Assembly (NCBI RefSeq): GCF_003231275.1
Contig: NZ_QKVL01000013.1
Span: 1 to 64,000 of the forward strand
Reading direction: 5' to 3'
DNA: 64,000 nt
Source of the DNA: Pseudomonas huaxiensis
GTDB taxonomy: Bacteria > Pseudomonadota > Gammaproteobacteria > Pseudomonadales > Pseudomonadaceae
Shown: positions 1 to 64,000 of the stretch, in pieces
How positions within the stretch are numbered: position 1 is the stretch's first letter
How the letters are laid out: every line of letters starts with the position of its first letter
Position numbers and translations under genes: made by a program
Notes under the pieces: model-generated
The model's input: only the letters and a program-made list of their open reading frames with translations
Databases searched by the model: none
What the model was told of the DNA's origin: nothing

Positions 1-1284
1 GCCGCTGCTGCTGCCGACCGGAATGGTAATGGTCTGGCCGTTGGACAGGGTGATGACCACCGGCGAGCCGGTCACCGGCGCGGTGACGCTGGCGGTGTAG
101 GTGATCACGCCGTTTTCGGCAACGCTGGCGCTGGCGCCCAGGTTGACGGTCGTGGTGTCGATGGAGTCGGTGATGGTGGTGACGGCAGGCGTCGTGCTCG
201 GCTCCAGGTTCTCGAAGTTGCCCCCCGAGGCGCCGGTGATGGTCACGCTGACGGTGCTGCCGTTGGCGTACACGTCATTGGCCGGGGTCGGCACTTGCAC
301 GGTGCCGGTCACTTCGCCGGCTGCGATGGTGATCACTGCGCCGTTGGACAGGGTCACGGTCACCGGCGTTTGCGCCGGATTGGTCAGGCTGGCGGTGTAG
401 GTGATCACGCCGCCTTCGGTGACGCTGCCGCCCGCAGTCAGATTGAGCGTGGTGGTGTCGAGGGTGTCGACGATCTGGGTGACCGCCGGGGTGGTGTTCG
501 GGGTGAGGGTCAGGCCGTCGCCACCGGTGGTACCGGTGATGGTGGTGGAGATCTGGCGGTCATCCAGGTAGACGTTGTCGCTGGACGGAATCACCACGGT
601 GACGTTGCCGGTCAGTTGACCAGCGGAAATGACGATGACCTGGCCGTTGGACAGGGTCACGCGCAGATCGGAGGTCGGCGCCTGGGTCAGGGTCGCGGTG
701 TAGACGATCGCGCCGCCGGCCTCGGAAACGCTTGGCGTGGCGCTCAGCGTCAGGCTGCTTTCCTGGGTGGTGGCGGTGGCGTCGAGGGTCTGGGTGGTGG
801 TGTCAGGCGCGCCCGTGAAGTCTTCATCCAGCGTGGCAGCAAAGTTCAAGCCTTCGGTTTCATAACCGATAACCGGCGCCACCGAACCGGCAGTCGCATC
901 CAGCATCACCACACTGTGACCACCCCCCGCAGCACCACCGCCTTGGCCCTGCGGACCCGCCGCGGTCGCTTCGAGATCTTGCGTCGGGTCAGCACCGGCG
1001 GCGATGGCTTGCTGCAGCTCCTCGACCGAAGGCGCGGCCTGAGCGGCGATCTCCTCGATGTTGGTGGTGCTGTCCGGAGAGTCTGCGCTCCACTGCGTAT
1101 CACGACCCAGGTCGATGGTGCGCCCGTCGGTCAACTCCAGGGTGATGGCGCCGGAGAGCCCCGTCAAAACCTGGTCGCCGGCAAACAGGCGGTCGCCTTC
1201 TACCAGTACACGTTGAACACCTTCAGGGGATACAGCCATTACCTGGCCAATAACACGTTGGACGATGGCGACAACACTGCTCAT
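1..1284 (-). CDS. lapA: LapA-type giant surface adhesin, N-terminal 428 residues (3' end outside window)
   Basis: The first 428 codons of a very large cell-surface adhesin. It begins with a LapA-type retention module (MSSVVAIVQR..., VSPEGVQRVLVEGD, LELTDGRTIDLGRD). A TAAG motif at residues 107-110 sits just after DPTQDLEA; this is the known cleavage site of the periplasmic protease LapG, so release from the surface should be controlled by the LapD/LapG c-di-GMP circuit. From about residue 175 there are tandem beta-sandwich repeats of roughly 100 residues (ITYTASLTNP..., VTVTLSNG, TITGASGG). The ATG is preceded by GGAGAG. The gene is divergent from its exporter lapEBC. The reading frame stays open to base 1, so length, C-terminal RTX repeats and secretion signal cannot be judged. 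Family assignment is strong; the symbol follows P. fluorescens usage. Confidence 0.92.
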   Translation of the reverse strand, partial: MSSVVAIVQRVIGQVMAVSPEGVQRVLVEGDRLFAGDQVLTGLSGAITLELTDGRTIDLGRDTQWSADSPDSTTNIEEIAAQAAPSVEELQQAIAAGADPTQDLEATAAGPQGQGGGAAGGGHSVVMLDATAGSVAPVIGYETEGLNFAATLDEDFTGAPDTTTQTLDATATTQESSLTLSATPSVSEAGGAIVYTATLTQAPTSDLRVTLSNGQVIVISAGQLTGNVTVVIPSSDNVYLDDRQISTTITGTTGGDGLTLTPNTTPAVTQIVDTLDTTTLNLTAGGSVTEGGVITYTASLTNPAQTPVTVTLSNGAVITIAAGEVTGTVQVPTPANDVYANGSTVSVTITGASGGNFENLEPSTTPAVTTITDSIDTTTVNLGASASVAENGVITYTASVTAPVTGSPVVITLSNGQTITIPVGSSSG

Positions 1285-1630
1285 GACACTCTCCGAACTA
1301 ACCGTTCTAATGTGGCTTCCATACGCATTGGGCTGTTGTTGCCGCTATCTGCTTGGAATGTTTCGCAAGACGTTCTGACTTACTGTCAAACTTATGGCGC
1401 CGAGTTCTTTTTAATTCTTTTTAGTCAAACTATTGACCCGGTGGTCGCCATCCTAAACAATCGGCCTACTAATGTCACATTGATATTTCAACTGGTGAAG
1501 ACCTGTTGATCTGTGATGTGGTTCTCATTAGGAAATTTCCGACGCACGGTTTCCATTTATAGCCATTTTCTGGTGGGATGCCACGTTTTGCGATGATTTG
1601 GGACAAATAGTCCCTGGGGAAAATACGAAA
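1285..1630. promoter_or_regulatory. lapA–lapE divergent intergenic region with FleQ-box-like site
   Basis: 346 bp of comparatively AT-rich DNA between the divergent lapA and lapE start codons, holding the control signals for both. The clearest element is GTCAAACTATTGAC at 1424-1437, a GTCA-N6-TGAC dyad very close to the FleQ box described in Pseudomonas (GTCaNTAAAtTGAC). A weaker half-matching copy begins at 1384. FleQ is a c-di-GMP-responsive regulator of adhesin and exopolysaccharide genes, so control of lapA and lapEBC by it is plausible but inferred. No RNA gene or further ORF is visible. Confidence 0.55.
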
Positions 1631-2983
1631 ATGCGTTTGCCCGTCCTGACTGCCGCAGCACTGTTTTTTGGCGCCAATTTTTGTTTCGCACAGACCCTGC
1701 CCCAAGCCATGCAACAAGCCCTCGAAACGCACCCGGAAATCCAGGCTGGAGTGAACGGTAGACTCGCGGCCGACAAACAGGTTCGCGTTGCCCAGGGCGG
1801 CTATCTGCCCAAGGTCGATGTGCTGGCCGGTTATGGCCGCGAAAGCACCGACAGCACCACCACCCGTGCCGCTGGTGGGAGCGACCACTGGGAAACCCTG
1901 AATCGCGGCGAGTCCAGCGTCCGTCTGCGGCAGATGGTGTTCGACGGCTTCGCGACGTCCAATGAAGTGGGTCGACAGCAGGCCACCGCCAACTCTCGCG
2001 CCTATGCGCTGCTGGATTCCTCCGAGCGCACCGGCCTGGCCGTGTCCCGGGTCTACCTCGATGTGCTGATGCGCCGCGACATGGTGCGTCTGTCCGAGGA
2101 CAACCTGCGCAGCCACGAACGCATTTACGACCAGATCCGCCTGCGCACCTCTCGCGGTGTAGGACGCCAGGCCGACATGGACCAGGCTGAAGCGCGCCTG
2201 GCTTCGGCAAAAAATAACCTGCTGACGGAACAAACCAACCTGGCCGACGCACAAACCAATTACCTGAGTGTCGTTGGTCAACTGCCCGATGAACTGAGCC
2301 CGCCCCCGCCGTTCATCGACCTGCTGCCCGCGACCCTCGATGAAGCCCGCCATCAAATGGTCGAAAGCAACCCGGCCCTGCGCTCGGCGGAATCGGACAT
2401 CGCCGCCGCCGACAAGCAATACGAAACTGCCAAATCACGGTTCTACCCGCGCTTCGACGCCGAACTGGGCCGCAGCGCGAACAACAACGTCGACGGCGTG
2501 AGCGGGCACAACAACGAGTGGCAAGCCATGGTGCGGATGAGCTTCAACCTGTACGACGGCGGCAGCGACAAGGCGGACCTGGAATCCAAGTCCTACATGG
2601 CGAGCCAGGCGCTGGATATTCGCAACAATGCCTTGCGTCAGCTCAATGAGGAGTTAGGCTTGGCGTGGAATGCTAAGCAGAACGCCGATGCGCAGGTGCC
2701 GATCGCTCAGCAATACGTCCAGCACAGCAGCAACGTGCGGACTGCCTACCAGAGCCAGTTTGGCCTCGGTGAGCGCACACTGCTCGACCTGCTCGACAGC
2801 GAGAACGAATTGTTCAGTGCCCAGCGCCGTCTGGCGGAAGTCAAAACCGTTCAACTGTTTACTCAGTACCGGATCAAAGCGACCATTGGTCAGTTACTCA
2901 GGAGCCAGGGCGTCGTGGCACCGATGGCAACCGTCGTACAGAACGACATCAAGCCCAGAGTAAACTTGCCCGGGCTCAACTGA
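1631..2983 (+). CDS. lapE: TolC-family outer-membrane efflux protein of the LapA exporter
   Basis: A 450-residue outer-membrane channel protein of the TolC family. The ATG at 1631 gives a clean signal peptide (MRLPVLTAAALFFGANFCFA, cleavage before QT) and follows a GGGGA stretch; an upstream in-frame ATG at 1598 would put extra charged residues before the signal and is rejected. The mature part has the two repeated TolC halves, with long helical sections (QALETHPEIQAG, ANSRAYALLDSSERTGLA, DLLDSENELFSAQRRLAE). With lapB and lapC it should form the type I secretion apparatus for the LapA adhesin encoded divergently. Spacing to lapB is 34 bp, so the three genes probably form one transcript. Confidence 0.9.
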   Translation: MRLPVLTAAALFFGANFCFAQTLPQAMQQALETHPEIQAGVNGRLAADKQVRVAQGGYLPKVDVLAGYGRESTDSTTTRAAGGSDHWETLNRGESSVRLRQMVFDGFATSNEVGRQQATANSRAYALLDSSERTGLAVSRVYLDVLMRRDMVRLSEDNLRSHERIYDQIRLRTSRGVGRQADMDQAEARLASAKNNLLTEQTNLADAQTNYLSVVGQLPDELSPPPPFIDLLPATLDEARHQMVESNPALRSAESDIAAADKQYETAKSRFYPRFDAELGRSANNNVDGVSGHNNEWQAMVRMSFNLYDGGSDKADLESKSYMASQALDIRNNALRQLNEELGLAWNAKQNADAQVPIAQQYVQHSSNVRTAYQSQFGLGERTLLDLLDSENELFSAQRRLAEVKTVQLFTQYRIKATIGQLLRSQGVVAPMATVVQNDIKPRVNLPGLN

Positions 2984-3017
2984 TTAACGGCCCCCCCTAG
3001 CCAGCAAGGAAGTCCGC

Positions 3018-5171
3018 GTGGATTCATCTGTCAGCAGAAACCTCACCCATGACCCGCGAAGCCTGCACGACGATCCGCTGCTGGACAGCCTGCTGTCGCT
3101 CTGCGTGTTGCACCAGAAGCCCGCCAGCCGCGCCATGCTTACCACGGGCCTGCCGCTGCCGGCGCAGCGCCTGAGTCCCGAGCTGCTCTCGCGAGCGGCG
3201 GCCCGGGCCGGGCTGCAAGGGCGCCTGTTGCAGCGCAAGCTGGAGCACATCCCGAGCATCGCCATGCCGACCATGCTGCTGCTCAAAGATGGGCGCAGCA
3301 CCGTCCTGCTCGGCTGGGAGAATGAAAACACCGCACGTCTGCTGCTCAGCGAGAGCGACGGCGGCGAGGTGCATGTCAGCCGCGAGGCACTGGAAGCGGA
3401 TTACGCGGGCCGGGTGTTCTTCGCTCAACCGCAGCACAAGTTCGATGTGAACCACGGCAACCTGATCCCCCGGGCCCGTTCCTGGTTCCGCGACACCCTC
3501 AAGCGCTCGCGCTGGCTCTACGCCGACGCTATCGCTGCCAGCCTGATCATCAACATCATCGCCATGGCCGCGCCGCTGTTCGTGATGAACGTCTACGATC
3601 GGGTGGTACCGAACCAGGCCACCTCGACCCTGTGGGTGCTGACGATCGGGATCGCCGGCGCCTATGTCTTCGACCTCATCCTCAAGGGCTTGCGCAGCCT
3701 TTGCCTTGATCTCGCCGGGAAAAAGACCGACCTGATCATTTCCGCCACGCTGTTCGAACGCATCGTCGGCATGTCGATGAAATACCGCCCGGCGCGGGTC
3801 GGCAGCTTTGCGCAGAACATCCATGAGTTTCAGGGCCTGCGCGACTTCCTCGCGTCATTGACCCTCGCCAGCCTGATTGACCTGCCGTTCACCCTGCTGA
3901 TCCTGATGGTGATCGGCATCATCGGCGGCCATCTGGTGTGGGTGCCGATCGTTGCCTTCCCGTTGGCCCTCGGCATCGGCTATGCCCTGCAGCGGCCGCT
4001 GACGGCGACCCTGGAGCGGACCATGGCCCTGGCCTCCGAGCGCCAGTCGAGCTTGATCGAAACCCTCGCCGGACTGGACGCGGTCAAGGTCAACAACGCC
4101 GAAAGCGAACGCCAGTACATGTGGGAGCAAACCATCGGTACCCTCAGCCGTCTCGAACTGCGGGTGAAAGTGCTGTCGGGCCTGGCCATGAACATCACCT
4201 TGCTGATCCAGCAACTGGCCGGGGTCGCGCTGATCTGCTTCGGTGTCTACCAGATCATGGCCGGCAACCTCAGCATGGGCGGCCTGATCGCCTGCTACAT
4301 GCTCAGCGGCCGCGCTCTTGGTCCGCTGGGTCAACTGGCCGGTCTGCTGACCCGCTACCAGCAGGCCAAGGTGACCATGGTGTCCACCGACCAGATGATG
4401 GAACTGCCGCAGGAGCGCAATTTCGAAGAGCGCCCGCTGAGCCGTCAGGTCCTGCAAGGCGCCCTGGAATTCCGTGGTGTCGACTTCACCTACCCGAACC
4501 AGCAGAACCCCGCGCTGAAGAACATCAGCATGGCCATCCGTCCCGGCGAGAAGGTCGGCATCATCGGCCGCAGTGGCTCGGGCAAAAGCTCGCTGGCCAA
4601 GCTGGTGGTGGGCCTGTACGAGGCCGACGCTGGCTCGTTGCTGGTAGACGGCGTGGACATTCGCCAGATCGACGTCAGCGAGCTGCGCCACAACCTCGGC
4701 TATGTGCCGCAGGACATTCAACTACTGGCCGGCACTCTGCGTGACAACCTGGTCAGTGGCGCTCGTTACGTCGAGGACGAGATGGTCCTGCAGGCCGCCG
4801 AACTGGCCGGTGTGCACGAGTTCGCCCGCCTTCACCCGCAAGGCTATGAATTGCAGGTCGGCGAGCGCGGCCAGAACCTTTCCGGTGGTCAGCGGCAGAA
4901 CGTCGCCCTGGCCCGGGCGCTGCTGCTCAACCCGCAGGTCCTGCTGCTCGACGAGCCCACCGCGGCCATGGACAACACCGGTGAAGAGCGCCTCAAACAG
5001 CGCCTGCAAGCGGTTATCGAACACAAGACGGTGGTGCTGGTGACACACCGCGCCTCGTTGCTGTCACTGGTAGATCGGTTGATCGTCATCGACCGCGGCC
5101 AGATCGTTGCCGACGGCCCGAAAGCGGCCGTCATGGATGCGCTCAAGAAGGGGCAGATCAGTGTTGCTTAA
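3018..5171 (+). CDS. lapB: Type I secretion ABC transporter (ATPase/permease) for LapA
   Basis: A 717-residue inner-membrane transporter ATPase. An N-terminal C39-like domain (about residues 1-140) lacks the protease cysteine, as in LapB/HlyB-type exporters. A six-helix membrane domain follows (AASLIINIIAMAAPLFV, ILMVIGIIGG and others). The nucleotide-binding domain has Walker A GRSGSGKSS near residue 517, signature LSGGQRQNVALARA near 621 and Walker B VLLLDEPT near 641. The GTG start is preceded by AAGGAAG. It should energise export of LapA together with LapC and LapE. The 3' end overlaps lapC by about 11 bp, showing translational coupling. Length is normal for the family. Confidence 0.92.
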   Translation: MDSSVSRNLTHDPRSLHDDPLLDSLLSLCVLHQKPASRAMLTTGLPLPAQRLSPELLSRAAARAGLQGRLLQRKLEHIPSIAMPTMLLLKDGRSTVLLGWENENTARLLLSESDGGEVHVSREALEADYAGRVFFAQPQHKFDVNHGNLIPRARSWFRDTLKRSRWLYADAIAASLIINIIAMAAPLFVMNVYDRVVPNQATSTLWVLTIGIAGAYVFDLILKGLRSLCLDLAGKKTDLIISATLFERIVGMSMKYRPARVGSFAQNIHEFQGLRDFLASLTLASLIDLPFTLLILMVIGIIGGHLVWVPIVAFPLALGIGYALQRPLTATLERTMALASERQSSLIETLAGLDAVKVNNAESERQYMWEQTIGTLSRLELRVKVLSGLAMNITLLIQQLAGVALICFGVYQIMAGNLSMGGLIACYMLSGRALGPLGQLAGLLTRYQQAKVTMVSTDQMMELPQERNFEERPLSRQVLQGALEFRGVDFTYPNQQNPALKNISMAIRPGEKVGIIGRSGSGKSSLAKLVVGLYEADAGSLLVDGVDIRQIDVSELRHNLGYVPQDIQLLAGTLRDNLVSGARYVEDEMVLQAAELAGVHEFARLHPQGYELQVGERGQNLSGGQRQNVALARALLLNPQVLLLDEPTAAMDNTGEERLKQRLQAVIEHKTVVLVTHRASLLSLVDRLIVIDRGQIVADGPKAAVMDALKKGQISVA

Positions 5172-6534
5172 GTCAGGAGTTGGGCGCTTCAAGGATGTCT
5201 TGCGCGGCTATTTCAAGGGTTCGCAATCGTTCGGCGGCGAGCCGCTGCCAGAGGTCAACAAGGCGTTGGTGGAGGATGCGCCGCGCATTGTCCGGCTGAC
5301 CATCTGGGGCATCATCTGCTTCTTCCTGTTCCTCGTGTTGTGGGCCAACTTCGCCGTGCTGGACGAAGTCACCCGCGGCGACGGCAAGGCCATCCCGTCC
5401 TCGAAACTGCAAAAGATCCAGAACCTGGAAGGCGGCATCGTCGCGCAGATCTACATTCATGAAGGCCAGGTGGTCGAGGCCGGTGCGCCGTTGCTGCGTC
5501 TGGACGACACCCGCTTCGTCTCCAACGTTGGCGAGACCGAGGCTGACCGCGTGGGCCTGTCCCTGCGGGTCGAGCGCCTGAGCGCCGAGGCCGAGGACCG
5601 GCCGTTGAACATCGACGCCGAGCTGCGCAAGGCCGCGCCGACCCAGGCGTCCAGCGAAGAATCCCTATATCAGAGCCGGCGTCAGCAATTGCAGGACGAA
5701 GTCGGCGGTCTGCAGGAGCAACTGGTGCAGCGTCAGCAAGAGCTTCGCGAGTTTTCCTCCAAGCAGTCGCAGTACCGCAACAGCCTGCAACTGCTGCGCC
5801 AGGAGATCGGCATGTCCGAGCCGCTGGTGGCGCAGGGCGCGGTGTCCCCGGTGGAAGTGCTGCGGCTCAAGCGCGCCGAAGTGGAAAACCGCGGTCAGCT
5901 CGATGCCACGTCTCTGGCGATCCCGCGGGCCGAGTCGGCGATCAAGGAAGTCGAGCGCAAGATCGACGAAACCCGCGGCAAGTTCCGCAGTGACGCGCTG
6001 ACCCAACTCAACGAGGCGCGCACCGACCTGAACAAGACCCAGGCCACCGGCAAGGCGCTGGAAGACCGGGTCAGCCGCACGCTGGTCACCTCGCCGGTGC
6101 GGGGCATCGTCAAGCAGGTGCTGGTCAACACCATCGGCGGCGTGATCCAGCCGGGCAGCGATCTGGTGGAAATCGTGCCGCTGGACGACACCTTGCTGGT
6201 GGAAGCGCGGATCCGTCCGCAGGACATCGCCTTCCTGCACCCAGGCCAGGAAGCCATGGTCAAGTTCACCGCTTATGACTTCACGATCTATGGCGGCCTG
6301 AAGGCCAAGCTGGAGCAGATCGGTGCCGACACCATCACCGATGAAGAGGGCAACACCTTCTACCTGATCAAGCTGCGTACCGACCGCAGCCACCTGGGCA
6401 CGGATGAGAAGCCGCTGCTGATCATCCCAGGCATGGTGGCTTCGGTGGATATCATCACGGGCAAGAAGAGTGTGCTGAGTTATCTGCTCAAGCCGATTAT
6501 CCGGGCCCGAGCGGAGGCTCTTCGGGAGCGCTGA
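5161..6534 (+). CDS. lapC: HlyD-family membrane fusion protein of the LapA exporter
   Basis: A periplasmic adaptor of about 457 residues that bridges LapB and LapE. After a short cytoplasmic tail there is one membrane segment (LTIWGIICFFLFLVLWANFAV), then an HlyD-type lipoyl half-motif (QKIQNLEGGIVAQIYIHEGQVV), a long coiled coil (QQLQDEVGGLQEQLVQRQQE...) and the second lipoyl and beta-barrel part (LVTSPVRGIVKQVLVNTIGGV, DIAFLHPGQEAMVKFTAYDF). Translation probably starts at GTG 5161 or TTG 5164 inside the end of lapB; a farther upstream start is possible but would add an arginine-rich stretch not expected for the family. Confidence 0.9.
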   Translation: MLLKSGVGRFKDVLRGYFKGSQSFGGEPLPEVNKALVEDAPRIVRLTIWGIICFFLFLVLWANFAVLDEVTRGDGKAIPSSKLQKIQNLEGGIVAQIYIHEGQVVEAGAPLLRLDDTRFVSNVGETEADRVGLSLRVERLSAEAEDRPLNIDAELRKAAPTQASSEESLYQSRRQQLQDEVGGLQEQLVQRQQELREFSSKQSQYRNSLQLLRQEIGMSEPLVAQGAVSPVEVLRLKRAEVENRGQLDATSLAIPRAESAIKEVERKIDETRGKFRSDALTQLNEARTDLNKTQATGKALEDRVSRTLVTSPVRGIVKQVLVNTIGGVIQPGSDLVEIVPLDDTLLVEARIRPQDIAFLHPGQEAMVKFTAYDFTIYGGLKAKLEQIGADTITDEEGNTFYLIKLRTDRSHLGTDEKPLLIIPGMVASVDIITGKKSVLSYLLKPIIRARAEALRER

Positions 6535-6544
6535 TCAAGGTTTG

Positions 6545-6624
6545 GGGCCTAATCGCTGGCAAGCCAGCTCCCACAGGGGCGGTACAAGCACCCTGTGGGA
6601 GCTGGCTTGCCAGCGATTAGGCCC
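6545..6624. repeat. REP-type inverted repeat after lapC
   Basis: A perfect 34-bp inverted repeat (arms 6545-6578 and 6591-6624, 12-bp loop) containing the Pseudomonas REP core CTGGCAAGCCAGCTCCCACA. It lies directly after lapC and could stabilise or terminate that mRNA. The same core recurs at 20162-20236. Confidence 0.85.
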
Positions 6625-6652
6625 TAAAGACCACAAGAAACTCCCAGCCATG

Positions 6653-6692
6653 AAAAAGCCCGCCGCCACATCACTGTGGCGGCGGGCTTTTT
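6653..6692. terminator. Bidirectional intrinsic terminator between lapC and xpt
   Basis: An A5/T5-flanked GC-rich hairpin (arms 6653-6670 and 6675-6692, loop TCAC, stem GCCCGCCGCCACA). Because both flanks carry A or T runs it can end both the rightward lap transcript and the leftward xpt transcript. Confidence 0.9.
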
Positions 6693-6714
6693 ACATCCGG
6701 GCCGAGGGGCTCGG

Positions 6715-7350
<636 letters not shown>

Positions 7351-9360
7351 CTACCGTTTGAGCATGGCACGGATATCGGCCAATGCCGTATTGCCTCGCG
7401 CTGCCTTGACCTCGGTGGGTGCGTCGTCCAGGCCTTCCCAGGCCAGATCCTCGGCCGGCAGCTCATCCAGGAAGCGGCTCGGCGAACAATCGATGATCTC
7501 GCCGTACTGCTTGCGCTTGGCGGCGAAGGTGAAGGCCAGGGTCTGGCGAGCCCGGGTAATGCCGACATACGCCAGGCGGCGTTCTTCTTCGATGGTGTCG
7601 GCTTCGATGCTGGAGCGGTGCGGAAGAATCTCCTCCTCCATGCCCATGATGAACACGTAGGGGAATTCCAGGCCCTTGGACGCGTGCAACGTCATCATCT
7701 GCACGCCCTCGGCGCCGTCCTCTTCTTCCTGCTGGCGCTCCAGCATGTCGCGCAGCACCAGCTTGCCGATGGCGTCCTCGATGGTCATGTCGCCTTCTTC
7801 GTCCTTCTCCAGCGTGCTTTTCAGCGCGTCGATCAGGAACCAGACGTTGCCCATGCGGAAGTCCGCGGCCTTGTCGCTGGAACTGTTGGTGCGAATCCAG
7901 TTTTCGTAATCGATGTCCATCACCATGCTGCGCAGCGCGGCGATCGGGTCTTCCAGCGCTACCTGCTCGCGAACCTTGTCCATCCAGGTCTTGAAACGGT
8001 GCAGGCGGTCGGTGAAGCGGGTATCGAGATGCTCGCGCAGGCCCAGCTCTTCGCTGGCGGCGTACATCGAAATCTTGCGCTCGGTGGCGTAGTTGCCGAG
8101 CTTTTCCAGGGTGGTCGAGCCGATTTCCCGGCGCGGCACGTTGATCACCCGCAGGTAGGCGTTGTCGTCGTCCGGGTTTACCAGCAGGCGGAAGTAGGCC
8201 ATCAGGTCCTTCACTTCCTGGCGGCCGAAGAAGCTGTTGCCGCCCGACAGGCGGTACGGCACTTGATGGTGCTGCAACTTCAGCTCGATCAGCTTGGCCT
8301 GGTAGTTGCCGCGGTAGAGGATGGCGAAATCGCTGTACGGGCGGTCGGTGCGCAGGTGCAGGCTGAGGATTTCCATGGCCACCCGCTCGGCCTCGGCTTC
8401 CTCGTTCTTGCAGCGGATCACGCGGATCTCGTCACCGTGACCCATCTCGCTCCACAACTGCTTCTCGAACGCGTGCGGGTTGTTGGCGATCAGCACGTTG
8501 GCGCAGCGCAGGATGCGGCTGGTGGAGCGGTAGTTCTGCTCCAGCATGACCACTTTGAGCGACGGGTAGTCGTCCTTGAGCAGCATCAGGTTTTCCGGCC
8601 GCGCGCCGCGCCAGGCGTAGATCGACTGGTCGTCGTCGCCCACCACGGTGAACTGGTTGCGCGTGCCGATCAGCATCTTCACCAGCAGGTACTGGCTGGC
8701 GTTGGTGTCCTGATATTCGTCTACCAGCAGGTAACGCACCCGGTTCTGCCACTTTTCGAGGATGTCGGCGTGCTCTTCGAAGAGCTTCACCGGCAGCAGG
8801 ATCAGGTCGTCGAAGTCCACCGCGTTGAACGCCTTCAGCGTGCGCTGGTAGTGGGCGTAGACGATGGCGGCGGTCTGCTCCTTGGGGTTGCGGGCTTTTT
8901 CCAGCGCTTCGGGCGGCAGGATCAGGTCGTTTTTCCAGGCGCCGATCATGTTCTTGATCTCGTCGACGCCGTCTTCCCCGGAGTATTCCTTCTGCATGAT
9001 GTCGGTCATCAGGGCTTTCACATCGGTTTCGTCGAAGATCGAGAAACCGGGCTTGTAGCCGAGCCGCTGGTGTTCCTTGCGGATGATGTTCAACCCGAGG
9101 TTGTGGAAAGTCGACACCGTCAGGCCGCGGCCCTCGCCCTTGCGCAGCAGGGTGCCGACCCGCTCCTTCATCTCCCGCGCGGCCTTGTTGGTGAAGGTCA
9201 TGGCCACGATGTACTGGGCGCGAATCCCGCACTGCTGGATCAGGTAGGCGATCTTGCGGGTGATCACGCTGGTCTTGCCGGAGCCCGCGCCGGCAAGTAC
9301 CAGAAGCGGGCCGCCGACGTAGTTCACGGCTTCTTGCTGCCGGGGATTGAGTCGGGACAT
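7351..9360 (-). CDS. rep: ATP-dependent DNA helicase Rep (UvrD/PcrA superfamily 1A)
   Basis: A 669-residue 3'-5' DNA helicase that helps forks pass protein roadblocks. Superfamily 1 motifs are all readable: Q-motif LNPRQQEAVNYV, motif I AGAGSGKTSVIT, motif II LLVDEYQDTNASQ, motif III GDDDQSIYAWRGA, motif IV VVMLEQNYRST, motif V TLHASKGLEFPYV and motif VI RRLAYVGITRAR. ATG 9360 gives exactly the usual Rep length and N-terminus MSRLNPRQQ; the upstream extension is dismissed. The 266 bp between it and the divergent GGDEF/EAL gene must hold both promoters. Core, single-copy gene. Confidence 0.95.
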   Translation of the reverse strand: MSRLNPRQQEAVNYVGGPLLVLAGAGSGKTSVITRKIAYLIQQCGIRAQYIVAMTFTNKAAREMKERVGTLLRKGEGRGLTVSTFHNLGLNIIRKEHQRLGYKPGFSIFDETDVKALMTDIMQKEYSGEDGVDEIKNMIGAWKNDLILPPEALEKARNPKEQTAAIVYAHYQRTLKAFNAVDFDDLILLPVKLFEEHADILEKWQNRVRYLLVDEYQDTNASQYLLVKMLIGTRNQFTVVGDDDQSIYAWRGARPENLMLLKDDYPSLKVVMLEQNYRSTSRILRCANVLIANNPHAFEKQLWSEMGHGDEIRVIRCKNEEAEAERVAMEILSLHLRTDRPYSDFAILYRGNYQAKLIELKLQHHQVPYRLSGGNSFFGRQEVKDLMAYFRLLVNPDDDNAYLRVINVPRREIGSTTLEKLGNYATERKISMYAASEELGLREHLDTRFTDRLHRFKTWMDKVREQVALEDPIAALRSMVMDIDYENWIRTNSSSDKAADFRMGNVWFLIDALKSTLEKDEEGDMTIEDAIGKLVLRDMLERQQEEEDGAEGVQMMTLHASKGLEFPYVFIMGMEEEILPHRSSIEADTIEEERRLAYVGITRARQTLAFTFAAKRKQYGEIIDCSPSRFLDELPAEDLAWEGLDDAPTEVKAARGNTALADIRAMLKR

Positions 9361-9626
9361 GACGTAAACCGGGGGTGGTTGAAAAATAGCCGCGCAGTTT
9401 AACAGGGGATCGTCGCCATGGCGCGACCGTCTGACAGTGTGACGCAGCACAATATCCAGATTTGCCGGCTTTGCTACTTTCCATCAGGATGCGTGCCCGG
9501 ATTGAACGGTTTTCTGGAAACGACAGTACCGTGTTCCAAGTGAAAATCATTTACATTAGTGCGTGGTGTCGTTTTCCTATCATTCAGCGTCAATGACTGC
9601 GTCCGCGTGCTAACTAAGGAGAGAGC

Positions 9627-11291
9627 TTGTCTACGCCTGCCGAACCGTTGCGTTTGCTCCTGCTGGCCGAAGAGCCCGAATGGGCCGTCGCCCTCGGTGA
9701 GTCGCTATTGCCGCTGGCGGGCGCCGCGGTGTTGCTGACGGCTCCGAGCTGGGAGTCGGTGGACAGCCTGTTCGCCCGCGACCGCAATGCTGTCGTCCTG
9801 GCCACGCCGGGTCGCCAGCCGGCACCGGGCCGCTGCGACCTGCCGATGGTGCTGTTGCTGGAAGACGAGCCGGTCAGCGCGCCGCCCGGCGTCAGCGACT
9901 GGCTGGTGCGTGGACACCTGGGCAGCGACACCGTGCGCCGCTGCCTGCGCCATGTGCGCGAGCGCGGTGTGCTGGAAAACACTCTGCAACGCCTCGCCGA
10001 GCAAGATCCACTGACCGGCATCGCCAACCGCCAGGGCTTCCAGACCCTGCTGGCGGCACGTCTGGCCGAGAACGAAGGCCGTGGCGTTGCCCTTGGCCAC
10101 CTCGATCTCGACAACTTCCGCCATGCCAACGACGCCCTCGGCCACCAGGGCGGCGACCGCCTGATCCTGCAGGTGGTGGGTCGGCTCAAGAGCCAACTGG
10201 AAGCCGGTGATCGCCTGGCCCGTCTCGGTAGCGATGAATTCGCCCTGCTGATTGACACTCGCCGCGAGCCGCAACGGGCCGAGTGGATGGCCGAACGCAT
10301 CGTCGAAGCCCTCGCCGAGCCCTACTGGATTGACGGCGAAAGCCTGTTGGTCGGCTGCAGCCTGGGCGTCGCCCACGCCCGCGCGCTGGCCGGTGCCGAC
10401 CCGTTGATGTGGCACGCGCACATCGCCATGCAGCAGGCCAAGAGCACCCATGGCTGCACTTTCCACATCTTCGATGAACGCATCAACCAGAACGCCCGCA
10501 GCATGGCCGACCTGGAGAGCGAGCTGCGCCGCGCCCTGCGCCGCGACGAGTTGGAACTGCACTATCAGCCGCGTCTGGACCTGAGCGAAGGCCGCATCGT
10601 CGGCCTCGAAGCCCTGGTTCGCTGGCGCCATGCCGAGCGCGGCCTGCTGCCGCCGAGTGAGTTCGTCCCGCTGGCCGAGCAGAGCGGGCTGATCGTGCCG
10701 CTGGGTTACTGGGTAATTTCCCGTGCGTTGCGCGATGTCCAGGTCCTGCGCGAGCGCGGCCTGGCGCCGCTGCACATGGCGGTGAACCTGTCGTTCCGCC
10801 AGTTCCAGGACAGCCAGTTGCTGGCGACCCTGAGCCGACTGATCGTGCAGCACGGCGTCGATGCGCGCTGGCTGGAATTCGAACTGACCGAGACTGCGGT
10901 CATGCGCCGCAACGACTTGGTCAAGCAGACTATGGACGCCCTAGGGCGGCTGGGTGTGCGCTTCTCGCTGGACGATTTCGGCACCGGTTTCTCGTCGTTC
11001 GTGCACCTCAACAGCCTGCCGATCGCCCTGCTCAAGGTCGATCGCAGCTTTGTCGCCGGCATGGAACAGCGTGAAGAAAACCGCAAGCTGGTCCACGCGA
11101 TGATCAATCTGGCGCACAACCTTCACCTTGAAGTGGTGGCCGAAGGTGTGGAAACCACCGAGCAACTGGAACTGCTGCGCAGTTTCGGCTGCGACCAGGT
11201 GCAGGGTTACCTGATCAGCAAGCCGTTGGCGATCGAGCCGCTGGTAGAGTTCTTGCTGGCGAACGCGGCGCAGCGGCCGATGGCGTTGTAA
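9627..11291 (+). CDS. GGDEF–EAL protein (c-di-GMP turnover), GSDEF variant site
   Basis: A 554-residue cytoplasmic protein. Residues 1-115 look like a degenerate receiver (RLLLLAEEPEWAVALGES..., MVLLLEDEPVS) without a clear phospho-acceptor set. The GGDEF domain starts at DPLTGIANRQGF, but its active-site loop reads RLGSDEF (201-205), so cyclase activity is uncertain. The EAL domain is intact: EALVRW (328-333), FELTETAV, LDDFGTGFSS, KVDRSFV, VAEGVET and QGYLISKPL. The protein most likely degrades c-di-GMP, perhaps with the GGDEF domain as GTP sensor. The TTG start is set by AAGGAGAG immediately upstream. No transmembrane segment. It is divergent from rep. Confidence 0.88.
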   Translation: MSTPAEPLRLLLLAEEPEWAVALGESLLPLAGAAVLLTAPSWESVDSLFARDRNAVVLATPGRQPAPGRCDLPMVLLLEDEPVSAPPGVSDWLVRGHLGSDTVRRCLRHVRERGVLENTLQRLAEQDPLTGIANRQGFQTLLAARLAENEGRGVALGHLDLDNFRHANDALGHQGGDRLILQVVGRLKSQLEAGDRLARLGSDEFALLIDTRREPQRAEWMAERIVEALAEPYWIDGESLLVGCSLGVAHARALAGADPLMWHAHIAMQQAKSTHGCTFHIFDERINQNARSMADLESELRRALRRDELELHYQPRLDLSEGRIVGLEALVRWRHAERGLLPPSEFVPLAEQSGLIVPLGYWVISRALRDVQVLRERGLAPLHMAVNLSFRQFQDSQLLATLSRLIVQHGVDARWLEFELTETAVMRRNDLVKQTMDALGRLGVRFSLDDFGTGFSSFVHLNSLPIALLKVDRSFVAGMEQREENRKLVHAMINLAHNLHLEVVAEGVETTEQLELLRSFGCDQVQGYLISKPLAIEPLVEFLLANAAQRPMAL

Positions 11292-11343
11292 TCAACGCCA
11301 CGCGAAGGGCCTGGTAGCGGTGAAACAGGGTTGACGCGGAACC

Positions 11344-11382
11344 TGTGGGAGCGGCCGTTAGCCGCGATGGGCCGCTCCCACA
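11344..11382. repeat. Short inverted repeat (REP-like) between convergent genes
   Basis: TGTGGGAGCGGCC at 11344-11356 pairs perfectly with its complement at 11370-11382. It lies between the ends of the convergent GGDEF/EAL and MATE genes and resembles a Pseudomonas REP variant; it may act as a bidirectional transcript end, although no T-run follows. Confidence 0.7.
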
Positions 11383-11429
11383 CGTTTTGCGTCAAGCCCG
11401 CGCGATGTGTAGATACCCCTGCAGCGATA

Positions 11430-12812
11430 TCAAGGCCGAACCGGCACTCCCACACTCGCTCCGCCCATCATCCGCTTCATCCGCCACTCAAACGCCCACG
11501 TCAGGCTGATCGCCGCGCACGCCAGCCCCAGCGCCAGTCCCCACCAGACGCCGACCGCGCCCATACCCAGCGGGAACGCCATGATCCACGCCGCTGGTGC
11601 TCCAATCAGCCAGTAGCAACCCAGGCCCACCAGGAAGGTGGTCTTGGCGTCCTTGAGACCGCGAATCGAGCCCATGGCGATGGTCTGGATGCCGTCGAAC
11701 AGTTCAAACCACGCCGCCACCATCAACAGGCTCACGGCGAGTTGAATCACACCGGTGAAGGCCGGGTTGTCGCGGTCGAGGAACAGGTTAACCAGCGGCT
11801 CCGGCACCAGCCAGAACAACACCGAGAAGCCCAGCATCAGCGCCGCACCAAAACCGATGCCGATCCGCCCGGCATGCCGCGCCGCCAGCAGGCGATCAGC
11901 GCCGTAGTGCAGGCCGACACGCATGGTCACCGCATAGGACAACCCCGCCGGCACCATGAACGCGGTCGAGACGATCTGCAGCGCAATCTGGTGCGCCGCC
12001 AGTTCAGTACTGCCCATGGTGCCCATGCACAGCGCCGCGAAGGCAAACAGCCCTACTTCCACGGTGTAGGTGCCACCAATCGGCAGGCCCAGCCGCCATA
12101 GCTCGCGCAGGGCCGGCAGCGACGGCCGCGAAAGTTGCTTGCGGATCGGGTAGGGCGCGTAGGCCGGGTGCTTGCGGATATACAGCGCCAGGGCTACCGC
12201 CATGCAGTTGGCGACGATCGCGGTGACCAGGCCAATACCCATCAGGCCGAGCTTGGGCAAGCCGAACATGCCTTCGATCAACGCATAGTTGAGCAGGAAG
12301 TTGAGTACCGTCCCCACAACGCTGATGACCATCACCGGCGATGACCGCCCCAGCGCGCTGGTGAAACCGCGCAGGGCCATGAACGTCAGGTAGCCGGGCA
12401 AGGCGAATGGCAGCAGCAACAGGAACTGGCTGGCGTTTTCGACGTTGCCGGGCGTCTGCCCCAGCAGCAGGAGCACCGGCGACAGGTTCCACAGCACCAA
12501 CGCCGCCACCACCGCCATCACCCAACCCAGCCATAGTCCGGCCTGGGTCAGGCGGGTGGCGCCGTCGGTGTCGCCGGCACCATGGCGGATGGCGACCAGC
12601 GTGCCCACTGCGGCGATCACGCCCAGGCAAAAGATCGACACGAACGAATAGCTCGCCGCACCCAGCCCGCCGCCGGCCAGCGCCTCGGGGCTGATCCTGG
12701 CCATCATGAAGGTGTCGGTGAGCAGCATCAGCATGTGCGCCAACTGCGAGGCAATCAGCGGCCCCGCGAGCCGCAACAGTGCCTTGAGTTCATGAGTCGA
12801 CGCGGCCTGCAT
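11430..12812 (-). CDS. MATE-family multidrug efflux transporter (NorM/PmpM-like)
   Basis: A 460-residue, 12-helix inner-membrane antiporter of the MATE family, probably expelling cationic drugs in exchange for H+ or Na+. Diagnostic segments are LAGPLIASQLAHMLMLLTDTFMMAR, LLPFALPGYLTFMALRGFTSALGRS and LWRLGLPIGGTYTVEVGLFAFAALCMG. The ATG at 12812 is preceded by AAGGAC and gives a normal start; the longer frame from 12902 would add an unrelated hydrophobic leader. The divergent LysR gene 130 bp away may regulate it (inference from layout). Confidence 0.9.
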   Translation of the reverse strand: MQAASTHELKALLRLAGPLIASQLAHMLMLLTDTFMMARISPEALAGGGLGAASYSFVSIFCLGVIAAVGTLVAIRHGAGDTDGATRLTQAGLWLGWVMAVVAALVLWNLSPVLLLLGQTPGNVENASQFLLLLPFALPGYLTFMALRGFTSALGRSSPVMVISVVGTVLNFLLNYALIEGMFGLPKLGLMGIGLVTAIVANCMAVALALYIRKHPAYAPYPIRKQLSRPSLPALRELWRLGLPIGGTYTVEVGLFAFAALCMGTMGSTELAAHQIALQIVSTAFMVPAGLSYAVTMRVGLHYGADRLLAARHAGRIGIGFGAALMLGFSVLFWLVPEPLVNLFLDRDNPAFTGVIQLAVSLLMVAAWFELFDGIQTIAMGSIRGLKDAKTTFLVGLGCYWLIGAPAAWIMAFPLGMGAVGVWWGLALGLACAAISLTWAFEWRMKRMMGGASVGVPVRP

Positions 12813-12943
12813 GATCGGTGTCCTTGCCTGAAGAAGAGAGAAGCCAGCAATTTTCGGCCTTTGCAGCGCGGCGCACAAAAGGATAAAAACGATCACTGGC
12901 ATGATTAAAACTCATGCGAAGATGCGCGCCAGGAGGTTCGCCC

Positions 12944-13888
12944 ATGTCCCAACGTCTTCCCCCGCTGTACGCGCTGCGCGCCTTCGAGGCTGCGGCGCGG
13001 CACAGCTCGTTCACCCGCGCGGCGGATGAGTTGAACGTCACCCAGAGCGCGGTGAGCCGGCATATCCGCACGCTTGAAGAACACTTCGCCTGTCGCCTGT
13101 TCGTCCGCAATGGCCGCAGCCTGCAACTCAGCGAGGCGGCGCGGTTGTTGCTGCCCGGCGTGCGTGAAGGTTTCGCTGCGCTGGAGCGGGCCTGCAGCAC
13201 CCTGCGCAGTGAAGACGGTGTATTGCGCATGAAGGCGCCCTCGACCCTGACCATGCGCTGGCTGCTGGCGCGGCTGAGCCGCTTCCGCCATCTGCAGCCC
13301 GGCAACGAGGTGCAACTGACCAGCGCCTGGATGGATGTCGATCATGTCGACTTCAATCAGGAGCCGTTCGACTGCGCGGTGCTGCTGGGCGACGGGCACT
13401 TTCCCCCGGACTGGGAAGTCAGCCGGCTGTTCTCCGAACTGCTGGTGCCGGTGGGCGCGCCCGAATTGCTCAAGGAAGGCCCGTGGACCGCAGAGCGCCT
13501 GGCCGCCTGCGAGCTGCTGCACCCGACCCCGGACAAGCGCGACTGGCGCACCTGGCTGGCGCGCATGGGCCTGACCGAGCAGATTTCGCTCAAGGGCGGC
13601 CAGGTGTTCGACACTCTGGAGCTGGGCATGATCGCGGCGGCGCGGGGCTATGGTGTGTCCATGGGCGATTTGCTGATGGTCGCCGAAGACGTCGCCCAAG
13701 GCCGGCTCAGCCTGCCATGGCCGTCGGCGGTGGCCAGCGGTCTGGATTATTTTCTGGTCTGGCCACGCACCCGCCCCGGCGGCGAGCGCCTGCGCCGGCT
13801 GAGTGATTTCCTGCAGAGCGAGGCACGAGCGATGCAGTTGCCAGAAGTGGAAATGCTGCAGGCAAATGAGCTTAACGGCAGCGAATGA
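12944..13888 (+). CDS. LysR-family transcriptional regulator (GcvA-like)
   Basis: A 314-residue LysR regulator. The N-terminal winged helix reads ALRAFEAAARHSSFTRAADE, LNVTQSAVSRHIRTLEEHF, very like GcvA. The effector domain runs from about residue 95 to the end. ATG 12944 has the ribosome site CAGGAGG. It is divergent from the MATE pump gene, the usual geometry for LysR control of a neighbour; the target and ligand are unknown. A rho-independent terminator follows. Confidence 0.88.
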   Translation: MSQRLPPLYALRAFEAAARHSSFTRAADELNVTQSAVSRHIRTLEEHFACRLFVRNGRSLQLSEAARLLLPGVREGFAALERACSTLRSEDGVLRMKAPSTLTMRWLLARLSRFRHLQPGNEVQLTSAWMDVDHVDFNQEPFDCAVLLGDGHFPPDWEVSRLFSELLVPVGAPELLKEGPWTAERLAACELLHPTPDKRDWRTWLARMGLTEQISLKGGQVFDTLELGMIAAARGYGVSMGDLLMVAEDVAQGRLSLPWPSAVASGLDYFLVWPRTRPGGERLRRLSDFLQSEARAMQLPEVEMLQANELNGSE

Positions 13889-13949
13889 TCGTTTGCGCTG
13901 GATATCCGGGTGCAACACTCAAGTAATCCGCCGCAAAGCCGAATCTAAA

Positions 13950-13984
13950 GGGCGAGGGCCTCAGGAGAAAGGCCCCGTCTTTTT
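13950..13984 (+). terminator. Intrinsic terminator after the LysR gene
   Basis: GGCGAGGGCCT pairs with AGGCCCCGTC around a short loop and is followed by a T-run (TCTTTTT). It ends transcription of the LysR gene before the chemoreceptor gene. Confidence 0.7.
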
Positions 13985-14037
13985 ATGCCGACGGTGCAGC
14001 GATCACGATGATCCCTGCCGGATTGTCAGGAGTTTTC

Positions 14038-16017
14038 ATGTCTCGACCTCGTGCCCGGATTGCCTCGCAGCTCGGTATCGCCCTCGCCGCCGTGCTGGCC
14101 GTGGTGATTACCGGCAGCACCCTGTTCGCCCTGCGTTCCCTCGACCACGCGAACCTGATCACCCGCCAGGAACACCTGGCCAGTGAAGCGCGGCTGCTGG
14201 CCGACCAGCTCAACACCTTCCACAGCACCCTGCGCGAAAGCACCCAGCGCCTCGCCGGCCTGTTCGAACAGCGCTTCAAAAGTGGCCTCAGCGTGCAGGC
14301 CGGCACCTCGATTCCGGTGGCCGGGGTGGCGACGCCGGGCCTGTTCCTCGATGGTCAGGCGCTGAACAACGACTTCAGTGAAGTGGACGAATTCCGCAAC
14401 CTGACCGCCGGCGCCGCCACCGTGTTCGTGCGCAGCGGCGACGATTTCGTGCGCATCAGCACCTCGCTGACCAAGCAGGACGGCAGCCGCGCCATCGGCA
14501 CCCTGCTCGACCGCCAGCACCCGGCCTATGCCCGCCTCATGGCCGGGCAAGCCTACGTCGGCCGCGCGCTGCTGTTCGAGCGCGCGTACATGACCCAATA
14601 CACCCCGGTCCGCGACAGTGGCGGGCGGGTGATAGCGGTGCTGTTTGTCGGCTTCGACTACACCGACGCGCAGAACGCCCAGTTCGCCAACCTGAAGCGC
14701 TTCCGCATCGGCCAGACCGGTTCGCTGGCGCTGCTCGACGAACAAAAACGCTGGCTGGTGGCGCCGGCCGGTGCGACCTCCGCCGAGCCTGGGGAACTGG
14801 GTGATGTACTCGCGCACCCCGGTGAGGGGCGTTTCTGGAATGACGGCACCGAGGCGTTGTATAGCGTTGCCGCGCCGTTTGCCGATGGCCCGTGGACCGT
14901 GCTGGCGAGCATGCCCGAGGCGGAAATCCGCGCGGTGACCTGGAGCGTCGGCATGCGCCTGGCCATCGGCAGCTTGCTGTCGATGCTGCTGGCGGTGGGC
15001 GCCACGCTCTGGCTGCTGCGGCGCAAGTTGCGCCCCCTGAGCGATCTGGTGCATCAGGCCGAAGCCCTCGGTGCCGGTGACCTGAATGTGCGTTTGAAGG
15101 TGACTAGCGAGGATGAAATCGGCCAGCTCGCGCAGAGCTTCAACCAGATGGGCGAAGCGCTGGCGAGCATGGTCCTGCGGATTCGCGAGGCCGCGCAGCA
15201 GGTCGGTAACCGCGCCCACGCCCTGGCCGATTTGTCCTCCGGCGCCTGCGACGGCATGGAGCAGCAATCCGGCGAGATCAACAGCATGGCCGGCGCGGTG
15301 GAAGAGTTCAGCGCCACCTCGATGAACATCGCCGACAGCATGGGCAGCACTGAGCGCATGGCCCAGGACAACGCCCAGCAAACCCGTATCGGTCGCTCAT
15401 CGATGGAGGAAGCTTCGTCGTCCCTGCAACAGATTGCCGGCGCGCTCGGCGACACCGCCAAGGTCATCGACGTGCTCGGTGCGCGCTCCCAGGAAATCGG
15501 CGGCATCGTCGGGGTGATCACCTCGATTGCCGAACAGACCAACCTGCTGGCGCTCAATGCCGCCATCGAAGCGGCGCGGGCTGGCGAGCAGGGCCGCGGC
15601 TTTGCCGTGGTCGCCGACGAAGTGCGCAGTCTGGCGGCGCGCACCCGCAAGGCCACCGATGAAATCTCGGTGATGATCGACAGCGTGCAACAGCAGACCG
15701 GCAACGCCATCAGCACCATGGAGCAGGGCAATCGCCTGATGCAGGAAGGTCTGGAGCGTAATGTCCGGGTGGCCGAGGCGCTGATGCGGATCGACGAGCA
15801 GAGCCGCAGTGCCGGCGAGCAATTCGCCGCCATCACCACCGCGACCCAGGAACAGAGCGCCACGGCTACGTTGCTCAGCAGCAACCTGCAAAGCATTGCG
15901 TTGGCCAACAGTGAACAGCGGGAAGTGGCGAGCAACCTTGCGGCGACGGCGCGCGAGCTGGAGGGGTTGGCGGGGCAGTTGCGAGAAGAGGTGGGGCGGT
16001 TTCGGGTCGGGCGTTGA
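14038..16017 (+). CDS. Methyl-accepting chemotaxis protein with Cache sensor
   Basis: A 659-residue chemoreceptor. An N-terminal membrane anchor ([21 protein letters not shown]) is followed by a periplasmic domain of the Cache_3/Cache_2 type ([45 protein letters not shown]). A second membrane helix ([20 protein letters not shown]), a HAMP domain and a cytoplasmic signalling domain with the conserved tip [20 protein letters not shown] follow. The ATG at 14038 has TCAGGAG upstream. It should feed CheA; the ligand cannot be read from the sequence. It is a single gene with a REP pair after it. Confidence 0.92.
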
Positions 16018-16031
16018 CCGAGGGGCCTGAT

Positions 16032-16096
16032 CGCGAGCAAGCTCGCTCCTACAGGTCACACCGGCTCAGAACCCTGTAGGAGCGAGCTTGCTCGCG
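16032..16096. repeat. REP-type inverted repeat between chemoreceptor and hglS
   Basis: Perfect 24-bp arms (16032-16055 and 16073-16096) built on CGCGAGCAAGCTCGCTCCTA, a common Pseudomonas REP variant distinct from the CTGGCAAGCCAG type. It lies between two convergent genes. Confidence 0.85.
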
Positions 16097-16122
16097 AAGG
16101 GCCGCCAAGCGGCCCCCGTTTT

Positions 16123-17511
16123 TCAGATAGAAACAGGCAACTTCAACGCCTCAGCACAAGCAGCAAGCGACCGCCGCTCACTCTCCGCATACAACGCCAA
16201 CTCATCCTGCACCCGCTGCCCCAGCGCTTCTTCGAACGCTTCGCGGTTGGCGTTGCTGCCGTATTCGGCCTGGCCGTCATCCCCAAGGTTGGACTGGAAG
16301 ATCCCCGCCGCACTGACCGGCAGGAAATCCTCGTACACCAGCGCTTCATAGTGGATATGCCCGGCCTCGATCAGCGCCTCCAGGCCGGTCGGCCGCTGCG
16401 CTGAATCCCGCGCGGCCAGTCCCTTTTCCGTCGGGAAATAACGGAAGTACGCCAGGCCCTGCTCGCGCATCTGCCGCAGGTCGTCGGGGAAGGCGCGGAA
16501 CTGCTCGGCCAGCAGGCTCATGTAGCGGTTGGCGTTACTCTCGGCCGGCGCGCCGCCCAACGCGTCGCGTGTGGCGTCAAGCAGTTGGTCGTAGAGCTGG
16601 CGGCCTTTCGGCGTCAGCGCCGCGCCGCGCTGTTCGATTTCTCCAAAGCGCGCAGTGTGGCTGCCCTCGGCGTCACTGAAGGCGATGGTCTCCTGCAACG
16701 CCTTGAAGCTGGTCTGCCGCAGCAGGATCGGATGACGCCGGGTAGGCGGGCCTTCGACCACCGCCTTGGGCGGAATACCCGCCGTCGGCATGCCCAGCTG
16801 GATAGCGTCGATATCCAGGGTGCGCGGGGTCAGGTGATTGATGTGCGGGCCTTTGAACGCCACCACATCGGCGATCAAACGGTGCTGGTCGTGCAGTTGC
16901 TTGTACTGCTCGGCGGTCACCGTGGCTTCGTGGTGCCAGCGGAAGGTGTGCAGGGATTCGTTGACGAACGCGGTAGCATCTTCGTCATTCAGGCCGCCAT
17001 CACGTTCGCTTTGCTCGATCAGTTGCAGCGCGCGGGGAGTGAAGATCTGCCGCTGTTCGAGGATCGAACGGGCCAGCTCGCGCAGGGCCGGATCATCAAT
17101 CAGTTCCAGGCGCAGCAGTGAGGTGAAGACCCGGAACGGGCTGACATGCAGCGACTGCTCATGCACCGGGCGAAACGCCGTGGAATGCACCGGCACGCCC
17201 GCCGAGCTGAGGTCGTAGTAACCCACCGGCTGCATGCCCATCACCGCGAACAGGCGACCGATGGTGGCCAGTTCTTCTGCGGTGCCGACACGGATGGCGC
17301 CGTGGCGTTCCTGGTCGAGGCGCTCGATTTCGCCGGTCCAGCGCAGGGCCTCGGCGACTTCCGGCCGGCTGGCCATCACCTGTCGATTGACCTCGCTCAC
17401 CAGCTTCAGCAGCGTGCCGTAGAGCGGGACTTCCTGCTTGTACATGAGCGACATGGCGGCGGAGAACCGTGCGCGGATGAGGTCCGGGCTGACGAAATCT
17501 TGAGCGGGCAT
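16123..17511 (-). CDS. hglS: 2-oxoadipate dioxygenase/decarboxylase (D-2-hydroxyglutarate synthase), DUF1338
   Basis: A 462-residue non-heme Fe(II) enzyme that converts 2-oxoadipate to D-2-hydroxyglutarate in D-lysine catabolism. The N-terminus MPAQDFVSPDLIRARFSAAM and the segments GYYDLSSAGVPVHSTAFR and AFKGPHINHLTPRTLDIDAI match the P. putida HglS/YdcJ family. The expected metal ligands are present: His70, His226 and a glutamate in FGEIEQRG near residue 293. The start at 17511 gives the family N-terminus; longer frames are not supported. Its neighbours (LysR, amaB, amaA) reproduce the P. putida PP_5260–PP_5257 order, which strongly supports the pathway assignment. Confidence 0.93.
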   Translation of the reverse strand: MPAQDFVSPDLIRARFSAAMSLMYKQEVPLYGTLLKLVSEVNRQVMASRPEVAEALRWTGEIERLDQERHGAIRVGTAEELATIGRLFAVMGMQPVGYYDLSSAGVPVHSTAFRPVHEQSLHVSPFRVFTSLLRLELIDDPALRELARSILEQRQIFTPRALQLIEQSERDGGLNDEDATAFVNESLHTFRWHHEATVTAEQYKQLHDQHRLIADVVAFKGPHINHLTPRTLDIDAIQLGMPTAGIPPKAVVEGPPTRRHPILLRQTSFKALQETIAFSDAEGSHTARFGEIEQRGAALTPKGRQLYDQLLDATRDALGGAPAESNANRYMSLLAEQFRAFPDDLRQMREQGLAYFRYFPTEKGLAARDSAQRPTGLEALIEAGHIHYEALVYEDFLPVSAAGIFQSNLGDDGQAEYGSNANREAFEEALGQRVQDELALYAESERRSLAACAEALKLPVSI

Positions 17512-17609
17512 CGCAAGCTTCCTGGTGAGTGATCGGGGCGCTGATACATGAAAGCGAGGAATGCTGTTGGACTTCAAGCGAAAAAAAGTCGAGCAGTCAT
17601 TCCGTCAAT

Positions 17610-18509
17610 TCAGGACCTTTCGTCTGCCACCTGCTGATTGATCCAGTCCACCAGGCAGCGCACCTTCGGCACCTCGGCGGCATGCTCGGAAAACGCCAGG
17701 AAGTGCGCGCCGTTGCTGCGCATGCGGTGCGGCCACGCCACCACCAGTTTGCCCTCGGCCAGCTCGGTCTGCGCCAGGTAACTCGGCACCAGCGCCACGC
17801 CGCAGCCGGCCTGGGCGGCGCTCAGGCACATATGAAAAGTGTCGAAGCGCGGGCCGTGGTAGCTGTTGGCCGAGTGCAGGCCTTGTTCGAGAAACCATTC
17901 GTGCCAGGCTTCCGGGCGGGTGGTGCTTTGCAGCAGCACCAGATCGCCCAGCTCGCTGGCGTCGTTCAGGGTGCGGCCCTGTAACAGCTCCGGCGCGCAG
18001 ACTGGCAGCACGTCCTCGCCGAACAACTCGATGCAGGTCGCCCCCGGCCACGTGCCCTGGCCATAGAAGAACACCACATCGGCCTTGGCCTGGAGCAGGG
18101 CGAAGGGCTCCATTTCATTGCGGATATCCAGGTGGATGTTCGGGTGGCGCTTGCCGAAGCCCTTCAGGTGCGGGATCAGCCAGCGCACACCGAAGCTGGG
18201 CTGTGTGGCGACCTTGAGCACTTCGGTTTGCTCGCCGTAAGACAGGATGTAGCGGCTGGACATGTCCACCTGGGTGAGGATCTTGTTCACCTCCGCCAGG
18301 TACAGCGCGCCGGCCGGCGTCAGTTGCAAGCGTCGGCGGATGCGCAGGAACAGGTGATGGCGGAGCATTTCTTCCAGTTGCGCCACCTGCTTGCTCACCG
18401 CGCTCTGGGTCAGGTGCAGCTCCTCGGCGGCGCGGGTGAAGCTCAGGTGCCGGGCAGCGGCTTCGAAGCACTGTAAGGCCGCCATCGAGGGCACCAGACG
18501 TTTGGACAT
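17610..18509 (-). CDS. LysR-family regulator of the lysine/pipecolate genes
   Basis: A 299-residue LysR regulator of the GcvA subgroup; the helix-turn-helix reads ALQCFEAAARHLSFTRAAEE, LHLTQSAVSKQVAQLEEMLR. ATG 18509 has CAGGAG upstream. It sits between hglS (same strand, 98 bp downstream) and the divergent amaB, the position of PP_5259 in P. putida, so it probably regulates amaBA and/or hglS. The inducer (a lysine-pathway intermediate) is inferred from position only. Confidence 0.87.
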   Translation of the reverse strand: MSKRLVPSMAALQCFEAAARHLSFTRAAEELHLTQSAVSKQVAQLEEMLRHHLFLRIRRRLQLTPAGALYLAEVNKILTQVDMSSRYILSYGEQTEVLKVATQPSFGVRWLIPHLKGFGKRHPNIHLDIRNEMEPFALLQAKADVVFFYGQGTWPGATCIELFGEDVLPVCAPELLQGRTLNDASELGDLVLLQSTTRPEAWHEWFLEQGLHSANSYHGPRFDTFHMCLSAAQAGCGVALVPSYLAQTELAEGKLVVAWPHRMRSNGAHFLAFSEHAAEVPKVRCLVDWINQQVADERS

Positions 18510-18647
18510 AGCGGCAACTCCTGGCCGAAAGATCATTACCTGGCGGAATGATGTGCGGAATAAAGGTCGTTTGTTGCGCCAGAGTGATCGGATTAATACT
18601 GATCCCCACAACGATTACAACCTCTCACCGCCTTGCAGGAGAACAAC

Positions 18648-20138
18648 ATGGTTGATGGATTGCTTGACCGCCTGGGTGTCCCCGCCAGTGCCTACACCCA
18701 CGGCAACCATCCGGTTCACACCCCCATCGATGGCAGCGTGATCGCCTCGGTGCACCTGGAGCCGGCCGCCGCGGTCAGCGCAAAGATCGACCAGGCCCAA
18801 CAAGCCTTCCTGGCCTGGCGCAATGTACCGGCGCCGCGTCGCGGTGAGCTGGTGCGCCTGTTTGGTGAAATCCTGCGCGAGTACAAGGCGCAACTGGGCG
18901 AACTGGTGTCGGTGGAAGCCGGCAAGATCACCCAGGAAGGCCTGGGCGAAGTGCAGGAAATGATCGACATCTGCGACTTCGCCGTCGGCCTGTCGCGCCA
19001 GCTCTACGGCCTGACCATCGCTTCCGAGCGTCCCGGCCACCACATGCGTGAAAGCTGGCATCCGCTGGGCGTGGTAGGCGTGATCAGCGCCTTCAACTTC
19101 CCGGTCGCGGTCTGGGCCTGGAACACCACCCTGGCGCTGGTCTGCGGTAACGCCGTGGTCTGGAAACCGTCCGAGAAAACCCCGCTGACCGCACTGGCTT
19201 GCCAGGCGCTGTTCGAAAAAGCGTTGGCCGCGTTCGGCGATGCGCCGCAAGGCCTGAGCCAGGTGATCATCGGTGACCGCGACGCCGGCCAGGCGTTGGT
19301 GGACGACCCGCGCGTGCCGCTGGTCAGCGCCACCGGCAGCACCCGCATGGGCCGCGAAGTCGGTCCGCGGGTGGCGGCGCGTTTCGGTCGCAGCATCCTC
19401 GAACTGGGCGGCAACAACGCCATGATCCTCGCCCCCAGCGCCGACCTTGATCTGGCCGTGCGCGCCGTGCTGTTCAGCGCTGTGGGCACCGCCGGCCAGC
19501 GCTGCACCACCTTGCGCCGGGTGATCGTGCACCGTTCGGTCAAGGATGAAGTGGTGGCGCGGGTCAAATCCGCCTACGGCAAAGTGCGTATCGGTGATCC
19601 GCGTGAAGGCAACCTGATTGGCCCGCTGATCGACAAGGCGTCGTTCCAGTCCATGCAGGACGCGCTGGCCCGAGCCCGTGATGAAGGCGGCCAGGTGTTC
19701 GGCGGCGAGCGTCAACTGGCCGAGCAGTATCCGAATGCCTATTACGTGGCGCCGGCGATTGTCGAAATGCCGGGGCAGACCGAGGTGGTGCGCCATGAAA
19801 CCTTCGCGCCGATTCTCTATGTGCTGACCTACGATGACTTCGACGAAGCGCTGCGCCTGAACAACGAAGTGCCACAGGGGCTCTCGTCCTGCATCTTCAC
19901 CACCGACCTGCGCGAGGCCGAGCGTTTCCAGAGCGCCGCGGGCAGTGACTGCGGGATTGCCAACGTCAACATCGGCACCAGCGGTGCGGAGATTGGCGGG
20001 GCGTTTGGTGGTGAGAAGGAGACTGGCGGTGGTCGTGAGTCGGGGTCGGATAGCTGGAAGGCCTACATGCGCCGGCAGACCAACACCGTGAACTATTCCC
20101 GGGAGCTGCCGCTGGCGCAGGGGATTGTGTTCGACTGA
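18648..20138 (+). CDS. amaB: Delta1-piperideine-6-carboxylate (2-aminoadipate 6-semialdehyde) dehydrogenase
   Basis: A 496-residue NAD(P)-dependent aldehyde dehydrogenase that oxidises the semialdehyde formed from L-pipecolate to 2-aminoadipate. Family features are the Rossmann segment VVGVISAFNFPVAVWAWNTT, general base Glu252 in ELGGNN and nucleophile Cys286 in GTAGQRCTTLRR, the ALDH7/antiquitin-like motif. ATG 18648 is preceded by GCAGGAG. It is followed, after a REP element, by amaA, which makes its substrate. The assignment rests on family and on conserved synteny with P. putida PP_5258. Confidence 0.9.
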   Translation: MVDGLLDRLGVPASAYTHGNHPVHTPIDGSVIASVHLEPAAAVSAKIDQAQQAFLAWRNVPAPRRGELVRLFGEILREYKAQLGELVSVEAGKITQEGLGEVQEMIDICDFAVGLSRQLYGLTIASERPGHHMRESWHPLGVVGVISAFNFPVAVWAWNTTLALVCGNAVVWKPSEKTPLTALACQALFEKALAAFGDAPQGLSQVIIGDRDAGQALVDDPRVPLVSATGSTRMGREVGPRVAARFGRSILELGGNNAMILAPSADLDLAVRAVLFSAVGTAGQRCTTLRRVIVHRSVKDEVVARVKSAYGKVRIGDPREGNLIGPLIDKASFQSMQDALARARDEGGQVFGGERQLAEQYPNAYYVAPAIVEMPGQTEVVRHETFAPILYVLTYDDFDEALRLNNEVPQGLSSCIFTTDLREAERFQSAAGSDCGIANVNIGTSGAEIGGAFGGEKETGGGRESGSDSWKAYMRRQTNTVNYSRELPLAQGIVFD

Positions 20139-20161
20139 TTCAGTGTTTTGCCCTTGAGGGC

Positions 20162-20236
20162 GCCATCGCTGGCAAGCCAGCTCCCACAGTGAGCGGCATG
20201 CAGCCGACTCGTGGGAGCCGGCTTGCCGGCGATGGC
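20162..20236. repeat. REP-type inverted repeat between amaB and amaA
   Basis: 26-bp arms (20162-20187 and 20211-20236) with the core GCCATCGCTGGCAAGCCAGC, pairing imperfectly (CAGC against CCGG differences). It is the same REP family as 6545-6624. Placed inside a likely operon, it may set differential mRNA levels of amaB and amaA. Confidence 0.8.
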
Positions 20237-20267
20237 CTCACAACAAGACCCGAGCCGGAGCCAGGCC

Positions 20268-21554
20268 ATGCCCGAACTGCGTCAACAATGCTTGTGGGAA
20301 TACGTCACCCCGCCCGCGGCGCCCGCCGCGGCATTGGCGGCTGAGGTCAAGGCCGATGTCTGTGTGATCGGTGGTGGTATCACCGGTCTCTCGGCCGCGC
20401 TGCACTTGCTCGAACAGGGCAAGTCGGTGGTGCTGCTGGAAGCCAGCGTCATTGGCCACGGTGGTTCCGGGCGCAATGTCGGGCTGGTCAACGCCGGCAC
20501 CTGGATCCGTCCCGATGACGTCGAGAGCACCCTCGGCCAGCAACAGGGCAGCCGTCTGAACAAACTGCTGGGCGAGGCCCCGGCGCAAGTCTTCGCCTTG
20601 ATCGAGCGTCTGGGCATCGATTGCCAGGCGCGCAACGAAGGCACGCTGCACATGGCCCACAACGCCACCGGCGTGGCTGACCTGCAAGCCCGCCACGAAC
20701 AATGGACCCGCCGCGGCGCCGACGTCGAACTGCTCACCGGCGCCCGCTGCGAGGACTACTGCGGCACTGACAAGATTTCCGCCGCGCTGCTCGACCGCCG
20801 CGCCGGCACCATCAACCCCATGGCCTACACCCGTGGCCTGGCCGAAGCGGTCACGCGCCTGGGCGGCAAGATTTATCCACAGTCTCCGGTGCAAGGGCTG
20901 GTGCGCAACGGCAGCGGCTGGCAGGTGAAAACCGCCAAAGGCGCCGTCAGCGCCGAGAAAGTGGTGATCTCCACCGGCGCCTACACCGAAGGCGACTGGA
21001 CCGACCTGCAGCGCCACTTCTTCCGCGGTTATTACTACCAGGTCGCTTCGGCACCACTGCATGGTGCCGCCGCCGATAACGTGCTCAAACACGGCCAAGG
21101 TTCCTGGGACACGCGCACCGTGTTGAGCAGCATCCGCCGCGACGACCAGGGCCGCCTGCTGCTGGGCAGTCTCGGCCGGGTCGACAACAAGCCGGCGTGG
21201 TTCGTGCGCAGTTGGGCCGACCGCATCCAGAGCCATTACTTCCCGCAACTGGGCAAGGTCGAGTGGGAAATGCACTGGACCGGCTGCATCGATTTCACCC
21301 CCGACCACCTGATGCGTCTGTTCGAGCCGGCGCCGGGTATCGTCGCCGTGACCGGCTACAACGGTCGCGGCAACACCACCGGCACAGTAATCGGCAAGGC
21401 GTTCGCGCAGTTCCTGCTGCAGGATGATCCGGACACGCTGCCGATTGCCTTTTCACCCATGAAACCGGTGGCGGTGCCAGCGCTGCGGACCGGCTTCTAC
21501 GAAACCGGGTTCTCGCTGTATCACGCGGGGCAGTGCCTTCGCGTGGTGCTTTAG
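20268..21554 (+). CDS. amaA: L-pipecolate oxidase (FAD-dependent, DadA/sarcosine oxidase-like)
   Basis: A 428-residue flavoprotein that oxidises L-pipecolate to delta1-piperideine-6-carboxylate. The FAD-binding Rossmann motif is DVCVIGGGITGLSAALHLLEQG at residues 29-50, with GGSGRNVGLVNAGTW after it and a C-terminal GYNGRGNTTGTVIGKAFA. ATG 20268 follows GGAGCC and gives the usual MPELR.QCLWE start. It acts in series with amaB. The stop codon overlaps the stop of the convergent channel gene by four bases. Confidence 0.88.
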   Translation: MPELRQQCLWEYVTPPAAPAAALAAEVKADVCVIGGGITGLSAALHLLEQGKSVVLLEASVIGHGGSGRNVGLVNAGTWIRPDDVESTLGQQQGSRLNKLLGEAPAQVFALIERLGIDCQARNEGTLHMAHNATGVADLQARHEQWTRRGADVELLTGARCEDYCGTDKISAALLDRRAGTINPMAYTRGLAEAVTRLGGKIYPQSPVQGLVRNGSGWQVKTAKGAVSAEKVVISTGAYTEGDWTDLQRHFFRGYYYQVASAPLHGAAADNVLKHGQGSWDTRTVLSSIRRDDQGRLLLGSLGRVDNKPAWFVRSWADRIQSHYFPQLGKVEWEMHWTGCIDFTPDHLMRLFEPAPGIVAVTGYNGRGNTTGTVIGKAFAQFLLQDDPDTLPIAFSPMKPVAVPALRTGFYETGFSLYHAGQCLRVVL

Positions 21555-22981
21555 GCCTTCTTGAGCCAGTTGAGGAAACCGCCTTTCTTGATCACGGCGG
21601 GTTTCTGCAAAACCAACGACTGGCTGTTCTGCTCGCGCACGCGCTGCAGCTTGCTCAGTGCAGCCTTCACCTCGTCGCGCTTCTCCAGGCAGTCGCGCAC
21701 CTCGGCCTTGTCGATGCGGTAGAGCAGGCAACTGGTCAGCGTGCGGAACTCGGCGCTGGAGGCGTCACCGTCCAGCAGTCCTTCTACTCCCAGCACTTCG
21801 CCCGGGCCCATGCGCCCGGCTTCCAGCAGCCGCTCACCGTCGTGGACCGCCGCCGACACCACGCCGGTACCGATCACCAGCACATGCTCGGAAGCCTGAT
21901 CGAGACCGAGGATCACCTGATCAGCCGGGTACTCGATGGCGATCATGCGCTGGCTCAGGCTGTCCTTTTCCTCGCTGCTCAGGGCCCGGAAGATCCGCAC
22001 GTCCTCCAGCAGACTGCGCTGGCGGCTCCATGGGCGGACCTGGCTGTCGCCGTTCCAGATAACGCCGGCGGCTACGAGGTGACGGTGGGCGAGGTCGAAC
22101 ATCTGGTTGCGCACCGGGTTCTTCTGGTCCATTGAACTGACGAAACCGCTGGCCTCGTACTCGACCGATTCCAGGGTCGAAGCCTTGATCGTCGCCTTCG
22201 GCTTGGGCGTGGTCAGCAGCGCGCTGCTGCCTTGCAAAGTCTTTTCCAGCGCATCCAGCACCTTGCGCGGCCGCACACTGGCCGGCACCACCACCGTGAT
22301 GGACACGCCGTGGACATCGTTGGGCCGGCTGAAATTGAGCAGTTTGGCCTTGGCTGCCACCGAGTTGGGGATCACCGCCATGCTGCCGTTGCCGGTGAGC
22401 AGGCGAGTGGCGCGCCAGTCGATATCGATCACCCGGCCTTCGGTGCCGTCGATGCTGATCCAGTCATCGATCTGATAGGGCCGGGTGGTGTTGAGCACGA
22501 TGCCGGAGAACACATCGCTCAGCGTGCTTTGCAGCGCCAGGCCGATGACGATGGCCATCACCCCGGACGTCGCCAGCAGGCCCTTGACCGGCAACTGCAT
22601 CACATAGGCCGCGGCGGCGACGATCGCCACCAGGAAAATCACCGCGCCCACCACATCCTGCAACAGCCGCCCGGTGTGCCCGCTGCGGGCAATCAGCAAC
22701 AGGCCGATCACCACCGTCAGCGTCCGCGCAGCGAACAGCCACCAGACAATTTCCAGCACCGTCGCCAGCAGATTGCGCGCAACGTCCTCGGGCCAGGGCG
22801 GCGGTTGCAGCGGGCTGATCCCGGCACTCAGCAGCACCCCGGTAAACAGCAGGAACGCCACCACCCGCGCGGCGATGCGCCAGTTGCGCTTCTCGATGGG
22901 GATCGCTCGCCACAGCAGCAGATCGAGCCCGAGCAGGAAAATGCCGAGCAGAAGAGGGTAGTCTTGGAGGAGTGCGGGCAT
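21551..22981 (-). CDS. MscS-family mechanosensitive channel with cyclic-nucleotide-binding domain
   Basis: A 476-residue inner-membrane protein. Several N-terminal helices lead to the MscS pore helix and beta domain (KGLLATSGVMAIVIGLALQS, LNTTRPYQIDDWISIDG, VIPNSVAAKAKLLNFSRP). Residues from about 325 form a cyclic-nucleotide-binding-type domain (VRIFRALSSEEKDSL, VLVIGTGVVSAAVHDG, GPGEVLGVEGLLDGD). This is the arrangement of bacterial cyclic-nucleotide-gated (bCNG) MscS relatives, which often respond poorly to tension. The nucleotide ligand is unknown. It is convergent with amaA. Confidence 0.88.
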   Translation of the reverse strand: MPALLQDYPLLLGIFLLGLDLLLWRAIPIEKRNWRIAARVVAFLLFTGVLLSAGISPLQPPPWPEDVARNLLATVLEIVWWLFAARTLTVVIGLLLIARSGHTGRLLQDVVGAVIFLVAIVAAAAYVMQLPVKGLLATSGVMAIVIGLALQSTLSDVFSGIVLNTTRPYQIDDWISIDGTEGRVIDIDWRATRLLTGNGSMAVIPNSVAAKAKLLNFSRPNDVHGVSITVVVPASVRPRKVLDALEKTLQGSSALLTTPKPKATIKASTLESVEYEASGFVSSMDQKNPVRNQMFDLAHRHLVAAGVIWNGDSQVRPWSRQRSLLEDVRIFRALSSEEKDSLSQRMIAIEYPADQVILGLDQASEHVLVIGTGVVSAAVHDGERLLEAGRMGPGEVLGVEGLLDGDASSAEFRTLTSCLLYRIDKAEVRDCLEKRDEVKAALSKLQRVREQNSQSLVLQKPAVIKKGGFLNWLKKA

Positions 22982-23363
22982 GGGGTTCTCTGGCGTGGTG
23001 GGGCGCTGACTGTTTCAAGGCTCATTCGAAACAATAGATTTCACAATGCCTTGTAGCTGTTTTCTGTAGGGCTCTTCTGAATCATACTCCGCGGCCTGTT
23101 GCTCTGTTGCGCCCGCCCGGGTGGCTGCTTAGGCTCCGACCGTCGCTGATTTTCAGTGATCGGGTGTCGCAGCCCAGAGCATAGCCAGAACCTCATTTCA
23201 GATCGCGGGCCGCCTTTGGTCCGTGTCTCCCTGTTATGGCGGTTGTGCGCGGGGCACCTTCGGGTGCGCCGGTTCCTATGCCCGGTCTGCGAACCCGCGT
23301 ACAGCTGCCACCCATCCGTTTCGCAGCGCCATGGCGGCAGCTCCATTGCATAGGAGTTGCAAG
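22982..23363 (+). promoter_or_regulatory. Intergenic leader with UUCG hairpin upstream of the DUF3077-like gene
   Basis: 382 bp without a convincing gene. Its 3' part carries a GC-rich leader whose clearest element is GCACC-TTCG-GGTGC at 23254-23267, a UUCG-capped hairpin, about 100 nt before the start codon. From memory, similar GGGCACCTTCGGGTGCGCC leaders lie before small DUF3077/DUF6124-type genes in other Pseudomonas and are often mis-annotated as short proteins; a search is required to confirm this. Two overlapping open frames across it look like artefacts of the GC-rich repeat. Confidence 0.5.
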
Positions 23364-23681
23364 ATGAAAAAACCCGTCCCCGATCCCCCGAACCTCGAAC
23401 TCACCCGCGTGTTGACCTGCCCGGTCCCGTTCGGCCCGACCGATTTCCATGGCAATCCGATGTTCATCGCCCGCGAAGGCATCTGCGCCGAAGACGCGCT
23501 GGTCCATGTCAGCCAGATACTCAACAGCGTCCAGGCCTACGCCTACGACAGCGCCGAATACCTGAGCTTGAACGACCAGGCGATGGCACTGGGGATCGCC
23601 CAGCAGGCGGAGATGGCGAAAGCGCTGGTGGATGCGGTGCTGGCGGGCGTCACTCGTAGTGGTAGCGGCAGGCCAGGATAG
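23364..23681 (+). CDS. Small conserved Pseudomonas protein, DUF3077/DUF6124-like
   Basis: A 105-residue soluble protein with no signal or membrane segment. The central motif GICAEDALVHVSQILNSVQAYAYDSAEYL and the C-terminal AMALGIAQQAEMAKALVDAVL match the small helical families labelled DUF3077/DUF6124 in Pseudomonas, whose function is unknown. ATG 23364 follows TAGGAG. Its 3' end overlaps on the other strand the remnant of a YoeB-type toxin. Members usually occur in several copies per genome behind related leader sequences. Confidence 0.7.
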   Translation: MKKPVPDPPNLELTRVLTCPVPFGPTDFHGNPMFIAREGICAEDALVHVSQILNSVQAYAYDSAEYLSLNDQAMALGIAQQAEMAKALVDAVLAGVTRSGSGRPG

Positions 23682-23790
23682 TCAGTGTTCCCGCTTCATA
23701 GAGATAGATCAGGCGGTGCTTGATGGTGATCCGGCGAGAGTGATAGCCGCTCAGGACGCCCTCGAGTGCTTCAGGTTTGCCCGCGCCCAC
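23650..23790 (-). pseudogene. 5'-truncated YoeB/Txe-family toxin remnant
   Basis: Reading leftward, the frame directly after the comM stop codon encodes 46 residues, VGAGKPEALEGVLSGYHSRR, then ITIKHRLIYLYEAG and ending CRYHYE. This is the C-terminal half of a YoeB-type mRNA interferase (GKPEPLK..LSGYWSRRI...EHRLVY...CRYHY). The N-terminal half and an antitoxin gene are missing, because the frame meets the comM stop. It could only be expressed from GTG 23790. It is most likely a relic from an old deletion next to comM. Confidence 0.8.
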
Positions 23791-23793
23791 GTC

Positions 23794-24449
23794 CTATTCC
23801 TGCCCCGCCGGCCGATATTGCAACGCCTCCGCCAGATGATCCCGGCGAATGTCCTGGGCTTCTTCCAGGTCCGCCAACGTCCTCGCCACCTTGAGCAAGC
23901 GATGCGCGGCGCGCAGTGAAAGGGTCAGCCGCTCGCACGCGCTCTCCAGCCAGCGCTCGTCGTCTGTGGATAACCCGCAGTGGCGGCGCAGGCCGGGTAG
24001 GTCGAGGAAGGCATTGGCACAGCCTTGTCTGCGCTGCTGGCGCTCGCGGGTGATGGCGACCTGATGGGCGAGGGTGGCGCTGTCGGGGCCGTTGTCGGTG
24101 GTGGGTGACAGGGCGGTGGCTTCGCGGGCGACGGTGAGGTGCAGGTCGATGCGGTCGAGCAGCGGGCCGGAGAGTTTGTTGCGGTAGCGCTGGACCATTT
24201 CACTGCTGCAGCGGCAGCGGCCAGTGGGGTCGCCGAGATATCCACAGGGGCAAGGGTTCATCGCCGCGACCAGTTGAAAGCGTGCCGGAAAGCGCACCCG
24301 GTCCCGCGCCCGCGCCACCACGATCTCGCCTGATTCTAGAGGCTCGCGAAGCACCTCCAGCACGCGGCGCTCGAACTCGGGCAGTTCATCGAGAAACAGA
24401 ACACCGTGATGGGCGAGCGTGATTTCGCCCGGCGTCGGGCGCGAACCAC
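23794..24449 (-). pseudogene. comM: comM (yifB) 3' fragment, split by the transposon
   Basis: The C-terminal part of the ComM/YifB Mg-chelatase-like AAA+ helicase, beginning SRPTPGEITLAHHGVLFLDE and continuing LPEFERRVLEVLREPLESGE (Walker B and sensor region), then AAMNPCPCGYLGDPTGRCRC and ending in AGQE-TAG. The 5' part is at 48327-49167. Joining the two with one copy of ACCAC gives VGGGSRPTPGE in frame and a 498-residue protein. ComM promotes recombination during natural transformation. The split separates Walker A from Walker B, so the gene is inactive. Confidence 0.95.
24445..24449. repeat. Target-site duplication ACCAC, left copy
   Basis: Five bases ACCAC directly before the first transposon base, repeated directly after its last base at 48322-48326. 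A 5-bp duplication is the hallmark of Tn7-like transposition. Confidence 0.95.
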
Positions 24450-24583
24450 TGTAGGCTTTCGCAATAGATGCGAAACCATTACGCTAGAGGCCGCGAAGCA
24501 CCGTTTTCGATTGCACAAATAGATGCGAAAAATTTTCTAATTGGATGCGACAGGATTGAAAACTACTCGAAATAGCTGCGACC
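24450..24583. repeat. Left transposon end with four TnsB-type binding repeats
   Basis: The terminal 25 bp (24450-24474) matches the right terminus at 22 of 25 positions. Four copies of a 14-17-bp motif, consensus CRAATAGATGCGA, lie at 24460-24475, 24514-24530, 24535-24551 and 24567-24583, all in one orientation. Such arrays are the TnsB-binding sites of Tn7-like left ends. They reach the tnsA start, so TnsB may repress its own operon. Confidence 0.88.
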
Positions 24584-25251
24584 AAATTAAACAGGTCCGC
24601 CCGATCAAGCCGACACGCCGCAGCGTCTCCGGCTTCTTGCCCTTCCGAGGTGTCGGCGGTATCCCCTTCGAGTCGTTGCTGGAGCGCGATTTCCTCAAGC
24701 GGATGAGGTTCTCCCATCGGGTCGAATCGGTGATCGCTCAGCCTGCTCGCGTCGACTTCCTCGATTCTCGCGGGCGTCCTCAAACCTACACTCCCGACTT
24801 CTTGGTCCATTACCGCCAACTGCCCGGCGTTGACTACATGGACTACATCAAGCCGATGCTGGTCGAGGTCAAGCCAGCCTACGAGTGGCGCAAAAACTGG
24901 CGCACTTGGCTTGGGAAGTGGAAGGCAGCTCGCCGCTATGCGAGGCAGGAAGGTTGGACTTTTAGCATCTATGACGAGTCGCGTATTCGCGGACTCCCGC
25001 TCGAGAACATCACGTTCCTCGAACGGTTCGAACGGTTGGAGTTTGATCGCGAGGACATCGAGATGGTCCTGAAAACGCTCCAGGAGATGGAGCTTGCTCC
25101 GGTGCACTACCTCCTAGCCCGCCATTTCAAAGGCGTATACCGCGATCGCGGTGTGGCGCTGTTGTGGCATCTGATCGCCACTGGGCGGGTAGAGTGCGAC
25201 ATCACCGAACCTTTGAACGAATTCCTCGAGATCTGGACGGCCGCGGTATGA
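24541..25251 (+). CDS. tnsA: TnsA-family endonuclease subunit of the Tn7-like transposase
   Basis: A 236-residue protein that cuts the 5' ends of the transposon so that it leaves by cut-and-paste. The restriction-endonuclease-like core is readable: FESLLERDFLKRM (Glu in the first helix), YTPDFLV (Asp86) and VEVKPAYEW (Glu109, Lys111). The C-terminal helical part (LENITFLERF..., LLARHFKGVYRDRG, LLWHLIATGRVECDITEPL) resembles the TnsC-interacting winged helix. Start is uncertain: TTG 24541 or TTG 24556, since an in-frame stop lies at 24538. It overlaps tnsB by ATGA. Confidence 0.92.
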   Translation: MDATGLKTTRNSCDQIKQVRPIKPTRRSVSGFLPFRGVGGIPFESLLERDFLKRMRFSHRVESVIAQPARVDFLDSRGRPQTYTPDFLVHYRQLPGVDYMDYIKPMLVEVKPAYEWRKNWRTWLGKWKAARRYARQEGWTFSIYDESRIRGLPLENITFLERFERLEFDREDIEMVLKTLQEMELAPVHYLLARHFKGVYRDRGVALLWHLIATGRVECDITEPLNEFLEIWTAAV

Positions 25252-27170
25252 ACATCTATGACATTGACACTGATGAGCACCTGGTCCCCTTCGAACCCTC
25301 CAGGGAGCGCGTGCGTATTGAGGTGGGCGCGACGGTCCGTAGTGATAAGCAGAACTACCAGATCGTTCAACTGCTCGACCTTCAGAATGTTGTAGGCATC
25401 GAGGTCGAGTCTGGCCGTAGCGTATCGCTTCGAATCTCCGAGTTGGAGCCTGTGGAGCAAGAGCGAGTTGACGGCCTTTACGTCAACTATGACATCTCGA
25501 CCATCAGCTCCGATGAGTGGGCTATTGCGCAGCAGCGCTTCTCAGCCATCAAGCCGCTGTTGCGTGACTCTGTGCTTCCAAGAAACAGCGTCGAGGAGCG
25601 AGCCAAGGAAGTGGGTGTCGATGCGGCCACGCTTTATCGGTGGCTGGACCGCTATCAAAGCTGGCACGAGGTGCTAGCGCTTGTTCCTCGCAAGCGCGGC
25701 TGGCAATCAGGTAATAGCCGGCTGAGTGCCCAGGCGGACGATCTGATTGGGGCCGTGATCGAAGAGCACTATCTGACCACACAGCGTCGCTCGATCCAGT
25801 CGACTATCAAAGAAATCGAAACGCAGGCCAAAGCCCTTGGTCTTACCCCTCCCAGCGCATCGGCGATCAGGACCAGGATAAAGCGCATTCCTGAGAAAGT
25901 GGTGTTACGCCGGCGTGGTTTTGCCGACGAGGCGCGCAACCGCTTCACGCCTTCCGTTGGCAAATTCCCGGGTGCTGACTATCCGCTGGCGGTAGTTCAG
26001 ATCGACCACACGCCGATCGACCTCATCATCGTGGATGACCGGCATCGCAAGCCGATTGGACGCTTGTGGCTGACCCTTGCGATCGACGTGCACTCCCGGA
26101 TGATTACCGGCTACTACCTGGCCCTCGAAGATCCATCAGAGATCTCTGTCGGGATGTGCCTGGCGCACTCGATATTGCCGAAGGAATCCTGGCTGAACCT
26201 CCACAATGTTCGTGGAGAATGGCCGGTTTGGGGCTTCCCTCGCACCGTGCACACTGACAACGGCCCTGACTTCCAGGCTGAGAACTTCCGGCGGTCGTGC
26301 TCTAACTACAACATCGAGAACCAGTTCCGTCCGGTGAAGCGACCCAAGTACGGCGGTCATATCGAACGGCTGTTGGGCACCTTCATGCGTGAACTGCATG
26401 AGCTGCCAGGCACCACCCATAGCAGCGTGCCTGATAGGGCCGGCTACGACTCCGACAAGCACGCCGCACTCACGATGAGTGAGTTTGAGGAGTGGTTGGT
26501 CAAGACGATCATCATCTACCACAACCGTGTTCACTCTGGGATCTACATGCCTCCCGCGCGCAAATGGCACCTTGGCTTCTTCGGTAGCCGCGGTGTCGAT
26601 GCCTTGGTGAGTGTTCCGCCTCGACCAGCAGACCCACTCACGGTGCAGTTGGATTTCATGCCTTCTTACCGCCGTACCGTCCAGCACTACGGTGTTCAGC
26701 TTGACGTGTACTACTACTCGGAGGCCTTGCGTCACTGGATCGGTACGACGGATCCCGCCACCGGTCAGGCCCGCAAGTTCGTATTTAGGCGTGACCCTCG
26801 CGATATCAGTGTTATCTGGTTCTACGATCCTGTGCTCAAGCAATATTTTCGTGTGCCGGTGGCCAACCAAGCCTTCCCTGCTGCAACCCTTTGGGAATTC
26901 CGAGCAGCCAAGAAACAGGCGGTTGATGAGGGGCGTCAGCACATCGATGAAGCGTTGATCGGCAGGCTCATTTTGGAACGCCGCCAGATCGTGAATGATG
27001 CGTCAGCGAGTACCAAAAAGGCACGTCGTGATGCTCAGAAGCACAAGGTGCACACCAAAAACATTACGCCGGCACGGCCTGTCAAAGAGCGTGTGGAAGC
27101 GGTACCTTCTCTTCTAACAGGCGAAGGGCAACTGCTCGACGACGTTGACCTGATTGGTGATATCCAATGA
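25248..27170 (+). CDS. tnsB: TnsB/TniA-family DDE transposase
   Basis: A 640-residue transposase that binds the end repeats and makes the 3' cuts and strand transfer. After N-terminal DNA-binding domains (helix-turn-helix near 113-136, VEERAKEVGVDAATLYRWLD) the RNase-H-like core has the acidic triad Asp253 (QIDHTPID), Asp337 (HTDNGPDF) and Glu373 (HIERLLGTF). A beta-barrel domain and a basic C-terminal tail follow, the tail probably contacting TnsC. The ATG overlaps the tnsA stop and the gene ends overlapping tnsC, indicating a coupled operon. Length is normal for the family. Confidence 0.94.
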   Translation: MNIYDIDTDEHLVPFEPSRERVRIEVGATVRSDKQNYQIVQLLDLQNVVGIEVESGRSVSLRISELEPVEQERVDGLYVNYDISTISSDEWAIAQQRFSAIKPLLRDSVLPRNSVEERAKEVGVDAATLYRWLDRYQSWHEVLALVPRKRGWQSGNSRLSAQADDLIGAVIEEHYLTTQRRSIQSTIKEIETQAKALGLTPPSASAIRTRIKRIPEKVVLRRRGFADEARNRFTPSVGKFPGADYPLAVVQIDHTPIDLIIVDDRHRKPIGRLWLTLAIDVHSRMITGYYLALEDPSEISVGMCLAHSILPKESWLNLHNVRGEWPVWGFPRTVHTDNGPDFQAENFRRSCSNYNIENQFRPVKRPKYGGHIERLLGTFMRELHELPGTTHSSVPDRAGYDSDKHAALTMSEFEEWLVKTIIIYHNRVHSGIYMPPARKWHLGFFGSRGVDALVSVPPRPADPLTVQLDFMPSYRRTVQHYGVQLDVYYYSEALRHWIGTTDPATGQARKFVFRRDPRDISVIWFYDPVLKQYFRVPVANQAFPAATLWEFRAAKKQAVDEGRQHIDEALIGRLILERRQIVNDASASTKKARRDAQKHKVHTKNITPARPVKERVEAVPSLLTGEGQLLDDVDLIGDIQ

Positions 27171-28057
27171 CCGAGTACGCACACCTGCATTCCGATTTCA
27201 GGCCTGTGCTGCAGCTATCGGCCCGCGAGCGAATCCTGTTCATGGGCGAACCTCGTTGGATTGGCTACAAGGCGGCCCACCATATTCTGGACAGCTTGGA
27301 GTGCCTGCTCGACGCTCCCAAGCGCCCGCGAATGCCGAACCTGCTCATCGTCGGTGACCCCAACAACGGTAAAACCACCATCGTTCGGCATTTCGAGAAG
27401 ACCCATGGGCAAGGTCACGTCGACGAGAACTCAGAGCCGGTGCGGCCGATCATCCTGGCTGAAGCGCCGCCGTCTGCCGAGGAGAAGGACCTGTACATTG
27501 CCATCCTCGATCGGATGTGGATGCCGTATAAAACCACCGACTCCAAGGTCACGCTGAGGTTTCAGGTTATCCATGCCCTGCGCGAGCTAAAGGTGCGGAT
27601 GCTGATCATCGACGAAGTGCACTCGATGCTGACTGGATCCGCTACCAAGCAGCGCGAGGTCATGAACGCCCTAAAGATGCTGTGCAATACCTTGATGATC
27701 CCAATCGTGGGCGTTGGGACTCGCGACGCCGTACAGATCCTGCACCTGGATGCGCAGCATGCCAGTCGCTTCGATGTCATCAAGCTGGAGACCTGGAAGC
27801 TGAACGCTGATTTCCAGCGCCTGCTGAAGTCGTTCGAAGCCGTTCTGCCACTCAAGCGGCCTTCAGAGCTCTACAAGCCGGAGCTGGCTCAGCTGATTCA
27901 TTCCATTTCGGGTGGCAACACGGGTGACTTGCACGGCCTGCTGGTCGAATGCGCCACGGAAGCCATCAACTCTGGGAAGGAATGCATTGATCGACCACTC
28001 ATCGAGAGTAAGTCGTGGAAGCGTCCTACACGTGGCATCCGGGAGCGCGTTGTCTAG
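27167..28057 (+). CDS. tnsC: TnsC/TniB-family AAA+ ATPase, transposition regulator
   Basis: A 296-residue AAA+ ATPase that links target recognition to the transposase. Walker A is GDPNNGKTT (about 62-70), Walker B is MLIIDEVH (about 145-152), and sensor-type segments PIVGVGTRDAVQIL and HASRFDVIKL follow. The N-terminus ERILFMGEPRWIGYKAAHHILDSLE is the TniB-type start. It lacks the long C-terminal extension of Tn7 TnsC, as in TniB and Tn5053/Tn6022-type elements. The start overlaps the tnsB stop by ATGA. Confidence 0.92.
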   Translation: MTEYAHLHSDFRPVLQLSARERILFMGEPRWIGYKAAHHILDSLECLLDAPKRPRMPNLLIVGDPNNGKTTIVRHFEKTHGQGHVDENSEPVRPIILAEAPPSAEEKDLYIAILDRMWMPYKTTDSKVTLRFQVIHALRELKVRMLIIDEVHSMLTGSATKQREVMNALKMLCNTLMIPIVGVGTRDAVQILHLDAQHASRFDVIKLETWKLNADFQRLLKSFEAVLPLKRPSELYKPELAQLIHSISGGNTGDLHGLLVECATEAINSGKECIDRPLIESKSWKRPTRGIRERVV

Positions 28058-29136
28058 CATCCCGATGGCCCCTCACACCTTCGATCCTGCCTGACGAGCT
28101 GTTCTCTTCCTGGCTGGTGAGAACTGCGCATGCCCATGGCTGCGAGCCGCGTACGTTGACCAGTATCGTATGGCCGGGTGCCCAGGTATGGTCTGTGGAT
28201 CTGGACCGCATGCACGTCTGGGCGAACCTCGATGTTTTGGCGGCCATGGCTGGGCTCAGCGCACAGGCCCTATTGGCCAGCACTCTCTGGCCGGTCATTC
28301 AGCTCTTGTCTCCAAATGCTGCCGCTCAGAGATCGTCGCTGTTGCCCTGGATTCTTCCCCTGGGGTGTCGAAGCCGATCTCATGCAGGCGGATTGCTGTG
28401 CTGTACTCGCTGCATGTTGGAGCCTGTTCCTCACTACCGGCAGCAGAACAGGCTGGCGTGGCACACCACCTGCCCCAGGCACCGAGTGTTGCTGATTGAT
28501 CGTTGCCCTAGCTGCTTTTCAGCGTTGCAGCCAGGTCGCTTGCGTGCTGATCAACCACTATCCAGATGTCACCATTGTGGAGGTTCGTTGGGCGGTGCTC
28601 TCTCAGGGCCAGCGTCTGAATCCGCCGTGGCATTTCAGACGTTCGCCGACGCTGCGAGCCACTCCACGGTGCCATACGGGGAGATATCGTTGAGCTTCTC
28701 GGAGTGGATGTGCATCGCGCGGGTCATGATCAGCTTCCTGAAGACTGCAGCGCGGGGGCCGACGGGTAAAATGCGGCGGTTCTGCCAGGCAATCGGTGTA
28801 GATGCTTCTGAGCTTAAGTCTTCATCGCTCGGGTTGCCGTTCGAGTACGCACCGCCTGCTGAACGCGCTGGGCTGCTGGGCCAAGCCTGGGAGATAATGC
28901 AGGCCGGTCCGGAGCGGTTCTTGGACTCTGCAACTGAGGCTGAACTACCCGTGACGGCTTTTCCGCTACCGCCGTTTGGAGTGCCCCAGATTCTTGAGCA
29001 GATGCTCTCGGCGCTTACCCAGCACTCCCCGCACAAACCTGGTCGAGAAGGCCTTAACCATCGTCGCGCGCCTCTGGAAGTGTGGCGTATGTGGAATCGT
29101 TTGCAGAGAAGGATGCGTAGAAATGACCGCTCATGA
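28015..29136 (+). CDS. tniQ: TniQ/TnsD-family target-selection protein
   Basis: A 373-residue target-selection protein. The TniQ signature ILPDELFSSWLVRTAHAHGC is followed by a zinc-binding region (CCTRCMLEPVPHY..., TCPRHRVLLIDRCPSC, CHHCGGSLGG). It should recognise the comM target site and recruit TnsC, because the element sits in comM. No good start lies downstream, so GTG 28015 inside tnsC is used (43-bp overlap); the exact start is unsure. Shorter than Tn7 TnsD (508 residues), in the range of TniQ/TniD proteins. Confidence 0.9.
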   Translation: MEASYTWHPGARCLASRWPLTPSILPDELFSSWLVRTAHAHGCEPRTLTSIVWPGAQVWSVDLDRMHVWANLDVLAAMAGLSAQALLASTLWPVIQLLSPNAAAQRSSLLPWILPLGCRSRSHAGGLLCCTRCMLEPVPHYRQQNRLAWHTTCPRHRVLLIDRCPSCFSALQPGRLRADQPLSRCHHCGGSLGGALSGPASESAVAFQTFADAASHSTVPYGEISLSFSEWMCIARVMISFLKTAARGPTGKMRRFCQAIGVDASELKSSSLGLPFEYAPPAERAGLLGQAWEIMQAGPERFLDSATEAELPVTAFPLPPFGVPQILEQMLSALTQHSPHKPGREGLNHRRAPLEVWRMWNRLQRRMRRNDRS

Positions 29137-30568
29137 CACATCCACCCAGGCGGGTTGCGATGGATGCGGACGCGAGATGGCCAAGGCCAAGCGAGTACAT
29201 GCAGGTAATCGATACTGCGATACATGCTATCCGCGGCTCTTCAAACGGCGCATGTGTCCTGGCTGTGGTGATTTTGCTCGACTTCCAGTCCTGGACCCAG
29301 AAGCACGTTGCCGTACTTGCGAGCGGGCCGGCCCCTGCGTGAGATGCGGTAAGACCGAATTTGAAACCAGGTTGAAAACTGAGTACGGGCCAGTTTGCGG
29401 ATCCTGTGTGCCTTATTTCCGCACTGCTGACCACTGCGAGGTCTGTGGAAAACTCTCTCAGCGGCTGGCCAGAAACAAGACAACAGGACTGCGCCAATGT
29501 CCGACGTGCAGTGGGCCGCAGAAGGCTACCTGTCCGAGCTGCCGGCGCCATCGCGTGCTGATCACTGGGGAGGATGGTGTCGGCCGCTGCAGGCTATGCA
29601 TCTCCCAGCCTAACCTCCCTTGTGCATCATGCGGCACCCTGACGCCAGCCGGACGTGGTCGGGAATGCGAAGCGTGTGGATGGAAGACTGTTTTCCGGAA
29701 GCGGTTGGCCATAAACGCTAATGGATTCAGTGCCGATGGCATAAATGCGCTTTACAACCAGTTTGGCGAGTGGCTGCTGGATAGATCCGGTCCACATAAG
29801 GCCGCTCTGAAAATCAACGGCCACTATCAATTTTTCCAGGCGCTCGATGCCGGCTGGGGCGCGGTCCCTTCGTACGAGCAACTGCTACAGCATTTTGGTG
29901 CTCGAGGTTTGCGCAAGGCAGAGAACCCCATGCGCTTCCTGGTCGAGACGGGTAGGGTCACCGTCAGTGCGCAGCTTCGTGAGCAGGATACGGAGCGAGG
30001 CCGGCTTGCGGCGATTCTCGCCGAGCCCGTCGACGCATGGTCCGCCCGACTGCTGAGCGAGTATGTCGACACCTTGATGGCGAAAATGGAACACAGCGGC
30101 ACTGGTGTGCGTTCAGTCAGGTTGGCGGCGCGTCCGGCGGCCAATCTGCTCAAGGTGGCCCAGCTGAAGCAGGGAGCGTTGCCCACGCAGAAGAACCTTG
30201 AGGCGTTCTGGAGAGGGTCGCCTGGGCAGGTGGCAGCGGTTACCGGTTTTGTCGGCTATCTGAACAAGCGCCACGGTCTCGCGCTGCAGGTGAAACCTGA
30301 CTCGCATTGGCTAGCCCAGGCCAGGCGGCAGAGGGCTGAAAGGGAACTGGTGGCGCTGTTGAGCGAAGCTGCCGGTGACGACTTCGAAGCGCGGTGGATC
30401 GTGAAGGGCCTGGCCTACTTCCATGATCTGCCGAGGGTGAACCGTAAAGCCCTTGTGTTCCAGATGCAGGAGTACCGCGGGGTGGCGGGCTACAACGTCA
30501 CCTATGTGGACAAGACCCTTTGGGTGCCCTCTGCCAGCAGCTATCAACACGGTGAACATTCACGTTGA
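29123..30568 (+). CDS. Cysteine-rich zinc-ribbon protein of the transposition operon (TniE-position gene)
   Basis: A 481-residue protein of unknown function. Residues 12-185 hold twelve CxxC pairs (CDGC, CDTC, CPGC, CRTC, CVRC, CGSC, CEVC, CPTC, CPSC, CRLC, CASC, CEAC), enough for six zinc ribbons. The rest is helical and looks like the SAM-like N-terminal core-binding part of tyrosine recombinases (WSARLLSEYVDTLMAKME, NLEAFWRGSPGQVAAVTGFV), but no catalytic R-H-R-Y domain follows. ATG 29123 follows GAGAAGGA and overlaps the tniQ end by 14 bp, so it belongs to the tns operon, in the position of tniE in Tn6022-type elements. A DNA- or target-binding role is inferred. Confidence 0.7.
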   Translation: MTAHDTSTQAGCDGCGREMAKAKRVHAGNRYCDTCYPRLFKRRMCPGCGDFARLPVLDPEARCRTCERAGPCVRCGKTEFETRLKTEYGPVCGSCVPYFRTADHCEVCGKLSQRLARNKTTGLRQCPTCSGPQKATCPSCRRHRVLITGEDGVGRCRLCISQPNLPCASCGTLTPAGRGRECEACGWKTVFRKRLAINANGFSADGINALYNQFGEWLLDRSGPHKAALKINGHYQFFQALDAGWGAVPSYEQLLQHFGARGLRKAENPMRFLVETGRVTVSAQLREQDTERGRLAAILAEPVDAWSARLLSEYVDTLMAKMEHSGTGVRSVRLAARPAANLLKVAQLKQGALPTQKNLEAFWRGSPGQVAAVTGFVGYLNKRHGLALQVKPDSHWLAQARRQRAERELVALLSEAAGDDFEARWIVKGLAYFHDLPRVNRKALVFQMQEYRGVAGYNVTYVDKTLWVPSASSYQHGEHSR

Positions 30569-30569
30569 G

Positions 30570-32402
30570 TCAGTTCAACTCCACGCCGATTTCCTTGAGG
30601 GCATTGATCAGCCGGCTGCGGTAAAGCACCTTGGCGTCCTTCTGGTGGTGCTTGAAGATCTTCGTTCCAGGCGGGAAGAACGACTCCATGTGCTTGAAAC
30701 GTCCCACGACGTAGCGTACCCGCGAGCAGAGTTGTTGCACGAATTCTTCGAATTCTTCCATTGTGGTGACATGGGACTTCATGAGTACGCCCGAATACTC
30801 GGCTTTGTCCGGTTTCGTCGGTTGGACCTCAAAGCAAAAGTAGTTTTCCCCATCGATTTCAATGCGCAACACCATCACGCCCCGGCACTCGCCGGTTTTC
30901 TTGTCCAGGTACACCCATCCAGGGGCAGTCTTGTCCTCGGGGGTCCAATCGATGGTGGGTCGCAGCACTATCGCGCGTGGTAGGCCTTGTTCTCGGAACT
31001 TGGGAGGTGTGTACCAATTCACCTTTGTCACGCGATCCGGGTTGTCCAGCATGATGGATTTGAACGCGTTCCAAATGTCGTAGAGGAAGCCGTGGGTCTC
31101 CAGTTCGGCTTCAGCCGCATGCTCAAGCTTTCCAATGTTCTTGCCGGCGCCGGTGCCTTCCCCCGAGGAGTGGGAGTCTGCTTCAGGGGGATTGGGGCCG
31201 AGACGGCCGCGGTCGGTCTTGATCACTTCCTTCCTTTTCTTGACCGGGCGCTTTGGACCCAGCAGCTTGAAGGGAGGCGGTTTGACGATGATGGTCTCTG
31301 CATGGCCATCCGGTGCCATGTGAGAGTGCTCGTTGATAAACTCCTCAGCCTCCGCTGTTCGGACAGGTCTTGGCAGAACGATATGCCCACCTTCTTCTCC
31401 ATCGCTGCTGTCGAGCTTCTTTGTCAGCCATTCGATCTCTTCACCGACTGGTTGGCTTGAACCGCCCAGGTTCAGACACAAGAAAGTGTTGTCACCGTTG
31501 ATCCACCGCCCGCGGCATCGCAGTTTTCCCTTGCCACGAAACCATGGTACAGCCTCCATGAAGATATGGGCCGATGGATCCTGAGAGATGAACTGGGCGT
31601 TGATGTGCCTGATACGGCGGGCTGCATAGTCGTCATACAGCAGGTGAGCGAGAAAGACAGCATCGTAAAATCGCATCTTCCGAGAGGGTTTGACCAGCCA
31701 TTGATAGGCGTCGCGACGAGGCTCATCAAAGCACACCGACATTACGTCCGACCAGCGGAGTGTGGCTAGGGCGCGGCAAACCTCCATGTTCCTCGCGTAG
31801 GCGCGGATGAAGTACTCCGTGCACGGGACGAGCAGATTTTTTCTGCCATTCGCCAGCTTGAAATTGAGCAGTCGAGTTCGATCATGCTGGTACTGCAGCG
31901 CATACTCATCGTGATGGAAGAGATGGGAGTTATTCTCTCTCACCAGCTCTGCCCTGGAGGTCAGTGACCATCCGTCTTCGTCGAAATTGACCTCGAAGTC
32001 CTCTGGCGCCGAGGTCAAGTTCGTGTCGGCGACACACAGCCCGTTGCGCCAGATGCTGCCTATACGGTAATGCGGCAGACTGCTGAGAGGCACGATGGCC
32101 GATGTGCGTGGGCCAGGTACATCGTTGAACAGCTGCCTGAAGTGGACTTTCACCAGTGGGATCGAGCGAGGTCTCGTATTTTGCCGGATGGGCCCGTACC
32201 ACCAGACAAGCTGGTCGCCTTGGAGCAGCTTGACCTGGCTATCTGTGTGCCTGAGGTTGATACGGTAATACGAGAGGTCGATGCGTTGAAGCTGGTCAGC
32301 CAAGCCAAAACTTCCTGTCATGCTATATCGCCATCTTTCGAGTCTACCCATTTGGCTTGACTCTTTCGATGGCAAAAACGCTTGTTCAGGCCCTTCCTTC
32401 AA
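30570..32402 (-). CDS. Large TnsE-like protein, convergent with the tns operon
   Basis: A protein of up to 610 residues, with no membrane segment. By eye its order of segments resembles Tn7 TnsE: a beta-rich N-terminus, LLVPCTEYFIRAYARNMEVC corresponding to TnsE's IPQLELARSLFLINSYF, a central beta part (WFRGKGKLRCRGRWINGDN), an acidic/basic low-complexity linker (KRPVKKRKEV..., EADSHSSGEGTGAG) and a C-terminal mixed domain (ENYFCFEVQP..., VVGRFKHMESFFPPGTKIFK). TnsE directs Tn7 to conjugal plasmids and replicating DNA. Identity is too low to settle by reading. Start is unsure among 32402 (TTG), 32351 and 32321 (ATG). The last base is one nucleotide from the convergent gene. Confidence 0.55.
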   Translation of the reverse strand: MKEGPEQAFLPSKESSQMGRLERWRYSMTGSFGLADQLQRIDLSYYRINLRHTDSQVKLLQGDQLVWWYGPIRQNTRPRSIPLVKVHFRQLFNDVPGPRTSAIVPLSSLPHYRIGSIWRNGLCVADTNLTSAPEDFEVNFDEDGWSLTSRAELVRENNSHLFHHDEYALQYQHDRTRLLNFKLANGRKNLLVPCTEYFIRAYARNMEVCRALATLRWSDVMSVCFDEPRRDAYQWLVKPSRKMRFYDAVFLAHLLYDDYAARRIRHINAQFISQDPSAHIFMEAVPWFRGKGKLRCRGRWINGDNTFLCLNLGGSSQPVGEEIEWLTKKLDSSDGEEGGHIVLPRPVRTAEAEEFINEHSHMAPDGHAETIIVKPPPFKLLGPKRPVKKRKEVIKTDRGRLGPNPPEADSHSSGEGTGAGKNIGKLEHAAEAELETHGFLYDIWNAFKSIMLDNPDRVTKVNWYTPPKFREQGLPRAIVLRPTIDWTPEDKTAPGWVYLDKKTGECRGVMVLRIEIDGENYFCFEVQPTKPDKAEYSGVLMKSHVTTMEEFEEFVQQLCSRVRYVVGRFKHMESFFPPGTKIFKHHQKDAKVLYRSRLINALKEIGVELN

Positions 32403-32577
32403 CCTCTCAATGTTTCTTCGAGATAGCGGGTATCAGCGCACGGCTGATCAGCCTCGAACTGCCTTGCAGGGGACCAGAACGCAGCTCCTTGTGCTATTGC
32501 ATTGCTATCATCAGCGGTAGCCCGTTCGATTTTCGCAAACGATGTCATCGCTTCGGCCCCGCTATTTGAGATGACTG

Positions 32578-32850
32578 GTGGAAGAGCTTACTGAAGAACA
32601 AATGCGCCGCGCCCTGTTTGGCGGTGTTGGCAGTACCGTGCCTGGTGCTCAGCCGGCGGCGAATGCGACAAAGGAACGGAAGACGATGAGATCTCGCCTC
32701 AGGGTCACCCTGCGTGTAGGTAACGAATACGAAGGGAAGCTGTTCGACTACGTGCATGACGCCGACGCGCTGAGCACCCGGCTGGCCGAGCAGGAGGCTA
32801 CGAAGGCCGCTCGGAAAAAATACCAATTCATCGAGCTCGGTTGGGGCTGA
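32578..32850 (+). CDS. Small conserved mobile-element protein, unknown function
   Basis: A 90-residue soluble protein starting at GTG (VEELTEEQMRRALFGG) with a basic centre (TKERKTMRSRLRVTLRVGNEY) and ending KKYQFIELGWG. The TMRSRLRVTLRV core resembles small proteins I recall from integrative conjugative elements of Pseudomonas, function unknown. A competing frame on the other strand (32545-32856) has no recognisable features. It stands between the TnsE-like gene and the lipoprotein gene. Real-gene status is supported by the charged, balanced composition. Confidence 0.5.
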   Translation: MEELTEEQMRRALFGGVGSTVPGAQPAANATKERKTMRSRLRVTLRVGNEYEGKLFDYVHDADALSTRLAEQEATKAARKKYQFIELGWG

Positions 32851-32993
32851 TGGCAAATCGCCGCTCCTCTTCTACACTCCGAATTCTGCGTAATGGTGCG
32901 CAGCAGTCCACCTCCGCAAGCTGATGACGACTCGGTCAAGTATGGCGGAGCCGCGCGATGTGATCTGTGAATGGATTCCACCGGAGAGTATCT

Positions 32994-34406
32994 ATGCGGG
33001 TAAAAAAGCTTGGGTTGAGTTGTGCGGTTGCCCTATCTCTTACCTCGTGCACTACCGAGCTTGTAACCAAGCCCCTGGGCACCGGCGATCCTCTCCCGAC
33101 AGGTAACCCCTACAGGATGCCCTTCACGCAATTTGACGTGACAGTCAAATGGCAAGCTGTGGCCTGTCAGATACCCGCAATAGGCAAAACGCCTCCTATC
33201 AAGGTGAACATCTCAGCTGAAGCTACTCCCAAGGTCGCGCTTGAGCCAAATCGCCTCTACCCGATAGATCCGAGGAGTCTTACCCGATGGATGAAGACGG
33301 GAGAGGTGGTATTTGAATGGCAGCAAAACCGTTTATTGAAGTCCGTCAACGCATCCGCCGATGACCAAGCCGGACAAGTGGCGGTGAACATCGCATCCGG
33401 TGTGGGAAAAATTGTCTCTGTTGCCTTTGCGGGGGCTGGGATCGACAAATGCGATACTCCCCTTGCTCTTGATATCGATGCTGTTGATACAGCCAAAGCG
33501 GGGCTGCTGGTGGCTACCCAAGACCTTGACGCAAGAATGGCAGTATTCGCGCGCGTGGACGCTGCAGTGAAGGCAGTTCCGGGGGGGCCGAGCAAGAAGC
33601 TTCAACAAGCATGGATAACCGCGCAAGGCCAGGTTGATGCTGCCGAGGCCGCTCTTCAGGCGCAGAAAAACTTGTATGAAAAAGCGCTACGGAAGGTCAC
33701 CTATTCGTATTCTGATACCTGGCCACATTCGGGTACAGAATTCGCCACCCCGGCCCCGATCGGGCTTCCCGATCCGGTTGTTAAAAAGTGGGGTTTAAAT
33801 AGACGTGAGAGCGGTTCATTGCAGGTCTACTTCGCCCTAGTTTCAAAGGAGGAATTTAAGCCTTCAAACCCGCAACCGCCTACGGAAGGCTGGAAAGGGC
33901 TGCCCTATAGAGAGCCTGCCTTGGCCGAATTCAAAATCTGCTCGGTCGCAAGCTGTAGCGATCCCAAATCGGAAGAGGTCACCAGTTTTGATGCAATGGT
34001 CTATCAACTGGGCCCGATGTTGCTTCTCCCATTCGAAGGCCGTGCATTCGCTTCCAACAAAGCATCTGCAAGCTTCGGGGAGGATGGCGCACTCCTGTCT
34101 GGCGGATATTCGCAACTGCGTTCTACGGCGGCTGGAGCGTCCGAGACCTTCAAATCCTTGAGCGATCAAGTCGCAGCAGTTCGGACGGCCAAGCAAGGGG
34201 AAGATCTTCAGGAGCTGGAGCAAAAAACCAAGCTCTACAAGGCTCGCAAGGATTTGGCTGATGCGATGAAGTCGAACAACCCTGCGTCCGACTCGGAGAC
34301 ACAGATTCAAGCTCTCGAAAATCAGACTGCGCTGCTTGAGGCTGAAACCAAACTGCTTGAAGCCAAGAAGCTGCGAGATCAGGCAGCGAGTGAGACATCG
34401 CTATGA
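32994..34406 (+). CDS. Putative lipoprotein with C-terminal coiled coil, partner of a papain-like protease
   Basis: A 470-residue secreted lipoprotein of unknown family. ATG 32994, with GGAGAG upstream, gives a lipoprotein signal (MRVKKLGLSCAVALSLTSC, lipobox LTSC). A beta-rich part follows, then two coiled-coil stretches (about 200-245, QGQVDAAEAALQAQKNLYEK; and 410-470, LEQKTKLYKARKDLADAMK). It overlaps the next gene by ATGAG, so the two are made together. The lipid anchor places it at a membrane facing the periplasm. No enzymatic motif was found. Confidence 0.72.
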   Translation: MRVKKLGLSCAVALSLTSCTTELVTKPLGTGDPLPTGNPYRMPFTQFDVTVKWQAVACQIPAIGKTPPIKVNISAEATPKVALEPNRLYPIDPRSLTRWMKTGEVVFEWQQNRLLKSVNASADDQAGQVAVNIASGVGKIVSVAFAGAGIDKCDTPLALDIDAVDTAKAGLLVATQDLDARMAVFARVDAAVKAVPGGPSKKLQQAWITAQGQVDAAEAALQAQKNLYEKALRKVTYSYSDTWPHSGTEFATPAPIGLPDPVVKKWGLNRRESGSLQVYFALVSKEEFKPSNPQPPTEGWKGLPYREPALAEFKICSVASCSDPKSEEVTSFDAMVYQLGPMLLLPFEGRAFASNKASASFGEDGALLSGGYSQLRSTAAGASETFKSLSDQVAAVRTAKQGEDLQELEQKTKLYKARKDLADAMKSNNPASDSETQIQALENQTALLEAETKLLEAKKLRDQAASETSL

Positions 34407-35203
34407 GCCCGAAGAACCCCATCACGGCAACCGGTCAGGTTGATCTGGCTGCTACAGTGGATAGCCCTTGGTTGACATACTCGGGGGAGATTCCCCCTTT
34501 CAATCCAGAGCCCCAGGTCTTTGAGAAAGTCGATCTGAGGCTACAGTCACGCTTTGAAATGGTGGTGTTCACCGAGGTCGCTGCTTTCCTGCCGTATGTT
34601 CCCGATCTCAGCAAACTGGCTCCCCCGAAAAACCAGGGGGAGAGCAAAGCGTGTACAAGTTATGCGATCGCATCTGCAATCGAGGATCGAATGCTGTTGG
34701 CTAACCCCTCAGCGGCCTTCCCAGTGTCTCCGCTGTTCGCTCATGTCTGTGTCGGGAGGCTGGATACGTCATCTCCCTGGGACCCCTACTTTGCGATGCA
34801 AGATTTAGGGGGCTCTTACCTAGTGCGAGAAACGGCAACGGATTCCACTGACTTCCCTGGGCAGTGCGCCCTTAGAAAGGGGCAGATCCGGTTAACGAAC
34901 ATACGGCCGATCGAGGGCGATCTTGAAGCTCGTCGAGCGGTACAGCAGGGGCCTGTGATAGCCGTGATGGAGCTGTGGGAGGATTTTCACTCTGCCAACT
35001 ATAAAGGCGAGCTCTACCGATCCAAAGGTGGGGCATTCGGTGGCTATCACACTGTCGAGGTTGTCGGCTTCGATGCTTCCGGATGGATCATCAAAAACAG
35101 CTTCGGCCCTAAATGGGGGAATCGTGGCTTTGGCAAGGTGGCCTACGGTGAGTGCCTACTCTTCCGTGATTCTGCTTATAGCTTTCAACCAGTACTCATT
35201 TGA
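34403..35203 (+). CDS. Papain-like (C1A fold) cysteine protease
   Basis: A 266-residue protein with the C1 peptidase catalytic layout: KNQGESKACTSYAIASAIED gives oxyanion Gln78 and nucleophile Cys84, GGYHTVEVVGFD gives His216, and WIIKNSFGPKWGNRGFGKVA gives Asn232. All four residues are present, so activity is likely. There is no signal peptide and no clear inhibitory propeptide, so it should act in the cytoplasm unless delivered otherwise. That is puzzling beside its lipoprotein partner, whose gene it overlaps by 4 bp. GC is lower than the chromosome. The substrate is unknown; a toxin or conflict role is inferred from the cargo context. Confidence 0.85.
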   Translation: MSPKNPITATGQVDLAATVDSPWLTYSGEIPPFNPEPQVFEKVDLRLQSRFEMVVFTEVAAFLPYVPDLSKLAPPKNQGESKACTSYAIASAIEDRMLLANPSAAFPVSPLFAHVCVGRLDTSSPWDPYFAMQDLGGSYLVRETATDSTDFPGQCALRKGQIRLTNIRPIEGDLEARRAVQQGPVIAVMELWEDFHSANYKGELYRSKGGAFGGYHTVEVVGFDASGWIIKNSFGPKWGNRGFGKVAYGECLLFRDSAYSFQPVLI

Positions 35204-35318
35204 ATGTCTCCCCATCTCTTAGGTCTGAGGTGAAGGGCTGAAACAGGAGAGCTAGGCGAGGCATGGACGGCTGGTGCTCATCAGTGCTTCACTCATGCTA
35301 TCAGAGGTACATTACCTG

Positions 35319-35747
35319 ATGGCGGTAGGAGTAGGCAGCATTATGGGCAGCGGGCGTTTCAACCAGGAGCAGTCGTCGGTAGGTTTGAAAGTGGCGCTGC
35401 GCATCATCGCCGGCTGGCAGGCCTCCCCGGCCCAAGCCTGCAGAATCCTGCGCATATCTCACTCTACATACCGTCGAGCTTCTCGAGACTGCGGTGCTGG
35501 CCGAAGGCTCGATCAAGATCAGCAACAGCGTATAGGCCTGGTACTCGGCATCCACGCATCGTTGCGGACCACGTTTGCCAATCATGCTAACGTCAAAGGA
35601 TTCCCTAGGTTCAGAAACGAGAATGACTTCTTCGGGGGGCGCTCTCCCTTGGAGATCATGGCGCAAGGCGACATGATCTCGCTCTATGAGACCTACAAGC
35701 GTATTGATCAGTTACCGCGGATCGGCGTGGTGCAGGGATCAAGCTAG
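35319..35747 (+). CDS. Xre/MbcA/ParS-family antitoxin (DUF2384), apparently without its RES toxin
   Basis: A 142-residue antitoxin-type DNA-binding protein. The N-terminal helical part (GLKVALRIIAGWQASPAQAC, RILRISHSTYRRASRD) is the Xre-like helix-turn-helix, and the C-terminal part (RIGLVLGIHASLRTTFANHA, FFGGRSPLEIMAQGDMISLY) is the MbcA/ParS toxin-binding domain. ATG 35319 follows AGAGG. Such genes normally precede a RES-domain NAD+-degrading toxin; none is visible in the following 220 bp or anywhere in the island. It may be an orphan or act on a toxin elsewhere. Confidence 0.85.
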   Translation: MAVGVGSIMGSGRFNQEQSSVGLKVALRIIAGWQASPAQACRILRISHSTYRRASRDCGAGRRLDQDQQQRIGLVLGIHASLRTTFANHANVKGFPRFRNENDFFGGRSPLEIMAQGDMISLYETYKRIDQLPRIGVVQGSS

Positions 35748-35968
35748 CGCTGCAGAGTCTCCATTTTCTGCGGTCCCCGCATCGGCGTAGGTACGACAGT
35801 CCTCTGAAATTCCACAGTTCAGCTCGCCCAGATCGTCGTTCATGGGGTATTTTTTGTCTCTCGGCACCGGTATCTATGGGTGGGCAAGGCGGTGTAACCG
35901 CTCCGGCTTGGTTGGCATTGGAATGAGTCCCTGTTCTGATCGCATTGATCTGGCGTTTTTACCGGTAA
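35748..35968. other. Spacer without recognisable gene after the antitoxin
   Basis: 221 bp between the antitoxin stop and the TcmP stop. Translated in all frames, it gives no RES-toxin segment (no conserved Arg/Tyr/Glu blocks) and no other familiar motif. An early deletion of the toxin is possible but leaves no readable trace. Confidence 0.5.
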
Positions 35969-37303
35969 TCACTCGTCTCCGAGCCCCGCCTTTCCTTTCT
36001 GGACCATTGAGATCGGAGGCAAGAAAAACATTGTCCGCTGCGCCGCCGGCATCAGGATATCTGAAGGCTTGATGCTGCTGCCCTTGCGGCGCTTGGTGCC
36101 ACTGTCCTTGTCGTAAACCTCGATGTCCTTGCACAGAATTGGCATGTGGAGGGCCTCGCGAACGATGCTTTCGTTGGCCATCGTGCCGTTGGCCATGCTC
36201 TTCATCATGTCCTCGAACGTCTGTACAGGCTCTTGGTAGATCTGTCTGGGCAGCAATTCGGAGAGTTCGGTCTCGATGCGTTTTCCGGTGACGCTATCGA
36301 AGAAGTGCTCTTCACCGAAACCGAGGTTTTGCTGATCGGTCACCTGTATATCGCGCTTGGTGTCGTAGCCCACGAACAGCGCGGGCGTCATTGCGTGCGA
36401 AAAGTGGTTGCCGTACTTCCAGTGGATTTCCTTCATCACGGCGTTGGCGCGATAGCTCTTGGCGAGATGAATGAACCAGTAGGTGCGAGGGTTAGCGCCA
36501 AACGGCGTTATGAAAAATACCGTCATGAAATCTGCGCCGCTTTCTTTCAGTATGCCCTCTGCCAGAAAGCGCTGAATGATGTGCTGCCATTCATGGGGCC
36601 TAGTGGCCTTGAAGGAACGGAGCTTTGCCCACGGAATGTATTTTTCAAGGTCGATGTTCTGGAGCGCCTTACGGTTTTCCTCGCGTTCGGAAAGATAGTC
36701 AATCAGGCTGTCAACGTTGAACGTCAGCAACACCTCAGCGTTTTTCACTTCCTGAAAGATGGTGCGGATGCTGGAGAAGGGAACATCTTTGTAAGCGTAT
36801 TGGTCCAACAAAAAAAGTGCGCGTTGCGAAAATTTTAACTTCTTGATCTGACTTATCAGCGTAGGGAGAGCATTTGTGAACCGTGACTTTATCGGAAACA
36901 CGTCCTTGTCAATTAAGTGCGAATATCCTTTCGCGTTAAGCACGGCGGTCAGGTAGTTGATGTTGTCCTTTTTGATGTCCACAAAGTAGTATTTAGCGAT
37001 TACTTCGCGGTTTTGCTTTCTCTGGATGTTGATTTCCGCGACCGTCTCACGCACAGTTTCCAATGCGATGATCGGCGATCCATAATGGACGCCAACACCA
37101 TCATCGTCCTTGTAAATACCCCCGCCGCAGAACCCATCGATGATGCTGATTCCGATTCGTGGAATCATCTGGTTGCTCATCACGACCGTTATGTAGGAGC
37201 GGATATAGTCTTGAATGATCTTGTGTTTGATCTTGCTATGAGGGTCAATCTGAGGATATGTCCGGGTGGAAATATTCCATTTATACTTTTCATCCTTGGC
37301 CAT
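35969..37303 (-). CDS. tcmP: Three-Cys-motif partner protein TcmP (first copy)
   Basis: A 444-residue member of the TcmP family, which is usually encoded beside a three-Cys (Gp37/Gp68-type) protein. Landmarks are HSKIKHKIIQDYIRSYITVV, ISIIDGFCGGGIYKD, YYFVDIKKDNINYLTAVL, LFLLDQYAYKDVPFSSI and THRPHEWQHIIQRFL-like text further on. The IDGFCGGG and FVDI segments recall a Rossmann methyltransferase SAM pocket, so a modified methyltransferase fold is possible. ATG 37303 has AAAGGA upstream and lies 17 bp after the three-Cys gene, giving an operon. The biochemical function is not established. Confidence 0.82.
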   Translation of the reverse strand: MAKDEKYKWNISTRTYPQIDPHSKIKHKIIQDYIRSYITVVMSNQMIPRIGISIIDGFCGGGIYKDDDGVGVHYGSPIIALETVRETVAEINIQRKQNREVIAKYYFVDIKKDNINYLTAVLNAKGYSHLIDKDVFPIKSRFTNALPTLISQIKKLKFSQRALFLLDQYAYKDVPFSSIRTIFQEVKNAEVLLTFNVDSLIDYLSEREENRKALQNIDLEKYIPWAKLRSFKATRPHEWQHIIQRFLAEGILKESGADFMTVFFITPFGANPRTYWFIHLAKSYRANAVMKEIHWKYGNHFSHAMTPALFVGYDTKRDIQVTDQQNLGFGEEHFFDSVTGKRIETELSELLPRQIYQEPVQTFEDMMKSMANGTMANESIVREALHMPILCKDIEVYDKDSGTKRRKGSSIKPSDILMPAAQRTMFFLPPISMVQKGKAGLGDE

Positions 37304-37320
37304 CCGGTAAATCCTTTAAC

Positions 37321-38064
37321 TCAGGCTAAATTCAACAGAGGTATCTCATCCCAGGTCTGGCCGTTCAGCAGCCGCCCGTTTGCTTTTTTAGAGCGCTTGA
37401 CGCCATCCGCACCCCAGCCGCCCCATTGCTTGAAGAAGAATGCGGAGCCGGAGATATCGCACTGGCGATGAATGTTGTCGACCCATTCCTGCTGCATGGG
37501 ACGCGCTTTCGCACCCGACTCACCTCCAACAATTACCCAGTGGATATCGGTCAAGTCTATTTCACCGAGGTCTTCCAGAAGGGGCTCCGCCGAGAGGAAG
37601 CGGATTGTTGCATTCACACGGCGCAAGCAGTCGATACGGGGAACGCCATAGGCCTTGTCTTCGACCGATACGCCAAGCCAGGCGTTGGTAGGTGGAACGC
37701 GCTTGCTGAAGTAGTCAGCCAACCGTTCTGCACGCTTGGTCAGGATTTGAAAGGTGTGTTGCGTTGCCTCACGAATGACGTCAAAAACTTGATCGATGTA
37801 ATGATCCGGGACTTTTTCGTGAAATAGATCCGACATGGAGTTTACAAAATAAATAGTCGGTTTCTTGCGCTGAAGTGGTTCGCGCAGTTTCTCCGGGCGC
37901 AGACTTAGCTTGAAACCATTCTCATAACCTGGAGTGCCCATGGCCTGCAGTCGGTGCGCCATGTTCTCGGCATAGCAATGCTTGCAGCCGGGCGATACCT
38001 TGGTGCACCCAACTATGGGGTTCCAAGTCATTTCGGTCCATTCTATGCTCGTCTGGGTACTCAT
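37321..38064 (-). CDS. Three-Cys-motif protein, phage Gp37/Gp68 family (DUF5131)
   Basis: A 247-residue protein. The defining motif WNPIVGCTKVSPGCKHCYAE gives Cys20, Cys27 and Cys30, a C-x6-C-x2-C arrangement reminiscent of a widened radical-SAM iron-sulfur site. Later conserved parts are YFVNSMSDLFHEKVPDHYID, FQILTKRAERL, WLGVSVED, RFLSAEPLLEDLG, WVIVGGESGAKARPM and FFFKQWGG. ATG 38064 with AGGAG upstream is chosen over an upstream ATG at 38097. It is flanked by two TcmP genes in the same direction, so it and its partners form a three-gene module. Iron-sulfur chemistry is inferred. Confidence 0.88.
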   Translation of the reverse strand: MSTQTSIEWTEMTWNPIVGCTKVSPGCKHCYAENMAHRLQAMGTPGYENGFKLSLRPEKLREPLQRKKPTIYFVNSMSDLFHEKVPDHYIDQVFDVIREATQHTFQILTKRAERLADYFSKRVPPTNAWLGVSVEDKAYGVPRIDCLRRVNATIRFLSAEPLLEDLGEIDLTDIHWVIVGGESGAKARPMQQEWVDNIHRQCDISGSAFFFKQWGGWGADGVKRSKKANGRLLNGQTWDEIPLLNLA

Positions 38065-38295
38065 TGCACTGTAACTCCTGTCGTGCACGATGCTCATGTA
38101 AACCGGGCGCGACTCAAATGACTATCACCTTGGTGTTTGGCATTTCTGTCCGTGGCCCTGCCAAGTTATAAGCATAACACATTTGCCCGATAATCCCAGT
38201 CAAATAAGAGTTGCTTAATATATTATTTGGCTAGTAGTTTCTTAGTGTATTCAAACTTTCTTCACGTTGGCTGGTTTTTGGGTTGTCGGTAGAAA

Positions 38296-39486
38296 CTAGC
38301 AAGTCTCTTTTGTCGAAAGTGATTCTGCGCAGAGCATCCAGCGTTCACTTTTTCTTGGCCAGTGAGGCTTTACTGGATTTTTTGTCCGCTTACGAACATC
38401 CGCATCCAGGTTTGTGATTTTCCCTTCTTTAGCCAGTTCTTTGAATGCGAGTTGCAGGTCCGTCGGATAGAGGTCTGATTCCTCAAGGAAGTTTGCCCAA
38501 CAATCGTTATCCAACAGCAATGGTGTGGCGGAGAGACGTGTCAGCAAATACTTTCTGGCGAGCATTCTGTTGTCCCGAACGTTGACTGGCTCGGGCTGAT
38601 CCTCAGGTGAGGAGAATAGGTCATTAACAGGAAGTCTTCTGCTCGATTGCTGTCGGAGCTTGGTCTCGAACTGACTGACACGCTGGACCATGTCCATTTG
38701 CTCGGCGGCATCCTTGAAGACGATGAGCCCCATGGGATGTCGCGTGAGGTAGATTAGGAAGTACAGGACGCGGTCCATGCCAGGCCGCTCAACGGTGACG
38801 TACGCAGTTCTGCCGTTGTACAGATCTCCCACCACCTGGCGGTACTGGGAAACAATGATGTTCTGCCGCTCGTGTGCCGACTCTTTGCCCGTAAACGTGA
38901 TTGGCTTACCAAGCAGCTCTTCAACGTTCGATTGCTGGGCTGTCATCGACATCGCTCGGTTGAGGAAGTCGTACATCAGGTTGATGAGAAACTCGGCTTT
39001 GTTCAACGCCAACAGCGGCGCCAGTATCGGCGCGTTGATGACCTTTCGCCAGCCCTTGGGATCAATGAAGAAAAAGGTGAACCCAAGTTTGGCCCAGTTT
39101 GCGATCTCGTCGATTTTTGTCGTGTAGTCGCCGTGGATGCAGCTGGCGTCTACGCCACTGTCCGTATTGTGGGAAAGAAAGCTCTGAAGCTTCGCAAAAG
39201 CGTCGTCGTTTTTCTCGATATACAGGGCGCGGAATTTCACCTTTGCGCCATGCCGCTCTTCAAGCGATTTCGCGCAATCCTTCATAAGGCTCAACGAGAT
39301 GCCAATTGAGGTGTCGCGCAAGTCATCAGACTCTTCCGACCAGGGACCGGCGAAGCAGTCAACGTAGTTGATCACCTTCTCACTGCGGCCAATGATCATG
39401 AACAGCCGCTGCAAGTAAGTTCTCAGAATGGCGTGCTTTACGTACGCCTGTTCTCTACCCTGATATTCCATTGGTATAAAAGACAT
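38296..39486 (-). CDS. Second TcmP-like partner protein
   Basis: A 396-residue relative of TcmP, not a simple duplicate of the copy at 35969. Shared landmarks are YVKHAILRTYLQRLFMIIGR, INYVDCFAGPWSE, FRALYIEKNDDAF, FTFFFIDPKGW and LINLMYDFLNRAM. VDCFAGPW matches the IDGFCGGG position and FIDPKGW the LLDQYAY position. ATG 39486 has AAGGAAG upstream, so the longer frame from 39507 is rejected. It is transcribed toward the three-Cys gene across a 231-bp gap, which leaves room for an internal promoter. Upstream lies a decayed IS. Confidence 0.75.
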   Translation of the reverse strand: MSFIPMEYQGREQAYVKHAILRTYLQRLFMIIGRSEKVINYVDCFAGPWSEESDDLRDTSIGISLSLMKDCAKSLEERHGAKVKFRALYIEKNDDAFAKLQSFLSHNTDSGVDASCIHGDYTTKIDEIANWAKLGFTFFFIDPKGWRKVINAPILAPLLALNKAEFLINLMYDFLNRAMSMTAQQSNVEELLGKPITFTGKESAHERQNIIVSQYRQVVGDLYNGRTAYVTVERPGMDRVLYFLIYLTRHPMGLIVFKDAAEQMDMVQRVSQFETKLRQQSSRRLPVNDLFSSPEDQPEPVNVRDNRMLARKYLLTRLSATPLLLDNDCWANFLEESDLYPTDLQLAFKELAKEGKITNLDADVRKRTKNPVKPHWPRKSERWMLCAESLSTKETC

Positions 39487-39579
39487 ATTACTTCCTTGTT
39501 GACCCATCTCTGACGCGTTTGGCTGCTCGGCTAATCGTGTTGAGCATGTCGTAGTGGCAATACGGTATCTTAGCGAGGG

Positions 39580-40116
39580 TCAGGTTGCTATGGCTGAATC
39601 CTGCACCGCAGTGGGAGGACAGTCGAGGTCGTTGGACTGGTCGTCCGTTGCCCGAGGGGCACAACCGCAAGCGTGGCACTGCAGACTACAAGCGGCGAGT
39701 GCAGGGCAGAGCGCGTGGTCCGCCGGTTCTTCCGCCCCCCTTTTTTGACCTGCTCCAGAGGCCGCCCGGGTTGCTTTGACCGACTGCCGTTGGGTCAATA
39801 CACCAGGTATCCAGATCGATTAGCCCATGCTCGTTGAGTTTGCATCCGCGTGAGCATCTTGGTGAATGTGCCCTGATTTCGCCAATCTCGAAACCGCTGT
39901 AAACCGTAGACCAAGGTCCGTATCGCTCAGGCATGTCCCGCCAGGCTGCGCCCGAGCAAGGCACCCAGAAACGCCATTGAGCATCAATCGATCATCAGCG
40001 CGCGGACGTCCCGTGCGGCGGGGCGAATTGCGAAGGTCCGAAACCAACTCCCAGTCCGCATCGGAAATTTCATATCGCCGCTTGGCCGTCACAGAGTCCT
40101 GCGTGAAAAAGGGCAA
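39580..40116 (-). pseudogene. Frameshifted, truncated IS5-family transposase remnant
   Basis: Reading leftward from 40116, three frames in turn give an IS5-family (DUF4096-type) transposase N-terminus: RYEISDADWELVSDLR and RPRADDRLMLNGV, then GAAWRDMPERYGPWSTVY, then GLIDLDTWCIDPTAV and ATRAASGAGQKRGAEEPADH. At least three frameshifts occur and the DDE catalytic part is missing past about 39600. No complete terminal inverted repeats were found. The remnant separates the TcmP module from the next cargo module and marks an old insertion or recombination scar. Confidence 0.85.
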
Positions 40117-40276
40117 GGCTCTACGAAAACTCAGGCTGGCTGGGGCATTGGCGGGATTTCAAGGGGCTTCCTACAGAGCCTAGCAGGCATTCTCAGGGGC
40201 ACGATGAGAGAAACGATGGCTAGTCGCCAGCAAAGTCGGTATGTTACATATTTATTTTTTATATTCAGGAATAAAA

Positions 40277-40597
40277 ATGAACTCAGTGATCGGTAGATTG
40301 CTTACCGGGGTATGTGGTGGACTTGTGATGGCTGCAGTTAACCATTGGAACACCCTAACCGGATGGGCGTACGCAGGCTCTATAGCAGCTGCTTTCATAG
40401 CTTTTTTTCTAGGAGCTGTCCTGCTTGAGCATAGAGCGGCGAAGAAGCCAGCGGCAGCAAAGCAGGGAATTGGCTCTTTCAACGAAGCCGAAGGTGACCA
40501 AGAGATAGAGATCGAGAGAACAAAAGAACTTTCTTCAAATGTAAATATTGGGAGCTCTAACAAGTCCGGCGGTAACCAAAAAATTAAGATTGGGTAG
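40277..40597 (+). CDS. Small two-helix membrane protein with tandem amyloid-like repeats
   Basis: A 106-residue protein. ATG 40277 follows CAGGAA. Residues 5-52 form two hydrophobic helices (VIGRLLTGVCGGLVMAAV and AYAGSIAAAFIAFFLGAVLL). After a basic linker, the tail holds a tandem 15-residue repeat: IGSFNEAEGDQEIEI (65-79) and IGSSNKSGGNQKIKI (91-105). A third copy of this motif lies in the protein encoded 4 bp downstream. The pattern (alternating hydrophobics with G, N and Q) resembles RHIM/PP/BASS amyloid signalling motifs. The inferred role is a membrane-active effector. GC is far below the core genome. Confidence 0.65.
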   Translation: MNSVIGRLLTGVCGGLVMAAVNHWNTLTGWAYAGSIAAAFIAFFLGAVLLEHRAAKKPAAAKQGIGSFNEAEGDQEIEIERTKELSSNVNIGSSNKSGGNQKIKIG

Positions 40598-40601
40598 AAA
40601 A

Positions 40602-41447
40602 ATGCGACAGTTCAGGGGGCGTCACATTGACTGGAGGCGTCAGTTCGTCGTTTTCAAAGAGTATTTGGATGGCGATGGTGGTGTTGTAAACGTACGCTAT
40701 AATGGATCACGTTGTGGCGCCAACGCCTTTCTAGAGATATTGACAGCTACGTTCGAGTCTCGAGGCGATGAAGTTGATATCGAAAAGCCTGTCGGAACAT
40801 CGATTCGGCTCGATCCTCGGAACTATAAAGTTAGATATCTTTCTGGTATTCGTGGCGAGTTTGATAGGAAGTTAGGGCGAACACCTACGCAATCTTCCTC
40901 CCCCGTAGCTTTGCCAGGAAATGCTCAGATTCTTTCGCAGAATACCGCAGGTGGTAACCAGACTATTGAGGCTAATATAAATATCGATGTTGCACCGATG
41001 ATGTGTGCGGAGTCTCACGATTGGGTCGCATCTTTATCAGCGTCCTTGAGCGATTATCTAAGTACAAGTCGATTTATGCTCGTTTTGGTCGCCGGAACCT
41101 CGGAAGAACAGCAGGATTTTTGGGCCACCTTATGGCCTCAGCTATCATGGTTAACATCCAAAGGATTGTTGCTTGTTAGATTGCTTGACGAGTCAAGCAA
41201 TGATTATGCAAAAAACCTAGACGAGTGTGCTGCAGACTCTGAAGTAATATTGCAATCCTCTTTGGATGAAAGCTCTGCTGAGCATGCGATAGATGATATA
41301 GCTAATATGATTAAAGAGATTCTTCCGGGTCAGGATAGTGTCCGTGGTAATGATCAGGCTTTGGGGTATGTGTATGGGCATGTGAACGATGTTAGTGCGC
41401 TTCATAATGACCTTATTTCATTCATTACTTTAATGCAAGGTCGCTAA
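40602..41447 (+). CDS. 281-aa protein sharing the amyloid-like motif, unknown family
   Basis: An unrecognised 281-residue soluble protein. The N-terminal part (about 1-92, IDWRRQFVVFKEYL, VVNVRYNGSRCGANAFLEIL) is mixed alpha/beta. A linker carries ILSQNTAGGNQTI (110-122), the same motif as the preceding small membrane protein. The C-terminal part (DYLSTSRFMLVLVAGTSEEQ, WATLWPQLSWL, MIKEILPG) looks like a Rossmann-type domain without a readable Walker A. Spacing is 4 bp upstream and 4 bp downstream, so it belongs to one operon with the membrane and TPR genes. It could be an adaptor or an inactive-STAND-like module; this is inference. Confidence 0.6.
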   Translation: MRQFRGRHIDWRRQFVVFKEYLDGDGGVVNVRYNGSRCGANAFLEILTATFESRGDEVDIEKPVGTSIRLDPRNYKVRYLSGIRGEFDRKLGRTPTQSSSPVALPGNAQILSQNTAGGNQTIEANINIDVAPMMCAESHDWVASLSASLSDYLSTSRFMLVLVAGTSEEQQDFWATLWPQLSWLTSKGLLLVRLLDESSNDYAKNLDECAADSEVILQSSLDESSAEHAIDDIANMIKEILPGQDSVRGNDQALGYVYGHVNDVSALHNDLISFITLMQGR

Positions 41448-41451
41448 TATC

Positions 41452-43404
41452 ATGCAACGTTATTCTGATTTAAAGAAGGATATGCCTGTAAAAGTGCTTC
41501 GTGCTGTAGAGGCGCTGAGCGTGCTTGAGAGCCTCACTGATCATGTAGCAAAGCTAATCCTTGAGAGGCGAGGAATCTCAGGTCTTGAAGCGGAAAGATT
41601 TCTGCAGTTGTTGCATTGTGCGGATTACGTTATTCCTCGAAACAATGAGTGGTGTTTTTCGGATGACATGAGAAGTGCAATTCTAAAAAATGCTAGGGAT
41701 CAATCTAGAGCGCAAGCAGACATTCATCGTTTTTTACTTGGTATTAGCAAAAAGGGGAGTTATCAGTCGGAGGCTGATCTGATACCGAGTTATCTTTTTA
41801 CGCATGCAGGCATGGCGTATCATAGTGGCGCATTGGGATGGTCAAAAAAAGCCTTGAGGGAGTATGCTAAAGCTGCAGGTGCCACCGATAACGGTGAACT
41901 TTGGCTTGCTAGTGCACTTTCGCGAGAGCAACAAGAGGCTGGCATTCTTCCGGTTGGGGCCATTGAGCCTGTATTCTTGCGTGCTCTATCTGCATATCGC
42001 GGTCACGACTATGCACAAGCGTATCCAGACTTAGTTAAAGTATCTTCCTGTAGTCAGCGTAATGTTTTAGTTGCGTGGGCGTCACAACTTGCGGGGGTTA
42101 TAGAGACGGTTTGGGATGATCTGGTGCTAGCGTTGCAGCATCTTAATAAAGCGGTTGCTCTTTTTGAGTTGCTTGGTGAGCGTGTAAAGCTAATTTGGTG
42201 TCTGAATTCCCGTTCTATGACACTGCACCGGACTGGAAACCTACCAGGTGCTCTCTCCGATCTTCAGCGAGCGGTTTTGATGTGTGATGGGGATTGGAAA
42301 GCCAGCCTGCTCACGCGAATGGCTTTGATTGAACGCGAATTAAAAAATTCTGATAAAGCATTGGCTTATCTTCGTGAGGCGGAATCAATAGCGGACCGTG
42401 AGCTGGGTACCGTTCTCATTCAGAAAGCTGCTTTGATGCGAGAGATTGGTGAGTCATATGAGGCGCTAAAAGCTATTGATCGTGCCGTTCAAGTGTCCTC
42501 TTTTGGGCAGTTGGCTATGGCGCTAAATACAAGAGCTGCTGTGCACTTGGATCTTGGTGACTATAAAGGTGCTGCGGATGATCTTGACTTAGCATGCGAA
42601 TATTCGAATCCGACAGACCGTGCGATTATTTACTTTACACGTGCCCGTGTGCATTATGGATTGGGCAATTTGGTTGCAGCCCTTTCAGATGCTAATAAAA
42701 TTTTAGAAATGCCGCCGCAGTTTTGCTCAGCTATAGATTTAGAGAAGGTAGATAAGTTTGTATGCAAAATAAAAAATACTTTGGCGCGCCTGGAAAAAGC
42801 TGAAACGGACCCGGCAAGGAAAACTTTCTGGTATAAATTCTTCATGAATTTAGCGTTGAGTTGTAAGCCAAAAAAGTATTGGCTTCAAGGCGTGACGCTG
42901 GCTCTTTCTGCACTAGAGTATGCTCAAAAAGATAAAGAGTTGCTCAAGTGTTACAAATTCATAGGGTTGAGCTACGAAAAAGCAGGGCGCCCTGAATTGG
43001 CATTGGAGCCATTGAGTCGAGCTCTAGAATTTTCTCCTAAAGATTCTTGGATTTTGGCGACGTTGGCACATGTTATGGATGTGCTTGATATGGATTTTGA
43101 GGTGACTCAAAAGTATTTTTTAGAGTCCATCATGGAGGATCCATCTAATCGGTGGGCTAAAAGCTGGTACGGTCTGGCACTCTCTCGTGCGGGTATGCAC
43201 AAAATAGCGATAGAGTTTGCTGAGCAAGCCACGCGCGAGTCGAGTAATCCAATTCTTATGTACAATCTATCAGTGGTGTTGTATGCGTCATCTGACCCGG
43301 AAGATCGTACGAGGGCGCTTGATGTCGCTGGGCTTGCCAATGAACTGTCCGGTTCTAATTTTGACGAGCCAGCTAAATTTTTGGAGAAAATTAGGGGGCG
43401 TTGA
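41452..43404 (+). CDS. Winged-helix/TPR-repeat protein of a putative conflict system
   Basis: A 650-residue protein. Residues 1-85 (AERFLQLLHCADYVIPRNNE, WCFSDDMRSAILKNARDQ) look like the winged-helix unit that follows the NTPase in STAND proteins. From about 100 onward there are many TPR-like helical hairpins (LALQHLNKAVALFELLGERV, NSDKALAYLREAESIADREL, GDYKGAADDLDLACEYS, GRPELALEPLSRALEFSPKD). No NTPase motif is present, so it resembles the sensor half of a STAND protein. It starts 4 bp after the previous gene and is AT-rich like it. A ligand-sensing role is inferred. Confidence 0.65.
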   Translation: MQRYSDLKKDMPVKVLRAVEALSVLESLTDHVAKLILERRGISGLEAERFLQLLHCADYVIPRNNEWCFSDDMRSAILKNARDQSRAQADIHRFLLGISKKGSYQSEADLIPSYLFTHAGMAYHSGALGWSKKALREYAKAAGATDNGELWLASALSREQQEAGILPVGAIEPVFLRALSAYRGHDYAQAYPDLVKVSSCSQRNVLVAWASQLAGVIETVWDDLVLALQHLNKAVALFELLGERVKLIWCLNSRSMTLHRTGNLPGALSDLQRAVLMCDGDWKASLLTRMALIERELKNSDKALAYLREAESIADRELGTVLIQKAALMREIGESYEALKAIDRAVQVSSFGQLAMALNTRAAVHLDLGDYKGAADDLDLACEYSNPTDRAIIYFTRARVHYGLGNLVAALSDANKILEMPPQFCSAIDLEKVDKFVCKIKNTLARLEKAETDPARKTFWYKFFMNLALSCKPKKYWLQGVTLALSALEYAQKDKELLKCYKFIGLSYEKAGRPELALEPLSRALEFSPKDSWILATLAHVMDVLDMDFEVTQKYFLESIMEDPSNRWAKSWYGLALSRAGMHKIAIEFAEQATRESSNPILMYNLSVVLYASSDPEDRTRALDVAGLANELSGSNFDEPAKFLEKIRGR

Positions 43405-43990
43405 GGTTTATACGCAACTCCGTGATTATGGAGAAATACCTTTATTATCGGGCTTGTCACATAATACTAGCGCGACTCTGCAGTGCCAGAATTAATGTTC
43501 AGTGTCAAGTAGTGGCAGAGTCTAGTAGAAGTTTTGCTACATAGGCTCTGTATAAAACCTCTGAAATCCCGCTCACACCCCACACCTTTTAGCGTTCTGG
43601 TCTTTTTAGCGCAGAACTCTCCCATGCCCAGCCGCCTGCGAAATTTGCCACGCCGGCTGGGAGTGGATCTCTTCAACGCGCGTCGCAGCACGAGCAGCTC
43701 ACTAACCGATGAGCGAGTGATTCTCAGCGACGTTTTGTGGTTGGTTCGCTCCGCCGCCTGATGCGTACATCACTTGAGGAGTGGATTTCGGTCTCCCAGC
43801 ATGATCTCAACGAGGTGGAGTCGAAGGCGCAGCGTGGGCTGAAGGTTCAGTTCATGGTCGTATCGTCAGACCTGCCCAGTGCGTGGAGTGCCCAGTCGTC
43901 CAGAGCTATGGCAATCTGCTACATGGAAGGCTATAAGCGTTGTCAGTTCCCTAGCCTGACATTACGACAATAATCATATGGAGATGAGCT
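43405..43990 (+). other. 586-bp spacer with two overlapping small ORFs of doubtful reality
   Basis: Between the TPR gene and the hydrolase gene. GC rises sharply at about 43,620, marking a module boundary. Two coupled short frames exist: 43624-43761 (45 codons, MPSRLRNLPRRLGVDLFNAR) and 43761-43973 (70 codons, MRTSLEEWISVSQHDLNEVE), joined by TGATG. They resemble nothing I know and have no strong ribosome site. They may be relics or an upstream part of the hydrolase–caspase operon. No clear terminator hairpin follows the TPR gene. Confidence 0.35.
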
Positions 43991-45163
43991 ATGCCCCTCG
44001 TGTTCGTCCACGGCGTAAACAACCGCGATGGCGGTGCCTATCGAGAGAATGAAATTGGTCGTAATGGTTTGCTGCGCGAGATCGTCGCTCCTTCCCTAGG
44101 GCTGAAGCCGGACGCCATCCAAATTTTCAGCCCCTACTGGGGTAAGTACGGCGGTCAGTTCGCATGGCAAATGGCCGTGCTGCCTAACCCCGATGACAAG
44201 TTCGAGTCATTCGGAGCCGTATCAAGTGACACCCTGGAGGGGGCGGCGCAGGGCCGAGTCGCAGGTTTGGTTGCAGAGTCCCCAGAGATCACCGGTAACA
44301 TCGTCGCTGATGCCCAAGGCAACTTATCGGCGGTCGTCGATATACTATATGCGGCCGCAGTCGCTGGTGTTACAAGCGACGAGGATGCGCGCAAGCTAGC
44401 TTGTGCCTACGTGTTGAGCGCCGAGTACGCCGCGGTTAACCCTCTGCCCGACTGGGTAGGCACCGCGAGCGAAAGTAACTTCGTGGACCAACTGGAGTAC
44501 GCTACTCAAACCAGTGAGCAAGAGACTTTTGGCCGTGGCGGCATCGTCGATTTGCTCAAAGAGGGGCTGTCACGGCTGGCAAATGCAGGACCAGACGCCC
44601 TCGCAGGCTCCGCCGGGCGTCTTATGCGAAAGAAGCTTAACGCTACAGTTACTCGGTTCGCTGGTGATGCCTTCACCTACCTGGCGCATCGCGGATCAAC
44701 GCAGGTTCCAGGCCCTATCGTAGCCACGGTTTTAGAAGATCTTCGTAAGGCAGATGCTGCGCGCTCGGCTCAAGACAACAAGCTGATCGTAATAGCCCAC
44801 AGCTTCGGCGGAGAAATCATCTATGACATCCTCACCCATTTCGACCCTAATATCGAAGTAGACTGCTTGATTACCGTCGGTTCGCAGGTGGGGCTGTTCG
44901 AGGAAATGAAGTTATACATGGCAAGTGCCGAGAACCTCCCGCCCGACCCACCCAATGGGCGTCTGGCTCGCCCCACCAATATCAAACGTTGGTTGAACGT
45001 TTTCGATACCAACGATGTGCTTAGCTACCAATTGGAACCTGTCATGACCGGTGTCGCAGACTTCCACTATGACACGGGCTACAGCTCCTTCGGCGCGCAT
45101 GGCGGCTACTTCCTTCGTCCAAGTTTCTATAAGCGTTTAGCTAAGCGACTAGCCCAAGGGTAA
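43991..45163 (+). CDS. Alpha/beta-hydrolase of a hydrolase–caspase operon
   Basis: A 390-residue lipase/esterase-like hydrolase. The N-terminus MPLVFVHGVNNRD supplies the oxyanion strand, the nucleophile elbow is VIAHSFGG (Ser271), and the acid and base are probably Asp339 or Asp342 (NVFDTNDVLSY) and His370 (SSFGAHGGYF). A large helical insertion (about 60-235) separates strand one from the elbow and may form a lid or regulatory region. ATG 43991 has GGAGATGA upstream. It is followed after 7 bp by the caspase gene. It may act on membrane lipids or protein acyl groups; the substrate is inferred only from fold. Confidence 0.82.
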   Translation: MPLVFVHGVNNRDGGAYRENEIGRNGLLREIVAPSLGLKPDAIQIFSPYWGKYGGQFAWQMAVLPNPDDKFESFGAVSSDTLEGAAQGRVAGLVAESPEITGNIVADAQGNLSAVVDILYAAAVAGVTSDEDARKLACAYVLSAEYAAVNPLPDWVGTASESNFVDQLEYATQTSEQETFGRGGIVDLLKEGLSRLANAGPDALAGSAGRLMRKKLNATVTRFAGDAFTYLAHRGSTQVPGPIVATVLEDLRKADAARSAQDNKLIVIAHSFGGEIIYDILTHFDPNIEVDCLITVGSQVGLFEEMKLYMASAENLPPDPPNGRLARPTNIKRWLNVFDTNDVLSYQLEPVMTGVADFHYDTGYSSFGAHGGYFLRPSFYKRLAKRLAQG

Positions 45164-45170
45164 AGCCGGC

Positions 45171-46358
45171 ATGACACTACTGTACGACGCCGCAATTGCC
45201 GGCCAGCCGGGCACCCACGTCCTCGCGATCGGCGTAGGCCGTTATCCGTATCTGCTTGGCGGTGATGGCACATTGGCGGATGAGCCCTTGGGACTCCAGC
45301 AACTGGAGTCGCCGCCTGTTTCACTCAAGGCTTTACTTGAATGGTTTCTCCCGCCAGGTGCGCCTCCAGGTACAACGGGGCTGCAAAACTCTAGGGTCCC
45401 GCTTGCATCCATCGAGGCTTTGGCTTCAGCCCCCCAGCCGGTGAAAGTCAATCTGTGTCAGGGGCCCGTGGCATTGGCGCCGGCTACGCGTGAGAATATT
45501 CAGCAAGCATTCGAGTCTTGGATTAAGCGACTTCAGGGAAACCCTGAAAACATCGGCGTTTTTTATTTCTGCGGCCACGGTCTTACTGCTGCCGACCATT
45601 ACTTGTTGGCGGAAGATTTTGGTAAGAGCAGCGCTTTGCCCTGGAGTGAGGCTTTCGATATCTCCACCACAATTCGAGCCATAGAGCGTGTGGTGCCAGG
45701 AGCGGTCTACTACTTCATTGATGCCTGCCGTGAAATATCGCGCGAAATAGCTATGACGCTAGGCGCTGATCCGACAGCTTTGTATGCATTGAACCTGAAG
45801 AAGAAGGTCATCCGTCGCTCGGTCACCGCCGTCTTCGCCACCGGTGAAGGCGCATTCGCGTATGCACCCAAGGGTGGCTCTGTCTCGCGTTTCACTACCG
45901 CACTTATCTACGCCTTGTCGGGCTATTGCGGCGTTAAAACGCCCGGGGCCGCCACCTGGAATGTGGACGGGGAAAGCATCGCAACCGCAATCCGACAGCT
46001 GCTGGAATATGAAGCCCTGAACTGCCCTGCTTCAGCTAGCGAAAGTAATCAGGTGAGTGAGCAGATGGTGCTAGGCAGCTCTGTCCCGCTGCTGCGCATT
46101 GCCGTTGTGCCCAAAGTTAAGGTTTGGCTCGACCTGAGCCCCAGGCAGAGCCGTGCCTTGTACGAGCGCTACCTTGTGTCGTCCAAGGGGGATCGTATCG
46201 CAGAAAAAGGTTTGGACGATGTGTACAAGGTCGAGGTGCCGCGGGGGTTCTATGAAGTCGGCGCGCTCGATCCGGAGGGCCGCTTGCCCGCCATTGTGCA
46301 CCTTGATGAAGAACTGGTTCCCCCAATCTACCCTCTCACTTTGCAGTCAATCCCATGA
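45171..46358 (+). CDS. Caspase-like cysteine protease (C14/metacaspase fold)
   Basis: A 395-residue caspase-family protein. HVLAIGVGRYPYL is the first core strand, NIGVFYFCGHGLTAADHYLL gives catalytic His136 and VYYFIDACREISR gives catalytic Cys186, the standard His/Cys dyad. The strand SVTAVFATGEGAFAYAP and SRFTTALIYALSG follow. The last about 90 residues form a separate beta-rich domain (AVVPKVKVWLDLSPRQSRAL, VYKVEVPRGFYEVGALDPEG). It is cytoplasmic. Its gene starts 7 bp after the hydrolase gene and overlaps the next one by 4 bp, so the three proteins are co-produced. Role in regulated cell death is inferred from family. Confidence 0.87.
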   Translation: MTLLYDAAIAGQPGTHVLAIGVGRYPYLLGGDGTLADEPLGLQQLESPPVSLKALLEWFLPPGAPPGTTGLQNSRVPLASIEALASAPQPVKVNLCQGPVALAPATRENIQQAFESWIKRLQGNPENIGVFYFCGHGLTAADHYLLAEDFGKSSALPWSEAFDISTTIRAIERVVPGAVYYFIDACREISREIAMTLGADPTALYALNLKKKVIRRSVTAVFATGEGAFAYAPKGGSVSRFTTALIYALSGYCGVKTPGAATWNVDGESIATAIRQLLEYEALNCPASASESNQVSEQMVLGSSVPLLRIAVVPKVKVWLDLSPRQSRALYERYLVSSKGDRIAEKGLDDVYKVEVPRGFYEVGALDPEGRLPAIVHLDEELVPPIYPLTLQSIP

Positions 46359-47812
46359 GCAAGCTGACCGTTCATCTCGATTACACGTCTGCCAGCGCGG
46401 GCCGAGACTATCAGCCTAACGAGAATCTGGCATTGCCTGTTAAAGCACTGGATGGTCAAGGCGCCATCCTTGCCGAGGGCGCTGCCCGCCTTGGCGAGCC
46501 GGCCTTGCTGTGTCTACCGGCAGGTACTTCCCAAGCATTTGTGCGTCTAACTTGGCCGTCTGGGCGTACCGAAACTCAGCGTGTTCTTTTGGGCAACAAG
46601 TCTGTTGCTGAATGGACCTTCAGCGACGACAGCATTTCGCAGGCTGTATGGTCTGCTTGGGCGATCCCTCGGCTTGGTGTGCGCACACCTCTAGCCACTG
46701 CACATGATGATCTGGATCTCGATTTGGATCGCTTCCAGAGGGTCTGGCTCCGCCTATGGCGTAATGATAACGGGACTTGGAGCCAAGTGCCGCTGCGTCC
46801 AGACGAGACTTACCGCAACGGCGCAGCATGGCAAATTGATTTGACGCTCGATAGCGCTGCTTGGCTGCTACACGTGGGCGGCTCCAATGTACCATGGCGC
46901 TTTGTCTCCCTTCCTGGGGGCGGCCGTGCACGCGTGCTCTTGACCCCCAAGGACACCCGCGACACCCGCGGTGACTCACTTACAGTCGTTGTGACTAGCT
47001 TCCGTCCCGCTGCCGAAACTTTGCTCGAATTTCTCGCTCGAGATTCAATGCGTGCTGCGGACACGCTTGTGCATTCGGCACATTATTTGTTCGCGGAGAA
47101 GTTTGAAGATCCTGTTTCTGCAGTAGCTGGTGCTTACTACCTTTTGCGGCGAGGTGATTGGCAGCAGATTCCGCTGGAATGGTTCCGGAACTTGTCGCGC
47201 TATTTCGGCTGGATGCCCGACACTCATTTGTTGTACTGCGTGCGCTTATTGCGCGAAGGTGCCGCCGTTACTCCCGCTAAAGAGGAGCCTATTCAACTCT
47301 TAGTCGCTTCACTCACTCAAGGATGGCCAGTCTACAAAGAAGGAATTGCCCTCCTGCAAGAGGCGGCAATTGTTCTGCGTGCAGAATTCGGCTCCCTGCA
47401 CGATGAGATATTTGAGCAGATACAAGCCATCGCAAGCGCCAGATCCTGGACGGGCGCAGCCACTAGCTTCCATGGTAGACAGCCTGAGATGCCCAGTACC
47501 GTACTGTGGGTGGGTATGCCTCACGCACCGCGACGCCGAAAGCTCTCTCCTGTGGTGAAAGCCGCTTTGCCTAAGCACGAACCAAAGGAACATTTCTGGT
47601 TAGATGTGGCCGACCAAATTCCTCACTTTGAGCCAGAATCCTACATTGTCAGGGAAATAGTAAGGCTGGAACCTCGACCGCAGAGGTTGCGCAGCGACGG
47701 AGGCAAGATGTCTCCCCCCCGCGCCGTCAAGACATCCTCTGGCGCGCCCCAAAAAGCCAAGCTTCCTCAGCTCCATGAGAATGAATTCCTGCTTGGCAAG
47801 ATTCCGAGCTGA
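46355..47812 (+). CDS. Third protein of the hydrolase–caspase operon, unknown function
   Basis: A 485-residue protein with no family I recognise. Residues 1-95 form an Ig-like/beta region (KLTVHLDYTSASAGRDY, PAGTSQAFVRLTWPSGRTET), followed by a second beta region with many tryptophans (VWLRLWRNDNGTWSQVPLRP, WLLHVGGSNVPWRFVSLPGG). A helical part (230-370) has repeat-like pairs (ADTLVHSAHYLFAEKFEDPV, SAVAGAYYLLRRGDWQQIPL) and the tail is basic and proline-rich. No membrane segment or signal. ATGA overlap with the caspase gene shows coupling. It could be the sensor, scaffold or caspase substrate of the module. Confidence 0.72.
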   Translation: MSKLTVHLDYTSASAGRDYQPNENLALPVKALDGQGAILAEGAARLGEPALLCLPAGTSQAFVRLTWPSGRTETQRVLLGNKSVAEWTFSDDSISQAVWSAWAIPRLGVRTPLATAHDDLDLDLDRFQRVWLRLWRNDNGTWSQVPLRPDETYRNGAAWQIDLTLDSAAWLLHVGGSNVPWRFVSLPGGGRARVLLTPKDTRDTRGDSLTVVVTSFRPAAETLLEFLARDSMRAADTLVHSAHYLFAEKFEDPVSAVAGAYYLLRRGDWQQIPLEWFRNLSRYFGWMPDTHLLYCVRLLREGAAVTPAKEEPIQLLVASLTQGWPVYKEGIALLQEAAIVLRAEFGSLHDEIFEQIQAIASARSWTGAATSFHGRQPEMPSTVLWVGMPHAPRRRKLSPVVKAALPKHEPKEHFWLDVADQIPHFEPESYIVREIVRLEPRPQRLRSDGGKMSPPRAVKTSSGAPQKAKLPQLHENEFLLGKIPS

Positions 47813-47887
47813 GCGGCTTTCAAAGTGCCATATAGACGATTGAATAGGGTTAGCGAAAACATAAGCTCAGCACCGGTTTTTACGACG

Positions 47888-47926
47888 CATGGGGCAACCC
47901 GAAATCTGAAACGCGGTTGCCCCATG
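47888..47926. terminator. Perfect 12-bp inverted repeat after the caspase operon
   Basis: CATGGGGCAACC (47888-47899) and its exact complement (47915-47926) are separated by 15 bp. It lies 75 bp after the last stop codon and may form an mRNA-end hairpin; there is no T-run, so it could also be a protein-binding palindrome. Confidence 0.5.
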
Positions 47927-47986
47927 GATCCCTAGGGTGTCTGTCTAACCTGGCGAGAGACGGCAGCCTCTTATCCGGATTCACCG

Positions 47987-48088
47987 TTAGCGAGGCGGCT
48001 GAATGAGGGCGACGTAGGTGCAGAGAAGGGTGATGAGGATGCTCGTGATGGTGATTGTGTTGGCGTAACTGGAGAGGAATGCTTCCAT
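47987..48088 (-). CDS. 33-residue hydrophobic micropeptide near the transposon right end
   Basis: A 34-codon frame reading MEAFLSSYANTITITSILIT then LLCTYVALIQPPR-stop. Nineteen consecutive apolar or hydroxyl residues form one likely membrane helix, with a charged or polar residue only at the termini. It runs opposite to the caspase operon and toward the island interior. The ribosome site is weak. Size and profile resemble small membrane toxins of type I systems or small regulatory membrane peptides; a counter-RNA was not identified. It is too short for standard gene callers. Confidence 0.4.
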   Translation of the reverse strand: MEAFLSSYANTITITSILITLLCTYVALIQPPR

Positions 48089-48276
48089 GTTGGTTTTTCG
48101 GTAAGGGCACCTTGAAGATTGCCTAGGTTAAAAAACCTTTTCAAGCTCACGATGAGGCCTGGGCTAGAACATTACCGGCCCGAAAGCAGACGCTTTGAAG
48201 CGCGGGTTTGAAGCTTCGGATGAGCGACCTGATATTCCGAACCCCTAGCTATGAGGCGTTCAGAGCGAGTGAGTCA

Positions 48277-48321
48277 GTCGCATCAATTTCGAAAAATTCG
48301 CATTTATTTCGAAAACCTACA
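48277..48321. repeat. Right transposon end with two TnsB-type repeats
   Basis: The right terminus (48297-48321) is the inverted partner of the left one. Two back-to-back motif copies, TCGCATTTATTTCGA at 48299-48313 and TCGCATCAATTTCGA at 48278-48292, lie 21 bp apart; a weak third may begin near 48224. Fewer and tighter sites at this side contrast with four spread sites on the left, giving the element asymmetric ends. Confidence 0.88.
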
Positions 48322-48326
48322 ACCAC
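48322..48326. repeat. Target-site duplication ACCAC, right copy
   Basis: Five bases ACCAC after the last transposon base, identical to 24445-24449. In the empty site they encode part of the VGGGS stretch of ComM. Confidence 0.95.
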
Positions 48327-49167
48327 CACCGACCAACGCAGGCCCGGAAGCCGAATGGTGAGGGTGACGAAACGGTCGTTGCGGCCAGCAGTCCAGCGGC
48401 TTGGAGCTTGCCACTGACTGAATCGCCGCGACTTCCAGCGCCTCGCGCTCATCCAGTGGCGGCAACAGGCCGGGCAGGCGGCTGGCGAGCAGTGTCTTGC
48501 CGGTGCCAGGCGGGCCGGTAAAAAGTAGATTGTGAGCCCCCGCAGCCGCCACCAGCAGCGCGCGTTTGGCGGCAAGCTGGCCCTGCACTTCGCTCAGGTC
48601 CGGGTAGGGGCGGGGCTGCATGAGCAAGCCGTTGGCCTTGTAGGGTTCCATCGGTTGCTGCCCGCTGAAATGCCCGACCAGTTCCAGCAGATGCCCCGCC
48701 GCATACACCACCAGCCCCGACGCCATGCACGCTTCTTCGGCATTTTCCTTCGGCACCACCAGCGCGCGCCCGGCTTCGCGGGCGGCAAGGGCGGCCGGCA
48801 GCACGCCCTGCACCGGACGCACCGCACCGGACAACGCCAGCTCGCCCAGGCATTCCACCCTGTCCAGCGCCGCCAGTGGGAATTGCCCATTGGCGGCGAG
48901 CAGCCCCAGGGCAATCGCCAGATCGAAGCGGCCGCCATCCTTGGGCAAATCCGCCGGTGCCAGGTTGAGGGTGATCCGCCGTGCCGGAAATTCCAGCTTG
49001 GAGTTGAGAATCGCACTGCGCACCCGGTCCTTGCTTTCCTTGACCGTGGCTTCAGGCAGACCGACCAGCGTCAGGGTCGGTAAACCATTGGCGAGGTGGG
49101 CTTCGATGATGACAGGCGGGGCCAGCACGCCGACCTGGGCGCGGCTGTGGACAAGGGCGAGGGACAT
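48327..49167 (-). pseudogene. comM: comM (yifB) 5' fragment, split by the transposon
   Basis: The N-terminal 280 codons of ComM/YifB, starting MSLALVHSRAQVGVLAPPVI at ATG 49167. They include the Lon-like domain (VGLPEATVKESKDRVRSAIL, GRFDLAIALGLLAANGQ) and the AAA+ Walker A TGPPGTGKTLLASRLPGLL. The frame enters the transposon after ALVGGGC and ends at a transposon-encoded stop near 48304, so a truncated protein without Walker B could be made. Without the insertion it continues at 24449 leftward. Loss should reduce natural-transformation recombination of divergent DNA, by analogy with Haemophilus and Vibrio ComM. Confidence 0.95.
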
Positions 49168-49287
49168 GAACGCTCCATGATCATTGCGGGGCCGCGTCGT
49201 GCGGCTTTGCAAGGATAGTGGCGGGTCCGCGAGGTGACGGCGGCAGAGTGAATCCGGGTGTTACGGATGACGATCAGATAGTTCTCG

Positions 49288-49315
49288 AAAATATTTAATA
49301 AGAAGCATTACCATA
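49288..49315. promoter_or_regulatory. Possible Fur-type operator before the ECF sigma gene
   Basis: The AT-rich stretch ATTTAATAAGAAGCATTACC lies about 40-60 bp before the sigma-factor start and partly matches the Fur box (GATAATGATAATCATTATC). The match is weak, but Fur control is normal for FecI-type sigma genes. Confidence 0.3.
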
Positions 49316-49352
49316 AACGCCCTTCAACCCTGGTCGGTATGGAATCACCCGC

Positions 49353-49862
49353 ATGCTTCCTTCTACCTCGCCCCATCACGCCGTCGGCGAACTCTACGTG
49401 GCCCACCACAGTTGGATCGTGCAGTTGCTGCGGCGCAAGCTGGGTAATCACCAGCAGGCCCAGGACCTGGCGCAGGACACGTTCATCCGCCTGATGCGCC
49501 AGGAGGCGCTGCCGTCTTTGCGCGAGCCACGGGCTTATCTCGCCACGGTCGCCAGCCGCCTGTGCCTGGAGTTTTTCCGCCGTCGGGCGCTGGAGAATGC
49601 CTATCTGGAGTCGCTGGCGGCGATGGACCCGCTGCTCGCGCCGTCGCCGGAAACCCGCCTGCTGGTGCTGGAAACCCTCGATTCGGTGGGTCGGGTGCTG
49701 GACGGTCTGGGCGCCAAGGTGCGGGAGATTTTCTTGCTGTCGCAGCTCGACGGGATGACTTATCCACAGATCGCCGAGCAGGTCGGCGTCAGCGTCAATG
49801 TGGTGCAGAAGGCCATGCTCAAGGCGTACCGGCTGTGCTACGCGGCGGTCTACGAGGAATGA
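49353..49862 (+). CDS. FecI-family ECF sigma factor
   Basis: A 169-residue iron-starvation sigma factor. Region 2 reads DLAQDTFIRLMRQEAL and REPRAYLATVASRLCLEFFR, region 4 reads LDGLGAKVREIFLLSQLDGM and TYPQIAEQVGVSVNVVQKAM. ATG 49353 gives a typical start. It overlaps the anti-sigma gene by ATGA and precedes a TonB-dependent receptor with an N-terminal signalling domain, the classic three-part cell-surface signalling cassette. It should direct transcription of the receptor gene when the receptor is loaded with its siderophore. Confidence 0.92.
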   Translation: MLPSTSPHHAVGELYVAHHSWIVQLLRRKLGNHQQAQDLAQDTFIRLMRQEALPSLREPRAYLATVASRLCLEFFRRRALENAYLESLAAMDPLLAPSPETRLLVLETLDSVGRVLDGLGAKVREIFLLSQLDGMTYPQIAEQVGVSVNVVQKAMLKAYRLCYAAVYEE

Positions 49863-50839
49863 AGCTGTTCCAGCCGCGGGACCGTCAACCCCTCGACGAG
49901 CAGGTGCTGGAGCAGGCGCTGCACTGGATGGTGCTATTGCAATCCGGCGTGAGCAGCGACGGTGATCGGCAGGCCTGTGACGACTGGCGCTTGCAGAACA
50001 GTGAGCATGAGCGCGCCTGGCAGCGGCTGGTGGGGATCAACCATGATCTGCGCGGCACCACGCAGACGGTCCCGGCAAGCAACGCCCGCAGCCTGTTGCG
50101 CACCCGCGCCGGCAGTTCGCGGCGCACGTTGCTCAAGGGCTTTGCGGGGTTTGCGGTACTGGCGGCGGCAGGTGTCAGCGTGCGCGAGCGGACCTTGCTG
50201 CCTGAGCTGTTCAGTGACTACCGCACCGGCACCGGCCAGCGTCAGCGGGTGCAACTGGCCGCAGGCGTGCAGTCGCAACTGGACGCCCGCACCGCGCTGG
50301 ATCTGCAGCCGTCGGTGGCGGGCGTCGAGTTGGCGCTGAATGTCGGGCGGGTGTTGTTGAACGTGGGCGAGGGCGCGACGGTACTGATCCGCACCGCCGA
50401 GGGCTGGATACGTCCGTCAGCCTCCAGCCGCCTGGTCATCGCGCGCGATCTGCCGGGAATGACTGGCAGCCTGGTCCAAGTGTTCGCTGGCAGCGCGTCG
50501 GTTGAATTCCGCCACGGCGACAATCATGTGGTGAGCGCGGGCCAGCAACTGAGCTTCGCCGATCAGCGCGTGTTGGCCCAGGACAAGGCCAGCGCTGCGT
50601 CCCTGGCCTGGACCGAGGGTTTGCTGGTGGCCGAGCGCATGCCGCTGGGCCTGCTGCTCGCTCACCTCGACCGCTACCGCCGCGGCGTGCTGCGCTGCGC
50701 GCCGGAGGTGGCGGGGCTGCAAGTGTCCGGCTCGTATTCGCTGGATCATCCCGACGCCAGCCTCGACCTGCTGGCGCGGATGCTGCCGATCCGTGTGGAG
50801 CGCGTGTTGGGTCTGTGGACCAACGTGACGGCGGCTTGA
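49859..50839 (+). CDS. FecR-family anti-sigma regulator
   Basis: A 326-residue inner-membrane regulator. The cytoplasmic N-terminal anti-sigma domain (QALHWMVLLQSGVSSDGDRQ, ACDDWRLQNSEHERAWQRL) is followed by one membrane segment preceded by twin arginines (RRTLLKGFAGFAVLAAAGVS). The periplasmic FecR domain has TGTGQRQRVQLAAGVQSQLD, SSRLVIARDLP and a C-terminal STN-like module (LLLAHLDRYRRGVLRCAPEV). It should hold the sigma factor inactive until it meets the receptor's N-terminal domain. The translational overlap ensures equal amounts of the two. Confidence 0.92.
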   Translation: MKLFQPRDRQPLDEQVLEQALHWMVLLQSGVSSDGDRQACDDWRLQNSEHERAWQRLVGINHDLRGTTQTVPASNARSLLRTRAGSSRRTLLKGFAGFAVLAAAGVSVRERTLLPELFSDYRTGTGQRQRVQLAAGVQSQLDARTALDLQPSVAGVELALNVGRVLLNVGEGATVLIRTAEGWIRPSASSRLVIARDLPGMTGSLVQVFAGSASVEFRHGDNHVVSAGQQLSFADQRVLAQDKASAASLAWTEGLLVAERMPLGLLLAHLDRYRRGVLRCAPEVAGLQVSGSYSLDHPDASLDLLARMLPIRVERVLGLWTNVTAA

Positions 50840-50948
50840 GAAAGATTTTCATCACGCCCCGGCAGTTTTTCCCGGTTCACGCATCAAGACAGGGAGAACG
50901 CTGAGAAAACAGCGCCATTTCCCAACCTCCAACACTCGGATCGTCTTC

Positions 50949-53480
50949 ATGCACACGCGCCTCACACCTCTGGCCAGCGCCCTGCGCCTGGCGCTGCTGG
51001 GCCTGGCTTTGACCGCCACCAGCCAACCGCTGCTCGCCGCGTCCGGCGATGCCGCTTCGCAGCAGCAGACCCGCAGCTACCACATTCCCGCTGGCAGCCT
51101 GGACAGCGTCCTCGGCGCTTTCGGCCAGCAGGCTGGCGTGATGATTGGCGTCGACGCGGCGCTGAGCGCGGGTCAGCACAGCGATGGCCTGAACGGCGAA
51201 TACTCGGTGCAGGGTGGCCTGGCGCAAATCCTCGGCGCGACCCGGCTGGATGCCATCCGTGAAGGGACCGGTTACCGTTTGGTGCCCCGTCCTGAACGCG
51301 GCGCGCTGGAGCTGGGTGCCACCAGCATCTCCGGCCAGGGTATGGGTGAGATGACCGAGAACTCCAGGTCCTTCACCACCGGCCTGGTCAGTGTCGGTTC
51401 GAAGACCCCGGTCAGCCTCAAGGAAACGCCGCAGACCGTGTCGGTCGTCACCCGCCGGGTGATCGAAGACAAGCAGATGACCAGCCTGCCGGACGCGATG
51501 AAGATGGCGCCGGGCATCACCTTGCGCAACGGCAGCTACAACTCCCAGCAGTACTATTCCCGTGGCTTCCCCATCGACAACCTGCAAATCGACGGCGCCG
51601 CGCCGATGGACATCGGTTCGGGCATCGGCACCTTCTACAGCGAGCGCAAATACGACCTCGCGGCCTACGACCACGTCGAGGTGCTGCGCGGCGCCAGTGG
51701 CCTGCTGGGCGGTACCGGCGATCCCGGCGGGATCGTCAACCTGGTGCGCAAGCGGCCGCTGGACCACTACCAGCTCAAGCTCGAAACCTCCGCAGGGTCC
51801 TGGGACAACTACCGTGGCCAGGTCGACCTGACCGGCCCGCTGGCCTTCGACGGCAAGCTGCGCGGCCGCGTGGTGGCGGCGTACAACGACCGCCAGTACT
51901 TCATGGACAACCGCAGCACCGAGCGGCCGTTCCTCTACGGCATCCTCGAAGCGGACCTGAGCGACGACACGATGCTCACCTTCGGTGGCAGCTACGACAA
52001 GCTCAAGGAAAACGGCACCGGCGACGGCCTGCCGCGCTACAGCAGTGGCGGCGACGTGCACCTGCCGCGACACACCTGGTACTCCACCCAGGGTGCCTGG
52101 GCCGATAGCTACACCCGTGAGTGGTTCGCCAAGCTCGACCACTACTTCAACGAGGACTGGAAGCTCAACACCAGTTACACCTACTCCTACAACAGCGCGA
52201 CCACCGAGGGCGTGATTCCCTACGGTTCAGTGGATGAAAACACCAACAACGGCCCCTACTGGTGGGGCAGCTATGTGTCGAGCTGGAGCCAGCAGTCGGT
52301 GTTCGACGTGAACCTGTCCGGTGGGTTTGATGCCTTTGGCCGGCGCCACGAAGTGCTGGTAGGCGCGGATTACCAGAAAGTCACCAGCCGCTGGCGCAGC
52401 GCCCAGGGCAAGGTGGGCAAGGGCGGCATGATCGATCTGTGGGACCCGCAAGCCACGCCGCTGCCGACCGAGGCGTCGAACCACAACTTCTGGCGCGACT
52501 ACTCGCCCAACACCCGCGAGCAATATGGCCTCTACTCGACCCTGCGCCTGCAACTGACCGACCCGCTGAAACTGGTCGTGGGTGCCCGCGCCCAGCGCTA
52601 CAAGTTCGAGCAGGCCTACAACACCAAGGCCAGTCAGTCCGGGGTCGGTCCGTGGGAGCAACAGGACAGCGTCTTTGATCGCGAGCCGACCACGCTCGTG
52701 CCTTACGGCGGCCTGATCTACGCGCTGGATGACCAGTGGTCCACCTACGTCAGTTACTCCGAGGTGTTCAAGCCTCAGGCGCAGAAGTGGAAAGGCCCGG
52801 AAGAGTCGCCTACCTCGATCGAGCCGATGACCGGCAAGACCTACGAGACCGGCATCAAGGGTGAACTGCTCGGCGGTGCGCTGAATGTGAGTGCGGCACT
52901 GTTCTACACCACCCGCGAGAACCAGGCGGCAACCGACCCGGCGTACGCCTCGCCGTTCTTCAGCTACAGCGGTTCGTGCTGCTTCCTGGCGCAGGACAAG
53001 GTGGTCAGCAAGGGCCTCGACCTGGAAGTCACCGGCGAAATCATGCCAGGCTGGGACATCCTCGCCGGCTACACCTTCAACCGTGTCGAGAACAATACCG
53101 AAGAGACGCTGTACAGCTCGGTGACGCCCAAGCACCTGTTCAAGCTGTGGACTGCCTACACCCTGCCGGACGCCCTGTCGGACTTCCGCGTCGGCGGCGG
53201 CGTGACTGTGCAGAGCCCGACCTACGTGGAAGGCAGCGCCTACCGCTTCGACACGAGCGGCAATGTCGTCGACAGTCACGACTTCGATTTCACCCAGTCG
53301 GGCTACGCCGTCTACGACGCGCTGGTGGAGTACAAGGTCGATGACCACTGGACTGTGGCGCTCAACGGCAACAACCTGTTCGACCGCCGCTACTACGCCA
53401 GCGTCGGCACCTCCGAGTACGGCAACTACTACGGCGAGCCGCGTAATTTCACCCTGACCCTGCGCGGCACCTTCGACTGA
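50949..53480 (+). CDS. TonB-dependent ferric-siderophore receptor with signalling domain (FpvA-like)
   Basis: An 843-residue outer-membrane receptor. The signal peptide ends LLAAS; a secretin/TonB short N-terminal (STN) domain follows (YHIPAGSLDSVLGAFGQQAG, NGEYSVQGGLAQILGATRLD), then the plug (VSLKETPQTVSVVTRRVIED, YYSRGFPIDNLQIDG, VEVLRGASGLLGGTGDPGG, VNLVRKRP) and a 22-strand barrel ending NFTLTLRGTFD. The FpvA-type layout and sigma/anti-sigma neighbours indicate uptake of a hydroxamate- or pyoverdine-type siderophore, which one is unknown. The 109-bp gap before it should hold the sigma-dependent promoter. Confidence 0.92.
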   Translation: MHTRLTPLASALRLALLGLALTATSQPLLAASGDAASQQQTRSYHIPAGSLDSVLGAFGQQAGVMIGVDAALSAGQHSDGLNGEYSVQGGLAQILGATRLDAIREGTGYRLVPRPERGALELGATSISGQGMGEMTENSRSFTTGLVSVGSKTPVSLKETPQTVSVVTRRVIEDKQMTSLPDAMKMAPGITLRNGSYNSQQYYSRGFPIDNLQIDGAAPMDIGSGIGTFYSERKYDLAAYDHVEVLRGASGLLGGTGDPGGIVNLVRKRPLDHYQLKLETSAGSWDNYRGQVDLTGPLAFDGKLRGRVVAAYNDRQYFMDNRSTERPFLYGILEADLSDDTMLTFGGSYDKLKENGTGDGLPRYSSGGDVHLPRHTWYSTQGAWADSYTREWFAKLDHYFNEDWKLNTSYTYSYNSATTEGVIPYGSVDENTNNGPYWWGSYVSSWSQQSVFDVNLSGGFDAFGRRHEVLVGADYQKVTSRWRSAQGKVGKGGMIDLWDPQATPLPTEASNHNFWRDYSPNTREQYGLYSTLRLQLTDPLKLVVGARAQRYKFEQAYNTKASQSGVGPWEQQDSVFDREPTTLVPYGGLIYALDDQWSTYVSYSEVFKPQAQKWKGPEESPTSIEPMTGKTYETGIKGELLGGALNVSAALFYTTRENQAATDPAYASPFFSYSGSCCFLAQDKVVSKGLDLEVTGEIMPGWDILAGYTFNRVENNTEETLYSSVTPKHLFKLWTAYTLPDALSDFRVGGGVTVQSPTYVEGSAYRFDTSGNVVDSHDFDFTQSGYAVYDALVEYKVDDHWTVALNGNNLFDRRYYASVGTSEYGNYYGEPRNFTLTLRGTFD

Positions 53481-54410
53481 TCAGCCCGGCTGCACCTCGA
53501 TGGTCAGGTGCCGCACCTCATGCACCGGCAGCAAGCGCTGCCGGATGCTCGCCAGGTCCGCGCTGGCCGCACCCACCACGCTGACGATCGCCGCATGAGC
53601 CTGCGGCCCGACCCGCCAGACGTGCAGGTCGGTGATCCGCGCATCCCCCGGCTTTTCCACCAGCGCGCGGATTTCCTCGGCGACGTGCTCGTCGGTCTGG
53701 TCCAGCAGCACGCCGGCGGTGACTTTCATCAGGCTCCACGACCAGCGCGCGATCACCAGCGCACCGACGATACCCATCGCCGGGTCCAGCCACACCCAGC
53801 CCAGATAACGCCCGGCCAACAGTGCGGCGATAGCCAGCACCGAGGTGAGGGCGTCGGCGATCACGTGCAGGTAGGCCGAGCGCAGGTTGTTGTCATGACC
53901 GTGGTGGTGATGGTCGTGATCGTGGTCATGCGCGTGTTCGTGGTGAGGGCCATGGCTGTGACCGTGACCCAGCAGCAGGGCGCTGATGAGGTTGACGATC
54001 AGCCCGACTACGGCAATCAGGGTCGCGGTGCCGAATTGCACCTCAGTGGGCTGGAACAGGCGCAGCGTCGATTCGATGCCAACACTCAACGCGACGATGC
54101 CGAGAATCAGCGCCGAGGCGAAGCCGCCGAGGTCGCCGACCTTGCCGGTGCCGAAGCTGTAGCGACCGCTGGAAGCGTGGCGGCGGGCGTAGGCGTAGGC
54201 CGCGGCGGCGATACCGAGGGCGCCGGCATGGGTCGCCATGTGGAAGCCGTCGGCGAGCAGGGCCATGGAGCCTGTGAGGTAACCGGCGGCGATCTCGGCC
54301 ACCATCATCACCAGGGTGAGAACCACCACACAGAGGGTGCGCCGGGCATTTTCATCGTGGGTCGAGCCGAGGAAGACATGGTCATGGGCGGGCGGTGCGC
54401 TGTGGTTCAT
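53481..54410 (-). CDS. dmeF: Cation diffusion facilitator, DmeF/CzcD type (cobalt/nickel efflux)
   Basis: A 309-residue, six-helix inner-membrane metal exporter. The CDF sites are readable in SMALLADGFHMATHAGALGI (HxxxD-type first site) and YLHVIADALTSVLAIAALL (HxxxD second site). A histidine-rich cytoplasmic loop (about 165-190) holds some 15 His and several Asp residues and suits Co/Ni/Zn binding. The start at 54410 gives MNHSAPPAHDHVFLGSTHDE, the DmeF N-terminus. It follows an RcnR-type regulator gene by 16 bp, which favours cobalt and nickel over zinc. Confidence 0.88.
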   Translation of the reverse strand: MNHSAPPAHDHVFLGSTHDENARRTLCVVVLTLVMMVAEIAAGYLTGSMALLADGFHMATHAGALGIAAAAYAYARRHASSGRYSFGTGKVGDLGGFASALILGIVALSVGIESTLRLFQPTEVQFGTATLIAVVGLIVNLISALLLGHGHSHGPHHEHAHDHDHDHHHHGHDNNLRSAYLHVIADALTSVLAIAALLAGRYLGWVWLDPAMGIVGALVIARWSWSLMKVTAGVLLDQTDEHVAEEIRALVEKPGDARITDLHVWRVGPQAHAAIVSVVGAASADLASIRQRLLPVHEVRHLTIEVQPG

Positions 54411-54426
54411 GGCGGTTCCCCGGTGA

Positions 54427-54702
54427 TTATCTGGAGTAGCGACGGATCGCTTCGAGCAGTTCCTCGACGCCCTTGGCGCGCTCTTCATCGCTCAGCGCCG
54501 GATTGGCCACATGGGCCTGGGCGTGGTCTTCGATGATTTCTTCCATCAGGCCATTGATGGCGCCGCGGGTCGCGGCGATCAGGTGCAATGTGGTGGCGCA
54601 GTCGTCGTCGCCCTCAAGGGCTTTTTCCACGGCCTGGAGCTGGCCGGCGATGCGTTTGATGCGCTTGAGCAGCGCGTCTTTCTTGGAATGGATGTGCGAC
54701 AC
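54427..54702 (-). CDS. dmeR: CsoR/RcnR-family metal-responsive repressor (DmeR type)
   Basis: A 91-residue four-helix-bundle repressor. From GTG 54702 the metal fingerprint of RcnR appears at the exact positions: His3, Cys35, His60 and His64 (VSHIHSKKDA..., DDDCATTLH, IIEDHAQAH). That is the Ni/Co set, not the Cu set of CsoR. The longer frame from 54762 runs through the operators and is rejected. It is co-transcribed with dmeF, and two C/G-rich operators lie directly upstream. It should lose DNA binding on loading with cobalt or nickel. Confidence 0.9.
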   Translation of the reverse strand: MSHIHSKKDALLKRIKRIAGQLQAVEKALEGDDDCATTLHLIAATRGAINGLMEEIIEDHAQAHVANPALSDEERAKGVEELLEAIRRYSR

Positions 54703-54706
54703 GGTA

Positions 54707-54757
54707 TACCCCCTCCCCCTATGTATATCGGGCACAGTGACATACCCCCACCCCCTA
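54707..54757 (-). promoter_or_regulatory. Two RcnR-type C-tract operators before dmeR
   Basis: TACCCCCTCCCCCTA at 54707-54721 and TACCCCCACCCCCTA at 54743-54757, 36 bp apart start to start. The RcnR-type consensus is TACT-G6-N-AGTA; these match in having TA-C/G-tract-TA. On the coding strand the first copy supplies GGGAGGGGG just before the GTG, so it also serves as the Shine-Dalgarno sequence. DmeR binding would therefore block both transcription and leave the ribosome site within the operator. Confidence 0.75.
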
Positions 54758-54864
54758 TACAAGCGCGCAGGCGAACGAATGCGGCGAACCTGTGTTCGCG
54801 GGATGAAAAGAGTGCGGAGGAGAGAAACAGACCCGCCGCCTGGAGGCGGCGGCGGGCGAAGGGA

Positions 54865-55695
54865 TTACTTCAGGTCGACGTTCAGGCTGGGGGTGCCGAA
54901 CGCTACGAGGCTGGCGTTGGAGCCGCTGAAGTAGCCTTTCCAGAAGCCTTCCAGCAGTTCCATGGTTTTGCCGGAACGGTAGGCCTGCTTCACGTCCTTG
55001 GTCACCAGCCCGGCACCGGCCACATAGACGCGGGCGCCTTGCAGGTCGGCGTAGAGCTGTTTCTCTTCGACGCGCTTGAGTTCGGCCTGGGCTTGCAGGT
55101 CACGAATCCGGTTGTTCACGTAGAAGCTGCCGAAGTCGCTGTTTTCCAGCATGTCGGAAATCAGCAGGATGACCCGCTCTTGCGCTGGCTGGGCGGCCAG
55201 GTCGTTGCCGATGTCACGCAGCGAATGGAAGATCTCGCTGCGCGGGATGTCTTCGGAGGCTTCGCGCAGGGTGGTGACGAAAGTTGCGCCGAACTTCTTG
55301 CGGAAAAAGTCCTGCTGCTGCGCCACGCATTTGTCGAACGAGCGCAGCGACGACATGCCGACACTGTCACGCACCTTGCCTTCGAGCGGCACGTTCAACT
55401 CGCCGGCGAAACGCAGTTGCATGAACTGGTTGGGCAGAAACGCCGAGAAGCTGTACAGCCGGACCTTGTCGCCAGGGGCGACGAACCGGTTGATCTGGCC
55501 CCAACTCGCCTTCTGGATGCTTTCGGGCATCGGGATGGTCTGGTCGACGATCACGGTCAGTTCGCGCCCGGAGCCCGGCTGACGGAAGTTGTCGATCTTG
55601 GCGTAGCTGTAGCAGTCGGGGATTTCGTTGCGCTCGGCCGCCTGCGCAAGCGCAGGCAGGCACAGCAGCAGGGCGAAGAGGTGCTTGAGCTTCAT
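54865..55695 (-). CDS. Exported vWA-like protein of unknown function
   Basis: A 276-residue secreted protein. A signal peptide (MKLKHLFALLLCLPALAQAA) is followed by a von Willebrand A-like fold: ELTVIVDQTIPMPESIQKAS as the first strand and RVILLISDMLENSDFGSF as a later strand. The metal-binding DxSxS motif is degenerate (DQT). The gene starts immediately after the stop of the upstream membrane gene, with which and the OmpA-type lipoprotein it forms a three-gene operon. It probably acts in the periplasm on the same complex. Function is unknown. Confidence 0.75.
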   Translation of the reverse strand: MKLKHLFALLLCLPALAQAAERNEIPDCYSYAKIDNFRQPGSGRELTVIVDQTIPMPESIQKASWGQINRFVAPGDKVRLYSFSAFLPNQFMQLRFAGELNVPLEGKVRDSVGMSSLRSFDKCVAQQQDFFRKKFGATFVTTLREASEDIPRSEIFHSLRDIGNDLAAQPAQERVILLISDMLENSDFGSFYVNNRIRDLQAQAELKRVEEKQLYADLQGARVYVAGAGLVTKDVKQAYRSGKTMELLEGFWKGYFSGSNASLVAFGTPSLNVDLK

Positions 55696-57405
55696 TCAGA
55701 TCCCTTCGAATTCTTTGAGCAGGATTTGATCGGCGCGGATCTTCAGTACTGCTTCCGCGTCCAGGCCCTTCTTCTCGCTGACTTTGCGCAGGTCGTCTTC
55801 GCTGAAGCGGGTCAGGTCCATGGCGCGCATCGCGTCCAGGCCACCGGCTTGCGCGGCAGGTGCTGCCTGCTCGACGGTTGCTGGCTGCGTGGCGGCGACC
55901 GGTGCTGGCGCTGCAACAGGCTGCGGCGCAACGACTGGAGCGGGGGCTGCGACCGGCTGCGGTGCAACCCCAGGCTCGGCAACGACCGCTGGCTGCGGCG
56001 CCACGGCAACCGGTGCCGGCTGGGCTACGGGTTGCACGACAGGTTGTGCGACCGGCGCGGCCACGGCGGGTTGGCCGGCTGCTGCTGCGGCGGCAGTGGC
56101 GGTAGCGGTGGCGTCACGGATAACGGCTTCTTCATGCATGCGCGCGGCGTAGGCATTGAAGTCGCGGCCATGGGCGCCGCTGATGGCTTCCTGAATCGCG
56201 CGGCCGGTGGTGGGGCGCTGCGACAACTTCATCTGCAGCATGCGCAGCTTGTGGTCGGCATGACCGGAGATGCGGGTGCGCTGGGTCTCCATCCAGCGCT
56301 GCAACTCTGAAGCGCTGTTGAACTTGTGGGTGTATTCCCAGGCCTTTTTCGACTCGGCACCGGCGAAGCCGAAGATCGAGGCCATCCACACGCTCACTAC
56401 CTGGATCGCGATGTAGATCACCGAGAGCACCACGAAGGTGATCAGTGACGCACTGCGGATGGCGTCCATCCGGTCTTCCAGGGTCTTGTCACCGGCTTCC
56501 TGATTGACCGCAGCCGACTCTGACGGGAGTTCGAACGGGCTGGCAGCGGCCTCGTAGTTCTGTTCGGCGAACACGTTCGGATTGCCGACCATCTCCGTCT
56601 CGATGCTCTTGAGTTGATACGCCCGGATGCCAAAGGCGGCGCACGCCATGATCAGCACAACCGCGGCGCAGCCGATGATCATGCCGTGACGCGGGGTGAC
56701 GGTCTGGTTGGTGCTCAGGCGGGCAAGAATGCGGTTGTAGTCCTTGGCATTGCGGTCTTCATCCGTGTTCTTGATGCGGAAGCCCGGCAGGATCTGCTTG
56801 AGCGGGGTGTTGCCCTTGTCCGGGTCGATTTCCCACCAGTGACGTGCTTTGTTCACCAGCGAGTTTTTATGGATCGCTCGGCCGGCCGCTTCGGCCATGC
56901 CCGCCGAGAGGATCGAGAGCAGGAAGGCGCCGATCCAGGCCAGGTAGGTCTGGTCATTGGAGGACGCGTTCTGGTTAATGAAAGGCGCCAGCACATAGGC
57001 GAAACCCACGGCTTCGAACAGGATCAGCAAGAAAATCAGGATCAGCACCCAGGCCGGGCGCTCGCGGCGGTCACCTTCACCGATGGCGTCCAGATAGGCT
57101 TCGGACTTGTTGTAGTAGTCCGTGTCCTTGTCGGAGATCGAGTCGTAGTAATCCCAGTAGTTGTTGCACAGCGCTACTTCGTTCGTCAGCCACTGCTTGC
57201 TGTCCAGGTTCATGCCCGAGCGCGACAGCCGGGCGACGGTGCCGATCAGCGGGAAACCGTGCCACACGCGCATGGCGAAGTAGCTGACCTGTTCCCAATA
57301 AACCTTGATCAGAATCACCGAGAGCAAGGTTGTAACCACCGCCCCGGTGATCAGCTTGTTAGCCCCCGCGAGGGCCATGAGCGCTTTGAAGCTCAAGTCT
57401 TCCAT
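55696..57405 (-). CDS. Multi-helix inner-membrane protein with Ala/Pro-rich tail
   Basis: A 569-residue membrane protein with helices near 17-37, 120-140, 157-175, 250-270 and 330-355 (TTLLSVILIKVYW, ILIFLLILFEAVGFAYVLAP, YLAWIGAFLLSILSAGMAEA, LIMACAAFGI, LITFVVLSVIYIAIQVVSVW). Then comes a basic cytoplasmic helical part and a repetitive tail of AP, PV and AQP blocks (about 430-530) ending in a small helical unit (FSEDDLRKVSEKKGLDAEAV). No family was recognised. It is coupled with the vWA-like and OmpA genes; ATG 57405 has AAGGAACG. The repetitive linker may vary in length between strains. Confidence 0.7.
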   Translation of the reverse strand: MEDLSFKALMALAGANKLITGAVVTTLLSVILIKVYWEQVSYFAMRVWHGFPLIGTVARLSRSGMNLDSKQWLTNEVALCNNYWDYYDSISDKDTDYYNKSEAYLDAIGEGDRRERPAWVLILIFLLILFEAVGFAYVLAPFINQNASSNDQTYLAWIGAFLLSILSAGMAEAAGRAIHKNSLVNKARHWWEIDPDKGNTPLKQILPGFRIKNTDEDRNAKDYNRILARLSTNQTVTPRHGMIIGCAAVVLIMACAAFGIRAYQLKSIETEMVGNPNVFAEQNYEAAASPFELPSESAAVNQEAGDKTLEDRMDAIRSASLITFVVLSVIYIAIQVVSVWMASIFGFAGAESKKAWEYTHKFNSASELQRWMETQRTRISGHADHKLRMLQMKLSQRPTTGRAIQEAISGAHGRDFNAYAARMHEEAVIRDATATATAAAAAAGQPAVAAPVAQPVVQPVAQPAPVAVAPQPAVVAEPGVAPQPVAAPAPVVAPQPVAAPAPVAATQPATVEQAAPAAQAGGLDAMRAMDLTRFSEDDLRKVSEKKGLDAEAVLKIRADQILLKEFEGI

Positions 57406-57420
57406 TGTTCGTTCCTTGTA

Positions 57421-59094
57421 TCAGGTGCGGGTGGGCACGTAGCGGGCGGAGTAGGTTTCACCGGAGCTTTTCGGGTAGAACAGCACCCCGTCAGTGGCCT
57501 GTGAGTTGCCTTTGCTGAACACCACGTCCATGCAGGACAGCGGTGCCTTGGGGTTCTGGATGAAGACGCGGTAGAGCACGCGGTCCTGGCCTTCGTAGGT
57601 GTTGGCCACGGCGTTGACCTTGCTCAGCGCCTTGCGGTTGCCCTTGTCGTAGTTTTCCACGACCTGGATGAACGGCTGGCGATCCACCGCGGCGGATTCG
57701 CGCAGGATGGACACTGGCGAAATGGTCACCAGGTGGCCGTTGACCGTTTCAGCCCAGACCCGGTTGTTGTAGCCGGGCAGGTAGTCGGTGGTGGCACGGT
57801 TTTCCACGGCTTTGCCGCTGGCCAGGTTGAACACCTTGCCGCTTTCGCGCGGCTGGTCGGCTTCACAACTGCTCATGGGGATCTGCGATGCCTGCGCGCT
57901 GGAGATCAGGGCGAAACCGCCGCTCTTGGGCGTGATGGCCTGGCCCAGGGTCCATTGGTTGGTGCTGGCCGGCTTGCCGCCGAAGTCCACCGCTGTGCCT
58001 TTGAACGGGCTGGCGGAACTGGCTGGCGCTTTGGCCGAGGCGACTTCACTGGACTTGCCTTGCGTGCTGGTCACGACCGGCGACTGCGCCGTGGACTCGC
58101 TGCTGGTGTCTTTGCTGGCGTCGGTTTTCGCGACGGTGGTGCTGGTCTTGTCCGTCCCGGTCTTGGCGACCGTGGTGGCGGACTTGTCGCTGCCGGACTT
58201 GGCCACGCTGGTGTTCTTGCCCGACGCGGTTTTGCCGCTGCTGGCGGTTGCCTTGCCTTGAGCCGGGGCGGCCGGAGCCGTGGTCGACGTACCGTGGGCC
58301 AGGTATTTCGGGTTGTTCTGCTCGGCGTTGATGCGCTTGACCAGGGTCTGCACGTCATTCACTTCGACGATTTCCACGCGGCGGTTTTTCGCCCGCTCGG
58401 TGACGTCGGTGTTGTCGGCCACCGGACGCGAAGCGCCCGCGCCCTGGAAGTACATGCGGTCGGCGCTGATGCCCTGCTCGGCCAGAATGCTGGCGACAGC
58501 GCGGGCGCGTTGTTCCGAAAGCTTCTGGTTAGTCGCGGCGCTGCCGGTGGCGTCGGTGTGGCCGACCACCAGGATGGCCGTGGTGTCTTTCTCACCCGGC
58601 TTGCTGGCGAAGGCGCTGGCGAGCTTGCGCACCTGACGCTGGCCGTCGGCGGTCAGGGCCGCGCTGCCCAGCGGGAACATGCCCTGGTCTTCGACCTGGG
58701 CGACGAAACCGGCGTCTTCCGGTGCGGCACCCGGTTCTGCGGTCTTCAGGGTTTCGGTCTGCAGGCGCAGGTTCTCTTCCTTGGCGACCTTCTCGAGCTT
58801 GTCGATGCGGTTCTTGTACACCAGCGCGATGGCGCAACCGGCGGTGGCGCCGATGAGTGCGCCGCCGATGATCGAGCCGTTGCCCTTTTCCTTCTTGTTC
58901 TTCTTGACCATGGCGCCGGCCGCGGCACCCGTGACGGCACCGATGGCGCCGCCGGTAATGCAGTTGACGCTTTCACTGTGGCTGGCGGCGAAGTTTTGCA
59001 CGGTAGCGCAGCCACTGGTGAAGAGCGCGACGGAAAGGGCCAGGGCCGTTGCACGGAAAGTCCGTGAGCCGATCGGATTCTGAGAGGGGGTCAA
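57421..59094 (-). CDS. OmpA-family lipoprotein with glycine-zipper and long Ser/Thr/Lys linker
   Basis: A 557-residue envelope lipoprotein. A TTG start at 59094 (AGGAG at a good distance) gives the signal ALALSVALFTSGC with lipobox TSGC. A glycine-zipper (GGAIGAVTGAAAGAMVKKN, GGALIGATAGCAIALVY) and coiled coil precede the OmpA peptidoglycan-binding domain (ILVVGHTDATGSAATNQKLS, EQRARAVASILAEQGISADR, NRRVEIVEV). A repetitive linker (TTVAKTGTDKT-type units) leads to a C-terminal domain ending CMDVVFSKGNSQATDG. It is first in the operon and should anchor the module to peptidoglycan. GTG 59115 is the alternative start. Confidence 0.82.
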   Translation of the reverse strand: MTPSQNPIGSRTFRATALALSVALFTSGCATVQNFAASHSESVNCITGGAIGAVTGAAAGAMVKKNKKEKGNGSIIGGALIGATAGCAIALVYKNRIDKLEKVAKEENLRLQTETLKTAEPGAAPEDAGFVAQVEDQGMFPLGSAALTADGQRQVRKLASAFASKPGEKDTTAILVVGHTDATGSAATNQKLSEQRARAVASILAEQGISADRMYFQGAGASRPVADNTDVTERAKNRRVEIVEVNDVQTLVKRINAEQNNPKYLAHGTSTTAPAAPAQGKATASSGKTASGKNTSVAKSGSDKSATTVAKTGTDKTSTTVAKTDASKDTSSESTAQSPVVTSTQGKSSEVASAKAPASSASPFKGTAVDFGGKPASTNQWTLGQAITPKSGGFALISSAQASQIPMSSCEADQPRESGKVFNLASGKAVENRATTDYLPGYNNRVWAETVNGHLVTISPVSILRESAAVDRQPFIQVVENYDKGNRKALSKVNAVANTYEGQDRVLYRVFIQNPKAPLSCMDVVFSKGNSQATDGVLFYPKSSGETYSARYVPTRT

Positions 59095-59268
59095 TGGTGC
59101 GCTCCTGATGCTCACGACAGAACCTCAGGGCGCTCGCGAAGGGGCGTAGTGAAAATGGTCATCCCTGAAGCAGGCAGGGCGAAGCCTTGTTGGCTTCGCG
59201 CGAACGGGCATTTCATCACAGCGGGTGATGGCGCTTCAATGGCGTCAAGAAAAAATCATTACATGATG

Positions 59269-59291
59269 TGGCCAGCTTTCGGCGCTGGCCA
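59269..59291 (-). terminator. Possible terminator after ubiK
   Basis: TGGCCAGC pairs with GCTGGCCA around a 7-base loop; on the minus strand an interrupted T-run (GATTTTTTC) follows about 15 bases later. Plausible end of the ubiK transcript. Confidence 0.45.
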
Positions 59292-59319
59292 ACATTTGCG
59301 GGGGGCGGGTGCGTGACGC

Positions 59320-59583
59320 TTACTCGCTGGTGATGGGGTTGAGGCGGGCTTCGAGTTCTTCGACCTTGGATTCCAACGCTTCAAGGCGAGCGCGGGTGCG
59401 AGCGAGCACAACCATCTGGCTGTCGAATTCTTCCCGGCTGACCAGGTCGAGCTTGCTGAAGCCGCTTTGCAGCAGGGCCTTGAACTGGCTTTCGAGTTCG
59501 CTGCGTGGCTGCGAGGCGTCGCCACTGAACAGGCGGGAGGCCTGGTCGCTCAGGGCATCGAGAAAGGCTTTGGGCGCGAGCAT
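59320..59583 (-). CDS. ubiK: Ubiquinone-biosynthesis accessory factor UbiK (BMFP/YqiC family)
   Basis: An 87-residue helical membrane-associated factor. From ATG 59583 the sequence is MLAPKAFLDALSDQASRLFS followed by a coiled coil (EFDSQMVVLARTRARLEALE, SKVEELEARLN), the YqiC/BMFP signature with FKALLQSGFSKLDLVSREEF between. UbiK helps the ubiquinone hydroxylation complex and YqiC also promotes membrane fusion in vitro. The long open frame upstream (to 60093) is only an antisense artefact over the glnK control region. The ubiK–glnK–amtB–sutA order is conserved in Pseudomonas. Confidence 0.88.
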   Translation of the reverse strand: MLAPKAFLDALSDQASRLFSGDASQPRSELESQFKALLQSGFSKLDLVSREEFDSQMVVLARTRARLEALESKVEELEARLNPITSE

Positions 59584-59681
59584 GATCGGCTGTCCTGTCT
59601 GGCAAAGAGGGGCGGCAGTGTAGCACGGGGCAATGGCGGCCTTTGACTGCACGATTTTTGAGCATGCCCGGGAATGGTCAT

Positions 59682-59696
59682 GCACCGTTGTTGTGC
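59682..59696 (+). promoter_or_regulatory. NtrC-type enhancer site upstream of glnK
   Basis: GCACCGTTGTTGTGC is a GCAC-N7-GTGC palindrome, the NtrC consensus arrangement. It lies about 100 bp before the sigma-54 promoter, the typical enhancer distance. Confidence 0.65.
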
Positions 59697-59771
59697 GTCC
59701 CTCGCCTGCTGGCGACTGGCCAAGATCGTGAATCGCTCCCAAGTCGTTGTAATCCGGGGTTTTGTCAGACA

Positions 59772-59787
59772 TGGCAAGGTTTCTGCT
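59772..59787 (+). promoter_or_regulatory. Sigma-54 promoter of glnK-amtB
   Basis: TGGCAAGGTTTCTGCT keeps the -24 GG and -12 GC pairs with exactly ten bases between them, as required for RpoN. It predicts a start near 59799 and a leader of about 195 nt. A second look-alike (AGGCACTGCGCTTAGA, 59922 onward) lacks the -12 GC. The rest of the 59584-59992 gap shows no gene. Confidence 0.7.
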
Positions 59788-59899
59788 AAGACCATCGTGA
59801 CCCATGCACTGATGCAGTCCCCGTGACGAGGCAGTGCTCAGGCAGAGCGAATACGTGTGTTTTGTCAGGAGCGGTACTGGTGTCGGACCGGGCATATAA

Positions 59900-60331
<432 letters not shown>

Positions 60332-60370
60332 ACAAGCCGCCCCAAACCCAACGCCCCAGGAGATAACAAC

Positions 60371-61708
60371 ATGACTCTGCGTAAGTTCGCAGGGCTAGGA
60401 GCCCTTTTGTCCCTCGTAATGCCTGGCCTGGCATTTGCCGAGGAAACCGCGGCGGCGGCAGCAGCCCCGGCGCTCAATTCCGGCGACACCGCCTGGATGC
60501 TTACCGCAACTGCCCTCGTCCTGTTCATGACCATTCCTGGCCTGGCGCTGTTCTACGGCGGCATGGTGCGTTCGAAGAACGTCCTCTCGGTGATGATGCA
60601 GTGTTTCGCCATTACCGGCCTGATCAGCGTGCTCTGGGTCGTCTACGGCTACAGCATGGCGTTCGATACCACTGGTATGGAGCAGGGCGTCACCAACTTC
60701 AATTCCTTCGTCGGCGGTCTGTCCAAGGCATTCCTCGCCGGCGTGACTCCGGAAAGCCTGACTGCGGCCTTCCCGGAAGCCGTGTTCGTCGTCTTCCAGA
60801 TGACCTTCGCCATCATCACTCCGGCCCTGATCGTCGGTGCCTTCGCCGAGCGTATGAAGTTCTCCGCGATGCTGCTGTTCATGGCTATCTGGTTCACCTT
60901 GGTCTATGCACCGATCGCGCACATGGTCTGGTCCGGCAACGGCGGCCTGATGTGGGACTGGGGCGTACTGGACTTCGCGGGCGGCACCGTGGTGCACATC
61001 AACGCCGGTGTTGCTGGCCTGGTGGCCTGCCTGGTGCTGGGCAAGCGTAAAGGCTTCCCGACCACACCGATGGCACCACACAACCTGGGTTACACCCTGA
61101 TCGGCGCCGCCATGCTGTGGATTGGCTGGTTCGGCTTCAACGCCGGCTCCGCCGCCGCTGCCAACGGCACCGCCGGCATGGCCATGCTGGTGACCCAGGT
61201 CGCCACTGCCGCTGCCGCGCTGGGCTGGATGTTCGCCGAGTGGATCACCCACGGCAAACCAAGCGCACTGGGCATCGCCTCGGGTGTGGTTGCCGGCCTG
61301 GTTGCCATCACTCCGGCTGCCGGCACCGCTGGCCCGATGGGCGGCCTGGTGATCGGTCTGGTTTCCGGTGTGGTCTGCTTCTTCTGCGCCACCAGCCTGA
61401 AACGCAAACTGGGTTATGACGATTCGCTGGACGCCTTCGGCGTGCACGGTGTCGGCGGTATCGTCGGTGCGATCCTCACCGGTGTGTTCGCAGCACCGGC
61501 CCTGGGCGGCTTCGGCACCGTTACCGATATCGGCGCTCAAGTCTGGATTCAGGCCAAGGGTGTCGGCTTCACCGTGATCTACACCGCGATCGTCACCTAC
61601 GTGATCCTCAAGGTGCTGGATCTGGTCATGGGCTTGCGTGTAAACGAAGAAGAAGAGTCGGTCGGTCTCGACCTGGCACAACACAACGAGCGCGGCTACA
61701 ACCTGTAA
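60371..61708 (+). CDS. amtB: Ammonium transporter AmtB
   Basis: A 445-residue ammonium channel. A cleavable signal (GALLSLVMPGLAFAEE) is followed by 11 membrane helices, with conserved FYGGMVRSKNVLSVMMQCFA, TFAIITPALIVGAFAERMKF, FAGGTVVHINAGVAGLVACL (pore His), IGWFGFNAGSAAAANGTA and FGVHGVGGIVGAILTGVFAA (second pore His). It is a trimer in the inner membrane and the target of GlnK. The C-terminal cytoplasmic tail ends HNERGYNL. An intrinsic terminator follows. Confidence 0.96.
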   Translation: MTLRKFAGLGALLSLVMPGLAFAEETAAAAAAPALNSGDTAWMLTATALVLFMTIPGLALFYGGMVRSKNVLSVMMQCFAITGLISVLWVVYGYSMAFDTTGMEQGVTNFNSFVGGLSKAFLAGVTPESLTAAFPEAVFVVFQMTFAIITPALIVGAFAERMKFSAMLLFMAIWFTLVYAPIAHMVWSGNGGLMWDWGVLDFAGGTVVHINAGVAGLVACLVLGKRKGFPTTPMAPHNLGYTLIGAAMLWIGWFGFNAGSAAAANGTAGMAMLVTQVATAAAALGWMFAEWITHGKPSALGIASGVVAGLVAITPAAGTAGPMGGLVIGLVSGVVCFFCATSLKRKLGYDDSLDAFGVHGVGGIVGAILTGVFAAPALGGFGTVTDIGAQVWIQAKGVGFTVIYTAIVTYVILKVLDLVMGLRVNEEEESVGLDLAQHNERGYNL

Positions 61709-61716
61709 CTGTCCTC

Positions 61717-61750
61717 GAAAAAACTTGCCCGGTTCGCCGGGCATTTTTTC
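61717..61750 (+). terminator. Intrinsic terminator after amtB
   Basis: TGCCCGG-TTCG-CCGGGCA hairpin (61726-61743) followed by TTTTTT and preceded by AAAAAA. It ends the glnK-amtB operon. Confidence 0.9.
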
Positions 61751-62185
61751 GTCCTGATTTTGGCCGTGTTGGCGACGCAAACGATTTTTCGCCTCAGGTT
61801 CATCGCTGCGGGAATGCATTGAGCGACGGCGTCTGGATTGTCAGCGGAAAACTTACAGGCATCCGGGAGATTTAGGCACTTTGCTTTTTCATCGGGCACG
61901 CTAGAATGCGCGCCGTGGAGTGATGATGGCCTGTTCACACACTTCATGGCCCTTTGCTAGGCTTGTCGATGAGCAGGCCCTGTCGGCGGGGTAAAGTCCG
62001 GTGCGGTTGAACCGGCAGCTCTTTATTTGGTCAGGCTCAAAGTAGCCTGCACGGCGCTCGTCAGGCGACACGGCGGGTGCTGTCGATCACGGGTTACCCG
62101 AGGTCTGTTTTTTCTCCAGCGGTCGTAAACCTCCACGGTTGCTGGTCTATAACTAATCTGCTTTTCGCAAGTCATGAGGTAGAAC
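61751..62185 (+). promoter_or_regulatory. Long sutA leader/promoter region, possibly with a structured RNA
   Basis: 435 bp without an ORF. A sigma-70-like promoter is readable: -35 TTGCTT (61881) or TTTGCT (61880), -10 TAGAAT (61902-61907). A start near 61914 would leave about 270 nt before sutA. That leader is rich in short dyads (GGTGCGGTTGAACCGGC; CGGGTTACCCG at about 62092 followed by a T6 run near 62108), so it could be a riboswitch-like leader or a separate short RNA ending near 62115. No known RNA family was recognised. Confidence 0.4.
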
Positions 62186-62509
62186 ATGAGCGACGACGAT
62201 CTGGAAAACGATGACCTCGAAGTAGGCGACGAAGACGAAGGTGATGAAGGCCTCGAAGCGGCAGCCGACGATGTAGCGGACGACGCGGGCGATGACAGCC
62301 CGGCGCCGGCTGCCAAGGGCAAGTCCAAGGCCGCGGCAGCGGTCGACGAAATGCCCAGCATGGAAGCCAAGCAGAAGGAGCGTGACGCTATTGCCCGTGC
62401 GATGGAGGAGTTCCTGTCTCGCGGCGGCAAAGTGCAGGAAGTCGAAGCCAACGTGGTTGCCGACCCGCCCAAGAAGCCTGACAACAAATACGGTAGCCGT
62501 CCTATCTGA
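62186..62509 (+). CDS. sutA: SutA, RNA-polymerase-binding growth-arrest regulator
   Basis: A 107-residue largely disordered acidic protein. MSDDDLENDDLEVGDEDEGD and the following Asp/Glu/Ala stretch form the acidic tail, the central part (VDEMPSMEAKQKERDAIARA, MEEFLSRGGKVQEVEANVVA) is the helical core and the end is PPKKPDNKYGSRPI. This matches Pseudomonas SutA, which contacts RNA polymerase and raises rRNA and housekeeping transcription in slow growth. ATG 62186 has ATGAGGTAG upstream. The place after amtB is conserved. It ends before a shared bidirectional terminator. Confidence 0.9.
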   Translation: MSDDDLENDDLEVGDEDEGDEGLEAAADDVADDAGDDSPAPAAKGKSKAAAAVDEMPSMEAKQKERDAIARAMEEFLSRGGKVQEVEANVVADPPKKPDNKYGSRPI

Positions 62510-62522
62510 GGCCGCTGTAACG

Positions 62523-62552
62523 AAAAAGCCCGCCATTGCAGCGGGCTTTTTT
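62523..62552. terminator. Bidirectional terminator between sutA and yigB
   Basis: AAAAAGCCCGC and GCGGGCTTTTTT arms with a 7-base loop, usable in both directions for the convergent sutA and yigB transcripts. Confidence 0.92.
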
Positions 62553-62563
62553 GCGTTCGGGGT

Positions 62564-63259
62564 TTAGCGCCAGCGAGCGAGCACTTCCGGCAATTGCGAC
62601 AGGCGCTGGATTTCCGCGTCCGGGCGACTGTCGGCTTGCCAGGCTTTGCCTTGGGGGTTGAACCACACCGCGCGCAGGCCGGCCTGTTGCGCCCCGGCGA
62701 TGTCATCGCCGGGGTGATCGCCGATATGCACTGCGGCACCCGCCTCGACGCCGCCCTGGCGCAAGGCTTCAAGGAAGGGCGCCGGGTCCGGCTTGCCGAT
62801 CCCCAGGTCTTCGGCGCAGAGCGCGAATTTGAAGTAGTCGGCCAGGCCCAGGCGGCGGACATCGGCGTTGCCGTTGGTGACCACCCCGAGGGTGTAATGG
62901 TGGCGCAGAATCTCCAGCACCGGCTGCACCTCGGGGAAGATATCGATCTGGTGACGGGCGTGGAGGAACACCTCGAACCCCTCGTTGGCCAGCTCGCGGG
63001 CGCGCGCCTCGCTGTAGCCGACATCCTCCAGGGCATGGAACAGCACGCGCCGGCGCAAGGCGCTGATGCGATGCTTGAGGCCGGGCTCGGCCTGCACCAG
63101 GCGTTCGCGAATGGCATACAGATGCTCGACCGGCACGCCGCCCAGGCTCGGCGCATTGGCCGCCAGCCAGTCGCGCAGGACGGCCTCGGCGCTGACGATC
63201 ACCGGCGCGGTGTCCCACAGGGTGTCGTCAAGGTCGAAGGTGATCAGCTCGATACTCAT
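62564..63259 (-). CDS. yigB: HAD-family phosphatase (YigB-like, FMN/sugar-phosphate)
   Basis: A 231-residue cytoplasmic phosphatase. HAD motif I is [11 protein letters not shown] (Asp9 nucleophile, Asp11), motif II is GVVTNGN, motif III uses the lysine in [10 protein letters not shown] and motif IV is [13 protein letters not shown] helical cap lies between motifs I and II. In E. coli YigB dephosphorylates FMN, and it also lies beside xerC. The ATG overlaps the xerC stop by ATGA, so both are co-transcribed (the usual dapF–DUF484–xerC–yigB order). Confidence 0.9.
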
Positions 63260-64000
63260 GAGTCGCTGCCTTTGCTGCGTTTGGCACGAGGGTGGGCGCT
63301 GTCGTAGACCGCCGCCAGGTGCTGGAAATCAAGGTGAGTGTAGATCTGCGTGGTGGCGATATCGGCGTGGCCGAGCATCTCCTGGACCGCGCGCAAGTCC
63401 TGGGACGACTCCAGCAAATGGCTGGCGAAGGAGTGGCGGAGCATGTGCGGGTGCAGGTTCTGCCCCAGCTCGCGCTCGCCTGCGGCGCGTACCCGCAACT
63501 GGATGGCGCGCGGACCGAGGCGGCGGCCTTGCTGGCTGACGAAGACGGCGCCATCTGGCGGGTTGCTCATTGGCCGCAGTGCCAGCCAGAGCTCAAGCGC
63601 TTCACGTGCCTTGCGCCCGACCGGCAGGACGCGGGTCTTGCTGCCTTTTCCGTGCACTTGCACCAGCCCGGCGGGCAGGTCCAGTTGCTCCAGGTTCAGG
63701 CTGGTCAGTTCGGAAAGGCGCAGGCCGGAGGAATAGAACAGTTCGAGAATCGCCTGGTCGCGACGGGCGAGGAAATCGTCCTCGACCCCACCTTCCAGCA
63801 GTTGCAGCGCGCGGTCGGTGTCCAGGGTGCGCGGCAGGCGCCGCTCGCCCTTGGGCGCCGCCAGGCCGTTGGCCGGATCGTGCTCACACAGGCCTTCGCG
63901 GTTCAGGTAGCGGTAGAAGCCGCGCACCGCCGAGAGCAGGCGGGCGAGGCTGCGGGATGACTGGCCCTGGTGATGGCGGCGGGCGATGAACTGGCGCAGT
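63256..64000 (-). CDS. xerC: Tyrosine recombinase XerC (5' end outside window)
   Basis: The C-terminal 248 codons of XerC, the recombinase that resolves chromosome dimers at dif with XerD. Core-binding domain ends [35 protein letters not shown]. Catalytic elements are [12 protein letters not shown] (first Arg), [12 protein letters not shown] (Lys), [12 protein letters not shown] (His, Arg), [18 protein letters not shown] (His, Tyr nucleophile). The frame is open to the right edge; about 50 N-terminal residues are missing. It is immediately upstream of yigB. Confidence 0.95.

What the first reader, a model, noticed from the sequence alone, without database searches (positions are those of the whole stretch)
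43991..47812. Candidate new cell-death module: alpha/beta-hydrolase, caspase-like protease and unknown beta/helical protein
Three overlapping or nearly abutting genes encode a hydrolase with Ser271, a caspase with an intact His136/Cys186 dyad and a 485-aa unknown. Caspase-type proteases occur in bacterial immune systems (for example with gasdermins or Thoeris), but I know of no named system with this exact trio. The third protein may be sensor, scaffold or substrate.
Basis: partly seen in the sequence, partly recalled or inferred. Interest (0 to 1): 0.85.

Follow-up and report, generated by a model that had tools for sequence, protein, structure and literature searches.

The report
Caspase-linked pro-lipase cell-death operon
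Three neighbouring bacterial genes make a lipase-like enzyme, a caspase-like protease and a partner protein, and sequence comparisons suggest the caspase switches on the lipase by cutting it at two matching sites, a variant of a recently published caspase-and-nuclease phage defence.

Summary
In detail: three tightly packed + strand genes (43991-47812) encode a lipase-like alpha/beta-hydrolase (HYD; Ser271), a caspase (CASP; His136/Cys186) and an Ig-like/TPR-like protein (UNK). It is a conserved operon: 14 of 14 loci from one UNK-seeded genome scan carry HYD-CASP-UNK in that order. In three other loci CASP is fused to the TPR part of UNK. In the window the trio is cargo of a Tn7-like transposon inserted in comM.

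UNK is homologous to the middle protein of caspase-X-MBL loci (hhalign 99.8%, E 2.7e-28). Their gene order is that of Canu (caspase-nuclease) phage defence, published in 2025. The trio looks like a Canu-type core with a lipase in place of the nuclease.

New evidence: HYD has two loops with an E-x-hydrophobic-Gly motif, and within a protein the loops resemble each other more than between proteins (z 5.0; 0 of 20,000 permutations). MBL proteins of caspase/UNK loci mostly carry the same motif at two places; four MBL relatives elsewhere do not. Best reading: CASP-UNK cuts pro-lipase HYD after Gly75 and Gly181 and so kills or arrests the cell. Cleavage, lipase activity and defence are inferred. New variant of a known kind.

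The parts
43991..45163 (+). HYD: predicted pro-lipase (alpha/beta-hydrolase; Ser271, His370, Asp339/Asp342; 264 residues from the HG motif to the nucleophile)
44204..44215 (+). predicted caspase site 1 in HYD (residues 72-75, ESFG), in a low-confidence loop (59-78)
44522..44533 (+). predicted caspase site 2 in HYD (residues 178-181, ETFG), in a low-confidence loop (175-182)
44801..44803 (+). HYD nucleophile Ser271 codon (HSFGG)
   Evidence: 29 of 29
45171..46358 (+). CASP: caspase-family protease (Peptidase_C14)
45576..45578 (+). CASP catalytic His136 codon
   Evidence: 34 of 34
45726..45728 (+). CASP catalytic Cys186 codon
   Evidence: 34 of 34
46355..47812 (+). UNK: CanB-position protein; Ig/transthyretin-like domain, beta region, TPR-like helices, low-confidence tail
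47003..47437 (+). TPR-like helical region of UNK (residues 217-361), the most widely shared part
24450..48321 (.). Tn7-like transposon carrying the trio as cargo, ends TGTAGG...CCTACA, 5-bp duplication ACCAC (24445-24449 and 48322-48326), inserted in comM
24541..29136 (+). TnsA, TnsB-like (Mu-transposase C), TniB/TnsC and TniQ genes of the transposon

Best explanation
The trio is a caspase-triggered abortive-infection or cell-death operon. CASP and UNK form a sensor-protease pair, like CanA-CanB of Canu. On a trigger (unknown, probably phage infection) CASP cuts the inactive lipase HYD at two matching sites, after Gly75 and Gly181, and so removes or opens the mostly helical segment (about residues 76-181) that lies between the oxyanion motif and Ser271. 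The freed lipase then attacks membrane lipids and stops the cell. In Canu-type loci the same core pairs with an MBL protein that carries the same kind of two-site motif, so the effector is a swappable module. Shown: genes, linkage, conserved catalytic residues, homology of UNK to the Canu-position protein, and the shared, co-varying dual motif. Inferred: complex formation, cleavage, lid role, lipase activity, trigger, defence.
For: HYD-CASP-UNK order in 14 of 14 loci from a UNK-seeded genome scan. HYD-seeded plasmid search: of 13 records covered at 80% or more, 11 have a caspase directly downstream, 1 a decayed one (L064), 1 none (L071). In L066, L069 and L074 one protein holds a caspase N-terminally and the TPR part of UNK C-terminally. 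UNK and the CanB-position proteins are homologous. HYD/CASP/UNK distances correlate at r 0.95-0.97 over 15 loci (common descent alone could give this). Loop1-loop2 similarity within HYD: 17.4 against 13.0 (sd 0.88) over 15 cluster representatives, 0 of 20,000 permutations. I had chosen the loops after seeing the motif, but among 120 pairs of grid windows that I had not chosen, the top pair (z 4.7) covers these loops and the next is 2.3. E-x-[FLMYIV]-G: 33 of 48 occurrences in 29 HYD lie in the two loops (1318 of 11461 residues). MBL proteins of caspase/UNK-family loci: strict motif in the first loop in 6 of 9, in the second in 7 of 9; 0 of 4 MBL relatives with no CASP or UNK match in the neighbours tested. 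L071, the only HYD with no caspase trace, lacks both sites. Published: KaeCanABC protects against T4; mutating either predicted cut site ablates defence; CanA and CanB co-purify (PMC12799240, section 8).
Against: No cleavage, activity or phenotype was measured. The strict motif is in only 14 of 29 HYD at loop 1 and 19 of 29 at loop 2; L066, L070 and L074 have it in neither loop although they have caspases, and L006-L008, L023, L024, L072 and L073 differ between loops. In several single proteins other windows match loop 1 as well as loop 2 does. G75 and G181 could be structural. No coordinates were available, so I could not check that the segment covers Ser271. KaeCanB and KaeCanC were not available, so the link to Canu rests on gene order and family. 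The tetrapeptide also occurs elsewhere: somewhere in 17 of 34 caspases (EDFG near His136 in all eight of the window's clade) and in 5 of 16 UNK, so it does not mark a cut site by itself. The MBL contrast rests on few, related sequences.
Confidence: 0.6

Rival explanations
1. The two HYD loops are docking sites for CASP or UNK and are bound but not cut; the hydrolase is controlled by assembly of a three-protein complex.
For: Paired, co-varying motifs point to a common binder, not to cutting as such; no cleavage data.
Against: MBL proteins in caspase-X-MBL loci carry the same motif in most loops, and for Canu either predicted proteolysis site is needed for defence (PMC12799240, section 8). Both HYD loops are low-confidence in the model.
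Confidence: 0.2
2. HYD is a constitutive or upstream enzyme (esterase or signal producer) and CASP is the killer that degrades cellular proteins; UNK is the sensor.
For: Both enzymes keep their catalytic residues; caspase-like proteases act in Thoeris and other systems (cited in PMC12799240; mechanism recalled).
Against: Does not explain the dual motif, its co-variation, or the exchange of HYD for an MBL protein next to the same core.
Confidence: 0.12
3. The operon is a stabilisation or competition module of mobile elements rather than phage defence.
For: It sits on a Tn7-like element here and relatives are on plasmids in rhizobia, Deinococcus and others.
Against: Defence genes lie nearby in some loci: GajA in L016 and L011, RT-Protease in L025, a Ppl/AriA-like ATPase in L008.
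Confidence: 0.08

Closest known systems
Canu (caspase-nuclease, canABC; PMC12799240)
   Same: Caspase followed by a partner protein; loci with Ig-like and TPR domains; an effector with two insertions bearing conserved glycines. UNK is homologous to the middle protein of the caspase-X-MBL loci found here.
   Different: No MBL nuclease; the effector is a lipase-like hydrolase encoded first in the operon, upstream of the caspase.
VMAP ternary systems with caspase-alpha/beta-hydrolase pairing (Kaur et al. 2020, PMC7159879)
   Same: Whenever there is a caspase domain, a neighbouring gene encodes an alpha/beta-hydrolase.
   Different: No MoxR or vWA match among the 17 island genes scanned; the third protein is an Ig/TPR-like protein.
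Protease-activated pro-nuclease pairs of Hachiman (HamMAB) and AVAST (PMC12799240)
   Same: An effector opened by proteolysis in two inserted loops.
   Different: Trypsin-like protease and MBL nuclease, with isoleucine at the cut sites (passages and legends seen).
CARD-NLR/gasdermin systems
   Same: Protease-linked killing of the cell; some variants have phospholipase effectors (PMC13236601, passages seen).
   Different: No NLR ATPase or gasdermin match in the trio.

Membership tests
Canu | caspase with intact His/Cys dyad (CanA) | tested here: met
   H136 and C186 in 34 of 34
Canu | partner protein encoded directly downstream of the caspase (CanB) | tested here: inconclusive
   UNK is homologous to the middle gene of caspase-X-MBL loci, but KaeCanB itself was not available to compare
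Canu | MBL-fold pro-nuclease (CanC) downstream | tested here: not met
   no MBL match among the 17 island genes scanned; UNK is the last of those genes before the transposon end
Canu | effector with two insertions, each with a conserved Gly site | tested here: inconclusive
   sequence analogue in HYD: G75 27/29, G181 28/29, paired motif; that the loops block the active site or are cut was not testable here
Canu | caspase C-terminal Ig-like domain | tested here: inconclusive
   CASP was not modelled; a profile search of PDB sequences found nothing at E 0.01
VMAP ternary system | MoxR AAA+ and vWA genes next to the VMAP gene | tested here: not met
   no such Pfam match among 17 island genes scanned
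Thoeris / gasdermin systems | TIR or gasdermin gene in the operon | tested here: inconclusive
   no such Pfam match among the trio and six upstream genes; remote forms not excluded
alpha/beta-hydrolase (lipase-like) | lipase fold with Ser-Asp-His and HG oxyanion motif | tested here: met
   Foldseek best E 2.4e-3, probability 1.00

The most novel reading that the evidence does not exclude
A bacterial caspase with Gly-P1 specificity (E-x-hydrophobic-G) activates unrelated pro-enzymes by the same two-cut rule. Lipase and MBL nuclease, and perhaps the metallopeptidase of L009, independently acquired the same pair of sites, so the recognition motif itself is the plug that lets effectors be swapped on a fixed caspase-UNK core.
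Probability: 0.5. Interest if true: 0.86.

Novelty: new variant of a known kind. Interest (0 to 1): 0.73.

Why it matters
If right, it gives a caspase-activated lipase arm to match the caspase-activated nuclease of Canu, a bacterial parallel to caspase-driven lytic cell death without gasdermin. It also predicts exact cleavage sites and a motif by which further pro-effectors could be found in genomes, and it offers a testable mechanism for the caspase/hydrolase pairing noted in 2020.

Tried and rejected
UNK as the caspase substrate was considered; E-x-Phi-G occurs in 5 of 16 UNK examined, at non-equivalent places, and the TPR part of UNK is fused to CASP in three loci, so I prefer the partner role. 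Auto-processing of CASP: EDFG near His136 is in all eight window-clade caspases and L041; I did not call it a cut site. VMAP membership was dropped (no MoxR or vWA match). Viral carriage: a HYD scan of viral contigs gave no relative; the UNK relative of L015 gave no match in phage records; the window's own UNK and CASP were not tried there. The upstream gene cluster (40241-43404) was considered part of the system and dropped: no match in the other loci held. PDB profile searches with CASP and UNK gave nothing. Promoter-like and terminator-like sites were no more than in shuffles. I could not locate KaeCanABC itself (plasmid searches). Paper searches returned nothing; one listed 20 of 1,972, and by title all but the Canu paper are unrelated.

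Flanking genes: of 131 flanking ORFs of at least 180 aa in 17 loci, 118 were scanned together (left out for the size limit: eight of L029, three of L007, one each of L018 and L022). Of 30 picked by hand for single scans, 8 matched PADLOC at 1e-10 and 22 did not; some matches are generic (helicase, TnsB, GlgB). No control neighbourhoods were run, so I claim named examples, not an enrichment.

For the HYD alignment (29 rows) I dropped L067 (its HYD is split in two frames) and duplicates (L012, L013 and L014 are the same places as L024, L026 and L025). The seven partial hits were not opened. Of the 17 weak HYD matches, neighbours were not examined, and 13 of 17 were tested for the motif. Of the nine MBL proteins counted, seven have the caspase in view (L015, L036-L041); in L032 and L042 only the UNK-family gene was seen.
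Full report
What is there. One search lists the three ORFs exactly as described. HYD 43991-45163, CASP 45171-46358 and UNK 46355-47812 are on the + strand with a 7-nt gap and a 4-nt overlap. CASP matches Peptidase_C14 (2.3e-8) and PADLOC 'caspase' (1.6e-10); HYD has only weak hydrolase hits; UNK has no match in Pfam, PADLOC or NCBIfam at the limits used.

Setting. The genome (G000) has 7.26 Mb in 241 contigs. The trio is the last cargo of a Tn7-like element: TnsA, a TnsB-like transposase, TniB and TniQ lie at its left end, and two pieces of a comM (Mg-chelatase family) gene flank it (the name comM is recalled). Matching ends TGTAGG...CCTACA with a 5-bp duplication ACCAC put the element at 24450-48321. 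At E 0.001 the genome has one match each to UNK and CASP.

Linkage. A UNK-family scan of genome contigs gave 14 loci; all 14 carry HYD, CASP and UNK in order, in records named Pseudomonas, Acidovorax, Rubrivivax, Tahibacter, Lysobacteraceae, Variovorax, Paucibacter, Ramlibacter, Alcaligenaceae, 'bacterium' and Chthonomonas. Four rhizobial plasmids have the trio (L006, L007, L008, L011). UNK is sparse: 5 of 398 genomes of the family and 4 of 398 of a phylum sample, the window's own genome counted in both. Searching with HYD instead, of 20 plasmid records matched, 13 are covered at 80% or more; 11 of 13 have a caspase directly downstream, L064 has a decayed caspase (pieces 72% and 69% identical to that of L026), L071 has none. 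In all, 27 of 29 HYD loci besides the window have a caspase downstream on the same strand. Distant members replace or fuse parts: in L066, L069 and L074 one protein holds a caspase and the TPR part of UNK; L009 has a metallopeptidase in the first position and UNK fused to trypsin and PLD domains. Four third genes match the UNK profile only weakly (L067, L070, L072, L073; E 1.7e-5 to 7e-4). L015 has no HYD match, and L010 has an UNK relative alone.

Structure. The HYD model (mean pLDDT 76.7) is lipase-like: LipA Z 14.9 (rmsd 2.7, 165 aligned), Nir2 DDHD Z 14.3 (rmsd 4.5, 224 aligned), lysosomal phospholipase A2 Z 13.8 (rmsd 3.6, 181 aligned); Foldseek best E 2.4e-3. Segments under pLDDT 50 are 59-78, 175-182 and 201-211. 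The UNK model (mean pLDDT 75.8) has an N-terminal Ig/transthyretin-like sandwich (best Z 8.7, rmsd 2.6, 86 aligned) and TPR-like helices (best Z 8.1, rmsd 5.2, 132 aligned); such Z values may mean only a common arrangement, and Foldseek had no match at E 0.001.

Link to Canu. Pseudomonas locus L015 and plasmid loci L036-L041 carry a caspase, an UNK relative and an MBL protein in that order. The UNK profile and the profile of eight such proteins align with probability 99.8% and E 2.7e-28 over 301 columns (the eighth is the UNK-like gene beside the second caspase of L020, where no MBL was seen). This is the gene order of Canu (PMC12799240; I read section 8, the figure legends and passages): CanA caspase, CanB that co-purifies with CanA, CanC a putative pro-nuclease with two gating insertions holding conserved glycines; mutation of either predicted site ablates defence against T4. 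The pairing of caspase and alpha/beta-hydrolase was noted by Kaur et al. 2020 inside VMAP systems (PMC7159879; sections 9 and 28 and passages read).

The dual motif. In the HYD alignment Gly75 is kept in 27 of 29 and Gly181 in 28 of 29. In the window they end ESFG and ETFG. In several members with another motif it is alike at both places: VALG and VALG (L025, L027), ASFG and ASFG (L068), LLGMGAA and LIGMGAA (L069, in another register), ETLG and ESLG (L028). In others it is not: LALG and ETFG (L006, L007), KLTG and QTMG (L023), MALG and ESLG (L072), and L066, L070, L073, L074 are loose. Over 15 representatives of clusters at 55% identity, within-protein 5-mer similarity of the loops is 17.4 against 13.0 (sd 0.88) for permuted pairs, 0 of 20,000 permutations; with partly other representatives z is 5.0. 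The loops were picked after I had seen the motif; on a blind grid of 120 window pairs the top pair (70-91 with 162-183, z 4.7) covers them and the next is 2.3. In fixed register, P4-P2 without the glycine give p 0.00025 (14 representatives). Strict E-x-[FLMYIV]-G is in 14 of 29 at loop 1 and 19 of 29 at loop 2, and in several proteins other windows match loop 1 as well as loop 2 does.

The same motif in the MBL proteins. In nine MBL proteins next to CASP- or UNK-family genes the strict motif is in 6 of 9 at the first loop and 7 of 9 at the second; both loops are strict in 4 of 9 (L015, L036, L038, L040). In four MBL relatives with no CASP or UNK match in the neighbours tested (L063 and L076 beside ABC-three-component genes, L075, L077 beside MoxR) it is in 0 of 4 at either. 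L075 carries DRLG at both. L071, the HYD with no caspase trace, lacks both sites. None of 13 weakly related hydrolases tested has the motif. These contrasts rest on few, partly related sequences.

Mechanism. HYD has 264 residues from the HG motif to Ser271, with both sites inside; cutting at 75 and 181 would free a mostly helical segment (76-181), a plausible lid. I infer that CASP-UNK senses a trigger and cuts HYD, freeing a lipase that damages the membrane.

Defence context. GajA-type genes lie in L016 and L011, an RT-Protease gene starts about 340 nt after UNK in L025, a Ppl/AriA-like ATPase is in L008, and S8 peptidase plus ATPase genes, as annotated, lie beside L038, L067 and L072. Of 30 flanking proteins scanned singly 22 gave no PADLOC match at 1e-10, and there was no control.

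Novelty. Paper searches cover open-access PMC papers only. From their listings and from passages or sections of four papers (PMC7159879, PMC8195603, PMC12799240, PMC13236601) I saw no description of the trio or of a bacterial caspase-activated lipase. Verdict: new variant of a known kind.

Noticed in passing
window 24450-48321: Tn7-like element (TnsA, TnsB-like, TniB, TniQ) inserted in comM with a 5-bp duplication; other cargo includes a papain-like peptidase (34403-35203) and TcmP/DUF5131 genes (35969-39507) that match PADLOC candidates PDC-M30/M41.
   Followed up: partly
window 40241-43404: Low-GC cluster of a 118-aa protein, a 299-aa unknown and a 650-aa TPR protein just upstream of the trio; no match in the other loci held.
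   Followed up: partly
window 47777-47812 (end of UNK): The tail of UNK ends in FLLG or FLIG plus a few residues in the window, L016, L017 and L018; it may be a docking or pseudosubstrate peptide.
   Followed up: no
L009:5751-13337: Bradyrhizobium plasmid: metallopeptidase with EAFG before and DAMG after its catalytic domain, then caspase, then UNK fused to trypsin and PLD domains; possibly another pro-effector, but two such motifs may well be chance (no test run).
   Followed up: partly
L020:10296-14044: A second, divergent caspase-UNK pair directly downstream of the trio, preceded by a 373-aa protein with a weak M78 peptidase hit.
   Followed up: partly
L075:2398-6029: MBL protein with DRLG at both loops next to an 861-aa unknown protein; may be a further pair with its own motif.
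   Followed up: no
L019:5945-7456: A comM-like ORF of 503 aa, uninterrupted, lies about 1.7 kb downstream of the trio in a Lysobacteraceae MAG.
   Followed up: no
L036:2097-3134, L038:1933-2979, L037:2075-2944: Annotated patatin, DUF2235 and alpha/beta-hydrolase genes beside caspase-X-MBL loci; some loci may hold both a lipase and a nuclease.
   Followed up: no
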